A stretch of DNA of 64,000 nucleotides from Romanomermis culicivorax (lineage: Eukaryota > Nematoda > Enoplea > Mermithida > Mermithidae), in contig CAWUHX010000013.1 in NCBI GenBank assembly GCA_963922205.1, forward strand, positions 930,001 to 994,000. The letters are read 5' to 3'. The position numbers and the translations under genes are program-made. Below the pieces are notes generated by a model. The model had not been told where the DNA came from, made no database searches, and saw only the letters and a list, made by a program, of their open reading frames with translations. Below are positions 1-64,000 of the stretch, piece after piece. Numbering within the stretch: the stretch's first letter is position 1; every line of letters begins with the position of its first letter.

Positions 1-204
1 TTTTAAAAGCCTAAAACCGACGCGAATCGAATGAAATAGAAGAAAACTAGCTTTTGGTGGTTTTTCCGATAAAATTAAGCTAATTTATTGATTTAAGAGT
101 GAGCGACCAAAAATTTATCTGTACAACCAAAATTTTTCGCCAAGTTGCACATTGCAACCTGGCATTTGCAGAAAAAAAGACCTGTGGTCAGATTCATACT
201 TTAC

Positions 205-375
205 TAGCCATATGGTAGCCGTTGCGACCATACATGTAATTGGGGGGTAAGTGCTATGGGAACCCCCCCCCCCAGAAATCGTCGACCATATGGCTAGCCA
301 TTGGGGGACCGCCTCCCCAGGATTTTCCAATCCTATGGCTAGCCATATGGTAGCCCTAGGGACCCCCATACTTTT
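205..375. repeat. Palindromic dispersed repeat, copy 1
   Basis: This stretch contains the self-complementary words catatggctagcca and tggctagccatatgg around a central block ending in the tract aggattttccaatcct. A clearly related copy lies at about 36815-36990 in the opposite order, and a weaker relative at about 17205-17290. It looks like a MITE-like palindromic repeat. No target-site duplication could be assigned. Confidence 0.55.
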
Positions 376-420
376 GGACACTTTTTATCATTTTTTTGAC
401 AAAAATTACTATTTTTTAAC

Positions 421-862
421 CTTTTTTCAGACTTTTTTCGTGAAAAAATCAAATTTTTTTCCTTCAGAGACCCCTCCCCCAAAAATTTCGGAATTACTGA
501 CCCCCGGCCCAAAAAAATGGCCCAACCCCCCCCCCCCAGGCTTCGGGGCTCCGTTACATGTATATGGTTGCGACCCCCATACTTTTGGTCGGAAAAATAC
601 TTTAAAATGTCAATTTTTTGATTAAAATGTCAATTTTTGAACGAAAAATGGTAAAAAAGGCGCTTCGCGCCATGAATACATTTTTTCGGTCTTTTTAGGG
701 AAAAATTACTGTTTTCTGAACTATTTTTCAGACTTTTTTTCGTGAAAAAATCGATTTTTTCCTTGGGAGACTCCTCCCCCAACATTTTGGGAATTACTGA
801 CCCCCGGCCCCAAAAAAGTCGCCCAACCCCCCTCCAAGACCTCGGGGTTCCGTTACATGTAT
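421..862. repeat. Direct duplication of a C-rich repeat unit
   Basis: Two imperfect direct copies (about 421-571 and 719-862) share the same word order: a T-rich block with ttcagactttttt, then cctcccccaa, gaattactgacccccggccc, a C-run and finally ggttccgttacatgtat (ggctccgttacatgtat in the first copy). The end word also forms the terminal inverted repeat of the element in WDR48 intron 15 (16902-17206). No coding potential is credible; the apparent ORFs are low complexity. Confidence 0.55.
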
Positions 863-1071
863 GGAAAAGAATACAAAAAAATATTATCACGAGCTTAGAG
901 GCGATTAGTATTGCATGGATTTAAGCTCAAAAATTCGATACGTCGTTTTATAAATATACGAACATTAAGAGCGGACGTAACATGACTAGGTAACATATTC
1001 CACGTATATTAACACATCTATTACAAAAATCTTTTTCGAGTAATCGCGTACGAAATTTTGACTTATATAAT

Positions 1072-3512
1072 TTATAACGGGTTAACACGATAATTAAAAG
1101 TACTGTATACAAAAAAATTATTTGAGTCCAAAACGCTGTTACGGATTATAGAATAAACGTAGCATAAATCAGTTATAGTTCTTCTAAATTCAAGAGAATG
1201 CAGACTGGCGGACTCCAATCTTTCTTGATAATTCCTAGAGTTGAAGCCATATAATCGTTTTGTGAACCACCTCTGAACTTTCTCTACCCTTTGTATTTCA
1301 CCCATTAGATAAAGATTCCAAATAGGACTACCATATTCAAGGATTGGGCGAACATAAGTTTTAAATGCCCTGATTTTTAATTCATTAATATTTGAGTTGA
1401 AATGTTTAAAAATTAGATTTGATACCCTAGAAGCCTTCTTGATCATGTAATCACAGTGCGGAACAAAACTGAGTTTTTCATCAACATAAAAACCAAGACC
1501 TTTCATTTCAGTGACAGCATCAGGATCACATCCACCAATTTTGTACTGATTGGATCGATTATTTTTCTCCAAATGTAAAACTGCACATTTAGGCAATGAC
1601 ATACTAAGTTGCCATTCCTCAGACCATTTATAGAAGCTGTTTAAATCTTCCTGCATTAATACTAAATTGCATGCATGATTAAAAAATTTTGCATCATCCG
1701 CAAATAGATAGAGATCACTTTTAATTATATCACTCAGATCATTTATAAATATCAGGAACAATGTTGGACCTAACACACTTCCTTGAGGGACACTTGGAGC
1801 CGAAATGGCATTATGTAGTAGGGATGTTCCGGTTAACCGAAACCGTGAAAACCGTCATTTTTTCTTAAACCGAAACCGTGAAACTCAAAATTGGAAAACC
1901 GAAACCGGGATTTTGGGGGTGAATTTTACGGTTTTCACAGTTGTCTGCATAGCTTTAAAAATAAGGTATAAGAGCAGCAGAATTCACAACTCCATGGGAA
2001 GATAAAAATATTGCTGATGAAATGAAATCTTTATTTAATAACAGAATTAATCCCCCTAACACAAAATTCAATTTTTTTCATTATTGGATAAATTCAATAA
2101 AATTATACTTCAAAAATAATAACTTCTCCACTGATTAGCCTGAAATATGATTTAGTGACTGAAAGATGATTCCTGCACCACTGAACAGCTGTTCTGAAAG
2201 CACACCTGTAGCAGGTGCACTGAGGCAATGCCTTGCAAGTTTTGCCAAAGTGGGTACGTTTTTTTATTGATTTGCCACAATTGAAGTGAATCTATGTCAT
2301 GGGATACCTGTTTTCTGTTTTATGTCTCAACTTACTGTGAAAAAAAAGTAATTCTTGTACAATGATATCTCTCTTTGAAGGGTTTCACTTCATTATTTAT
2401 TTCTTCACAGGTTTTTTCTTCATCGCCATTACTGCCTCTTACAAACACAGTCTCATTCTTTGAGGAACATGGTGTGATGATTCGCTTCTTCCTTGGTGGA
2501 GTTGTCAATTAGCTCATTAAATTCTTAGCAGCAATATCATTAACCATATGTTTTTGGTTCAACTATGATAACAATTATTGTAGACACATTTTTGAGCATT
2601 TTTCCTTTGTATCTTGGATCTAAAGCTGTGGCCATGTAGATCTCATCCTTTTGGATCAATTTGATTTATGTTTATTCACAATCTCTTCTTTTCGGATCAA
2701 TTTGATTTATGTTTATTCACAATCTCTTCTTTTTTAGGATCAATTTCATCTATTTATTCCACCAAATGAATTTTCCCCAAATGGATCCATAATGCACTGG
2801 TACTGCCAAATTTACTGATGATCTTCTTCAGGCAAAATTTACAAGTAGCTGTTTCTTTGTCTTGTCAAGAATCAAAATATTTGTAAATCAAACTTTTTAT
2901 TCTGGAAATGATTAGCCTTAGTTGTAAATAATTTGGCTGAAAATGTTCAAGATAAGATAAAGATATCTATTGTAACCACCCATATAAACATTGTAAGTGT
3001 GACAATATCAATATGTATGGATAAATTCATTGAATGTCAAAGAGTTGCAAAAAACTTGCCAGATAACAGGGAAAAAGAGTTTTCAGTAGAACAAATATCA
3101 TAAAAAATGACTTTCCCAAGCCTGTACTACTCAACTATAAAATAAGGCTCAAAAACGGAAACCGAAACCGCGGTTTTGAAAAATTGAAAACCGTAACTGA
3201 AACCATGAATTCAAAAAATTCAAAACCGAAACTGGAAAACCCAAAAAAGTGAAACCGGTCCATCTCTATTACTTAGTTTTACACATTGAGTTCTATTTGT
3301 AAGGAAGTCGCATATCCAATTCATTGTGAATTTATCAATTTTATATCCTTGTAGTTTTTGTAAGAGCTTTGAATGTGAGACAGTAACAAATGCTTTCTTA
3401 AAATCGATATATACAACATCAACAGGAACTTGATCATCCAACTTCTTAACCCACTTAGTTTTACATTCAAGAAGTTGTAAGACACATGATTTATTCTTTC
3501 TGAATCCAAATT
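1072..3512 (-). pseudogene. Non-LTR retrotransposon reverse transcriptase, 5'-truncated and split by a hAT insertion
   Basis: On the minus strand, 3512-3269 encodes the RT fingers/palm beginning with a GFRK motif, followed by YIDFKKAF (motif A). Coding resumes at 1818-1072 with PQGSVLGP, the FADD catalytic motif and the downstream LEYGSPIW region typical of Jockey/CR1/RTE-like LINE polymerases. The two halves are separated by the hAT element at 1819-3268. Removing the insert and one target duplication returns the same reading frame on both sides. No endonuclease domain is present upstream of 3512, so the copy is 5'-truncated, as is usual for LINEs. The frame ends in a stop at 1072. Motif A continues as FVTV where family members usually have FDxV, a further sign of decay. 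It is not expected to be functional. Confidence 0.85.
1819..3268. mobile_element. hAT-superfamily element, non-autonomous remnant
   Basis: The ends are imperfect inverted repeats (tagggatgttccggtt at the left; tagagatggaccggtt when the right end is reverse-complemented). They are flanked by an 8-bp, 6/8-matching target duplication, ttatgtag at 1811-1818 and ttacttag at 3269-3276. An 8-bp duplication with TAGRGATG ends is diagnostic of hAT elements. On the minus strand around 2100-2250 the translation resembles the C-terminal hAT dimerisation region (SAPATGVLSEQLFSGAG), with frame damage. The rest is AT-rich, non-coding, and internally repetitive (two copies of ggatcaatttgatttatg near 2655-2715). 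The element sits inside the LINE reverse transcriptase and is therefore younger than it. Confidence 0.8.
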
Positions 3513-4005
3513 TATTGATTTTGAAATTTTATTTTTAATGGTTATCTTTTTATCAAAGTTCACTGTTTGATTTACTTGTTATGTCAAAATTAGTAGTTGT
3601 TTTATGTCGTCAGAGAAATATAAGAAATAAAGTTTATGCCGTTAAGTTGTTCTCTTGCTTGGCTCATGTATGTAAACTCACTTAAATATTTATTCATAAG
3701 CAGATCATAGCTCGAAACTTTTTGCAAAAAAATTTTGGTTTTTTGGTGGAATAAGATGCAAGTTAATGAGAAATGTTTGAAAAACACATCAGAAATGATT
3801 TTGAACAATTTTTAAGCAAAGAAAGTAAAAAATTGATTTTTCCTCCTGAGGAAAAAATTTTGGGGTTTTTCCTCAAATATGGCAAAAAACACTGCTTTCA
3901 TTTGATATTATAAAGGTAGTTTTCAGTTCGCTTCAGTTTTAGGCTTTTAAAATCCAATTTTCCGAGTTTTGAAGATAAAATGAAAAGGTTGTTATGGGTA
4001 GAGCC
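3513..4005. other. Gene-free AT-rich stretch
   Basis: No gene is seen here. Positions 3915-3953 are a reverse-complement copy of the first 45 bases of the window (shared word ttttaaaagcctaaaac), so both belong to one dispersed repeat family. Confidence 0.5.
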
Positions 4006-4013
4006 GAAAATTT

Positions 4014-4304
4014 GGACCTTTTGTAGTAGTTCACCACCACTATTTTTTTTCATTTTTTAGTTTTTCGGCGATTTTTTTTGTCATCAGGTAGGTTTCGAAC
4101 CTGCATCCTTTTGATTCAAAAACTCCAGTGCGTTACCACTGAGTCAAACACTCACTTAAAAATTAACCTTTTAATTCCCATTTATTATTTTCATTATTCC
4201 AAACAACTTTGCATTATGGACACGGCCAAAAAGCTGCAATATTATTCAATAAAGCCTAAGCCTAAGCCAAAAAAATAGTGGTGGTGAACTACTACAAAAG
4301 GTCC
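4014..4304. mobile_element. 291-bp hAT-like MITE with 8-bp target duplication
   Basis: The element begins ggaccttttgtagtagttc and ends with its reverse complement. The inverted repeats run about 37 bp almost perfectly (4014-4050 against 4268-4304). It is flanked by a perfect 8-bp direct repeat gaaaattt at 4006-4013 and 4305-4312, as expected for hAT or P superfamily transposition. The interior carries a tRNA-like sequence on the minus strand and, at 4253-4267, two and a half units of gcctaa. No transposase is encoded, so movement would have depended on an enzyme supplied elsewhere. Confidence 0.88.
4085..4155 (-). other. tRNA-derived sequence inside the MITE
   Basis: Read on the minus strand, a box-A-like TGACTCAGTGG (4146-4136) is followed at the right spacing by a perfect box B, GGTTCGAAACC (4101-4091). 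I could not pair a proper 7-bp acceptor stem, and the anticodon arm is ambiguous, so this is more likely a tRNA pseudogene or tRNA-derived SINE head than a functional tRNA. The internal RNA polymerase III promoter boxes themselves are intact by eye. Confidence 0.6.
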
Positions 4305-4312
4305 GAAAATTT

Positions 4313-4960
4313 TTCTGGGTTTTTGACAGTGCACTCCATCGGGAAGTATGGGGGGGGGGTATTACCCCGGTCTTAGATTTGGAAATTCATTTACTACCCC
4401 CATAAAAACAGCTCACTATAGCAAAAAATTTTGGTTGACTTCATCCTCTCCCCAGTAGGTTATACTAATTCAAGAAAAACTGCAGAATGTGTGATTCTGA
4501 GGAATTACTCACTGCTCTTTTTGACACATTTACTGAGCAAATGATAATGGGAAAGTATGCAACTTCTGTGCCATATAGCGATTTTTAGGAAAGGATATCA
4601 GCACATTTATATATACTACTTGTAGGAAATCATTATATATATATAATTGGGAGATCAAATAATGACTTATGTATATGTGATTTATCAAAAAATCGCCAAT
4701 TGGGAATAAAAACATCATGTTCTTAAAATTCTTACTCTTCATGCTCTCCTTTCCTTTTTCCCGCTTCTGCGTCTTCTGTGCGCATATGGTTACCCAAGCT
4801 GTGGCATACTTTCCTGCTATGAGTTGAGACATGCGAGGTCCGTTGATGTGGATCAGGAGTGGTACCTGGTTTCAAACTCGTGATTCATAATCTAATGGGA
4901 TTGATAATACTAAAGCCACATTCAGCATCAGCACTTTCAAATGGAAGCACTGTTTCAACC
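4313..4960. other. Gene-free region
   Basis: No gene or clear element is seen. It contains a G-run near 4350 and a short TA-rich microsatellite-like tract near 4610-4650. Confidence 0.4.
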
Positions 4961-6398
4961 TAGTGATCGTACGGGGTCCCCGTCCCCGTAAGGATACCGG
5001 GGATCCCCGGCGTTTTCGTCCCCGTCCCCGGTCTAAAAAAGTCATCGAGGATTCCGTTTTTCGGGGAATTTCATTTTAGTAATGCAATTTGTTCAGCATA
5101 CCACATTTTCCGTTAACTAATATAACTACACTTTAATTTTTTAGGTACAAAACAACGAACAAAATTATAGAAAAATATAGTATTATATTTATACATATTA
5201 CAGGGTTCATACACAACCTGGAAAACCTGTAAAACACAGGGAATTTTTTTTCAGGTCTGGAAAACCTGGAAAACACAGGGAATTCTGTGGAAAAATAAAT
5301 ATTTTGTGTTGAAAAGTATAGAGGATAATCGTCAAATTTTTTCGCCGCGCTGCGGCGAGTTTTCTTATTCGACTATGCACATTGAAAGTGAAATTGCTTA
5401 AAATCATCGAGTATTTGAGATCGTTTTTTTAGTTTTTCAACTTCAACTTTCAATTTAGCCCTTAAATTATTATGTCAAAGTCAACGTTTCAATTGGATTG
5501 TATGGGTAATATTCGAGAAAACATTCGAACTCCTCATTTATGCCAGAAAATTGGAGAGTAATCAACAAAATGTTTTCGGCTATATAGAGCATTCATATTT
5601 GCGAGCGAAAAAAAGTCGAGTCTGGTCAGGGTTTTTTAGGTTAATTAATAGCCATGGCTTCTAAAAACTCTGAGTGACTCCTGAAAATTTAGGGGCACAA
5701 GCCAACATGGCTTATAAAAATTAGAGCCTAACGACCCTTTTGATTGGGTGAGTTTCCTGTCCGGAGATGCATTCTTATGCGTTTTTAAGAAAACATATCG
5801 AAAATTTTCCGGCGCTTCGCGCCGGATTTCAAATCACTTATGATTCTTGTTATCATTGTATTTGTATAGGCGCCTTGTATTGGGGCCGGAAACATTTATG
5901 TATTGGCGCCGGAAACATAATACACATTATTCCCACCTGTGGGTGGATGGGTATAATAGATATGCATAAGCGTTTATATTAACTTACAAAGTTGTGCTAG
6001 ACACGATTCTATTTTAAGTATTATTGAGTGACCCTATATGGTTTTGTATAGTGTAGGTAGTTATCGAGACCTTTTAGTCATGTCTAGGCTGATGCAGTCA
6101 GTTGAATATAGTGCTGAATGAGGCAGACAATGTTGTAAGAATATTGTCATAGTTTTTAATTTATTAGGTACATACTTGACCTAAAAAATCATGATTTGAG
6201 TCCTGGAAAATTCTCAACTCGCATGTTTGATTGATTTCAGATTTATAATAGATTATATACAGATTTTATTGACTTCAGATAATATAAATGAGTACTCATG
6301 TAGTATTTAATGTATGTGAAAATATCTCTCCCCGTCCCCGAAAGAACGGGGAAAACTCGTCCCCGTCCCCGAAAAAATCTGTCCCCGTACGATCACTA
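4961..6398. mobile_element. hAT element, 1.4 kb, non-autonomous
   Basis: The termini are perfect 16-bp inverted repeats, tagtgatcgtacgggg at the left and its reverse complement at the right, each followed inward by clusters of ccccgtccccg. The flanks are a perfect 8-bp duplication, tttcaacc at 4953-4960 and 6399-6406, diagnostic of hAT. I find no transposase ORF. The interior includes a block with repeated ggaaaacctg/cagggaattc words (5210-5290) and a palindromic ggcgcttcgcgcc (5812-5824), both found elsewhere in the window. Confidence 0.9.
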
Positions 6399-6406
6399 TT
6401 TCAACC

Positions 6407-8390
6407 CTTATCAGTGATGGAATAAGCTGCAGGAATCAGTTGACACAACAATCTTCAAAGTGTGACTATTCTCTGCGTATAATCAGTACATTCAACTTGC
6501 ATAATTGTGAGCTGGAAAAAGGGGGTTGAAATAGTAAATGGTGTTTGACCGTAAAAAGCGTAAAGTAGGAGCATTTATCATTTTTGTAAGTTGTAAGTGA
6601 GGCTTGTTTTGTGGTGAGAGTACTACACTACCCCTCCGCAAAAAACTGGGAGCAAAAAAAAGGTCACGGCATATTTCAAGTACTATCCTTACAATTTACG
6701 ATTTTGCCCCTACCTAAATTTTCGACCTTGGGGACCTCTGGTTTTTGATATTCTGGAACGCCTGAAAATGAATCTTTTCAACTTTTATTTCCAAGACAGA
6801 AGGTTTAATTTTCCAGTGAATTCAAAAAATTTTCAGTCGGGCAGACTACCATTCAAAAATTAGAGGAAAGCAACCAAGAATTTCGATTCTTCAACCAGCA
6901 AGAATTTCTACTTAGACTCAAAATGTTCCAATCACACAAATGTCAATATGTTTTTAAAGATCGCAAAACAATTATGGGAAAATGACCGAGAAATAACTTG
7001 CTTTCCGTTAAATTCACCAAAAAACAACACTAGATCAGACATTCATACCTGGACAAATCCTATCGGTTCATCTGGTACCAGCAAGTTCAGAAAGTTGGTT
7101 GGTTCCCCAATCGTTTTAGTGGTTACCTAGCCAAACAAGGATTGGGAACCAGATATATAGTACACTAGTTACCTGTAGATCTTAGGTCAATTGGGGGCAG
7201 AAGTAAACGCCAAAAATTTGTACCTAACTTTTCTACATCCTCTGGGCTAAAAAAAAGACACCAAAAGTCGAAAAAACCAGGAAGTTCCGAAAATTTTTCT
7301 AGAAAAACACTTACTAATGAGAAACCAAAAAATTTCTCATGCAGCCAAATTTTCCCCTACCCTGATCCTAATTACTCTTGAAAGATCGTCGAATATTAAC
7401 GGCTGTAGATGATCTAAAACATGACGTATCTACTGGAACAACTGAAATGTTAACGGAGTAATGATATTTAGACTAGACTTCTTAAGAGTCGCGTTCAGGG
7501 CAAATTAATAATAATAATTGTCAACTATGCCCAAAACCAGCACAAAGGGTCGAAAAGTTTTGAGATATTGATCGTCTAAAGCATTTTTTCATGCACAGAA
7601 ATTGGTGCCAGTTTGTGCCAGAAAAAGTTGTCTCTCGTTAAAAACATACTGAAAACTTGGAAAAGATTTTGATAAAAATGTAATTAAACCTACATTTATA
7701 GCATTGAATATACATAAAAATTAGGTCTAACCTATTTTCATCCATTCACTCCTGCACGATAAAATAAATTGTCCGAGAAAAGGGTTAACGATTCATAAGG
7801 AAATGTAATGCTGAAAGAATTAAATATTTTTATGGAATTTTTCAGGTAGTTCATATTTTCATTTCATTTCCGGTTACGAATTTCTCTCCAATAAAAATGT
7901 AAAGATTGGGAATATCTATAATTGCCTACTTCTGACGACGATCAATTCGAAAGTAGCATGAATTTTTTTTCAAAAAGTTGTGCAAACGATGTCAATTTTT
8001 CTATTTGAATCGGACACCAACAATCATTTCAGTTCCCCATACCACTCAAAGTCAACAAAGGAAGTTCCGAATTTCTATTCATGTAAATTTATAAATTTGC
8101 TGCGATAACACAAATACTAGGCGACGAAAATTTGCACGCGGTCGAGTCAAATTAGAATAGTTAATATTGTAGTCATATGGGTAGAAGTGATGTGCGTCGG
8201 ATATCCTGATATCCGGACCATACATGTGCATGGTACCAGTTTCAGGCCGGGGATAAATCCCAAAATCGTTCGGTAGCAAATTTTTTTCCTAATTTAATAA
8301 AAGTACAGTTTATTTAGGACACCCAATTGAGTAAATTCCCAAATCAGCGAATTCCAAATTAGGCGATTCCAAACGAGCGATTAAGAATTT
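6407..8390. other. Gene-free region with scattered repeats
   Basis: No convincing exon is seen. The only recognisable item is the dispersed repeat at 8217-8322, listed separately. Confidence 0.4.
8217..8322 (+). repeat. Dispersed repeat, about 106 bp, copy 1
   Basis: This matches 37708-37812 in the same orientation over about 105 bp with only a handful of differences, starting ccatacatgtgcatggtacc and ending near agtttatttagga. It is probably one end or fragment of a transposable element whose full length is not visible here. Confidence 0.75.
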
Positions 8391-9148
8391 AATAACACTT
8401 TCTTCATATTCTCCCTCTTTACCTTATATTCTTCTTTGTATGTATTTCTTTTTTCTTTCATTTTCTGTGTGTATTGTACATGTTTTCGTTCGTGAATTTC
8501 TTCTTTTTATTTTATTTTTCTTCCTTCTTGTCGTCTAATTTTTCACTTTTTGCTCATGATACAATACATTAGAAGTTGTCATTTTAAATAGCCGTAGTCT
8601 TCCGTATAATTCTTGTACAGTTCGGCATGCTTGAGCCTTCATCGTTGTAAGTATGAAAATCTGCATAAAAATATAAACAAAAGAATGCTGGAAGAAACAA
8701 AACATCAAGAGAAAGGAAACAAAAAAAATGAAAAAATAAAAAAAAATAGAAAAAAAACACGAAAAACTGACAAGAAAGAAGAAGCAAGATAGAGAAAGCA
8801 GCAAGGAAGAAGGAAAAAATAATGTGAAAAAAGAACAAAAGGAAAAGAATCAGAAGAACAGAAAGAGACAAAGATAAAGAATTAAAAGAAAAAAAACCAA
8901 GATAAAAAGCAAGTAAGAACGACGAAAAAATCATAAAAAATGAAATTAAATAGGAAATAGAGCATGGTAGATTGTATAAGAATTACATGGGAGACAATGC
9001 TTTATTAAAAATGACAACTTTTAATGTATTGTTTTGTGAGCAAAAAAGAAAAAGTAGATTAGAAGAAAAAAGAAAAGGAAAGAAAGGAGAGACAAAAGAC
9101 AATAATGCAATATATGGGAAAGAAGGAAAATGTGGAGAAAGTGTTATT
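8391..9148. mobile_element. Foldback element with long inverted repeats
   Basis: The left arm (about 8391-8600, pyrimidine-rich) pairs imperfectly with the right arm (about 8990-9148, purine-rich). Matching blocks include aataacactttcttc against gagaaagtgttatt and caatacattagaagttgtca against tgacaacttttaatgtattg. The core around 8690-8950 is almost pure A/G on the plus strand. No coding capacity is credible; the F-rich minus-strand ORFs are shadows of the purine tract. No target duplication was found. Confidence 0.65.
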
Positions 9149-9568
9149 CGGGGTGTCAGGAAAACCTGGAAAAGTCAGGGAATTTCGCCTAGGATTCTTG
9201 GGATGTAGTTGTTTTTTGTTGTTTTAAAAATTCATTTTGCACAGCCCGGAATTTTATTGCTGTGTGGAAAAAAGCCAGATTCGTAGCCGAAAATTGAATT
9301 GAAATATGAAGTTCCTGCACAATTCCATAGAGTTATTTAAATTCTCGCAGCACTCCATACCTGTTATTGAGGGAGTTAGGGAGATACCCAGCCCCAACTC
9401 CAAATTGTTCGAACCGTGTACCCAACTCGAAAAAATTTGGAAAAAGTAGCCTTTGTTGCAAAAATTTTCGAAATTTCTGTGGTCAGTCAAAGTAACATTG
9501 AACTGTACGTTTTGTTCGCTGAAGAATGCATATATATGTATATAGGTGCTTTACCAAGTGAGTATTCG

Positions 9569-9812
9569 TTTGTCTGGTTCACACCCATCTTATAACGTTA
9601 TACACACTTGCTGTATAGTGGGTTATAGGAAGGGCATTGACTGGACGGGCGCTCACTCTATTTATTTCTTAAGCATAGGTTTAGGGACGCAGCAAGGCGT
9701 CCGGCGGAGCCTGGTATGGATCCAGAAGTACCCGATTCTCCACCAATATCCCACTTGTACTGTACATGCTGAAGTGTGCATAACGTTATAAGATGAGTGT
9801 GAACCAGACAAA
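9569..9812. mobile_element. MITE with 40-bp terminal inverted repeats
   Basis: The left end tttgtctggttcacaccc and the right end gagtgtgaaccagacaaa are reverse complements, with the match extending about 40 bp through cttataacgttat. The total length is 244 bp. No matching target duplication is obvious, so the superfamily is not assigned. Confidence 0.8.
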
Positions 9813-11700
9813 GTTAACATCTTCAAACGTTTCTGAGCTTTTTCAAACATTCAAAAAATTTTCTGCAAACTATCCTGGAGCATAATGATCTTGCATTGCA
9901 CATAAGAAATCGACGGTTAATGTTTGTACGATCACAAGTGGGAACTCAAAAAATGTATTAAACAATTCTTCAAATATTTATTTCAAGAATCAGATCCAAA
10001 TTTTCTGTTCGAAAATCGTAAGTTCTAGAAATTTTTTTTGTGAAATTTTAAAACCAGTATCCATTTTAAGCTTCCATATAAATTTGACAACAATAGCTAA
10101 CTAATCGCGCTGTCGTTTGGCCAACAAGGATATTTTTGGCTATATATATGTAGCCGTGTGGCTATGTTGTGAAGTTAGCCAAATAGCCGCCCGGCTGTAA
10201 ATCAAAAATATATTCCTTTTTGGCTAAACAACCGCGGGTCTGCCGAGCTAAATTATATCTCTCTGGCTAAAGAGCTGCGCGACTGCGACGAGTTCAGTTG
10301 AGTGAACAGTTCTTTTTGTCCAAAAATTGAGAACAGGCATGATTTAATCAATTACACAACGAATTATGCTCACATAAGTGTTTTTTGCCGGAATCAAATG
10401 AAAATCTTTGGCTGCAAAAAAAATTGGGGATTCATTTGTACATGTACAAACGAAAATATTATTAAATTTCATCAACGCATGTTAATATTTTCTGACAAAT
10501 TTTTATACTGTACTTCAAAACCGAAAAGATGAATTTTTGGTGGACTTTAAAAGGTCAAAATTTATAAATTTATGCGTATAATAATTATTATTTTCTATTA
10601 AGCGCATCCGTTAGCACATGTACTTCCACTTACTAATCAATGTTCAACAGTTTCTTTCAATCAAGTTAGCTCGTCTCATTTTGTAATCGTTAACAATTAG
10701 TATTTGGCCGAAAATTGAGATATTTTCTTAATTCTCTCAATTTTTTTTCCTGGGGCTTGAAATTTTTCAAACGTTTGCAACATGAAATTCTGGATTTATG
10801 GACGATGAAAATTGAACACATCATTCTAGTATGTAATTTTAGAACTTCTATTCAGGAATATTTGTTGCAGAGATTTATTTTCCAGCGTTTTTGAGAATAT
10901 TAAAACTCGAAGGAACAAATTATACTCTATCAGTTTGATTCTAATTTATTTGTTATCGTTGTGAAGGTTCATTTCCGAGCGTTTCAGGAAATGAAAATCC
11001 GAAAATTTTACCGGCACTCTGCGCCAGACTAAGAAATGAATAAAATTGGATAATTCTAATTGGAACTACAGAAATGTTAATAGCGGATAAATTGAAGAGA
11101 ACTCTATCGTTAATATGCTTTCTGCTCCTGTAGAACGCCAATACATTATTCGTCATCTCAATTTGACTGACCTGATTAGAATTTTCTCAATTTTTTCTTA
11201 ATTTTTGTAGGTTACTGACTACAAAAACATCAGAATGCTTGAATCCGTGGCCACATTATAAAAGTTTTTAGAAATGTAGAAAATTTTTGGAAAATGAGGA
11301 AAAAAATTTTGGGTTCGGTTCTCATATGGAAAAAAACTTCGAGGAGAAACGGTGGTTTGAAGCATCATGATCATTCAAATAAAGCGCACCCTAAAGCTCG
11401 AAAATCGAAAACTTAAACCGTAGAGGAACACAGGTTACTTTATTTATATTTTTGCTGTGTACAAATTGTAAAAATGAACTATTCACTGCCGTTTGTACAT
11501 GTGCAAATAGACAAAGGAAAACGATAGAAGATTTTCCTTCACAATAGAAAAAATGTGAAAATGTTTTAAAATCAACTTAATAAAATGTTGTGATCATGTG
11601 TGCTTTATGCATGTTTATTGTCTCCGGTACATATGTCTTTTACAATTGTATGTGGGAATTATTGTTAGTATTCACTCTGAAAAAAGCTGGAAAATTCTGG
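9813..11700. other. Gene-free region
   Basis: No gene is seen. Between about 10090 and 10290 several imperfect copies of ggctaa/agccg words alternate on both strands and could form hairpins. Around 10430-10460 the words tttgtacatgtacaaacg recall the ends of the CAGTG-type hAT family found elsewhere in the window. Confidence 0.4.
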
Positions 11701-11713
11701 GAAATTGATCTGG

Positions 11714-12575
11714 AAAACCTGGAAAAGTCAGGGAACTTCATTTTGAGAAACTGCTAAAATTGCTTGGAAGAAGTTTCGTGCTAAAATAAACAAAATATCG
11801 TGTTTTTTGCGAACAAAAAAGGTTTTTTCGTACAAAGGTTTTTTGGCCCGTCCTTGTACATGTCCAAAGCGGACTGTACAAGAAAAACACTGGTTGGAAA
11901 TTAAGTTTAGAACAGTCATTTTTTAACACGTATTGACTGATTGTCCATATATACATTCCACAGTGTGTTACAAGCAGTGTTTTTTTTGTACTTTACAAAC
12001 GAAACGGTCCAGAGTACAAACGAAAATTTGGGCTTCGTTTGTACCGGTACAAACGAAAATTTTTGGACAAAAAAATTTTTTGTTACTCAACAGCTGTCAG
12101 TATTCAGTATCAATGGACTTTGTAGGACTTGTTTGTTATGCGTTCACATCGAAAACGGCAAACTAGCAGCTGTGCCATAATAATAAAAGCTTTTTGTGGA
12201 GTATTTCATTAGTGCATGTTATCTGCCTCATGATCAAATGTTTTATGTGTCTGAATTTGTAGCCTTCTTATGTCTCGTGGAAATAGCCAACGTATTAATA
12301 TTTCACAGCATGTTTGTTGCATTTTATAACAATGAATCCTTTTTTCAGCAATTTTTCGCAAATTTTGGAGTACAAACGGTTTTTGAGAGGTCGTTTGTAC
12401 CAGTACAAATGGACCGAGTACAAAAAAAACACTCGTTACAAGCCTATTTTTCGACATTTGTTGATAACACATTTTTGGCTCCCAAAATTTAAAATTGGCT
12501 CCTAAAAAATTTAAACCTAGGAGCCATTTAACTCATGATTTTCAAACCAAAAAATGCCTGTTGACTTGGATTTCT
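11714..12575 (+). repeat. Dispersed repeat (copy A), carrying a hAT insertion
   Basis: The sequence left and right of the hAT element at 11975-12434 is collinear with 50705-51040. Shared landmarks are aaatatcgtgttt, ctggttggaaat, tttttaac[ag]cgtat, gtgtgttacaagcc and taggagccattt. The copy near 51 kb lacks the hAT insertion and so represents an empty site. A shorter relative of the right-hand part lies at about 48890-48975. Confidence 0.75.
11975..12434. mobile_element. hAT MITE of the CAGTGTTTTTTTTGTAC family, 460 bp
   Basis: The left end is cagtgttttttttgtac; the right end is its reverse complement apart from the last base. The perfect 8-bp flanking duplication gttacaag lies at 11967-11974 and 12435-12442. 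The corresponding empty site gtgtgttacaagcc is present near 50918. The interior repeats the words gtacaaacgaaaa and gtttgtaccggtac. No transposase is present. Confidence 0.92.
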
Positions 12576-12731
12576 GCTTCGCTGATATTTCTTTTTTAAA
12601 ACTAATGTTGTACAGGTGATGCCTAAAATGAAATAGTGTGCAAGTACCAGTATTCGATAAAATTGCTCCATATTCTTCGGTAGTAATTTGCTTCTCCGTC
12701 AACGTGTGATAGCCGCTCTGGCCCAAGAGTG

Positions 12732-19012
<6,281 letters not shown>

Positions 19013-19210
19013 TTTTACTTTTTTGTGGTCTTTGTGTAAAGTTTGAAAGTGTTTGTGGTGTAAGCTCTTTAGTATTTGTGCAAATCGTTTGTTTCCCTTC
19101 ATCTTGAAGAATAATATGTTGCATCGAGGTTTTATCATTAAATATCATCTGATATTTCATTCAACTGGAGCGTTAAAATTCGCCAAAATGAAAAAACTGT
19201 CAGCTTTTGA

Positions 19211-19216
19211 AATAAA
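19211..19216 (+). terminator. Candidate polyadenylation signal of WDR48
   Basis: An AATAAA hexamer lies about 200 bp downstream of the WDR48 stop codon at 19010-19012, a normal distance for a 3' UTR. It is supported only by the hexamer and its position. Confidence 0.45.
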
Positions 19217-19681
19217 GCTGCTTGCTTAAAATTTTTTTCATGTTCAAAAACAATTTAAAATTCGCGGTCAAAGCAGACCGGGGAACGTCGGTTTTAAAAA
19301 AATCAATTTTTTCAAATGCACTATAATGTCCCTACGCTCCCCTGCGCTCTAATATCCGCGCTCCTATGTCTCTGAACTCTAATGTCTGGTAACGAAACTG
19401 ATTTTTGCCAGTTGATGAGTTTCATGCTATTAAAGATAAACACCCTATCCTATGACTACCGAGGAAATATCCCTTATTTTGTTGTCTAATTTTTCAACAA
19501 TCAGAGATATCCATGTGTCGAAATCGATTCTGTCGGAATGTAAATATCCACGGCTAAGTGGTATAAAATTCGTTTACAATTTTACGTTACAACTGCAGCC
19601 TAAAGTTTGTAATTTTGGCGAGCGGTTAGTTGTTTCTGCAGCCCTCACTACCAAAATTAACGTATACGTGTTGAATATAAA
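19217..19681. other. Intergenic interval between WDR48 and the coiled-coil gene
   Basis: This short interval must contain the promoter and 5' UTR of the downstream gene. TATAAA occurs immediately before the ATG (19677-19682), too close to serve as a normal TATA box for that start. Nothing else is recognised. Confidence 0.4.
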
Positions 19682-22600
19682 ATGACGGAGCCTCATCAAA
19701 CCAGCAAAAGCGGGACCGGTACAATAACCGGACCGGCTACTTCGGCCAGCGTAACGAACCGTACACTGACGGAAGGGTGAGAATTTGTTTGTTGGTTCCG
19801 GAAAGGGATAGCTGGCCAAGCTGAGATTACTTGAAAATACATACAAACGCATTCTCAGTTTCTGGTTGTTCCTACACGGAAATCCACACCTTGATTTTAC
19901 AGGTTATTTCATTTTACAAATTGGACTCATCAGTCCTGTTTTTTGATTTGATGACTATGAGCGGAGTTTGAAAATTGGATAAAAATTTAGAGGTCCCTAA
20001 ATGCATAATTATACCTGAATCGTCTTCTTTTCTGTCTTCGACTATGCGCTCAGTATTTAGTGTGATTTAGGGCCGAATCACAGGGGTCTGAGTGAAATTT
20101 GAGTAAATGCAGGGGCAATCTTGGAGTATCTGCTCCACTTCTACTCCTAGATTTTTTTGCTCTCTTTGTTATGTATCACATCGTTGTAAAACACGAGCGG
20201 TTTTTGAAAGGAACTTTTGGTAGTTATGCACTTTAGTGACCATTGAATTTTCAAGTTTTTTTAACGTCTAAAGGGTCATTTATACTTGCATTTTCCGACG
20301 GAACGGAATGCAATCGACGGAACGTAACCGAAAGGAACGGAAGTTTCGGTTCGGTTGGACGTTACCGTCGGTCGTTTTCCGCAAAATTGCAGTTATCCTT
20401 TCCGACGGAAAGTGGATTTTCAAGTTGAATGTTTCTAGCTGTCGACGCAACGTTCCATTGGTAGGGAACATCGGATAGCTAATTTTTTAACTTGTAACGT
20501 ATATACAACGTGTGCGCATGCGCGACGCACGCGAAGTAAAGAATAGTTTAAATTGATGTTACTGCGATCAGCTTTCAAAGTAACTTGTATTGACTAAGTT
20601 TGGAACATTCTCGGAACAAAGAAGAAGCAAAATTAGGGCAAGGTTGCATAAATTTTGGCCAAAAGTTATTTCTGGTCGGAGCAGTGGCCCGTTTCTGAGT
20701 AGCGTCTTATAGCTGTGCCCCAAGACATAGCTTACCATGTAAAAATCATGTCTTGAGATACAGTCTTTTTTCCAAAGACACTGTTCAGAAACGAGTCTGA
20801 GATGTAGATTTGGAGCAGAAAAAGCTCCAAAAAGAAAGAAAAGAAATATTCTCAGCATTGCACAATGCAATAAATCTGAATCCATTTTTCGCTGCTTCTG
20901 CGTTACGTTTACTCAGTTTCTGCTCCGAGAAAGCTCAGAATTTACCTTCTCCACCTTCTGTGATACCAAAAAAGGCTAAATTATTGTTTAATCACGAAGT
21001 GCCGAAACAAAAATATAGCCTCTCATCTTATTCAGAAAATTATGCCGATCATTTTTCGTCTATACTGAATTAGCGGAAACGATTTCTGAAGGCGTAGGGA
21101 GCTGCTGAAGATTGACTGATTTCAATACAAAAAGTATACGTTATTTTTCAATAAAATTAACATAAATGACCAAGAACAAGCCTGCAGCCGGTTCCACAAA
21201 CAATCCCTGACCAAGAGTGCACACAGAATAAGGCCCTCACGAAAGTCCCCTTAGCAGAGTGCACTCAGGAAAGCGGTCCCCCAATAATACTGCAACCATC
21301 ACTCTGCTGAGGGTACTCACCGTTAGAAATCGACAATTTATAGAAAGTATCTGTTTTTTTCGTCTTTCAGCCACTGTTTTTTCCCCCAAATCGTGCTTTT
21401 TCGGTAAAAAAATTCGGAAAAGGAAAAAAATTTGGACTCCTTCCCCATTCAGGAAAGAAAATTTTGCGGATTGAATACAGAAAAGAAACATTTCGGTGCA
21501 TTTTAGAAGGTCATAATCTCAATATTTTCCGACGCTTCTCGCGGGTTGTAACTTTAATTATCATGATTACGTGTTGGGGTGGCTCCAGGTGCACGTGTTC
21601 AGCTTCCGGCGTCAGTGCGCAGGCGGTTGGACGCGGCGAAAAGTGGCGAAGAGAAAAATATAATTTGCATAGATTTATGCTGCCACTGTTTCGCGATTTT
21701 TGTGTCTTTTTATCAGTGTTAAAAAGATTAGTTTTATGGAGGGACGCCGCCATCACCTTTTTATAATAATTTTGTTTATTATTTGTTTGGTGTCGCCAGT
21801 CGTCACCCAATACAAGTTGGGCCTGTAAGTTGTTTTGTTTTGTGAGCGCAGGGGAGGCCTTTATAAGATTAGGAGTGGAGACTTGGGTAGGATCTCCTGA
21901 GGTACGTGCCAAGGTGTTCTGCCTGAGGTTTGGTGAAAGTTCTGGCGAGTATCTGGTGAAACATCTGGGAGAGTTTTGTGTTTATTGTTGTTGTTAGCCT
22001 GTGGTCAGAACTGTTGCATCGTGTTGACCCCACAGTTGCCTAACAAGTGGTGGACTCTTAACGCCTCTCACGACGGATAACCGGAGAACCACCAGAAAAA
22101 TAACTAAACCTCCTGGGTTTTATTTGCAGGCACATACCGGAAAAAGTAAGAAAATGAGTCTTCCGGTAGGAAAAATGTTGAGAACTCCTCCTAGGTCACA
22201 TGAACCTAGTGTTTCGAATCTCGACTCTGCTGAAGAACACGCAGCGGTAGAACAGATTCAAGCACAGGCCCCTGAGACTGAAGGAAGGAGAGAGAGTAGA
22301 ATTGCCGAAGTGGCAAGAATTGAAGAGGAGTTGAGGAAGAGTAGTTTTGAGATGGCTAGGCAAGCGGACATTGAAACTACTGTAAGTGGTAGTGTCAAAG
22401 GTCATCAGACCTTTGAGAGAGAGAGACCGACGTCGCCCCCGAAGTTGGTCCATCCAATGGCCGAGACGTTGGAGGAGATTAGACGGAAGTCGAAACCGGC
22501 GTGGAGGTCAAACATGATGGACATGAATTATGACAAATATTACGAGGACGCGCCGGCCGATTTATACGAGGATAAATATTCGAGGCGATACGACCCCGAA

Positions 22601-25600
22601 ATGGGGAATTTTATCCGACGAGAGGAGCAAAGGGATCGAATCGATCCCAAGAATTTACGAATTAACGTGCTGGAGAAGAAAGTCGAATTATTGATCAAAG
22701 TTATCGAAAGCGCGCAAGTTAAAGAAAAGGAAACAGAGGAAGATCAACGGAAGAAGATAGGTGAGTCTTCTTACATTGAGAGTAGATTAGAAAGAGTAAG
22801 TGAACCTAAGAGAGAGGTTCATTCAGAGGTTTATGTAAGGTCTCAAGAAGATAGAGACAAATATTCGAGTAGATATAGAGGTTGGACTGAGGAACCGCAG
22901 GGTTCGAGGAATGCTGAACAAGCACAATCGAATGCCTACGGTTACTCAGAGAGTAGGAGGTCTAGGGAAAGGAAGGTGACTATCTGCGATGAATCATCCC
23001 AGGGAGAGGACAGATTTTCTCGTCCCACTCCTCGGAGAGATACCACAAATAGAGCTGACCTTAGTCCTGAGAGGAGGAAAAAGAGGAGGTCGAAGAGTAG
23101 AAAGAGATCTCACAGATCTAGAACTAGGAGTAGACATTACTCAGATAGTGATAATAGCAGTTCATCTACGTCGAACTCTAGCTCAAGTGTAGAAGTTGAT
23201 GTGAGAGATGTGGTAAAGGTTTTGAAACATAGACCTCTGGAAAGTGAGTTTCTGGAGAATACTGCGGATAAGGTAAAGAAAGAGTGTTTGAGAAGGTTGT
23301 CTCAGAACACGGCTAGGAGGATAGCAAGAACATCCTCAAGTTATACAGAAGCGCGGAGAAATGTTTTAAAGTATCTCGCGCCGACTTATGATTTGACGAT
23401 GCTCAAAAGAGAGTTGTTTAATATGAAACAGGAAGAAGACGAGTCAGCCTTAGAGTTTTTAAAGAGGTTGAGTAATCCCGTGGATCTGGTCTATGCAGAT
23501 CAGACTGATCAACTAAGGCAAGAGAATATTATTAATGCCTTCATTTATAAAAGTAGTCCGTTATATCAGACGGAGTTGCAGGATGTATTGCCATCGATGA
23601 AAACTTGGCAAGACCTTGCATACGCCGTAACTCAGATTGATAAGAAATATAAAAATGTGTTTACTACTTTTGGAGCCAAGGATAAACCAATTAAGGTGAA
23701 TCAAGTTGTAGCTACGGAGGAGAAGTGCCCGGAAATTGCTTTTGTAGGGAATGCTCCGTATGGAAGTACTAAAAAGTATAACCAGACGAAGTCAAGACGA
23801 CAAAATCAGTTGCAAAAGGCAGTAGAAGAGGAGAGAAGTGAGGAGAATGCTGAAGAGATGCAACCTGGCCCATCGCCTCGTGATGTCAAAAAGTCTAACG
23901 AGGAGCAGGCCAAGGAGTCTTTTTATAGCTATTCTCTCAAAGGAATGGCTACAATTGGTTCAAAAGGTGGATAAATTACAGGTTACTCAGAATGAAGCTT
24001 TAAAGGAGTTGACTACTGTAAAGACTGTGTCTGCTGAAAAGCAGAAGCAGTTGAAGCAGCAGAGACCCTACTGCATATGTCATAAGAATAATACTCATGC
24101 TACGGAGGAATGTAAAACATTAGCATACCGGCGTCAGCAACAGCAACGTGGTGGATTTAACCATGGCATGTCTAATCTGTATTATGGTGGTGATAGGAAT
24201 GCTTCATTTAGAGGAAGTTTTAGAGGTAGAGGTGGACTTCAGTTTGGATTTAGAGGAAGAGGAAGAGGTGCCTATTATGTAGGATTCCCCGAAGAAGATC
24301 AAATGTACGGGTATGACCCAGAATTCGAGAGATACAGGGAATTCTGCAGACTTAGAGAACAAGGCATCCAGTTGCAGAGGCAGCCTCAGTTGATGCTGCC
24401 TGCATCAACTAGTCAACCGGCTATTCAGGCTAGTACCGTCCAGGATAAATCTGGATCATTTGTTTCGAACCAGTCGCAACCTAGTTCGCATAACATAATG
24501 GTGACAAGCCGTACGGATGTGGATGATGAAAGCGAGCAGAGTAGAAACAAATCATCAAGTTTGGTTCTCAAAAGTATTATTCACCTGGATAAGGTGACAC
24601 CTCTAGAAAAGGTAAAGGAAAAAGATTTGGCTCATGTGAAGTATGGAAGAAAAGTAATGGACATAGAGAAAAGGTTGTTGGAGAATTATCCGAAAACGGT
24701 TCCATTTTACATAGATGTAGTTATTAAAGAAACAGCTACCAGAGCTTTAATCGATACAGGAGCTCAGTGTACGGTCATGTCTTCTAAGCTCCTGAAAAGG
24801 GCATTAGACATTGATTATACAGTGTACCCTCGTATTCTTAAAGTGACTGTAGCTGATGGAAAAATTGTGCATGCCTATGGGTATGTACCAGTTTGTATGA
24901 AGACTGAATTTGGAAATTTTCCAGTCAATGCTATAGTGTTGCCAGATGCAGGTGAGGACCTAATCTTGGGCACAGATTTTTTAGCACACCCAGACTTAGG
25001 TGTGGTGATTGATTTTAAAAGGAATGCCATGACGATACAAGGCATTGAGAAGAAGATTGATGTAGTTCAAGTTCCTTCTGTAATTACTGTGCAAACGGTA
25101 ATAGAAGAAGTGACTAAAGTCAGTGTGGCGTCGACTGATTGCATAAATCAAATTGTTTATCCAAAAGTTTGTCTACTAAAGACAACTGTTGCAATTGTTG
25201 CATGTGTGAAAACCTACATTCCATATGGAACAGATGTTTTGATGAAGGAAAAACTTTGGGATCAACATGGAGATGCCACCTTGAACGGAATTATTGTCGA
25301 ATCTAAAGATTCTGAAAGGAAGTTCAGAATGGAGAAAGCGGTTGTAGATGGATCACAAGAGGAGTTTGTACTACTAATCTCCAACACCACGGGTTCTGGT
25401 TGTCGGTTTGAGAGAGATCAAATCATTGGCTATACAGAATCTATGTTAATTGAAGATGATGATACTTATAAAAAGGTGAAGGAAATGAAAAAGATAAAGG
25501 AGGAAAAGGAATATCAGACTTGTATGGTAAAGGAAGGAATGCCTGCATTATCAAAAGCTGATTCTGTAGAGTTCTATACTTCACTATGCAGGATGATATC

Positions 25601-28600
25601 AAAGGCAAAAATTTCGGAAGAGCAGAAAACGGAAGCTATAGAGTCTTTGTTGAAATACAGAGATGTCTTTAGCTTGCCTGGTGATCCGGCTACTAGAACC
25701 CCAGCTCTGACGTGTAAGATAGATACAGGGGATGCGAGACCTGTAGCAAAAAGATATTACAGAGCTTCTATCAATAGTCGGCCAGGAGTAAGGCAACATA
25801 TAAAGGAGATGTTGGATCAAGGAGTGATCGAGCCCTCTAAGTCACCGTGGGCTGCACCCTTGTTTCTAGTTGGAAAGAAAGATGGAACTACGAGACCAGT
25901 AGTTGATTTTAGAAGTATAAACGAAGTGACCAAGGATGATAAATATCCCATCACGAGAATGGATGACTATTTAGATTGCCTTGGAAGAGCTAAGTTTTAT
26001 ACGACTCTAGATTTGAAGTCGGGATATTGGCAGGTCCCAATGGAGGAGGAGAGCAAGGAGAAAACGGCTTTTATATGCCAGGAAGGCTTGTTTCAGTTTA
26101 AAGTGATGCCGTTTGGATTGAAGAATGCACAGGCTGAATTCCAAAGGATGATAGAGAGAATCCTTGGGGATTTGGTATGGAAAATTTGCCTAGTGTACAT
26201 AGATGATATTATCATCTTCTCGAATATGTTCAAGGAACACTTAGAGAATTTGAAATTGGTGCTAGAAGCATTGAGGAAGGCGAAGTTGACTCTTAAGCCA
26301 GAGAAATGTGAATTTCTTCCCGAGAACGTGCACTTTTTAGGGCACATCTTGGATGTGAACGGAATTTCTCCGGATCCTAAGAAGGTCAAGGCGATAATGG
26401 AATTTCCATTCCCGGATTCTGTTAAGAAGATGCAGAGATTCCTAGGTATGCTACAATGGTGTAAGAAATTTATACCGGACCTAGCAGCACTAGCTGAACC
26501 TTTGTTCAAATTAACAGGCAAGAAGGGAACATGGAATGTGACAGAGTTGCATTACACAACTTTTGAGAAGCTCAAAGTAGCATTGACCTCAGTACCTTTC
26601 TTAAGACATCCAATTTTAGATGGATCTGCGCGATTCATTCTTCAAACGGATGCCAGTGGAATTGCATTGGGAGCAGTGTTATGTCAAGAGACTGACTCGG
26701 AATGTTGGGTGATAGCCTACAATAGTCGGATATTGCGGGCAGAAGAAAGGAAATGGTGCGCCACCGAAAGGGAATGCTTAGCTGTGGTATACGGCCTAAA
26801 AATTTATAAACATTATCTTTTGGGTCAAAAGGTCACGATTCGAACGGACCACAAACCATTATTATCAATGAGGGTCAACACACAGACTAATGACAAACTC
26901 AAGAGGTGGTATGCATTCATTTGCCAATTCAATCACAAGTTGGAGTACGTGCCTGGCAGACAAAATGCCATGGCTGATTTTCTCTCCAGGAAGGAGGAAC
27001 TGGATGAACAGAAAGAGAAGTTGCCACCAAAATGGGAGCTTATCTTTCAGAAAGGAGATGTGAAATCTCTTGCTGAAGACGAAGTCATTAACCAAAACCA
27101 CAAAGTTTTAGTGAATCAACTTCGGAAACTCAGAGGAGATGAAGTGGATGAGGCTGTAGGAGTCTTCACTTCGGTGAAGATGGCCACAGCTTCAGTGGCT
27201 CCAAGATATCATGTTAGTGATGAAACTCGACTTAATATTTCTCCAGAATTTGATAATTATCGAACGCCTGGGAAATATGAAATCGAGGCGGTAGTCACTA
27301 GACAAATGGCAGAAAACTTGCAGCAGGAGGAAAAAGGACATCCTCCTGGGCAAGCTAAACCTAAAGAGGAAGTGAAGAGAATTTTTGAACCGAAGGAGAA
27401 GGAGTTTGAAGAAGCCCCTCAGATTGAAGATGGTAGACCGAAAGGGCTTATCTCAAAGGCCTTGATGTCACAGTTACAAGGAAAGGATAAAGATTTAAAA
27501 GTGATCTTCGAGAAACTAGGTGCTAATAGTAGCACTAAGTCTCAAAGTAACTTTTATATTGATCAAGGGATACTATATAGAGAGACTTTTGGCGAGGCGC
27601 ATCAAGGGTTTAAGAGAACCTTTTGGTGCATCAAGGGTTTAAGAGAACCCTTGCATTATTAAAAAGCGGTTCTGGTGGCCGAGCATCAAAAAGGATGTTG
27701 GGAGCTGGATCAGCTTTTGTCCGATATGTCAAATTGCGACTCTAGGAAAGGCTACAATACCGCCATTAAATCCTATAATTCCTAGAGGACCGTTTGACAT
27801 AGTCTCTGTTGAAATTGTGGGAATTTCTCCCATGAGTGAGAAAAGACCGTATGTAATAGTATTCCAAGATTACTTTACAAAATGGGTGGAAGCAGAAATG
27901 ATCCCGGATCAATCTGCTGTAACGATTGTGGACAGTTTTCTTCGAAATATTGTGTTCAGGCATGGAACCCCGGTGAAATTGTTGAGTGATAATGGTTCAT
28001 GCTTTACAGCTTATCTGATGATGTCAGTGTGTAAATTATTAGAGTGTCAGAAGATTTTCACAACTGCCTACCATCCACAAGGAAATGGAATGGTTGAAAG
28101 GTTTAACCAAACCTTGATCAAGCAGTTGCGAAAGGTTGCTATAGAGGATTCAGACAAGTGGGACAGATATTTGCAATCTGTCGTTTTTGCTTACAATGCC
28201 ACACCTCATACCTCAACGAGATGTTCTCCATTTGCCTTATTGAGAGGTCATGAGGCTAATTTTGGCATAAGTATTGGTGTTGCAAGAAATATAGTTCTGC
28301 CAATGAACTATGAGGCTTATAAGCATATACTAACCGAAAGTTTAGTAGAAACTTATGAAGTCATTTCAGAAAATATCAAGAAAGCTGCGGAGATCAGTAA
28401 AAAGTTTTTTGACCATAAAGCAAAGGCTCATGATTATTCCGTCAATGATTGGGTTTTGCTGAAAGTCGATAAACAGAAAAAACTGGGTCTGCCATGGCAA
28501 GGACCGTATGTTGTTACTGATAATAGTAGATTATCAGAGAACGTGCTTGAAATCGCGCACTGGAGAGAGCCCCTGAAAAAGCAGGTGGTATCCGTGAGCA

Positions 28601-31600
28601 GGTTAAAGCATTTTCGCTACGAGACCCGCAGATGGCTGCAGTCTAACGACGTGTCATCTAAAGATGCATAGTTTACTGTAGATTCGAAAATCAGTAATTA
28701 TAAACTGCCGTAGCGTGTAGCGCTGTTTTTCGCGTGTGTGTGTGCGTGTGATTACCCCCCCCCCCATATTTTTTCATCCCGAATTTTGTAATTAGGTACA
28801 AATTGTAATTAATTGTATTTATTTATGAATTTATCGTGTATTTATTGCGTATTTTTAAATTTTCATCGCGTAAATCTTAAAATTTTCAAAAATTCTTGAT
28901 AAAAAACCACTCTTCGCAAAAAACCCAAATTCTTAAAATTTTTTCGCGGCCCAAAATTTTAAATTCCCCCGAGTCCGATTAATTTTTTCGGAGGTTGTAG
29001 AGTGAAAATAGACAAAAAGTAGCGAAAGTGGAAAATTTGTCGATTTTTCAGCTCTTATCAAAAATTATAGAAATTTTTCGAAAATTGATAACGCCGAATT
29101 GAAAGAATTCGAAAAAGAAGCGGAAGGAATGTCCAGACCCCCCAATGGACGCCGGACAAAGCAGTATTTGGTCACGGACCCCCACGTGACCTATGGTCAG
29201 CCGCAGGTGCAGCAAAATAATCGGTATTTTTTAGTCGATGTTAAGCGACCTAAGTTTTTAAACTTAGTTAATCTAAAAATTATTTGGGCAAAGCAGGATG
29301 TTATAGCCCACGGGTGTCTAGACGAAGGCCTAGACAATTTTCTCAATTTAGTGGGAACATATTTGTTCTGTCAAACTTGAAAAAGTGTGGCAAAGCTGCC
29401 CGTAGCGCGAAATTTGGACTTTTTGCGAAACTACATCTTTCCTCTACACACATAGCAAGTTGAAAAAATTCGTCTATGTGATGGGGAAGAAGTGGAGTGT
29501 AGCAACTAGTCGACTAGGGGTAGATAATTTCAAATTTATTTAAATTTCTAAATTCCATCTTAATCTAATTTTCTACGAATTTCCACATTTTGGGTAAAAT
29601 AGTAAATATATTTTTAAATTTCTTCTTGGAAATTCTTAATTTATTAGTTGGATAGGCCGTTTTGGGCATTGGATTGAGACAGCTAGCAGTCGAATGATGG
29701 AAGACGCAGGTGGTCTGTGCGTATACTCCCATATAAGGTAGAAGTCGAGGCCGCACTTGTGTTTAACTATCTGCCAACACTAACCCAATATATGTTTGGT
29801 ACCTTATTGTCCCCTGCTTGTAATTTTTTCTTTTTTCCTATTTGTGCTTACTATCTGTGGTGAAGGTAGAATTTAACCGATGTTTGTCCGCTTAGAAAAG
29901 TTCTCATAGAAAAGTTGTAAACATTTCGCCTGAATTTTTTAGACTACAATGTTAAACGCATTGTCAGAGTCAGCGAATTGGAACGATGGTTTGCCACGAC
30001 TTTCGGGAGATTTCCATTGGAATTGACGGAACCGAAAATGGTCGAAATAGGTAAGGTGGCTGAGATGATCGAAACCTTAAAGGTGAGTAGGTTTGGAGGA
30101 CAGCCAATTATGGGTTTTGATAGCGAGAAGGTTACTCAAGAGTATGTGAGTAAGGTTTTCGCGACTTCTGGGGTTGATAACCCAAAAGGGAAGGAGTTCG
30201 CGGGAGTCATTAGCTTCTCGATGGTGACTGGAGACACCTTTGTTGTAGATACTATGACAATCATGCCGAAGGAATGGACGCTCATTCATGAGCTCTTAGA
30301 TTCGGACATACTTCTCATTGGATACAACTTGGTTACAGATCTGGTTGCCGTCTGGAATGTTAATGGCGCAGGCAGAAATCACCAAGATGTTGATCTGACA
30401 GCAGAGATCAAGTATAAAATTGCGTCTTCATATGGCCGTTATTATAACGTAGCCAAGGTAGGAGACCAGTTGAACGGGAGATTTTTGGCAATGTGCAGGA
30501 AGTTGGGACTTTGCCCAGAGACCTTTAAGCTGAAGGGGTTGTTCACGGAGCTGTATCTGGTGGATATTGGTTATTATCAAATCGATTTCTGTCAGAGAGC
30601 GCAATGTGAACGATTCTGTAGGCACACATTAACGCAGTTTGAAATTAGGTATTCAGCACTGGACGCCTACTACTCATTGTTGGTTTTCCTAGCGTTTTTC
30701 CACTATGAGTTAGCTACGGAAGTCGAGGTCGGATTCCAGTATTTTCGGCATGATCTGATGAAAGCGGATCAAATTCAGATAATGGCTTATAGGCTGTACA
30801 GGTTTTTTAATATGGTTCATGGTGAAAATTTTCCACAGACCTTTTGTGGAAGTCCAGAAGTAGAAGAGATGCAGTCAGCATCTATTTATCACGTAATGAG
30901 ACAAGAAGCGTATGCCCGTATAGCTGCCTAATTGGACACCTCATTTGGAGGCAATACGGAGTACAGCTTCCCTCATTACGAGGCAAATCCGAAGAGAGGG
31001 AGAGAAGTAAGTATCCCTAAAGGTATTCATCCCGATTATACCATCAAGGAAAAAAGTAAGAATGTGGACGGTAACGATATGGTAAGTGAGGATGAAGAGT
31101 TTGAAGAAGCTTTGTCCGAAAAGCAGATTAGAACTCGAATTACGAAGAAGGTGATAGATATGGTTAATCGAGGGAAGAGTTTCAGTAGACTTGATGAACC
31201 AGTATCTATGGTTTTGTACGAGAATTTCCTAAGGTATAGGAAAGAAACTAAACAGTTGTTGGAGATAACATCTCTGGAAGTTGATTACCATGAGTATGAA
31301 CCAGTCAGAGTGTCGAATGGTAAAGACTCGTACGTAAGACAACACTGGAGTATGGATATCGCTCCTTATTCTGAAATATTGATTGAGGACAATTTTAAGA
31401 ATTTGGAGTCAGTGTGTAACAAAGTTCGGCTTACGTTTCACTTGTTTTGGCCAGCTTGTAGAGAGGAAGCGGAGGAGTACCTTACCTCTCTCCTTGACCA
31501 CAACTATTTGAGATCCTTTAGCCCTGAGGGAAAAGAACAACTCTTGAAGATGTTGTGGAGGGGAGATAGGTACGGTCAGTATTTATCATTTTTGAATAGT

Positions 31601-34600
31601 CTTCCAGTGACAGAGGTGCATACGCCAACCAAGGGCGATGGGATTACATGTTGGGGAAATCGTTTCGGATTTTTGCTGATCCGATTTTGGCCCAAGACAA
31701 AATCATGGGAGCAAAGACCGGAAGACAAGAGGAAACATTTGGCGGAATGTCCGCAGTACAAAGACAACCCGTACTGCTACCAAAGGTTTTACTTCCATCA
31801 AATAGCTGTCGGGGTGCCAGGTTTGCGATACCCGATAGATATGGGGGAGGACGCTACAAAGGAGAATCAGAAAAAGAGCGTGTTAGGGTATAGCCGGAAT
31901 ACGTTCCAGGTTACAAACCGCCATTTTTTGAGCCGATATTGCCGTCCAATGCTCCAGGTTTTACAATTACGCATATTGGCGATAAGGTTGTGGTGACGCC
32001 GATAGGTAAGCAGCCAACAGTGCCAGTTACAGGCACTGAGGTAAGCACAAGGGTGAGTCAGCAATCTGGAGTTGATATGAGTAGTATGGATCAGGTGCAG
32101 GGGATGCAGGCTGAGCCTGTTGCGGCGAAAGCACAGCAACAAGTGATACCTGCAGACCTCACACCCCCATAGACTTGAATCAGGAAGGAAATGATTTAGA
32201 AGTGGACAAGGAGGTCACGGTCAATCATTGATACAACCTGATCAAGAAGCACAGGTAGCCTCTTTGGTAGATCAGACAGAAAGTTTACTTTCTGAAATGG
32301 ATGTTAGGGCAGAGCAAATGTTGGATGAAAGCAATCTGATAACGATTGCTGCAAGTCCAACAATAGAGGAAATTGAAGCAAGGCTCAGGGAGCAAGCTGA
32401 AAAGGAAATCGAAAGACAGAAAGAGATTTTTGCTAAACAGCTTGCGGAGCAGAAAGCGAGATTAGATCAGCAGCAGAAGCAGCTGGAGCAGGTATTGGCT
32501 GGTTTTACGGCGCAGTCGACGCCTCTGGCAGCGCCTACAGTCGTGCAAGCTCCGGCCAAGCCGCCTACTGCTTATCATATCCCGAAATTGCCGGCGCAGC
32601 CTGCTAGTACGCAGGCCATCCAACCTGTGGTCAGCAAGGTTACGCCGACAGTTCAAATAGCGCCCAGAGATCCAGGAATAGATGGTGGTATACCAGGTAC
32701 ATATACCGACGAAGAGGTTAGGAAATTTAGAGCAGAAGGTCGTACGGACGACCAGATTAAAAGATTAGGAAGGAGGAAGTTAGCCCGAAAGGCCAATAGG
32801 GCTAAAAGGAGAGACGAGGAAAATGTTATTGAAATTAGTGATGGTGAAGGAGAACAGACAGGGAGTTCTATGTCTGTGGACTTGAAGTTTGCTGGATCTA
32901 CTACTTTATGTACGGATTCAACCAAGTCAAAGACTGGAACTACGCCAATGAGCCTGACGCCTGGAACCACAAGTTCTATGAGTCAAGTGCAGTCGACGGT
33001 TGCTTCGGCTAAAGTACCTAGTAAATCGGCTGCATCTCAGGTAAGTGCAACGACGAAAAGTACTTTGGCTAAGCCCGTGTCTAAAGTGGATAAGACTTCT
33101 CAGCAGAACCAGAGCAGTTCCTCAGGGAAGAAAGTTGTTTCTAAACCCTCTACGTCGGAACCGACTAAATCGGTCAAGAGAAGTAGAGATAAGGAAGTAA
33201 CTTTGGAGTACCTGAGTTCTGTTTTGAGAGACTACTGGGATGTCTATAAGAAGTTTCCAATGGTGAAAGGAAGGATAGATTTTTCGACACCAGAGGTGAT
33301 CGAATTTTTTGCTCAGGATATGCCAGATGATAATAGGAATCAAATCATCTGGGCATTGGTGAATAATGGAGTAGAGGAGCTTTATGAGAACTATGGGGAT
33401 CACTTTGATGTTCAAGGTGGTTTCCTGTATGATCACATAAACGTTCCTGAGCCCATTTGGGAGTATATTTGGCTCAAGTTCATGCCAAATTGGTTTCATC
33501 ATTTTGATGCGGAAATAGCAATGGCAGCCGTGAGATACTTATGTACCATGGTGTTGCTAAAGTTAGAACAGCAGCAGTTGGGCCCCAGACATATTGGTGC
33601 AGTTGATGCACGGGCCAAGTCATTTGTCACGGAGAGGTATTATTCTATCTACCTGCGGGGAGAAGGTAGTACTGCATTCAGGGAAGCGTATGCCAACCAA
33701 ATGCAGGAACACCAACAAACTGCAGTGGATATGGCAGCAAAAAGAAGGTTGTCTGATATGCTTCAGAAATTTTCTGGTAAGTTCCAGAAAGCCGAGGATG
33801 AGGAGGGGCAACCCTTCAAGATTCCCATTTTAACAGAAAGGCAACCTAGAGATACATCCAGGACTAGGAGCCAGCACTCGCGACAATGGTCTCACTCGCA
33901 AGGTCGGCACCAGCCTGGAGTATTCAAATTACCATGCGCAAATCAACAGAGTCAAGGAAGGTCCAGTACCTCAGCTTCTGGAGTATCTTCCATAAGTTCC
34001 ACTCAGGGCTCATACCAGAGGGGAACTGGAGGGGGATATGGCCGAGGCTGGGGTCAGGGGCAGGGTCAAGGAAGACCCTTCAAAATGGTTAATCCGCAAC
34101 CGTATAGAGGTCAGGCGATGGGTGGACCCCCTCGTGCGGCCCAACCTGGAGGAGTTTTTGGGGGATTCCTCAGGGGTCGTGGAGCTCGGGGTAGTCCCTA
34201 CCCTCGCCGTGGTAGCTTCCAATAGGGCGGTTATGGTGGCGGCGGGCAACAATAATTTTATATAGCTGCTCAATTTTTGGACCAAAATTTATTATTTCGT
34301 ACAAATTTTATTTCAAAAACACAAAAATACAAAAACACAAATAAAATAAAAAATACAAAAAAATATATATATTATCTCATTTTATTGTTGCTTTAAAATT
34401 TTAAAATTTTTTCTCGGTTCCGGTGCTCAAAAATTGCCCGGCGAAATTCGTCTTTCCGTCCATCTTATTTTGGGCGTGTATATAGCCCTCGTATTTTTCT
34501 CCTTTACTTTCAGGGCCTGAAAAAGATGAAGATGTGAAAATTTTAATTGCATTTATAAAATTATTTCGTAATTAGATAATTGAAATATTTTATAGAAAAT

Positions 34601-37600
34601 ATCTTTTACTGAGTAGATTTGTATTGGACGGAGCGACGTGGCGAGCGGCCGACCATAGAGGAAGCGCACCTGGGGTACCTCATCACCGAAGTTGTAAAAA
34701 CCAGTACACGGGAGAAGAGGAACGGCGATGCCCCGGATCTAGGCACAGATCAACGTCAAAGTCCAGGCTGAACTATGTTCGTGATCATTTCCGGTAGCCT
34801 GAAAAAGAGTGCCCTGCCGAATGGATTGGTCAAGGTCCCCGTCACCTGAAGGACCTGGTAGGGGCTGGATCACATTTTGGAGGGGGTAGCCCCAAAAATT
34901 TGTTTTCCGAGGGGAAAACTGTTATGCAGTCGGGGCCTCAGTATGAGACTCAGGCTGCAGAAAGGTTTTCACCTCCCGTGGGTCGGTTTTGAGGGCTGAG
35001 GGATGTTGGGGTGGCTCCAGGTGCACGTGTTCAGCTTCCAGCGTCGGTGCGCAGGCGGTTGGACATGGCGAAAAGTGGCAAAGAGAAAAATATAATTTGC
35101 ATAGATTTATGCTGCCACTGTTTCGCGATTTTTGTGTCTTTTTATCAGTGTTAAAAAGATTAGTTTTATGGAGCGACGCCGCCATCGCCTTTTTATAGTA
35201 ATTTTGTTTATTATTATTTGTTTGGTGTCGCCAGTTGTCACCCAATACAAGTTGGGCCTGTAAGTTGTTTTGTTTTGTGAGCGCAGGGGAGGCTCTTATA
35301 AGATTAGGAGTGGAGACTTGGGTAGGATCTCCTGAGGTACGTGCCAAGGTGTTCTGCCTGAGGTTTGGTGAAAGTTCTGGCGAGTATCTGGTGAAACGTC
35401 TGGGAGAGTTTTGTGTTTATTGTTGTTGTTAGCCTGTGGTCAGAACTGTTGCATCATTTTGGCCCCACAGCAGCCTAACATACGTATTATCTAGCTCAGG
35501 CTCGGCTTTTAGCATGTCTACCTCCATTTATCACTTAATCCATGATAGTTTTCATCATCTTAAACGTATTATCTCATGTTTTACTTGGTAAATCTTCAAT
35601 ATTTTATCATGATATTTTATGAAGATTCGCATTTTTTCGTTTTGAGAAAGATCAATACCTCAAGTCTCTAAGCTTTTTGATGTAATTATTTCTTTTCTAA
35701 CGTAAAATCAATTCAAAAGCTTCATGGAAATATCTTTCGGAAATTTATACTCTTCTTACTCATATATTTTCGACCAAGTTCATGAGAGTTTACAAATAAA
35801 TTACTGGTTTTAAAACTTTTCAAGTAAAATTCTAGAAATTACGACTTTTGAACACGAAATTCGAATCTAATTCTTGAAATTGATTTTCCAGCGTCGCAGA
35901 ATGTCAATAGTCGAAAAAAATTTTCCAGCGCTTCGCGCTGGTAACATTAACGTCTCTCTTGGGCTCTCACTTGTCATCATAGAGGACCTAACTATCGATT
36001 TCTCATGTAATTCAAACTCATTATGCTCTTGGATAGTTTGCTGGAAAATTTGTTCCACTCCACAATGCAAAAATTTCAACATTTTCTTCAATTTTAATAC
36101 ATTAACGGCTCTAAAAAACAAGAAGGCTTGAAAAAGCTCGAAAAGCTTAAATAAAGCGTCTGTGGCCATTTTTAAGCGAAAAACGACTTGGGAAAAAATT
36201 TCTCTTACAAGTCGTCGAGCCATAGTGCTTAAATTCAGCAAATATTCGATTTTCAGTCTTCTGATAATCCACATTTTAAATAATATAGTCAGAATTTTCA
36301 TCAAAGAAATTTTTTTCCGAAAGATTTTGTGCTAAATCGATATATGATTCCTTAGTTTGCATTTGATCACTGATAACTTCCAAAACTTCAAAAAATCGAA
36401 AAATCGGCGAAATTTGTGGTCTAAAAGTCTTATCGCACACCTATATAATCCTATAAAAAGCTAATTTTGAGTGTAAAAATTAGTTTCCAATAAAAGAAGA
36501 ACTAAAACTTTGCAAGTTCTTTGCAGAAAAATTTCGTGAGTGGCCGTCAGAGGGACCTCCCCTCTCCCTCTGAAATTTCACTCATCCCTTCTCTTCACTG
36601 AGGGACTTTTGTGAGGAGAGTTCGATTGTGGAACTCAAATCACAAAAAATCCCTCACGCTGAGGGCCCTCACAAAAAAATTGAGGGCCCTCACAAACGTT
36701 TAAAATGTATCCCTATAAGCGCCGAGAAAATTGACGTTTTTGACCATTTTTTGTTCAAAAATTGACATTTTTCATCATAAAATGGACATTTTTCAGTATT
36801 TTTCCGGCCAAAAGTATGGTCGGAATGACTACCATATGGCTAGTCATAGGATTAGAAAATCCTGGGAGGGTCGCCCAATGGCTGATGATATGGCCGACGA
36901 TTTCTAGGGGGGTTCCTGTAGCACTTATCCCGCAATTACATGTATGTTTAAATTTACATGTGCACTCCACCTTCCGTGATTCGGCCCTTAGTTTCTATCA
37001 TATTTACAAATTCTCTCATCTAATTTTCAAAGTGTAAAAACTTTTTCCTAGCGTTCATTCTCATGGAATAAGATTTTGTTAATGTTTGACTGATTTTGTC
37101 ATTCACGTTTATTTCCGCTCGATTTTTCCCTGTTTTAGTTTCTGTTTAATCTTATTTGAGTCATTTTAGCCTCGTGTTAGACTTTTGTGCTTACTTCGGT
37201 TCTCCTTTTGTATTTCTTATTGTGTGCATTCCTTGTTTCCGCGCTACGCTTTTTCCCACCAAAATAACTTTTTTCTAATGTCGAATTTCTCATCTCATTA
37301 AATTTATACAGTATTTTATATCATTTTTAAGTACAGTGGCCAGTTGCAATATCGCAACAAGTAAAACAAACCCGAGCTCGAGCTAAACCCCGGCTCGTCA
37401 TTTTCAGTAATGGTCGAGCACGCAATGGAAAAGTTGAACATGGGGGCTAGTAGGTTTAAGTCATACCTCCTGTATGCTTTCTACACATGTCCACAACTCT
37501 TCATTATTTCTCCATAAAAAAAGTTGGCTACTGCTACAGTAGGACTTATACGTGTTTTTGTATAACTTTATGTATGAAAAAGATGTTCCTGCAAATAATA

Positions 37601-40600
37601 AACAACCTGCTCACGTGGCCGCCGCCTTCTTTTCTCAGATTTGACTGTAGCAGTTGGGACTGCAACTTGGAAAAAAAGCTGACGACGCAGTGGACATGCC
37701 ATGTCAACCATACATGTGCATGGTACCAGTTTCAGGCCGGGGATAAATCCCAAAATGGTTGGGTAGCAAATTTTTTTCCTAATTTTTTAAAAGTACAATT
37801 TATTTAGGATACCAACATGATGTTCAGTTATTTCTACTGACTGGCACTTGTTCAGTGTGAATATCGATTTGTCAATAATGGAGCGAAGAAATGTTTTTGC
37901 AAAGAAACCACTCATACATGCACACAGGGTATGGATTTACCCTACCCTACAAAATTTGGCAGAAGTTTACTATGGGCCGAAAATTTGGCAAAGTAAAACG
38001 CGACAAACATTTTGAAAAGATTAGATTACAAAGAAAAGATCAATTTAAATCACAGTTTATGATTAATGTCAGCAAACAACTTTTTTGGGCAATTATTTAT
38101 ACAAAAGGCAATAAAATTTAATTTTAGAGTAAAAAAATTACCTGATTTCTGGAAAAAAATTACTAAAGGACGAATTTTGGTCACTTTCGATACCCTGGAA
38201 CCCCTGATCGTGTGCATGCATGCAACCACTGATTGTACAGCTGAAGACTGGTTGGCCAAAATTGAATGACAATAAATCCCTGACCTGAGGCTCCCCCCCC
38301 CCCCCTATGCGCATGTATGATGCCAACGGACTTCTTTGGATATTTTTGCTGCCGAAGTTCATTTAAAAACGAATGGATTTTAGCCGAATTTCGTCTCTTT
38401 CAGAACAACCTGAGGTTTAGCTTTAACCGAGCTCGACATTTTTATACTTAAAACCGGCGTCGAGTTTAGCTAAACGTGAGGTTTAGAAATCGAAACCGAA
38501 CTCGAGTAAAACCTCAGATTCAAATATTGCAACCGGTCTCAGTTAAACAACTTGTAAACAGCTTTTCGCATGCGGATACTTGTCTTTATTATAAAATTAG
38601 TTTAGTATAACGTACGTGATGGAGGAAATCTTTGTCAGCGGTTCGGTTGAATCTGTGATCTGAACATGTGGCTCATTTCTCAAAACCGGAAGCATCTTCT
38701 TACTGCTCCAAGTAATGTTTATATTGTGCTCTGATCTCCTTTGCTGCCGTTTATTGTCAAATTATTTTGTAGCACCAATCACAGGAGGTTAAATTTCTGG
38801 GAATTAAAGGTTATATTCCATTTACTTTGAAACAGAGCCGTGCCTTGGGGGGTGCGAAGGGTACAGCCGCACCGGGCCCCAAAGAATTAGGGGCCGCAAA
38901 AACTTAACTGACCTAAGTTTGTACTTTGTATACATATATTGTACACTATATGTATGCTAGACAATGCGAACACGAATAAAAATAATAATGTGCACTTCTG
39001 TGAAACAGAAAATTTGATGTTTCATCATTCACTAGGGGCCGCAAGAACTTGAGCTGAACCAGCTTACATACGTGTCATACTGTACTGTACGTGTATGCTC
39101 GACAAGGCAGGAGCACGCCTTTGTGTTTCACTGTGTAAAGTCTGTATCGATAGTTTTACACATTTGCCTGTATGTATCTCAGCACGTATTTAACTGTTTC
39201 CTATAATGTTATCATACTCGCCAGCTTCACGTTGTATTGTATGTAGATTACTGCTGTTTTTTACTAATCTTTGCGGCCTTCCATTTTGCCTTACTTGTGA
39301 TTTTTAAAAGTTTTTCACGCATAACTTTTTTGCTAATGTACAAACGCTTGTTACTTTTGTCCCCTTAAGCGATATCAAATCGAGCTCCAGCTTATGAAAG
39401 TTCATGTTATGATCTTTTGAATAACATACATATTGGTTCTTCGCAACATACACAGTCTTATTCTTTTGCTTTTAAAATCAAACAATTTTGGCATCTGAAT
39501 TCTGAAACATGGTAAATTCTTAACGAGTTGAATGATTGCTAATCGTTGTTCATTTTTCATTACATAAACGCAGTTATCATGGCAGTATATTTTCCTGATT
39601 CGTGATGCAAGAAAAAAACTTTTTTCTGCAATATGAGATGTGCAACACCAATAGAATTTCCCATTTAAGACTTATTTCACGTGAAAATGACTGCATAGAC
39701 GTTTAGGACTGTATAGATGTATATACCTACTAATTTTAAAAAAATAGGGCCGCAAAAATCTACTTCGCACCGGGCCGCAAAAATCCTTGGCACGGCCCTG
39801 CTTTGAAATGATAGATGCAGTGATCCCATGAAAGCAAGTTCAATACGGAAAATCTACTAAGCTAATTACTGTAATCAAAGGGTGCAAATAGGACAAAGTA
39901 AACGGGCTACATTGTTGCATGCGTATACACTTCCAGCGTTTGAAGTTTTCTTATGTCATTCCATTTGTCACAGACAATCGTCAGCCGATGACAACGTCAT
40001 TTCTAACAAGGACGCCGTTGTGACGGCCAGCGTTCAGTTAGACCGAACAGACGACGCCACCCGACAAGAAGACAATATCCGCCGCGTTTTATTAGACGAC
40101 TACGAACGGTGCTTGCAAAAACACGACGCTACGTTGTCCGATTTGAAAAAACTGCACGATCGCGAAAACGATGCTACTCAGAAATTATTTTTGAAAGTGA
40201 AACAAGCCGAAAAGAAAAAGAACGAAAAGGTAGACGAAGCGAAAGATATGAATAAAAAGGTGAGTTGAAGATATTTATAACTATACTTAATTAATTTCGG
40301 AATGATCGATGCAGCGAGATCGCAGCCAAACTTTTATTCAAAATTATGGAAATGGAGTGTTGACGTTTCAATACATTTATGTTTTCAATATATTTGCACA
40401 TTGCAAAAAAAGTAACGTTGAAAGAATTGTTTACGGTGCTCTGTATTTTCTGAGCTAGAAAACTATAATTTGCATGTTATTACCCGAAAATGTGAAAACT
40501 CAATATGATACTCATGGTTTTTTGGTACTTGAACAGTTTATCGATCCTCAAATGTTTCCAGGTTTTTTATTATGTGAAACAGTGTTTTTTGCACTGTGCA

Positions 40601-43600
40601 AAACTTTTCTCGCTCGTGCAAAACTTTTTTTTCAGATTTTTTGCACCGTGCAAAAATATTTATCAAGACCAATTTAATCTTATAGCATTTATATTGCAAT
40701 TATACTCTATTCTAGTTTATTAGAAAATGCCCCGATGGGGCAGAAAAAAGAATATGCTTGTTTGGATAGCTGCCAAGCTAGAAAAAGAAGTGAACTAGAT
40801 TTTTGAGAACTTGGGTTAAAGTTGGAAAAAATTCAGTTTCGTTATATTGGATTTTCATTCTTTCTCAAAAAAATGTTCCATGTCAGTGAAAATGTACATT
40901 CTGCAGCATCGTGCATTGTGTCCTTCTCCTGGCATCAACTACAGTGAAATTTTTCTATATGAAATTTATATGCACATAACTTTAAACGTAAAAAAATGGT
41001 AAACCAATAGCATTCTAACTCCCGACCGATTCAAAACTTCTGCCTCTCATCTCACACTAGCTGAAAAATGGTGAGGGAGACATATTATAGTCATAATCTC
41101 GACATTAAGCTCGTTATAGCTCTGGGCCGGTTCCAAGAAAGTGTCTCTCGCGCGAAAATATGCTCTGTCTCTCGATTTTTGCTCTGTTTTGGCTCTCCGA
41201 GAGACAAAAAAGAGAAAATTGATTCCACGAAATTTTCTGTGACGGAGAGATGCTCCGAGAGCCGGCTCTGTGAAATGGCTCTGTAAGAGACAGTTTAGAG
41301 CCAAATGGGTTCCACGAACCAAAAAAAGTGCTCACGCGAGCAAGAGCAGAGCCAAAAGTTGTGAGCCTGCCAGGGGCTGGCTCACGACTGTCTCTGTTTT
41401 GTCTCTTATATTTTTACTATGTATTATGTCACAAATTAAGACTGCGTTATGCTGTAGAGTAATTATTCATCTTTTAAGTTGTTCATAGCTCCTCTCTTTC
41501 GTGATTTTTTCCCCGTACGGCAGAAAAATTGTTTTTTTATTTAGCATTGGATATCCAAAAATTTTCACTTTTTGTTGAAAACGAAGCGCCGAAGACACAG
41601 TTAAACGACATTTTCTATGGAAGGGGTCATCGATAGCCAGCAATTATCTCTGGAACGGAGACAATAAAGAAAATAAATCGATTTTTTCGACTAAAAAGTT
41701 CGCAAATCACTTCAAAAAGTAGTTTTCAGCTGCAAAACCATGAAAAAACGACGACCCAAAAATTGGCGGTAAGACCTTTTTTTGCTTCAGAAAACACAAT
41801 TTTTCAACACAACTTTATCATTTTCGACAGTTCTTTCCCAAATTACCTGTCAAAGAATTGCCATTTTAGTTGATTTTTTCTTCAAAAATTAACATTTCTA
41901 CCAGGAAATTGATCTTTTTGATCGCATACCTGTAAGAGCTCCGGACCGTTGAGTACACGATCAAAGCCATTTTTAAGGGGATGGAGTAGACAACTTTCTG
42001 AAGTCAAGAGGAGGGGGTCACACAGTGCTCAAAAATTCGTTTTTTGACCAAAAAATGGACAAATCGCGCCCTTGTTGATCAATTAATTTTTACTTTAAAA
42101 ATGATACTCGGCATCATTGACGCAAAGCGCCGAAAAAAATTTGTCTCAAACCTATTTTTTGCTCAAAAAGGTGATTTTCGACCAAAAAAATATATTTTTG
42201 GTCGATTTCCGGCCTGTCAACAACTGGAAGTTGGAGGAGCTAGTCGTCGACAACTGCATATACGATTTAAAATTTTGGAGGACATTTTTGACCGTTTTTG
42301 TAAAGGAATAACTATTAAGTGCCCGAAAAATAACTTTTCTGAGTTTCTCGTTCAGAAACCATTATTTTCGACCGTAAATCTGACATTTTTGAAAGTTTTA
42401 TGTTCGAGAAAGGACCACATTCTACTAAATAGCTGACAGTATCAATTGTTTTTTATACGAAAATTTCTATTTTGTCTAGAAACATTGACGTTTTCCAGGG
42501 TTTTTTCTTCAAAAACACACCTGTAATTGGATGGGGTTGGGGGAGACCCCACCCCCAACTTCGTTAATTCTATACCCACCCCCCAAACTCAGACAAATTG
42601 AGAAAAAAGTGACTGTTTTGGTCTTTTTTGGGAAAATTTTCGAAATTTTTTCGACCCGCCCCCAAATTTCGGGACGCCACCCCAAAATTTTGGGTTTACC
42701 CCCCCCCCCCCAAATGGACGGACCTCTTACAGATATGTTCAAAAAGGACAATTTTTCACCGAGAACTAAAGTTTTCGATCTTTTTTGTGCAGAAATTTCC
42801 TGACGGTTTTCAGAAATTACCAGTTTCTGCCAAAAAATTTTACCTTTTTTCTGGTTCAATAATGTCCCTATTCCGCGAGAAATTTTCACTTTTAACGAAA
42901 TCTGAATATTTCCTAGCAAAGATTGACAATTGTCACCATTTTTCGTTCGAAAGTCACACTTTTCTAGCAAAAGTTGATATTTTCAATTGTTTTTCGTTCA
43001 AAAATCATTATATTCTTGCGAAAAATTTCACACTTTTGACCGTTTTCCGTTCAAAAATGAGCATGGTCTATTAAAAATTAAAAAATTTTCACCGTTTTTT
43101 GTTAAAAACTCCTCGTTTTCAACTAAAAGTTAACATTTTTCACCATTTTCTGCTCAAAAATCAATATTTTCCACCGAAAAATTAAACTACTTATTTTATA
43201 AATAGTCAGCCATAGAAAATTAGCATAAACACAGAAACGCACGCAAAAATTGGTTTAAACTCGTTGAAGAGATAAAAAATTAAACAGAAAAGCGCTAAAG
43301 TGTCAAAAATGACGTAAGTTTTTATCGCAGCGCTGTCTCTCTTTTTGCTCTAATCGTGCTCTCTTTTTTGCTCTCGTGAGCACATTTATGGAACGGATTT
43401 CCAGAGCCAACTCAGAGTCTTCTCTCGAGAGACTGTCTCAGCCGAGCCGAAAAACTGGCTCTGTCTCTGCTCTAAACTGGCTCTCGGAGAGCAGTATTCG
43501 TGGAACCGGCTGCTGATGACATTTAAATTATACCGAACTTGATATCAAACCGAGTCGTCTTTTTGTTCGAGACTATCTTGAGCTGGAGCTTAGAACCTTT

Positions 43601-46600
43601 TAGTGAAACTGGGCCTTGGTTACTTACGGAGTGAATTCCATAGGATATGTTATAGAAAATGAGTGAATTAAACATATCTTACACAATCGATTTAGTTCTA
43701 GGAAGACTTTGTGCAGTAGCCTTTTCTAAAAAAACTGAGTGGGATTCCGTGTGTCACTTTCTCAGAGTTGATTCCTGTTTTATTGACACTAAATTTAGAA
43801 AAAAAGCTCACGCAGTTAGATGCACTCATGTGGGATGGAGGACATGGGGGGTACAAACTGTCCCAAGGGTTTTGAAACTGGAAGATTTGTTATGAAAAAT
43901 AGGTTTTTGTTCGACTTTTTTTGAATTTGTCACAAAAAAAGGTCCACCCCTGTGCCCTTCTCAAAATTTCGGAGATGCATATGTTTGGTTGGAAAGTGTG
44001 TTGATGCATTCAGCTGCAGAATATACTTTTTCACAGACATGAAAAACTTTTTTGAGAAAGAACGAAAATCCAATATAATGGAAGAGAATTTTTTTTAAAC
44101 TTTAACCCAAGTTCTCAAAAATTCTAGTCCACTTCTTTTTCTAGCTTGGCAGCTATCCAAGCAAGTATATTCTTCTTTTTTCTGCCCCATCGGGGCATTT
44201 TCTAATAAACTAGTCCACCTCTTCTTAGTCGGCCTCAGCCATGCATGAAAACCTTCGTAGAAGCACATTGAAGTTTTAAATTTGGTCGCCTTCACATCAA
44301 AGAAACAATAAAAAACTATCTTAAAGCTACGAATTCTCACTTTCGATAAAAGTAAAAGATGTGTAAACTGCGTAGAATTTAACACATTGTTAAAATAGTG
44401 TAAAGTAACCATTTCCATTGATTTCCCCATGACCAGGAACCCGTCAACCCAAAAACCGCAGAAATACCTTTGTTTACACACAAAACAATTTTTTGTGTGA
44501 AGTGACTGTGTCCATTGAATTCCCCATGGTCAGAAACCTCTTCCTCCAAAAATTTCAGAAATACATTTGTATACACTCAATATAATTTTGTGTGGAAAGT
44601 CATCGCATTCATTAAATTCCCGTGGCCGAAAACCCCTTCCACAAAAAATCACCAAAATGCGCTTGTTTATACAAGGGATAATTTGTTTGTCTAAAGTGAC
44701 CGCATTAATTGAATTCCTCATGGTTCAAAACTCTTTGCCCCAAATTATCACGAAAATGCGCTTGTTTACACCCGAGATATTTTTTCGTGTAGAACGACCG
44801 CATTCATCGAATTCACAATGGTCATAAACCCCTTCCTCCAATAAGTCATGGGAGTACCTTCATTTACATTAATGATGATTTTTTGTGTAAAGTGACCGCA
44901 TCCATTGAAGTCATTTCGGTCGAAACCCCCTTCCACCAAAAAATCACGAAAATACGTTTGGTTACACCCGGTATAATTATTTGTGTAAAGTGATCGCATT
45001 CATTAAATTCCCCGTCGTCGAAGACCCCTTCCCTAAAAAAATGACGAAAATACGCTGGTTTACACCCGGAATAATTTTTCGTGTAAAGCGACTGGGTCCA
45101 TCGAATTCGCTGCTGTCGAAACCGTTAAACCAATAATCACAATAACCCTACTGGTTCAATTGAAAAGGCACCGTAGTGCATAATGCTGCAAAAATGATTT
45201 TTTTGAAGCCGTAAGTTTATATAACAAAATTGTCAAATTTCGCGGTTTCCGGGACTTTGGACAATCATATAATTGAATGGAGGCCATACTTGAAGAAAAT
45301 AAAAAATCGCATTTGAGATTGCACTCCCAAGATGCTTAGACTAAAGTATGGAGGTTGGATATGGCACACCCATTGCTGGGCACAATGGAACTGGGGGGCC
45401 TTAAAAAGTGCGTTTTTTGCATGTTTTTGGGGCCCCACCGAGCACCACTTGCAGATAGAGGCGAAATGACGAAAGGCACCCCATAGTTTGCCCCTATACC
45501 CGAAATTATGAAAAAAACCCGAAGGTTCTAGCTCTTACCGTTTTGGCGCCAGGGTGGGGGGGGCATGAAATTTGGGGGCCAAGTATATTATAGGTTGACG
45601 CTACCGCACCATCTATGATTTATTTACAGTACAAAAAAAATTTTGGCGTGCAAAACTTTTTTGATAATTTTTTTGCACCGTGCTGAACAGCTCGTGCAAA
45701 AAAACACTGATGTGAAGAATAGAACTTATAGGTCACCCGCTGACGTCGCCAGCAGCCCTCACCACCTTTTGGCGCGATCTCGGCGGTGTGCAAAGCTTAA
45801 CCGAAACTGATATTAACCGGTTAAAATTCGGGAACTGGAACCGAAATGACTTAAAATTTTAGAACTGAACCGTAACTGATATTTAACACCGATTCTAGAT
45901 GTTGGGAGTACATAAAAAACATAGATTTTTCAAAGTTTCAACACAAAATTCTCAGCGCCTGGAGTAGAATCGGTGACCATGACTCAACTACAGCTTTTCG
46001 AACGTATTTAATTTATTGTAATGAAGTGCACTTCGATCACTGGTATGGTTCCATATGTTCATTTTGAACCTCATATTCAAGCTAGGAATTTTCTCTCATT
46101 GTTCATAATCTAAAAAAAATTCCTCAGCTTTACGACTCTGAGCACATCTGCAGTCAACTAGTGCGAAGATAGAAAAAAATCTAGTTCTTCGTAATCAAGG
46201 CGCGTCAGAAAACATTAAAAGACTTTTTCTTGGTAGAACATTTTTTCTGATAATTTTCGCAGTTAGACTAATGAATTCGTGAAGGAAAAAGTTTCTAGTA
46301 GAATGTTTTTAAGAAACCAAACCATTTCAAATATGAAATATTAACATTACTTGCTTAGTTTACACTGATTATGACACAGAATCAATCTCAATCTTGATTG
46401 CACTTAACTGCTGGTTGACCACCAACCGGAAAATAACTGTGTGGCTTGTTTACGAAAAAATAATTTCGTAGACACACTCTAAGTAATTTTTTGAAGCGAT
46501 TGTGAGATATTGAACTTTGAGAAATTCAAAATTTTTCGCCGCTCCGCCTTGCTATATAAATTACAAATATTATACTATATAGTTTCTTCGTTTTGAAAAT

Positions 46601-49600
46601 GTCATATTATGCATAATTTTATGCAACTCATTATTGAGTGGCGACAGTGTTTTTTTTTGTACAAGCCTCTTTGTACGTGTACAAGGATCGAAAAAAAATT
46701 TTTGTACGCAAGATTTTTTGTTTGTACAGTGTAATAATAGCAGCATGCATAAAGAGCTTAAAAATTTACACGAAAATTATCAAAGAATTTGAGCATAAGT
46801 GCATGTAAAAAGTATATAAGAATGAAGTTTATAAGTTTTGAAAATTTATTACCATCAACATGTTTAAATTGCGAAAATTTATGGCATTTCAAGTCAGACA
46901 ATTCAAAAATTCAGAAGCTCGCTCGTCATCCAAATCAGGTTCTTCCGAATCATTTTGCAAATTCTGGGACGTTTCTTTGCGACGGAGAGAGAAGATTATC
47001 TCAAATGAGCAGTGTTATGAATTTGCAATCAATCATACAACGAATACATATGATTTTTGAATAGATAGGAAGCAAAATACAGCTAGAAATTGGAACTTAG
47101 AAGCAAAAATGAAGACGAGGTATAAAATTTATTCCAGTAAAACAATATTTTTACCTTATCATCAGTAAAAAAATCTTGAAAAAATCTTTGTACGTTGTAC
47201 AAAGATCGTCAAAAAATCTTTGTACGAGACCAAAAATCTTTGCCCCGTACAAAAAAAACACTGAGGGGCGATGCAACAGATTGTTACATAATTCGAATAT
47301 TTTTCAGCACTGTTTTTTTCTGCCTAATCGGTGTTTTTAGTGACAAAAGTTTTGTGAATGGGAAAAAAATTGACTCTTTAGGGGCCAACTATACTTCACC
47401 GTACGGTGGCGTACGGCACCACATTAAGTTGCTATACTTCGCCGCACGCGGCGTGCAGTGCCGTACGGCGCCTGACGAGTGGCTGCTAAACTTCACGACC
47501 ATATCTGTAATTGAAGGGGTTTGGCCAACCATATACCCACCCCCCTCAATTTGTAAAAAATGGACAAAAAGTGTATGTTTTTGGCCTTTTTTGGGGAAAA
47601 TTTCGACTTTTTTCGATCCCCTCCCCAAAAATTTCGGATTTACCCCCTCCCCCAACTGGTCGGACCTCTTACAGGTATGTTCACGACGTACGGTGGTAAA
47701 TGATAATAAGTAAATGAAAATGATAGGTAGTTGCTATACTTACGTGCCGTACGCTGCCGCGCAGCGCCGTACGTCGCGTGATAAGTAGCTGATATGCTTA
47801 CGTGCCGTACGGCACTGTACGGTACCGTACGGCGAAGTATAGTTGGCCTCTTAGCCAAACATCGAAAAAATCTTGGGGTTTCAGCATGGAAAAGATCATT
47901 CTAGAATGGCTTATTCACTATACACCTGATCTTTAATATTTTTCATCGTCTAAAATGTTCGTTAGCATGGCTTCTTCACATTTTGGCTAATTTTTTCATC
48001 CTCTAAAATGTCTCATCACACTCAATAAGAAGTAATTTTCGATATTTTGTTCTAATATTTGACGAAAATTAAGATAATGGCGACTAATTTATTTCCACAG
48101 AATTTTTATGCTGCTTGAATTTTCTCAACATAAAATTCTTGTGTTCAAAAAATGATTCGAACATCAGTGCTATGCAATAGCAAAAGTTTTGCCAGTTGAA
48201 AGATCGAAATTTGTATAGCCTGAATGTTGAATTTCAATTGCATTTTTTCACTTCTGAATTATAATTTAACACAATTTCTGCTGATTTGTCCGAATTTATT
48301 AATCATCTTTGACTTCTAGCTACTTTTTCTAGCTGGTTAGCTGATAGAAAACATCATCCCATTACTCATGACTAAACATCATCCTAGACTGAAAAATTAA
48401 ATGTTTAATATTTGAATAAGAAAAGATTCATTTTCCATCATTCTGAAGTATCGGTAACTCAAAATTTTCTGGCGCCTAGGAAACAAACATTAATCAAATG
48501 CGGTTCATGATTCTCCACCTTTTTTCCTCTCATTTCAAGTTTTCCGAACTTTGTGAAGACAAATTTTTTTGTGGTGGACAATGACGACATCATTCGAAAC
48601 TGAAAATGTAAAGCACTTATTTAGGTATAAGTGTTGAGAATAGGTATAAGTGTTTTTCCATCGTTCTAGAATATAAAAATCTAAATTATTCCGTCACTAC
48701 GCGCCGGAATGAAATATCAATCCAAATATATAAATCTGCTCTAATCGCAACAATGTCAGCAGAAATTATTTTTTGTTCATTAATTTTGTAAATAATGCTG
48801 ACTTAGAAAAACAGATACAACATTAGATCTTCTTGGAAATCTCAAATTTTCGCTCATTTTACGTAATTTTAAATAGGAACCAGGCTTTTTAACCATTTTA
48901 GTCATTTTAAAGGCCTGGGCCCCTAAAAGTTTGAAAATTGCTCCTAAAATTTTAAGTCTATGAGCCATTTTGGCTAGTAAAATTTTGACTTGTTTATTTA
49001 ATTCCTATATTATAGTGAATTGTACTTATTTTCATTCAATCTTAAATTTAAAGTCGCGCCGGATCTCATTCTATAATTTTTCGAATTAGTCTATTCACTG
49101 TTTTTCTACAAATTAAACTTTCTGTGGAAAAAAAATTCTCGAAAAAGAGAAAAAACATGGGGCTTCGACATGGAAAAGATGAATTTTGGTGCATTTAAGA
49201 GATCAAAATCTCGATTTTTCCATTTGTAAAATGATGTAGACATGTTTTCGAACCTTGCATGTTTATTGAATAAGTTATCCTTAAATTGATTTTCCAGCAT
49301 TTCAGGCCCACATTGCTGAAGGCGGAGTAACCGGAGTGAATCTTGGAGTAAGAAAAAAGGCATTGCTGAACGAAGAGTACAGTGAATCTCGGAGTAAGAA
49401 ATAAACAACTTACTCCGAGATTCTACACCTGCTAGGAGCAGGAGTAAATCTCCGAGTAGCATTGTTCAATGTATAATTTGCAAAAATATGGAGGTAGTTG
49501 GTTTGCTTGATTTCTTGGATGATATTATCAAATTATTCCTCGTCAGTTGATCGGACGTAACGAACCAATCGAAAATTACAGTGATACAGGTTTTCGCTTG

Positions 49601-52600
49601 GGATACCGATTTAATAAAAAAACTCTGCACGAAGTTATAACAATGTTGTACGAAAAACTCAAAAGTTCAACAATATAATAGTTTGACATAATAGTTTGCT
49701 TTCTGAAACGCAGTTAATTCACATCAGATAATATAAGTGATCGAACAATGATGATACACGAGGAAAACTTGTCTTTTCGTTCTCAAAATGGGAATCCAAC
49801 GACAACTGGGAAACTGGTCCGGCCGACATTGATCCAGGATTGTAGACTAATCGCGTATTTCCTCTGTGGTCGATGAATGACTTCCCTGACTATGAGGATG
49901 CACAAGATGATCAGGTTGATGATGAATACCGGCCTATTGTAGATCAGCCTAATGCCCAAGGTATTGCGAAAAGATGCATGATCATTGACCGTCATTTTCA
50001 GTGATATTATTTTTTGAAATAAATAAAATCGTTCAGGAACACCTGTGCTATTTTTTAATTTTTTAAACCTTTTTTAAATCCTTCCATTCTGTCTGTAATT
50101 GCTGAATGGTTCTATCTTGACATCCGGGATTTTCATGTAATTCTTTAACAATTTCCGCCCAAGCTGCTTTTTTGATCTTCTTTGCAACGTTATCTGACTT
50201 TTTGCTTTGAATAATATCCTTTCGGCCATCAACGTGCTCCAACAAAAAGTCAACTTCCAGGTCGGAAAAATTGCGATCGCGTGATTTTTTCTTGCCGCTC
50301 ATTATTAATCAAATAAGAATACGAGAAAGAAAATCAAATTTCGGGATAAAGTCAACACAGAAAACTTGCGTGCAATACAGCAAAATTATAACAAAAAAAT
50401 GTTCACTTTTTTGCTACTCCGAGATTTATTACTCCGCTACTACTCTGCTCTCATCAATACCGGGTAGGAGTAGCCTATTCCAAGATTTACTCCAGGAGTA
50501 GCTACTTCGAGAGTAGCCTTACTCCGACATTTACTCCGAGAAAAGTTACTCCTCGTACAGCAATTCGGGCCTAAGAGTGTCCAAATCTTTAAAAAATTTC
50601 GTTGCCTAGTGCCTTAAAGATATAAGAGACAATAATAAGAACAGAAGCTGCATTTGCAAAACCCTATACTTTTGAGTCAGAAGGAAATGAACTCAAGTGC
50701 TATCTTGGAAGAAGGTTGCAAAAATAAACTAAATATCGTGTTTATTGCATAAAAAATTTTCTTTGCACAAAGATTTCTCGGCCGATCTTTCTACATGTAG
50801 AAAGAAGCCTGTAATCGAAAACGCTGGTTGGAAATCAAATTTTGATCAGTAATTTTTTTAACGCGTATCAACTGATATCTATATAATTTAATTATGTACG
50901 TTCTACTGTGTGTTACAAGCCCGCTTTTCGATATTCTTCAGTTAAAAATTTTTGGCACCCAAAATTTAAATTTCGCCTCTAAAAATTTAGGTCTAGGAGC
51001 CATTTGGCTCCTGGCTTTCAAATCAAAAAAAGCCTGATAGGAACGAAAAAGGTTCTCGAGCGAATTGGGCTTTTAACAACACGATAATCTGAGTTTTGTG
51101 CGTTCATTTCATTTCGGGCACGGCAATGACTTGGATAAGTCGCTCATACGAAGCATTCGACAAATTTTCATTTCATAATTTAGCAATCAGAAATCTTCCT
51201 GTATTGAATAATTTTAAGGTCTCGTTGATTATGATTCCAATAGTGGTTGTGTTCATAATATTGGCCAGATAGTCATTAATCATTATCAAAATCTCATAAA
51301 AATCAGATTTTCCCGTAGAAAACCGATTTATTGTCTATTGTTTTAAGTTATTTATAAGTTGTTTTTCAAGATTTCGTGAAGGTAATATTTTAGATTGACG
51401 AAATATTAGCCGGATTGCGGGAATTGATCGACCAAGGGGCTATGGCCAATCACGATAATAAGGCTGAATCCTTGCGGCTAGCTGTCGAAGAATTGCGCAG
51501 AAAACTAGAACAAAACACTCAACGAAACGACGATTTAGATACTCTGATCGATCAATTACGCAATAAAGTATAAAATAATCGAGTTTAAAAATCTTGATGA
51601 GCTGCTCTGATTAAAATGATTAGAATCAGTCTTGAATAGATGAAATTTGGATATTTTGAGTGAATTTCTAGATCGAACAACGACGATACGACATTGAAAA
51701 GTATAAAATTATCGAGGCCGAAAATTCCAAGCCCGTGTTAGGAGCTCAAAATGACCCAGTATCCGTTTTACGGACGATTAATCAGTCTTTGAATTTGGTC
51801 AACAGACGTATGAACTCTGACTATCATGTGAACGAAAACGCTGAAGCGCCGCCTACCGAAGTCCGTTCCACATTAGATAGGTTGCTGACCGACGTGATCG
51901 ATTTGAATTACGATTTTCAAAAGTTGAACGATGATTTGACTTTGGTAAAGCAGAAAGCTTTGAATTTTTTCGCAGAAATCATGGGCCATAATAGAAAGTC
52001 TTATGTGAAAAATGATTCAGAAAATGGTCGATTTTATGTCCGAAAAAAAGCTGCAAAAGCTTTTAAATCTTTCAACTCGAAAAAGCTTTAAAAATTTTCA
52101 AATCTACGTCAAGAAAAACCTTTCAAGATTATCATTTTTATCCTAGGTGAAACGACAAGTCGGCGAACATCAAGTCAAACTGTCGGAACTTCAATGTCTG
52201 GAAGAAGATTTGAACGTCGAATCGCGCAAAATAACAGCCGTCGGTGATCCGAACAAAGCCGAAACAATCGATCCAGCCAATTATAACGAAATACAAAAAA
52301 TTTTGGCCGTAAAATTGCAAGAAAATATAGACAGTCTTAAAAAGCAAACGGACGAAATTTTAGGCCTAGTTAACGACAAAATGGCTGCCGATAAAGACGA
52401 ATTCGTAAGGCACTATATGCGTATTAGTTAAAATACTGCTCGTAAGCTTCGGATTCGTCAAGACGTGAGATTTTTCATAAGAGTTTTTTTGTCCTATATG
52501 ATAATCATTAGCCTCAAAAGAGTACAATTCTGGGATAACAGCTTACTGTCCAAAGTGAACGGAAGTTTTCGAATTTACTCGCATTTCCAGGCACACAAAG

Positions 52601-54093
52601 CTGATTTGGACAAACAATTGGCCGTCTTGAGAACGAAAATCAGTGGAACCAAAGAGGCCATCAGCAAATTGATTGTCCAAAACGACTTTTTACGTAGCCA
52701 ATTAAACAACGGCGGACAACAATCATCGCCGTTTACCGGTTATGCCAGTGATTTAATAGAGAAAATTCGATCGTTGAACGTCGAACAATCCGGAGAACTG
52801 AGTGACGAGCAGACGGCCGCTCTTTTGGACAATGGGGAGCTGGCTGATCCGGAAAGGTACTCGTATGTGTTATATAGTTGAGGAATCTTGAACATTATCT
52901 TATTCTTTGGAAGGTTACATCACTGGGGTTAATTTCCTGAAGAATTATTGGACCATTGCAAATTTGTTTCTGGTGAAAGGTCCGTTTGATTCTTTTGTTT
53001 TTCTACCTGTTTGACGAAACCATCTTGCTGATTGAAAAGCTCAGCACATAAGTACATTCCCCAGATTGGAGCTTCAATTCACCTAAAATCTAGGGTATCA
53101 AATTTGTGAATCGTAATTTGTTGTATTATTTTCCCAGTTGCAATTTTAGTGTCCTCTTCGTTTATTACATTGATATTTCTTATCTTCAGATTACTGTTTC
53201 CTGAACATTCATGAAATTGATTATTTCATTTCTCAAAATTTTTGGGCGTCACGTTTGAAGATGATTGTATTGACTTATTACCTGTCCATTTATATTTCCT
53301 ATTTCGACGAAAATTTTTCGAATTTTCCTTGAAATTCAGACGGGAATTGAATACTTTGTCAGCCGAGATAAACGACGTAGATGAAAAAATTATGCGTAAG
53401 AGACGTGAATTATACGAATTGAACGAAAATATCGAAATGGAGCGCGAAATGTTACGTCAACGAAAAATCGCCTTAGAAAAAGAAATCGATTATTTGGAAC
53501 AGTCAATCGCAATTTTAGAAAAGGAAAATCAAGCCAATGTTCAACAACAGCAAAATCAACAACAACATCCAAAATTGTTGTCCGATGACGACCGCCAATC
53601 GAAACGAGGGGAAGTCGATCGTTTACAGAAACTTGAAAAAGAAAAACGTGAAAAATTGAAACGACTAGAGAAACAGGCGGCCGATTTGGAACAAGAATGT
53701 CAAAGAACAAATAACGACTTGCAAAGTCAACTAAACGAGGCGAATGTCTGGAAGGCAAGATTGAGGGCCGAAGACATACGGAAAGTCGCTCTAGAAGACA
53801 AGTTGGCGGTATGTTATTTTTCTCTATTTGAATTAATTTGTTTTTTACTTAACGGAGTTTTTCAGCATACCCAAATATCTCATCTTTCTTTTATCTTTTT
53901 CTATTTTGGTGTTCGTATTTAGAGTATTAAACAGCGCACTAGTGAATTGGACCGAAAATTGGAAATTCAGCGAGAAAAAACGTTCGTTATAGAGAAACCC
54001 GTACAAAGGTACAAATCGGATGCCAATTCAACAACAGAAAATCGTCGATCAGCTAGCCAACCGCCGACATTGACTAGTGGTTCAAGGAAGTAA
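19682..54093 (+). CDS. Long coiled-coil protein, 8 exons, two giant transposon-filled introns
   Basis: I do not recognise the family. Exons: 19682-19776, 39974-40259, 51394-51567, 51672-51944, 52147-52404, 52591-52856, 53340-53808, 53923-54093. All join in phase through consensus GT-AG borders, summing to 1992 nt (663 residues). Residues 1-32 form a Ser/Thr-rich head. From about residue 60 to about 600 the sequence is charged and heptad-like (for example [50 protein letters not shown]), with a Gln-rich stretch in exon 7. The last 50 residues are Ser/Thr/basic and unstructured. I see no membrane segment, and the conserved end motif of intermediate-filament rods is absent. A cytoskeletal or centrosomal scaffold is plausible but is only inference. 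Exon 1 is assigned by its ATG, donor and matching phase 2 across a 20-kb intron, and is less certain than exons 2-8. Exon 4 could be read through its donor to a stop at 52091, but the splice at 51944 keeps the frame. Confidence 0.75.
19777..21571. other. Intron 1 of the coiled-coil gene, left of the LTR element
   Basis: No firm feature is seen. Between 20270 and 20475 there is a repetitive block rich in ttccgacggaa and acggaacg words that may be a MITE fragment. At 20930-21073 a short open stretch ends in a stop and is followed by AATAAA at 21150-21155; it could be an exon of another transcript, but nothing confirms this. Around 21280-21480 nothing is recognised. Confidence 0.35.
21572..22045 (+). 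repeat. 5' LTR, 474 bp
   Basis: It starts TGTTGGGG and ends GCCTAACA, so the outermost bases form the inverted repeat TGTT/AACA. It is collinear with 35004-35480 over its whole length. It must carry the promoter and start of transcription; no clear TATA box was picked out. The antisense 133-residue ORF here and its counterpart in the 3' LTR are by-products of the repeat. Confidence 0.95.
22046..22066 (+). promoter_or_regulatory. Probable primer binding site
   Basis: Directly after the LTR end, the sequence agtggtggactcttaacg contains TGG two bases downstream, the position where minus-strand synthesis is normally primed by a tRNA 3' end (CCA). I could not match it with confidence to a particular tRNA. 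Confidence 0.5.
22154..23974 (+). CDS. gag: Gag polyprotein with an SR-rich segment
   Basis: Gag forms the virus-like particle. The ATG at 22154 is preferred; the frame is open upstream only through non-ATG codons. The first 300 residues are charged. A strongly Arg/Ser-rich run (about 23062-23180, containing [18 protein letters not shown] and then a poly-Ser tract) follows. It leads into a capsid-like region with [20 protein letters not shown] and [14 protein letters not shown] (about 23200-23680), typical of retrotransposon Gag. The frame ends at 23974, while a zinc knuckle and an RGG stretch that normally belong to Gag lie in the overlapping +1 frame at 24070-24280. Either Gag-Pol is made by a frameshift or a mutation has cut this Gag short; the window holds no second gag to decide. 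Confidence 0.85.
23838..28671 (+). pseudogene. pol: Pol: zinc knuckle, protease, RT, RNase H, integrase (frame-broken)
   Basis: In order: a C-x2-H-x4-H-x4-C zinc knuckle ([14 protein letters not shown], about 24070) and RGG-rich stretch; aspartic protease LIDTGAQC (about 24748); reverse transcriptase with DLKSGYWQ and YIDD (about 26196); RNase H with TDASG (about 26647) and TDHKPL; then integrase. The frame is lost at 27599-27667. A 22-bp word is repeated at an offset of 29 bp (27599-27620 and 27628-27649), and at least one further base is missing before the integrase frame resumes. About 29 residues, including the first zinc-binding His, are absent relative to the minus-strand copy. Integrase then runs 27817-28671 with the SD and [12 protein letters not shown] motifs, but the first catalytic Asp is Glu (VEIVG against VDIVG in the other copy). 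The C-terminus keeps a GPY-type segment. It cannot be functional as it stands. Confidence 0.92.
28672..29929 (+). other. Non-coding gap between integrase and ORF3
   Basis: This contains a GT-rich run (about 28730-28750), a C-run at 28757-28769 and AT-rich sequence. The same-sized gap (about 1.2 kb) separates pol from ORF3 in the minus-strand element (60930-62137), so it is a constant part of the element. A 93-residue open stretch at 29099-29380 shows no family resemblance. Confidence 0.5.
29930..29942 (+). promoter_or_regulatory. Probable 3' splice acceptor for ORF3 mRNA
   Basis: The sequence ends in gaattttttag, with ORF3-like coding starting immediately after AG (ACTACAATGTTAAACGC). In the minus-strand copy a T-rich stretch ending in tttag is followed at the same codon phase by the homologous coding sequence. 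Neither copy has an ATG near the start of the frame. A donor in the leader or early gag is implied but not identified. Confidence 0.6.
29943..34225 (+). pseudogene. ORF3: DEDDy exonuclease-like N-terminus and long accessory protein (broken copy)
   Basis: This is homologous to the intact ORF at 56387-60915. The exonuclease-like region keeps GFDSEKV (motif I, D-x-E), a GYNLVTDLV segment (motif II Asp) and [14 protein letters not shown] (motif III, Y-x3-D), which is the DEDDy signature of RNase D/WRN/EXD1-type 3'-5' exonucleases. Breaks are an in-frame TAA at 30929-30931, a frame change near 31890, and further changes between 32160 and 32230. The downstream part (32228-34225) contains a coiled-coil Gln/Glu-rich stretch, a basic KRRDEE region, a Ser/Thr/Lys linker, a conserved domain (about 33200-33620, with [13 protein letters not shown] and [14 protein letters not shown]) and a Gly/Arg-rich tail. 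The position is that of env, but no signal peptide or membrane segment is seen. Function in the element is unknown. Confidence 0.85.
34991..35003 (+). promoter_or_regulatory. Polypurine tract
   Basis: gagggctgaggga abuts the 3' LTR, the position of the plus-strand primer. In the minus-strand element the matching purine-rich word ends in gaggga next to its LTR, preceded by a shared ggtcggttt. Confidence 0.75.
35004..35480 (+). repeat. 3' LTR, 477 bp
   Basis: It is collinear with the 5' LTR, begins TGTTGGGG and ends GCCTAACA, followed by the target duplication tacg. Differences from the 5' LTR include an extra tta in a TTA run and clustered changes in the last 30 bp. Confidence 0.95.
36815..36990. 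repeat. Palindromic dispersed repeat, copy 2
   Basis: This is related to 205-375: it shares actaccatatggctag, ggattagaaaatcctggg, gatatggccgacgatttct and an acatgtatg end. It occurs in inverted orientation relative to copy 1, and each copy is itself nearly palindromic. Confidence 0.55.
37708..37812 (+). repeat. Dispersed repeat, about 105 bp, copy 2
   Basis: Nearly identical to 8217-8322 in the same orientation. Confidence 0.75.
38833..39800. mobile_element. hAT element, 968 bp, with perfect target duplication
   Basis: The ends are cagagccgtgccttgg at the left and, reverse-complemented, cagggccgtgccaagg at the right. The flanks are a perfect 8-bp duplication ctttgaaa (38825-38832 and 39801-39808). 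The left subterminal region is internally duplicated: ggggccgcaaaaactt near 38890 and ggggccgcaagaactt near 39035, each followed by related sequence through tgtatgct[ac]gacaa. No transposase ORF is present. It lies about 170 bp upstream of exon 2 of the coiled-coil gene. Confidence 0.92.
41124..43512. mobile_element. Inverted-repeat element with gagagcc-rich ends, possibly Harbinger-like
   Basis: The left end gggccggttccaagaaa and the right end ttcgtggaaccggctgc are near reverse complements. Both subterminal regions are dense in gagagc/ctctc words (41130-41410 and 43330-43500). The ends recall PIF/Harbinger MITEs, but I could not confirm a 3-bp target duplication, and the outermost two bases do not match. 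The interior is T-rich and non-coding, with a C-rich repeat at 42518-42745. Confidence 0.5.
42518..42745 (+). repeat. C-rich dispersed repeat, copy 1
   Basis: Collinear with about 47500-47685: both run from cctgtaattg or ctgtaattga, through tatacccacccccc, a ttggtcttttttggg/tttggccttttttgggg block and a second C-run, to ggacctcttacag[ag]tatgttca. Short inverted words (cctgtaa at one end and ttacag at the other) suggest a small MITE. Confidence 0.65.
44398..45170. repeat. Tandem array of a 98-bp unit, about 8 copies
   Basis: The word gtgtaaagtgaccgcattca (with variants) recurs at 44398, 44495, 44590, 44689, 44787, 44885, 44983 and 45081, a spacing of 97, 95, 99, 98, 98, 98 and 98 bp. Each unit also contains attgaattccc, aaaccccttccnc and a tgcgcttgtttacac word. 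The copies are diverged, so the array is old. The short ORFs across it are by-products of a period not divisible by three. Confidence 0.9.
45718..46636. other. Gene-free part of intron 2
   Basis: Nothing coding is seen. Around 45790-45900 there are accgaaactgatatt and ggaaccgaaatgac words like the ends of the hAT element at 1819-3268, suggesting a decayed relative. Confidence 0.4.
46645..47263. mobile_element. hAT MITE of the CAGTGTTTTTTTTTGTAC family, 619 bp
   Basis: The left end is cagtgtttttttttgtac and the right end gtacaaaaaaaacactg. The flanks agtggcga (46637-46644) and aggggcga (47264-47271) match at 7 of 8 bases. The subterminal regions repeat ctttgtac words. It is the same family as 11975-12434. 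No transposase is encoded. Confidence 0.85.
47381..47850. mobile_element. Harbinger-type MITE with TTA target duplication, 470 bp
   Basis: The left end ggggccaactatacttc and the right end (reverse-complemented gaggccaactatacttc) are inverted repeats, continuing with cgtacgg-rich sequence on both sides. TTA flanks both ends (47378-47380, 47851-47853), the usual 3-bp TWA-type duplication of PIF/Harbinger. A C-rich repeat related to 42518-42745 occupies about 47500-47685, so this MITE has itself been invaded or has captured that repeat. Confidence 0.8.
47854..49303. other. Gene-free part of intron 2
   Basis: No exon is seen. Around 48890-48975 the words gctcctaaaattttaag and gagccattttggc are a fragment of the repeat family found at 12470-12540 and 50955-51015. 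Confidence 0.4.
49541..50004 (+). pseudogene. Harbinger transposase remnants
   Basis: At 49541-49680 the translation contains [17 protein letters not shown], like the N-terminal part of Harbinger transposases before the nuclease core. At 49864-50004 an acidic tail ending [15 protein letters not shown] before a stop resembles the usual C-terminus. The DDE nuclease core between them is missing or unrecognisable, so no activity is possible. The assignment rests on pattern resemblance only. Confidence 0.6.
50063..50302 (-). CDS. Myb/SANT-like DNA-binding protein of a Harbinger element
   Basis: A 79-residue ORF with the Trp/Leu pattern of a Myb/SANT-like (MADF-like) helix-turn-helix: [15 protein letters not shown], a basic linker, then [13 protein letters not shown] and a final QTEWKDLKK. 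Autonomous Harbinger transposons carry such a protein, which brings the transposase to DNA and the nucleus. The ORF stops right after the domain, so the protein is probably truncated. It sits opposite the transposase remnants. Confidence 0.7.
   Translation of the reverse strand: MSGKKKSRDRNFSDLEVDFLLEHVDGRKDIIQSKKSDNVAKKIKKAAWAEIVKELHENPGCQDRTIQQLQTEWKDLKKV
50705..51040 (+). repeat. Dispersed repeat (copy B), hAT-empty
   Basis: Collinear with the repeat at 11714-12575, but the gttacaag site near 50918 is uninterrupted, showing the state before hAT insertion. It includes ctggttggaaatcaa and aggagccatttggctcc. Confidence 0.75.
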
Positions 54094-55082
54094 GCTAAAA
54101 TTACGCTTAGAACATAGGCACGAAACTGCTGCTGGTGCTGAACGCTTGAGAGACTAAAGCTGCAGCTGAGATGCAATATAAGTTGCGGCTAAACACCACT
54201 TTCGTTAGGATGCAGCTTAGGGTGCAACTTAACCTTCTCAATATGCTTTAAATAGGAATTATGTCGCACCTTAAGCTGCAGCCTGCAGCTTGATGAAAAT
54301 GGTATGGCATATAGACCTGAGTTGTAAGCTATTGTACAACCATTCATGGTAGGGCCTGAATCGGATCTGGAATTTGCGTCCCGGCCCAGCCCAAAAATTT
54401 TTTTTAGTATCCCGAACCCGGCTCGGTCCGAAATCGGGCTTTAACCTTGAGGCTCGACCTGAACCGATTAAAAACAACAAGCCCCAAAGCCCGACCCGAA
54501 AGTCCGATCTTAAAATTTTGTGTAAATGCAATTTCATTTGATATTTTACTATTGCTCAACATAGCACTTTTTTCGTCGTCGAGTTCATGCATTGAAATTT
54601 TTGGATTAAATAGTAATTTATTAAAAGCGAAATTGAAAAGTACGATGTCGCCTGAACTGATTATAAATAAAAATTGACTAATAAATAAGTTGGTGAACCG
54701 TTCAGTAATACAAACATTGAAGAAATTTGCTCAAAGTCCACGAAAGGGGACAAAGAGCAAAAAACGGAAGCAGAGAAAAAAGGGTGTGAGTAAAGAGCAT
54801 AGTTAGTCGGGCCGAGCTGTGGCTACTTTGTCCATGGTTTTTTGTTCTAAAAATTGAAAAATCGAAAATTTCTTGGTTTTCTTCAGGAACACTGAAAAAT
54901 AAGGTGTCACTAACAACATGTATTTGATTCAGAAATCACAACGAAGATAATCAAAAACTATACCTTGCACATCAAAATCTTACGGGCTTTTTCGGGTTTT
55001 TGAAAAATAAGTCTGCCCGGCCCGACCTGTTGTGCAGGTCTTTCCTTAAGAGGCGTAAGAAAAGATTGGGTCTGAACTGACC
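54094..55082. other. 3' flank of the coiled-coil gene
   Basis: This must include the 3' UTR; AATAAA-like words occur near 54664. Between 54110 and 54300 gcagctta/taagctgcag words are repeated in both orientations. From 54345 to about 55050 there is a repeat with cggcccagccc, ccgaacccggctcgg and gcccggcccgacc, probably a decayed hAT-type MITE. The minus-strand LTR element is inserted at its right border. Confidence 0.4.
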
Positions 55083-55641
55083 TGTTAGAACTGATCCCTT
55101 GGCTAAGCCTCGGTGATAGTGCAACAGTCCGGTTATCCCCAGACCTACAACAACAAAGATAAACTTAACTCTAAAGAGCGGGGCCTTACCAAGGACCTCC
55201 GCAGTCTCCTAGATGAGACAAGGAATCCCCTCAGGGATAAACTTACTTGGGTATAACCCGTAAGGGGTTTCCCAAAGCTTACCTGATGTAAGCCGGCGCC
55301 TGGGCCTCTGGCCCTCCGCCTTCGTCGATGCGAATAATCTAAATAAATAAACGAATATATTAAGCAATATGTCCGACGAAATATGTAAAAAGAATGTGGG
55401 TATACCACAGTGAATAACTCATAAACAAAACAAGTTGCTGGGAAAATTGTATTTGGGGACGCCAGCAATAATAGTCAAAATATAATAAAAAACGAGATAA
55501 AGTGAAGAATGATTTTCACTATCTTTTTCGGTCTTTCTGTGGCGCTCCATTCTATGCAAATGTCTGCGCCGCTGGTCGTCCCTTTCGTCGATTTGCATGT
55601 CGATTTCCCCACACGAATTGGCATCAACAGGGTGCCCAACA
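55083..55641 (-). repeat. 3' LTR of the minus-strand element, about 559 bp
   Basis: On the minus strand it begins TGTTGGGCACCCTG and ends CTAACA, the same termini as the 474-477 bp LTRs of the other element. Shared words near its end are ttgttgttgta and actgttgca. The start is fixed by the adjoining purine tract, which aligns with 34991-35003. Confidence 0.8.
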
Positions 55642-55654
55642 TCCCTCGCGCGTC
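55642..55654 (-). promoter_or_regulatory. Polypurine tract region of the minus-strand element
   Basis: On the minus strand cgcgcgaggga precedes the LTR, and ggtcggtttcgacg lies just before it, matching ggtcggttttgagg of the plus-strand element. The tract is less purely purine than usual. Confidence 0.55.
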
Positions 55655-56386
55655 GAAACCGACCTACGGGAGGTAGAAAAAAAAACTTTTGGCCGGGTTA
55701 CCCCGGCATTAAAAAGAATTAATCAAAAAAAAAGAAAAAATCTACAATTCCGGCTGACTCCTGATAAACAGTTTGTCTCACTCGGACTCCCGTTTCACAG
55801 TCTGTCCTAATAGAACTCCTGTGCTGGTCGTTGGACACAACGAATACCAAGGGCTTCGCCGCAATGGCTGGCAAGTGACGCCCATTTTGACCTCGGCGTT
55901 GATGGAATAACCTCCTGCCCTAAGGAGTACGACGTAAACGTCGGTGCCGAATGTGGCCGGTTTCGGGCTCGGCCGCTCGGTCTGCATGCTGTGTCAATTC
56001 GTTGGCCGTGGGTCTAACCGCATGCAAATCGATTTCCCGCGTCTCTATTTTTTCTAAATTAAACTAAAATACGAGATTATATTACGATACAAAAAGACGA
56101 CGCGGGAATGTACGGATATCACAAAATTTTAAAATGCGCTAAAAAATTTGAGCAAAAATGTGGCCAAAAGTTTTAAAATATTTTTTACGGTTGCGTTTTG
56201 CACCGGTTTTGTCAAAAAAGAAATTTTTGATGGCCAGCAGCACCGAAAATAATGTTTTTGGATTTTTTGTTTTTTGATTTTTTTTGGATTTTGTGATTTT
56301 ATTAGTGTTTTTGGATTTTGTGTTTTATGAAATAAGTAAAAATATATACGAAAAAGAAATTTTTGGGCCAAAATTTTTGCGGCTAT
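55655..56386 (-). other. 3' untranslated tail of the minus-strand element
   Basis: This is a non-coding stretch between the ORF3 stop and the purine tract, equivalent to 34226-34990 of the other copy. Both include a highly AT-rich part just after the ORF. No further gene is seen. Confidence 0.5.
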
Positions 56387-59300
56387 TTACTGCTGCTGCC
56401 CGCCGCCTCGGTAGCCTCCTCGAGGTCTACCTTGATAGTACCCCCTCTGACCTGGTTGGCCTCGGGTATGACCTCCATCTTGGCCTCGATTTTGGCCTTG
56501 TTGGCTCCCGCCGCGTCTACCTAGCGGCATAAAATTCGGATTATGGAATTGAGCATCCGGGTCTTGACCTTGGTGTTGCCAGGTTCCTCGGCCTCTGTAG
56601 GGTCGCTGAGGGCGCCCTCTGAAGCCTCCTCTGGGTTGACCTTGGTCATACCCCGGTCTAGCCCTATACGGGGCCGGGTTTGAGAACATATCGTCTCTCC
56701 CCTGCTGCCTTTGACCACTGCTAGTGGAGCTGCTGCGTTGTGGTTTTTGTGTCCGGTAAGTTGAATTAAGAGATTTTGATGATATTGATTTTGATCGAGA
56801 GAGCGGACTTTTATAAGAAGTGCTAGCAGCTTCACTATATGACCTCTGGCTGGTCGTAGCCGATGATTGTTGTATCATCGGCGGTTGTTTCTTAGCCGGA
56901 GGGAGTCTAGGCACTTTAAACTTACTCGGGCTCTTGGCAGCCGTTCGCTGATATTTATCAGCTTGCGACCTGTCATCGCCTGGTGCCTTCCTCTTAACAC
57001 CCATCTGGTTTAACCTTTGCGAGCCCATAAAAATATATTGATTAAAGGCTGCAATGTAGACATCGTCTACGCGGTTTCCCTGGGCCTCAACGACTAGTTG
57101 TCTGTTCGCAAACGAACACGCCTGGGCATACCACCTACCAATTGCCGTTGGCGTGATCGGAGCGAAGTCCAACTGTAGAAAAATCATTAGGGTCACATAC
57201 CTAATGGCCGTAAAAACGTCTGAGGCATCGTAGTCCTGAAGCCATCTGGGAATAAGAATTAAGATGATCCATTCCCAGATTTCCTCAGGGATGCGCTCTC
57301 CGTCAAACATAAATCCGCCCTGCATTTCAAATTGCTGGCGGTAATTTTCGTGAATTTCGGCCATAGCGTCATTGACCATTCTGTAAATGATCGGCCGTTC
57401 TTGGCGATCAAAGGCGAAATAATTGGCGACCTCTGGATTTTCGAATGAGATCGGCCCAATTAAGCGCCTTTGTTCCCGTTGCCACTCCCAATAGTCAATC
57501 AGAGTTTCGGCTAATTGACCAGGAGTGACAAACTGCTGTGGTTCCCTTTCGGGTCTACTAGCTACCACATTCAGTTTGACCTTCTTGATCAATTTTTCCT
57601 CCGATTCAAGATCGGGCTTCACCAATACGCTTCCCGCAGGTTTGCTACTTCTTGCGGTATAGCTGGAGGGCACGGATTTGCTTTTGCCAGATGAAGTACT
57701 AACCTCTCCGCCGGTTTTCGATACCGTTCGCGTCTGAGTGTACGAAATTGTTGCAGTGGACCCTGTTGTCCTATCCGATTTTGTCTGGCCTTTGGAGGTC
57801 TCCGTTCGCGTTTGACTTTTTGAAGTCTCCGTCCTCGTCTGACTTTTCGAAGTCTCCGTTCTCGACTTTTGACTCGTCGAGTATTCTGGGGTCGTTGTTT
57901 CTTCGGCCGTATCGTAGGCGTCGTTTTCAGATCCGGTGGCGGCCGCTCCTTGTTGCTGCTGACCTTGAGCTGCAAGTCTGCGTCGTTTGGCCTTACCTAT
58001 CCTCTTTCTGCGCCTTACCTTTTCCTTGGCCAAGTGTCGGATAAATTTTTCCGACATACCTTCAGCTAACATCTGCTGAACTTTGTCTGGGGAATAAATT
58101 CCAGGAATACCTTCCTCGGCAATTCTTCCCCTCCTCATCAGCTCTGTCGCTGCAATGGCTGAATCTGAGCTATCATCGGCTAGTGCCTGCTCCTTCAGCT
58201 TCCTTTGGATTGCCCTCTGACGCAGGAATTCCTGCTGCGTCAGCCTTCTCTGTTCTTGAATTTTGGCCTGTAGGGCCTCTTGCTTCGCTTGTCGGTCGTG
58301 ATCCTTAGGATCTTTGGCCTTCACAGGTATCTCCTGGGATGCTTCCTGCATCTTCTCCAGTCTGACATCGATCCCTGACATTTTAGTGACTGCTTCGTCA
58401 ATTTGAGTCTGGATTTTTTCCTCCTCAATAGCCTGTTTCTGAGTCTTGGCCTCCATCGCATCCTTATTTTCTGATGTCTGGCCCTCAGATTCCAGAATTT
58501 CACCCTCTTCTTCTTCTTCAACATCCTCCTCTGAACTGGACTCAGAGTCTGAATTTCGTATCTTCGGCAAGAGCTGTTTTACTTTAGCTGGTAACACAGC
58601 TGGTGCCGGAGGTACAGACTGCATAATGGTGACAACCTCTGGCTCAGGCTCGGCCGGTTGCTGTATTTGAGGTACTTGAGTCGGCTGTGCCACCGCTGGT
58701 TGCATTGGCGGCGGCACCACGACTATTACTGCAGCTGCCTGCGTAGCAGCAGTGTCCAAAGCTGGTGTAGCTTTGACCACTGGCGCTGGCGCCTGCGGCT
58801 GCGTTTTAACCTGTCCCGTCCCTCCGGCTTGCGCCGTTTGGGAAGTAGAGGGACGATTTACCGGTACCTTAGATATTAACTCACCGGCTGGGGTATATGT
58901 TAGTGTATACCCGGGCATCTCCGAAGCAATTGTTCTCTCCCGGAAGCTTTTGCTAACAAACTCCGGTCTGAGCTCGAGCGGATTTCTCGGTGCGTACGTA
59001 ATTGGGTAATCGGTCGGCGATGCGTCTTCCGTCATCGGATACCGCAGTCCCGGCGTCAAAGTCTCGAAGCCTACGTAGTAAAAAGTTACATAAAAATAAG
59101 GATTTACCTTGTAGGCTCCGTCCTTCAATAACGATTTGTCGTCGCCGATTTGCAAAATTTCCTCGGCTTCTCGAAATCGTAAGGGGACAAATCCGAACCG
59201 ATTCTGCCACGCGTATACCCCTTTTTTAGATGGAAAGCGGGGTTCCGACGGCGGTAGCGTTGCTGCTAACTCTAAATAATAAGCCAGGCGGTCGCCTGAC

Positions 59301-60915
59301 TTCCAGGACATGCGTTTTATCATTTCCTGGCCTTCCCTAGTATAACTATTTAAGAAGTTATAGTTCAGCAAAGCGCTAGTTTCGTAGTCGCACTCCGCTC
59401 TCGAGTGCGGCCATGCCAAATGATAAGCCAATGGCATAAATTTGCAGATGACCTCTAACTCCGCAAAGTTTCGCTCATCTAGCATACCTGAAATTTTTGC
59501 CAAGTTTGGCGTATAAAAATTGGTCTTGTAGGCCTGTCTATGACCTTCGATACCCACTGGGTAGTGGTTGTTTGCTGAAAACACCTCTTCAGGTATTTGA
59601 TCGGGCTTCCCGGCCTGTTGCCAGTATAGCTTGGCGTTTTCGTATAAAGTCAAAGAAATTTTCCCGTCTAAATCCCAATAGGTTCCACCTGACTTGAGAT
59701 TTTCCAGGATATCTTTTGAAATATTAACCCAGTCTGGTATCTGGACGTCCTGGATTTCGTCGGGATCACTATCTGTAGTGTATCCATCGTCCTTCATCGG
59801 TTTGTTATCTCTTGGGAGCAGTGGATAGAAGCCACTTGGCAGTTGAACTCCCTGAGGACGAACTGGATTACACTCCGTGGGCGCGGTATAATAACCTGTG
59901 TTATTTCCCTGCATCTGTACAGCCCAACGGTTATACATTTCACACTTCATCATGTGATAGACCATATTCGGCTGTACCTGATCGGTTTCCATGACTGGGG
60001 TACCTAGCCCCATTTCTCTATTCACGTTGCCCGGGATCATTAGATATTGTTGATAAAAATGTAGGGCAACGGTGTTGATCTGTTTGGGATCCACCTTGTC
60101 ATGGTCGAAAATCTGCATTTGCATAAGCAGTTGATCGGCCATGCCATAGTGAATGGCGGCAAACATGACCAATAAGGAGTAGTATGCGTCTAGAGCGGCG
60201 TATCTAAGCTCTTCCGGCAATATACCCCTTTTGGCAAACCGATCACGGTTCGCCTTTAATGAAAAGTCATACTGGTAGGGGCCCACGTCTATCAGGTAGA
60301 ATTCCGTGAATAGTCCCTTTAACCGAAAGGTTTCGGGACAGATACCTGTCTGAAAGCATTTTTTCTCCAGGTTTACTCCTACCATGGTTAGAGCGAAACG
60401 GTCTAAATCAAAGTATCGACCCTTGGTCTTTCTAAGAAATTCCCGTAAGGGGACAGTTTTGTCCCTGTCCTTATTGTCTCGCCCTGCACCACATACGTTA
60501 TAGATACTTACCAGGTCCTCCAATACGGAATATCCGGCGAAGAGCATGTCGGAGTTCAAGAAGTCGTGGAGGCTGGTCCACTCTTTGAGCATCATCGACG
60601 TCGTATCAATAACGTAGGTTTGACCATTCGTTAGCGCGAAGCTGACATATCGGGCAAACTGCTTTCCCATTGGATTGTCGACCTCTCTTGTTTTAAACAA
60701 GGCGGCGACCTTATCCTGGTTGACTTTTTCAACATCGAAGCCACAAACTGGTTGTCCTCTGAAGATTGATACTTCTCGGATAAAATGGAGTGTCTGGCTG
60801 ACTTTCCCGATGTCTACCAATTTTGGTTCCTTGGGATTAGCCGGCCAGTACCCAAATGTGGCTTTAAACCACTGATCCAGTTCATGGATTCGTACGGCCC
60901 GTTTGACGTTATAAT
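56387..60915 (-). CDS. ORF3: DEDDy 3'-5' exonuclease-like domain plus long accessory protein (intact copy)
   Basis: This frame of about 1509 codons starts directly at a splice-acceptor-like AG (exon from 60915) without a nearby ATG. Counting from codon 60820 as residue 1, exonuclease motifs are D29/E31 (GFDVEKV), D102 (GYSVLEDLV) and Y207/D211 ([17 protein letters not shown]), the complete DEDDy set of RNase D, WRN, EXD1 and MUT-7. The segment before motif III ([16 protein letters not shown]) has the LKxLxxE character of the family. After about residue 300 come a conserved middle region, Pro/Gln/Ala-rich and acidic stretches, a Glu/Gln coiled coil, a GIPGIY...KRRR basic motif (possible nuclear signal), about four TETSKSQTR repeats, a conserved domain (about 1093-1236, with [13 protein letters not shown] and IPEEIWEWI) and an RGG tail (about 1380-1473). 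The position matches env, but there is no signal peptide or membrane helix. Role unknown; nuclease activity is inferred from motifs. Confidence 0.85.
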
Positions 60916-60928
60916 CTAAACATAAGAT
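60916..60928 (-). promoter_or_regulatory. Probable 3' splice acceptor for ORF3 mRNA
   Basis: On the minus strand cttatgtttag is followed at once by the conserved ORF3 coding sequence (DYNVKR...). The codon phase at the AG is the same as in the plus-strand element (AG at 29941-29942). The pyrimidine tract is weak here, so the conserved position and phase are the main support. Confidence 0.55.
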
Positions 60929-62137
60929 ACTATTAATTTTAGTGTTTATTCCCCTTTTTTCAGCGCATTTTCGGGTCTATACTACACCAGCACCACAACA
61001 CCAAGCGGGTTAAGTTTCGCAGAAATTAAATTTAGTGCAGGTTGTTAGGTGAGCCACTGATATACAAACATTGAGCTGGTAGGCAACTAACACCTTACCA
61101 AATCTTACCCTTGCTACCTCTATATGTTGGGGAGGGTAGACCTGATCCGATTGTCCACCACTTGATCGGACACCAATCTCTGACCAGCTGCTTGAGCGAC
61201 CAACTACGCTCCATTTATGGCGCTGTATTTACAATTTTTATAGCGCTCGAGATTGATAATTTTTAATGAATTTGATATCGAAAAAGTGATATGATTTGAT
61301 TTGATTTGAAAATAAATAATTTTTGATAAATTTTTGATGATAAAACTTTAAAACGGGCTGAACCCAAGGTTCTAGGTTTCCCTTGAATCGTATAGCTCTC
61401 GGTGGTATCAGGTATATTTCCAAATTGGAAATTCCCTGCTTGGCTTCGAGCTTCCGCTTCTCAGTACTCCCATTTTTCGTTCCCTCTAAGTTCTAACCTC
61501 GTCTGCCCTTTGGGGCGCCGAGCTGGTCTTCCAGTGACTTCTGGGCATTACCTGCGGTTTCCAAGAATATTTGATAAAAATAAGTTCGAAACTTACCGTC
61601 GATGAAGAAAAAACGATTATCTTGGCGGTGCTGGGCCCTGCCATATTCGACGTGGCGCTCTGTGTGCGACCACTCGCGCGTCGGAGCTTGTTGGCGGTTC
61701 CGCGCGCCTTTTCCCATTTCTTTTCGCTTCGAAATGTTTTTCTTTTTCGAATAAATTTATAAATTTTAAAAATTTTGAACGCTGAAAAAGTTTAATCTAG
61801 CAATTTTGCTAATTTCCTTTTTATCGCGATTCGGGGAATATTTTACTTCTTCCTTCCGATGGAAGTTTAGAATTCAGATAAGCCGGGGCAGCTATAGTTT
61901 GATTTTAGAAAAAATGAAAAATTTGAAAATTAATTTTTTGGAAAAAATGTCGGAAATATTTTGGGTTGTCACTTTGGTCTAAAATTCCGAAGAATTTTTC
62001 CCAAAGTCTGAAATAAATATGAAAAATTTACAAAATTAATACGAATAATACATAAACGCGATAAATATTACAAATTAATACATTTTTAATTAAAATTAGT
62101 ACCTACACGCGCGAGATATGTACATAATAAAAAAAAA
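60929..62137 (-). other. Non-coding gap between integrase and ORF3
   Basis: This is the counterpart of 28672-29929. It is AT-rich with no credible ORF. Any donor-site or intron function is unproven. Confidence 0.5.
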
Positions 62138-64000
62138 TCAGCGCGAGATCGCGCATAGATTCGCCTTGAGCGAATTTCCAAATGATTTCATTTGGTTTGG
62201 CGCTCCAGTCGTAACTGTTTGTGCCATATTGGAAAGTGACGTATTTTCGTCACGTGGCGCGTCCTGATTGGCTCGCGCTATTCGCGGCAAGACCCTAGTG
62301 GTCTCGTAACGAAAATGTTTCAACCTGCTGATTGAAACTGTTTGGCGATTTAGCGGGTTGTCCCAATGTACAATGGTGACAACGTTCTCTGCTTCTCGCG
62401 AAATGTCCGTAACTATGAACGCACCGGACCATGGTAGTCCTAATTTTTTCTGCTTGTCTACTTTGAGCAGAACCCAGTCCTTTTCTTTAAACCCATTTTG
62501 TTTGGACTTTTTATCGAAGTATTTCTTCGATTTTTCGGCAGCACTCTGGATATTTTTAGCAATATCCTCGTAAAGGTTGACTAAATGATTGGTCAACACG
62601 AATTTGTATGCCTCTGCATTGCTGTTCGGCATTACAATATCGTATGCTTTCGATAAGTTTAACCCGAAGGTTGCCTCGTGACCTCTAAGCAATGAAAATG
62701 GGGATTGCCCCGTGGCTGCATGTGGTGTGGCATTATACGCAAACACCACGGCTCTCAAGTATCTTGGCCAGTTATCTTTTTCCTCGATGGCCACCTTTCT
62801 GAGCTGTTTGATGAGTGTCTGGTTGAACCTTTCTACCATACCATTTCCTTGTGGATGGTAGGCTGTTGTAAAAATTTTCTGACACTCTAATAACTTGCAG
62901 ATCTCTTTCATCAGATCTGAGGTAAAACAACCTCCTCTATCGCTGAGTAGTCTCCGTGGAGTCCCGTGCCTAAATACAATAGCTTGTAGAAAAGTATCTA
63001 CAACGGTGCTAGCTGACTGATCCGGGATCAGTTCAGCTTCAACCCACTTTGTAAAATAGTCTTGAAAGACTATGACATACGGTCTCTTCTCACTGAGTGG
63101 AGAAATACCCACGATATCCACTGATACTATGTCAAAAGGACCTTGTGGAATAATTGGTATCAGTGGGGGAATTTCTGTGTTTCCCTGATTAGCCATTTGA
63201 CAAACTGGACAAAACTTGATCCAGTGCCTGACATCCTTTTCAATTCCAGGCCACCAGAACCGTTTTTTAATCATAGCAAGGGTCCTTTTGAACCCCTGAT
63301 GAGTCATCATTACGGCACCGTGGTACTGGTGCAAAGTATTATCCTTAGGGCAGGATGGGACGACTACTTGATCGTCCGACCCCTGTCCGGCTTCCCGGTA
63401 TAACACTTCATTCTGGATATAAAATCCACTATGATACTTGGTTGTCCCATTTGGACCCAATCTATCAAAGTATGGTCGTAGTACCTCATCTTTTCTCTGC
63501 AAGAGGGCCATGAGATCATCTCTAATTAACCCTTTTGGCAATTCATCTTCTTTGGGGTCTGCCAAAGTAAACTCCTGTTCTTTCTCTGGGTATAACCAGG
63601 TTACTCTTTTTTCCTTACCTTTGTCCTGGTTTCCCCTACTTACCTTTTCGTTGACCTGATTGCCATCAGGCTGGATCTGAGCCTGATTACTCTTCTCCGC
63701 TTCTTTCGCCATGCTCCTTGTAGTTACGGCATTTACCAAGTCTGCAGGCGAGTTTGATTCTGGATCACCCTCAGAATCTTCTGGATATATCTGGGTGAAT
63801 CTCGGACTTATTTCAGTCCTCTGATTATTCTTACTTTTTGGCTCCGGATATAACGGAGTACCGTCTTCAGGATTCCGATCTGTCAGAATTCTGAATCTCT
63901 TTACCAAATTGAGATGCTTTTTCTCAATTAGCTGTGCCTCAAGATCTTTCAGATTTTCGGACTCTCGTTTATCCTTTGAGAACATGTGTTCCCATTTTGG
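62138..64000 (-). CDS. pol: Pol C-terminal part: integrase (partial, open at the window edge)
   Basis: The frame is open to the last base of the window. It begins just downstream of where RNase H ends in the other copy (PKWEHMF against PKWELIF). A charged linker is followed by the integrase zinc-binding HHCC region (QYHGAVMMTHQGFKRT ... FCPVCQ). Next comes the catalytic core with the first Asp in VDIVGISPL, the second in LLSDRGGCF and the Glu in [11 protein letters not shown]. The C-terminal DNA-binding part follows, with [15 protein letters not shown] and a GPY-like LPWSGAF. All catalytic residues are present, unlike the plus-strand copy. The protein integrates the element's cDNA into host DNA. 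Confidence 0.95.
   Translation of the reverse strand, partial: PKWEHMFSKDKRESENLKDLEAQLIEKKHLNLVKRFRILTDRNPEDGTPLYPEPKSKNNQRTEISPRFTQIYPEDSEGDPESNSPADLVNAVTTRSMAKEAEKSNQAQIQPDGNQVNEKVSRGNQDKGKEKRVTWLYPEKEQEFTLADPKEDELPKGLIRDDLMALLQRKDEVLRPYFDRLGPNGTTKYHSGFYIQNEVLYREAGQGSDDQVVVPSCPKDNTLHQYHGAVMMTHQGFKRTLAMIKKRFWWPGIEKDVRHWIKFCPVCQMANQGNTEIPPLIPIIPQGPFDIVSVDIVGISPLSEKRPYVIVFQDYFTKWVEAELIPDQSASTVVDTFLQAIVFRHGTPRRLLSDRGGCFTSDLMKEICKLLECQKIFTTAYHPQGNGMVERFNQTLIKQLRKVAIEEKDNWPRYLRAVVFAYNATPHAATGQSPFSLLRGHEATFGLNLSKAYDIVMPNSNAEAYKFVLTNHLVNLYEDIAKNIQSAAEKSKKYFDKKSKQNGFKEKDWVLLKVDKQKKLGLPWSGAFIVTDISREAENVVTIVHWDNPLNRQTVSISRLKHFRYETTRVLPRIARANQDAPRDENTSLSNMAQTVTTGAPNQMKSFGNSLKANLCAISR

Follow-up and report, generated by a model that had tools for sequence, protein, structure and literature searches.

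An LTR retrotransposon of the nematode Romanomermis culicivorax with a DEDDy 3'-5' exonuclease gene in its env position

Romanomermis culicivorax is a mosquito-killing roundworm. In the 64-kb stretch of its DNA that we analysed (the window), a long open reading frame follows the integrase gene of an LTR retrotransposon, and the question is what kind of protein is encoded in this env position and what it might be kept for. A preliminary description had read the frame as a captured DEDDy 3'-5' exonuclease. The explanation that we consider likely, taken as a whole, is that the element (E1) is a recently active Ty3/gypsy-type element of R. culicivorax with a DEDDy exonuclease gene in third place, in the env position. 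E1 and its third frame (ORF3) are laid out as follows:

985025-999676 of the contig: element E1, Ty3/gypsy-type LTR retrotransposon, 14,652 bp, with a 4-bp duplication, GGTC
55025..55641, minus strand: 3' LTR of E1, from comparison of the LTR pair
L009:6063-6677, outside the 64-kb window: 5' LTR of E1, paired with the 3' LTR
62138..64000, minus strand: integrase end of E1 pol, running past the window edge
56387..60915, minus strand: ORF3, ~1509 codons from a splice-acceptor-like site and 1477 from a TTG at 60820

The two E1 LTRs differ by 4 mismatches and 2 gap positions (99.0% identity). The LTRs of E1 and of a second element in the window, E2, have TG...CA ends and 4-bp target-site duplications, and pol has the order protease-RT-RNase H-integrase in both; the E1 protease, RT and RNase H lie past the window edge, in L009. 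The integrase motif is GPY in E2 and GAF in E1. Among the Pfam matches at E <= 1 there was no dUTPase in the pol of either element, and at E <= 1 no zinc knuckle in the 655-aa gag frame of E1, a preceding 242-codon frame being outside the scan. The open frame at 56387-60820 (minus, 1477 codons) is present downstream of the integrase ORF. At least 32 full-length copies of ORF3 were found in the genome, at 98-100% identity to E1, and 31 of the 32 scored have no internal stop.

The five residues proposed as catalytic were all confirmed, in the order D-x-E, D, Y-x3-D, and the 17-residue peptide assigned to the third motif was found as described:

60071..60915, minus strand: DEDDy 3'-5' exonuclease domain (residues 1-250 counted from 60820, plus an N-terminal extension), on profile and alignment evidence
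60188..60736, minus strand: predicted catalytic codons D29 (60736-60734), E31 (60730-60728), D102 (60517-60515), Y207 (60202-60200) and D211 (60190-60188)

These residues are invariant in all seven rows of an alignment (A4) that represents three lineages (E1, E2 and E3; 43-46% identity to E1) and in which five rows are close E3 copies. They are also kept in 8/8 E1 copies. Judged by sequence comparison, the pattern is more than chance.

Searches with ORF3 itself returned little. There was no Pfam match for the whole ORF (E <= 1) or for its exonuclease part (E <= 10), the sole PDB match to the whole ORF was a chance coiled-coil (E 7.9), NCBIfam and viral contigs searched directly gave nothing useful, and 0 of 4167 candidates from the protein database reached E <= 0.001. 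An E1-type profile matched mut-7 and EXD2 in the PDB only at E ~0.43, beside two chance Psb28 matches, and the proteins of E2, E3 and two further groups (D and L048) gave Pfam E values of 0.0012-0.029, all below the cut-off. Two profile searches of proteins found R. culicivorax entries only (15/15, with 8000 candidates scored, and 23/23, with 3736 candidates); both need shared five-residue words, which relatives in other organisms could escape. Because ORF3 alone has no Pfam match, its domain assignment depends on diverged relatives that this genome also contains, namely E2, the third lineage and a family that we call B. Family B matched PF01612 at 4.5e-11, and its profile (A3) matched eight PDB sequences at E <= 1 (best E 1.2e-5): WRN (3), a mut-7 homologue (2), Rrp6 (2) and BAD_0989, which we take to be RNase D-like. 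Alignment of the A4 profile with the independent A3 profile puts the catalytic columns in register, with a score of 55.8; the highest score among 200 column shuffles was 24.4, and a reversed profile gave 19.6. A profile match of ORF3 to known DEDDy exonucleases was found only via intermediates, from E1-type to family B to PF01612 and the PDB enzymes. At the level of sequence, the N-terminus of ORF3 is confirmed as a DEDDy 3'-5' exonuclease domain with its predicted catalytic residues intact.

One of these relatives lies in the window itself:

21572..35480, plus strand: element E2, with LTRs at 21572-22045 and 35004-35480 (95.8% identical) and a 4-bp duplication, TACG
22124-23974, plus strand: gag-like ORF of E2
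23838-27662, plus strand: protease-RT-RNase H ORF of E2
27817-28671, plus strand: integrase ORF of E2, 69% identical to E1 (gag-to-integrase span 22124..28671)
29978..30931, plus strand: exonuclease piece of E2, 43% identity to E1 over 300 aa, ending at an in-frame stop
30932-31996 and 32228-34225 (span 30932..34225), plus strand: remaining pieces of E2 ORF3, frame broken

The E2 exonuclease piece contains all five catalytic residues; its Pfam match, DNA_pol_A_exo1, scored below the cut-off (E 0.0091). The other pieces have 32% identity to the middle and 24% to the end of E1 ORF3. Quick trees with long branches, built from a chosen subset of rows, place family B and L048 apart from the E and D rows both for the exonuclease (17 rows) and for the integrase (11 rows, D being a single partial row, L052). 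As the split is the same in both, it is consistent with one old acquisition of the exonuclease rather than several. Of 11 candidate host-exon loci (L056-L066), three belong to element family B and eight to element family D, so the trees include no host gene; the 57 PF01612 loci looked at, of 119 listed, are likewise all element-type families. No specific cellular source of the E1 exonuclease was identified from the profile matches.

The start of the protein is probably marked by one further feature:

60916..60924, minus strand: splice-acceptor-like pyrimidine tract and AG, common to E1, E2 and E3

A conserved N-terminal peptide extends upstream of the TTG at 60820 and back to this site (60916/60915), so the ORF3 protein probably starts upstream of the TTG. 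We think it likely that a spliced subgenomic mRNA, env-like, would join the first gag codons to 60915 and so produce ORF3; a phase-matching candidate donor is present in 9/9 E1 leaders read. Translation without splicing is also possible, since no matching donor was seen in E2, E3 has an ATG directly after the acceptor-like site, and in two of eight E1 copies the codon of residue 1 is an ATG.

Across eight E1 copies, dN/dS was 0.047 for the whole of ORF3, 0.036 for the exonuclease, 0.031 for a conserved middle region and, lowest, 0.019 for a conserved C-terminal region. These values may overstate the constraint, since the dS of ORF3 (0.128) is above the divergence measured in the spacer between pol and ORF3 (0.021) and in the LTR (0.054); the ratio becomes ~0.28 with the spacer as reference and ~0.11 with the LTR. 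By these estimates ORF3 is under strong purifying selection. In family B, reverse transcriptase was absent from all three elements checked (~7.5 kb in size), whilst pN/pS in ten copies was 0.042 in the exonuclease versus 0.80 in the adjoining integrase remnant; the profile alignment shows columns matching the E1, E2 and E3 catalytic residues. That the exonuclease is constrained though RT is lost suggests that the enzyme is of use to its own element independently of reverse transcription. A constrained exonuclease beside drifting pol remnants might also indicate an element-derived host gene family, kept now for the host. We regard this as highly improbable: the one family-B element with determined bounds has LTRs 99.84% identical, the ten copies lie on ten separate contigs with the same upstream arrangement, which is mobile-element behaviour, and E1, unlike B, has a full pol.

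Beyond the exonuclease, ORF3 has three further regions:

58901..59908, minus strand: conserved middle region (residues 305-640), without known match
56996..57538, minus strand: conserved C-terminal region (residues 1095-1275), without known match
56390..56995, minus strand: low-complexity RG/RGG-rich C-terminal tail, from composition

Identity across lineages is 31-32% in the middle region and 33-37% in the C-terminal region. Neither region matched the PDB or the remainder of family-B ORF3, and in Pfam each gave only one chance match (DUF3135 for the middle region, E 0.14, 1/4 members; E 0.025, 1/5 members, for the C-terminal region). We rejected a gag-derived capsid as the identity of the C-terminal region: the comparison with gag scored 13.7, and 60 shuffles reached as much as 23.1. 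The last 201 residues contain 10 RG and 4 RGG, a composition from which the tail would be expected to bind RNA. The usual hydropathy threshold for a transmembrane stretch is 1.6; ORF3 has no such stretch, its top 19-residue Kyte-Doolittle mean being 1.50. This speaks against an env-like ORF3. With its large orphan regions, the C-terminal one having the lowest dN/dS, the protein could be structural, with an exonuclease module that, like that of EXD1 or Maelstrom, binds nucleic acid but is catalytically idle, and inactive relatives exist (PMC5408684, cited in part). Since E1, E2 and E3 retain all five catalytic residues, and B has matching columns, we consider an idle module a poor prospect.

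For an active enzyme, we lean towards a model in which the RGG tail would tether the protein to RNA and thereby confine most of its action to the RNA or particle of whichever element encodes it. More tentatively, the exonuclease would degrade or trim the RNA 3' ends that feed the host Dicer/RdRP siRNA pathway, blunting silencing of the element. The EXD1/piRNA rationale of the preliminary description fits poorly, as clade I nematodes, this host included, have no PRG-1/PIWI; 5'-triphosphate small RNAs were not found in R. culicivorax (PMC4323106, cited in part). An exonuclease aimed at Dicer/RdRP siRNA is possible. The main alternative to a silencing role is that the enzyme processes the ends of the element's own RNA or cDNA, trimming 3' ends in the particle (primer or flap removal, end maturation, proofreading). 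A 14.65-kb element keeping its exonuclease under constraint would suit this, 3'-end processing has been suggested for rotifer ORFs (PMC5408684, cited in part) and proofreading of large RNA genomes is known for nidoviral ExoN (PMC7968707, cited in part). However, RT-less elements of ~7.5 kb keep the exonuclease too, and it also occurs in Penelope-like Terminons, which replicate differently (PMC6431247, cited in part); on balance we are somewhat doubtful of a replication role. That the exonuclease outlives RT argues that its benefit goes to the encoding RNA or locus. The fullest version of the silencing model, in which the exonuclease is a cis-acting selfish gene of several LTR lineages in a nematode group without PIWI, suppresses Dicer/RdRP silencing of its own RNA and is hence kept by RT-less elements relying on others, is unlikely in its entirety. 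If an anti-silencing role were true, it would mean that a retrotransposon carries a silencing suppressor in a group of animals that lacks piRNAs.

The preliminary description is borne out in placing a DEDDy domain at the env position of this LTR element, but not in its claim that no such element had been described: Juno and Vesta, LTR retrotransposons of bdelloid rotifers, have a DEDDy ORF3. As far as the cited parts of PMC5408684 describe them, and set side by side by description rather than by sequence, they resemble E1 in being LTR elements with protease-RT-RNase H-integrase and an exonuclease ORF3 downstream of pol, said there to come from spliced messages. They differ in a dUTPase between protease and RT (none found in E1 or E2 pol), in a gag zinc knuckle (none found in the 655-aa E1 frame) and in a catalytic set reported as DEED, versus DEDD in the R. 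culicivorax elements. The rotifer ORFs showed no significant departure from neutrality, in contrast to the strong purifying selection in E1; their authors propose 3'-end processing, and the role of DEDDy ORFs in rotifer retroelements is given as unproven. Athena Penelope-like elements (Terminons) of bdelloids likewise carry DEDDy exonuclease ORFs but are another retroelement class, up to 40 kb and telomere-associated (PMC6431247, cited in part). Dada DNA transposons, described from a fungus and a brown alga, also have a DEDDy-type exonuclease, in their case inside the transposase and proposed to process cleaved 3' ends (PMC3706591, cited in part). With the cellular enzymes WRN, MUT-7, Rrp6 and EXD2, whose solved structures the family profiles matched, ORF3 has its catalytic motifs in common. 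The R. culicivorax elements place the same kind of gene in a further phylum, where several diverged lineages have it, under constraint and outliving RT in elements unable to copy themselves. Unlike Juno and Vesta as described, and new here, are the nematode host, the length of the protein (~1500 aa), its RGG tail and its pair of conserved orphan regions, and the RT-less carriers of family B; the several diverged lineages, the conserved splice-acceptor-like site and the strong purifying selection are new as well.

The ORF3 of E1, a Ty3/gypsy-type LTR element, gave no Pfam match by itself, and its N-terminal domain is best read beside its relatives. The features concerned are as follows (window positions unless stated otherwise):

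56387-60915, minus strand: E1 ORF3, downstream of integrase
55025 to contig position 999676: whole E1 element, 14,652 bp
21572-35480: E2, the second element of the window, LTRs 95.8% identical
C69:273025-280551: L017 element of family B, 7.5 kb, LTRs 99.84% identical

The ORF3 of E2 is interrupted by one stop and a frame change; its exonuclease piece is 43% identical to E1 over 300 aa, and its later pieces are 32% and 24% identical to the remainder of E1 ORF3. In a third lineage, E3 (L040-L047, L049, L051), L040-L047 match E1 ORF3 at 31-40% identity over 584-1499 aa. The five catalytic residues are unvarying in all seven aligned rows (E1, E2 and five E3). When the profile of these rows (E-type) was run alone against the PDB, mut-7 and EXD2 came up at E of about 0.43 each; the sole other matches were two Psb28 entries at E 0.4-0.57, taken as chance. 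A fourth group, family B, matched PF01612 (best 4.5e-11), and all eight PDB matches of its independent profile at E <= 1 were WRN, a mut-7 homologue, Rrp6 or BAD_0989. In the alignment of the E-type and B profiles (E 7.8e-7, probability 91.7) the catalytic columns fall opposite one another; it scored 55.8 versus at most 24.4 in 200 shuffles, 19.6 when reversed, and 13.9-18.2 with five other element proteins. The invariant residues and this in-register alignment bear out the DEDDy exonuclease domain proposed for E1 ORF3 in the preliminary description.

Searching the genome of the host, a mermithid that parasitises mosquitoes (359,112,060 bases, 595 contigs), with PF01612 gave 119 matches, 95 over the cut-off, six of these only with neighbouring in-frame matches. 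Among the 57 of 119 loci examined (L010-L066), all 46 in L010-L055 carry an ORF that matches, at E <= 1e-5, the exonuclease of either L017 or E1; the remaining 11 resemble family B or D. An integrase-like ORF adjoins the exonuclease in 26 of the best 30 loci, and none was found beside it at L012, L013, L032 and L039. The lineages are E1, E2 and E3; B with the distant L048; and D (L050, L052, L056, L057, L059, L060, L063-L066), with stops in several copies. Exonuclease and integrase trees have the same deepest split. In profile protein searches seeded by shared 5-residue words, all matches were R. culicivorax entries (15/15 among 8000 scored candidates and 23/23 among 3736).

The LTRs of E1, 615 and 617 bp long, are 99.0% identical, and the element is flanked by a 4-bp duplication, GGTC. 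A 1162-aa part of its pol, beyond the window, encodes protease, RT (4.1e-39), RNase H and the integrase zinc domain; the integrase core lies within the window ORF. No dUTPase match was found at E <= 1 in the pol of E1 or E2. E1 gag (L009:3475-5439) has an RG-rich tail instead of a zinc knuckle, and ORF3 likewise has such a tail. All 32 scored ORF3 copies are full-length at 98-100% identity, 31 without an internal stop; since only 32 of 6553 first-look candidates were scored, this is a lower bound and copies exceed 32. The leader beside the 5' LTR gave 40 matches at 98-100% identity (40 scored among 631 candidates). LTR pairs of two further copies are 99.2 and 99.5% identical, and the 3' flanks of eight copies are all different. 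The E1 family has moved recently. By eye, the 3' flank of copy L003 contains sequence similar to a tandem array of a 98-base unit at window 44414-45123. A fragment of another reverse transcriptase lies at window 1072-1776 on the minus strand (RVT_1, E 2.6e-6, slightly under the cut-off).

Across 28 pairs from eight copies, E1 ORF3 dN/dS was 0.047 overall (residues 1-300, 0.036; 300-640, 0.031; 1095-1275, 0.019; elsewhere, 0.07-0.08). Mean dS (0.128) is higher than the divergence measured in noncoding references: 0.021 in the pol-ORF3 spacer, 0.025 in the post-ORF3 stretch and 0.054 in the LTR. Synonymous divergence is greater in the first half of ORF3; the excess of dS possibly reflects recombination between diverged relatives, giving mosaic copies. 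The ratio of dN to spacer divergence is about 0.28, and to LTR divergence about 0.11, so constraint persists, less extreme than dN/dS indicates. At the level of sequence, it is established that a conserved, constrained DEDDy domain occupies the env position of E1.

ORF3 is probably expressed from a spliced, env-like message. The peptide conserved in E1, E2 and E3 starts directly after a pyrimidine-rich TTTAG, upstream of which their frames share no peptide except the tract-encoded part. In-frame ATGs upstream of residue 1 are absent from all eight E1 copies; the first Met is residue 51, past motif I, in six, and an ATG stands at residue 1 in two. In E3 an ATG lies shortly downstream of the acceptor-like site. 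A candidate E1 donor, 25 nt inside gag, matches the acceptor in phase and is unaltered in all nine leaders read, which barely vary; no equivalent donor was seen in E2. Roughly 200 noncoding bases between pol and ORF3 (window about 61020-61220) have zero variable columns in eight copies, conservation above that of ORF3 synonymous sites, and are possibly a regulatory or RNA element.

Family B gives a constraint result independent of the E1 dS anomaly. In the ten copies whose ORF3 runs to 608-610 codons, out of 30 B-type loci (L010-L039), pN was 0.0069 in the exonuclease versus 0.074 in the integrase remnant, and pN/pS was 0.042 and 0.80, respectively, with 0.206 in the remaining ORF3. In one pair the upstream ORF gave 0.48 overall and the exonuclease two nonsynonymous versus 14 synonymous changes. 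In the L017 element a single long ORF precedes the exonuclease, with a zinc knuckle, truncated RNase H, integrase zinc domain (slightly under the cut-off) and integrase remnant. No RT was found inside it; the nearby RT match lies beyond the LTR on the opposite strand. A second copy, L078, resembles it, and L079, the 5.1 kb of sequence upstream of L038, lacks both RT and RNase H matches, making three of three B elements examined RT-less. The positions recorded for these RT-less family-B LTR elements with a constrained exonuclease are L067:4626-9001 and L068:1-1952, along with L078 and L079. Because the exonuclease was kept while RT was lost, we suggest that it benefits its own encoding element, at the RNA or locus level.

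In the mechanism we propose, ORF3 would be made from a spliced message, its RGG tail would tether the protein to RNA, and the exonuclease would trim RNA 3'-5'. It may act in silencing suppression, a reading we place somewhat short of even; a service in RNA/cDNA end-processing is judged slightly less likely. According to passages of PMC4323106, clade I nematodes have no PRG-1/PIWI and an RRF-3-type RdRP, no 5'-triphosphate RNAs were found in R. culicivorax, and Dicer siRNAs with DNA methylation are proposed for Trichinella, a relative. If silencing is countered, the target would be Dicer/RdRP products, not piRNAs.

The preliminary description knew of no family with an exonuclease in the env position, but sections of PMC5408684 report DEDDy ORF3s on the bdelloid elements Juno and Vesta. 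There, ORF3s are said to be expressed typically via spliced messages, the bdelloid ORF3s show no significant departure from neutrality, and exchange between retroelements is favoured over host capture as their origin (PMC5408684). The DnaQ-like exonuclease is also counted among well-known LTR-element accessory domains in part of PMC6338049. No nematode case was apparent from titles and abstract openings in the open-licence literature. E1, E2 and E3 keep DEDD, whereas in Juno and Vesta DEED replaces it (PMC5408684, in part); the nematode elements are a variant of an already known DEDDy-ORF3 retroelement type.
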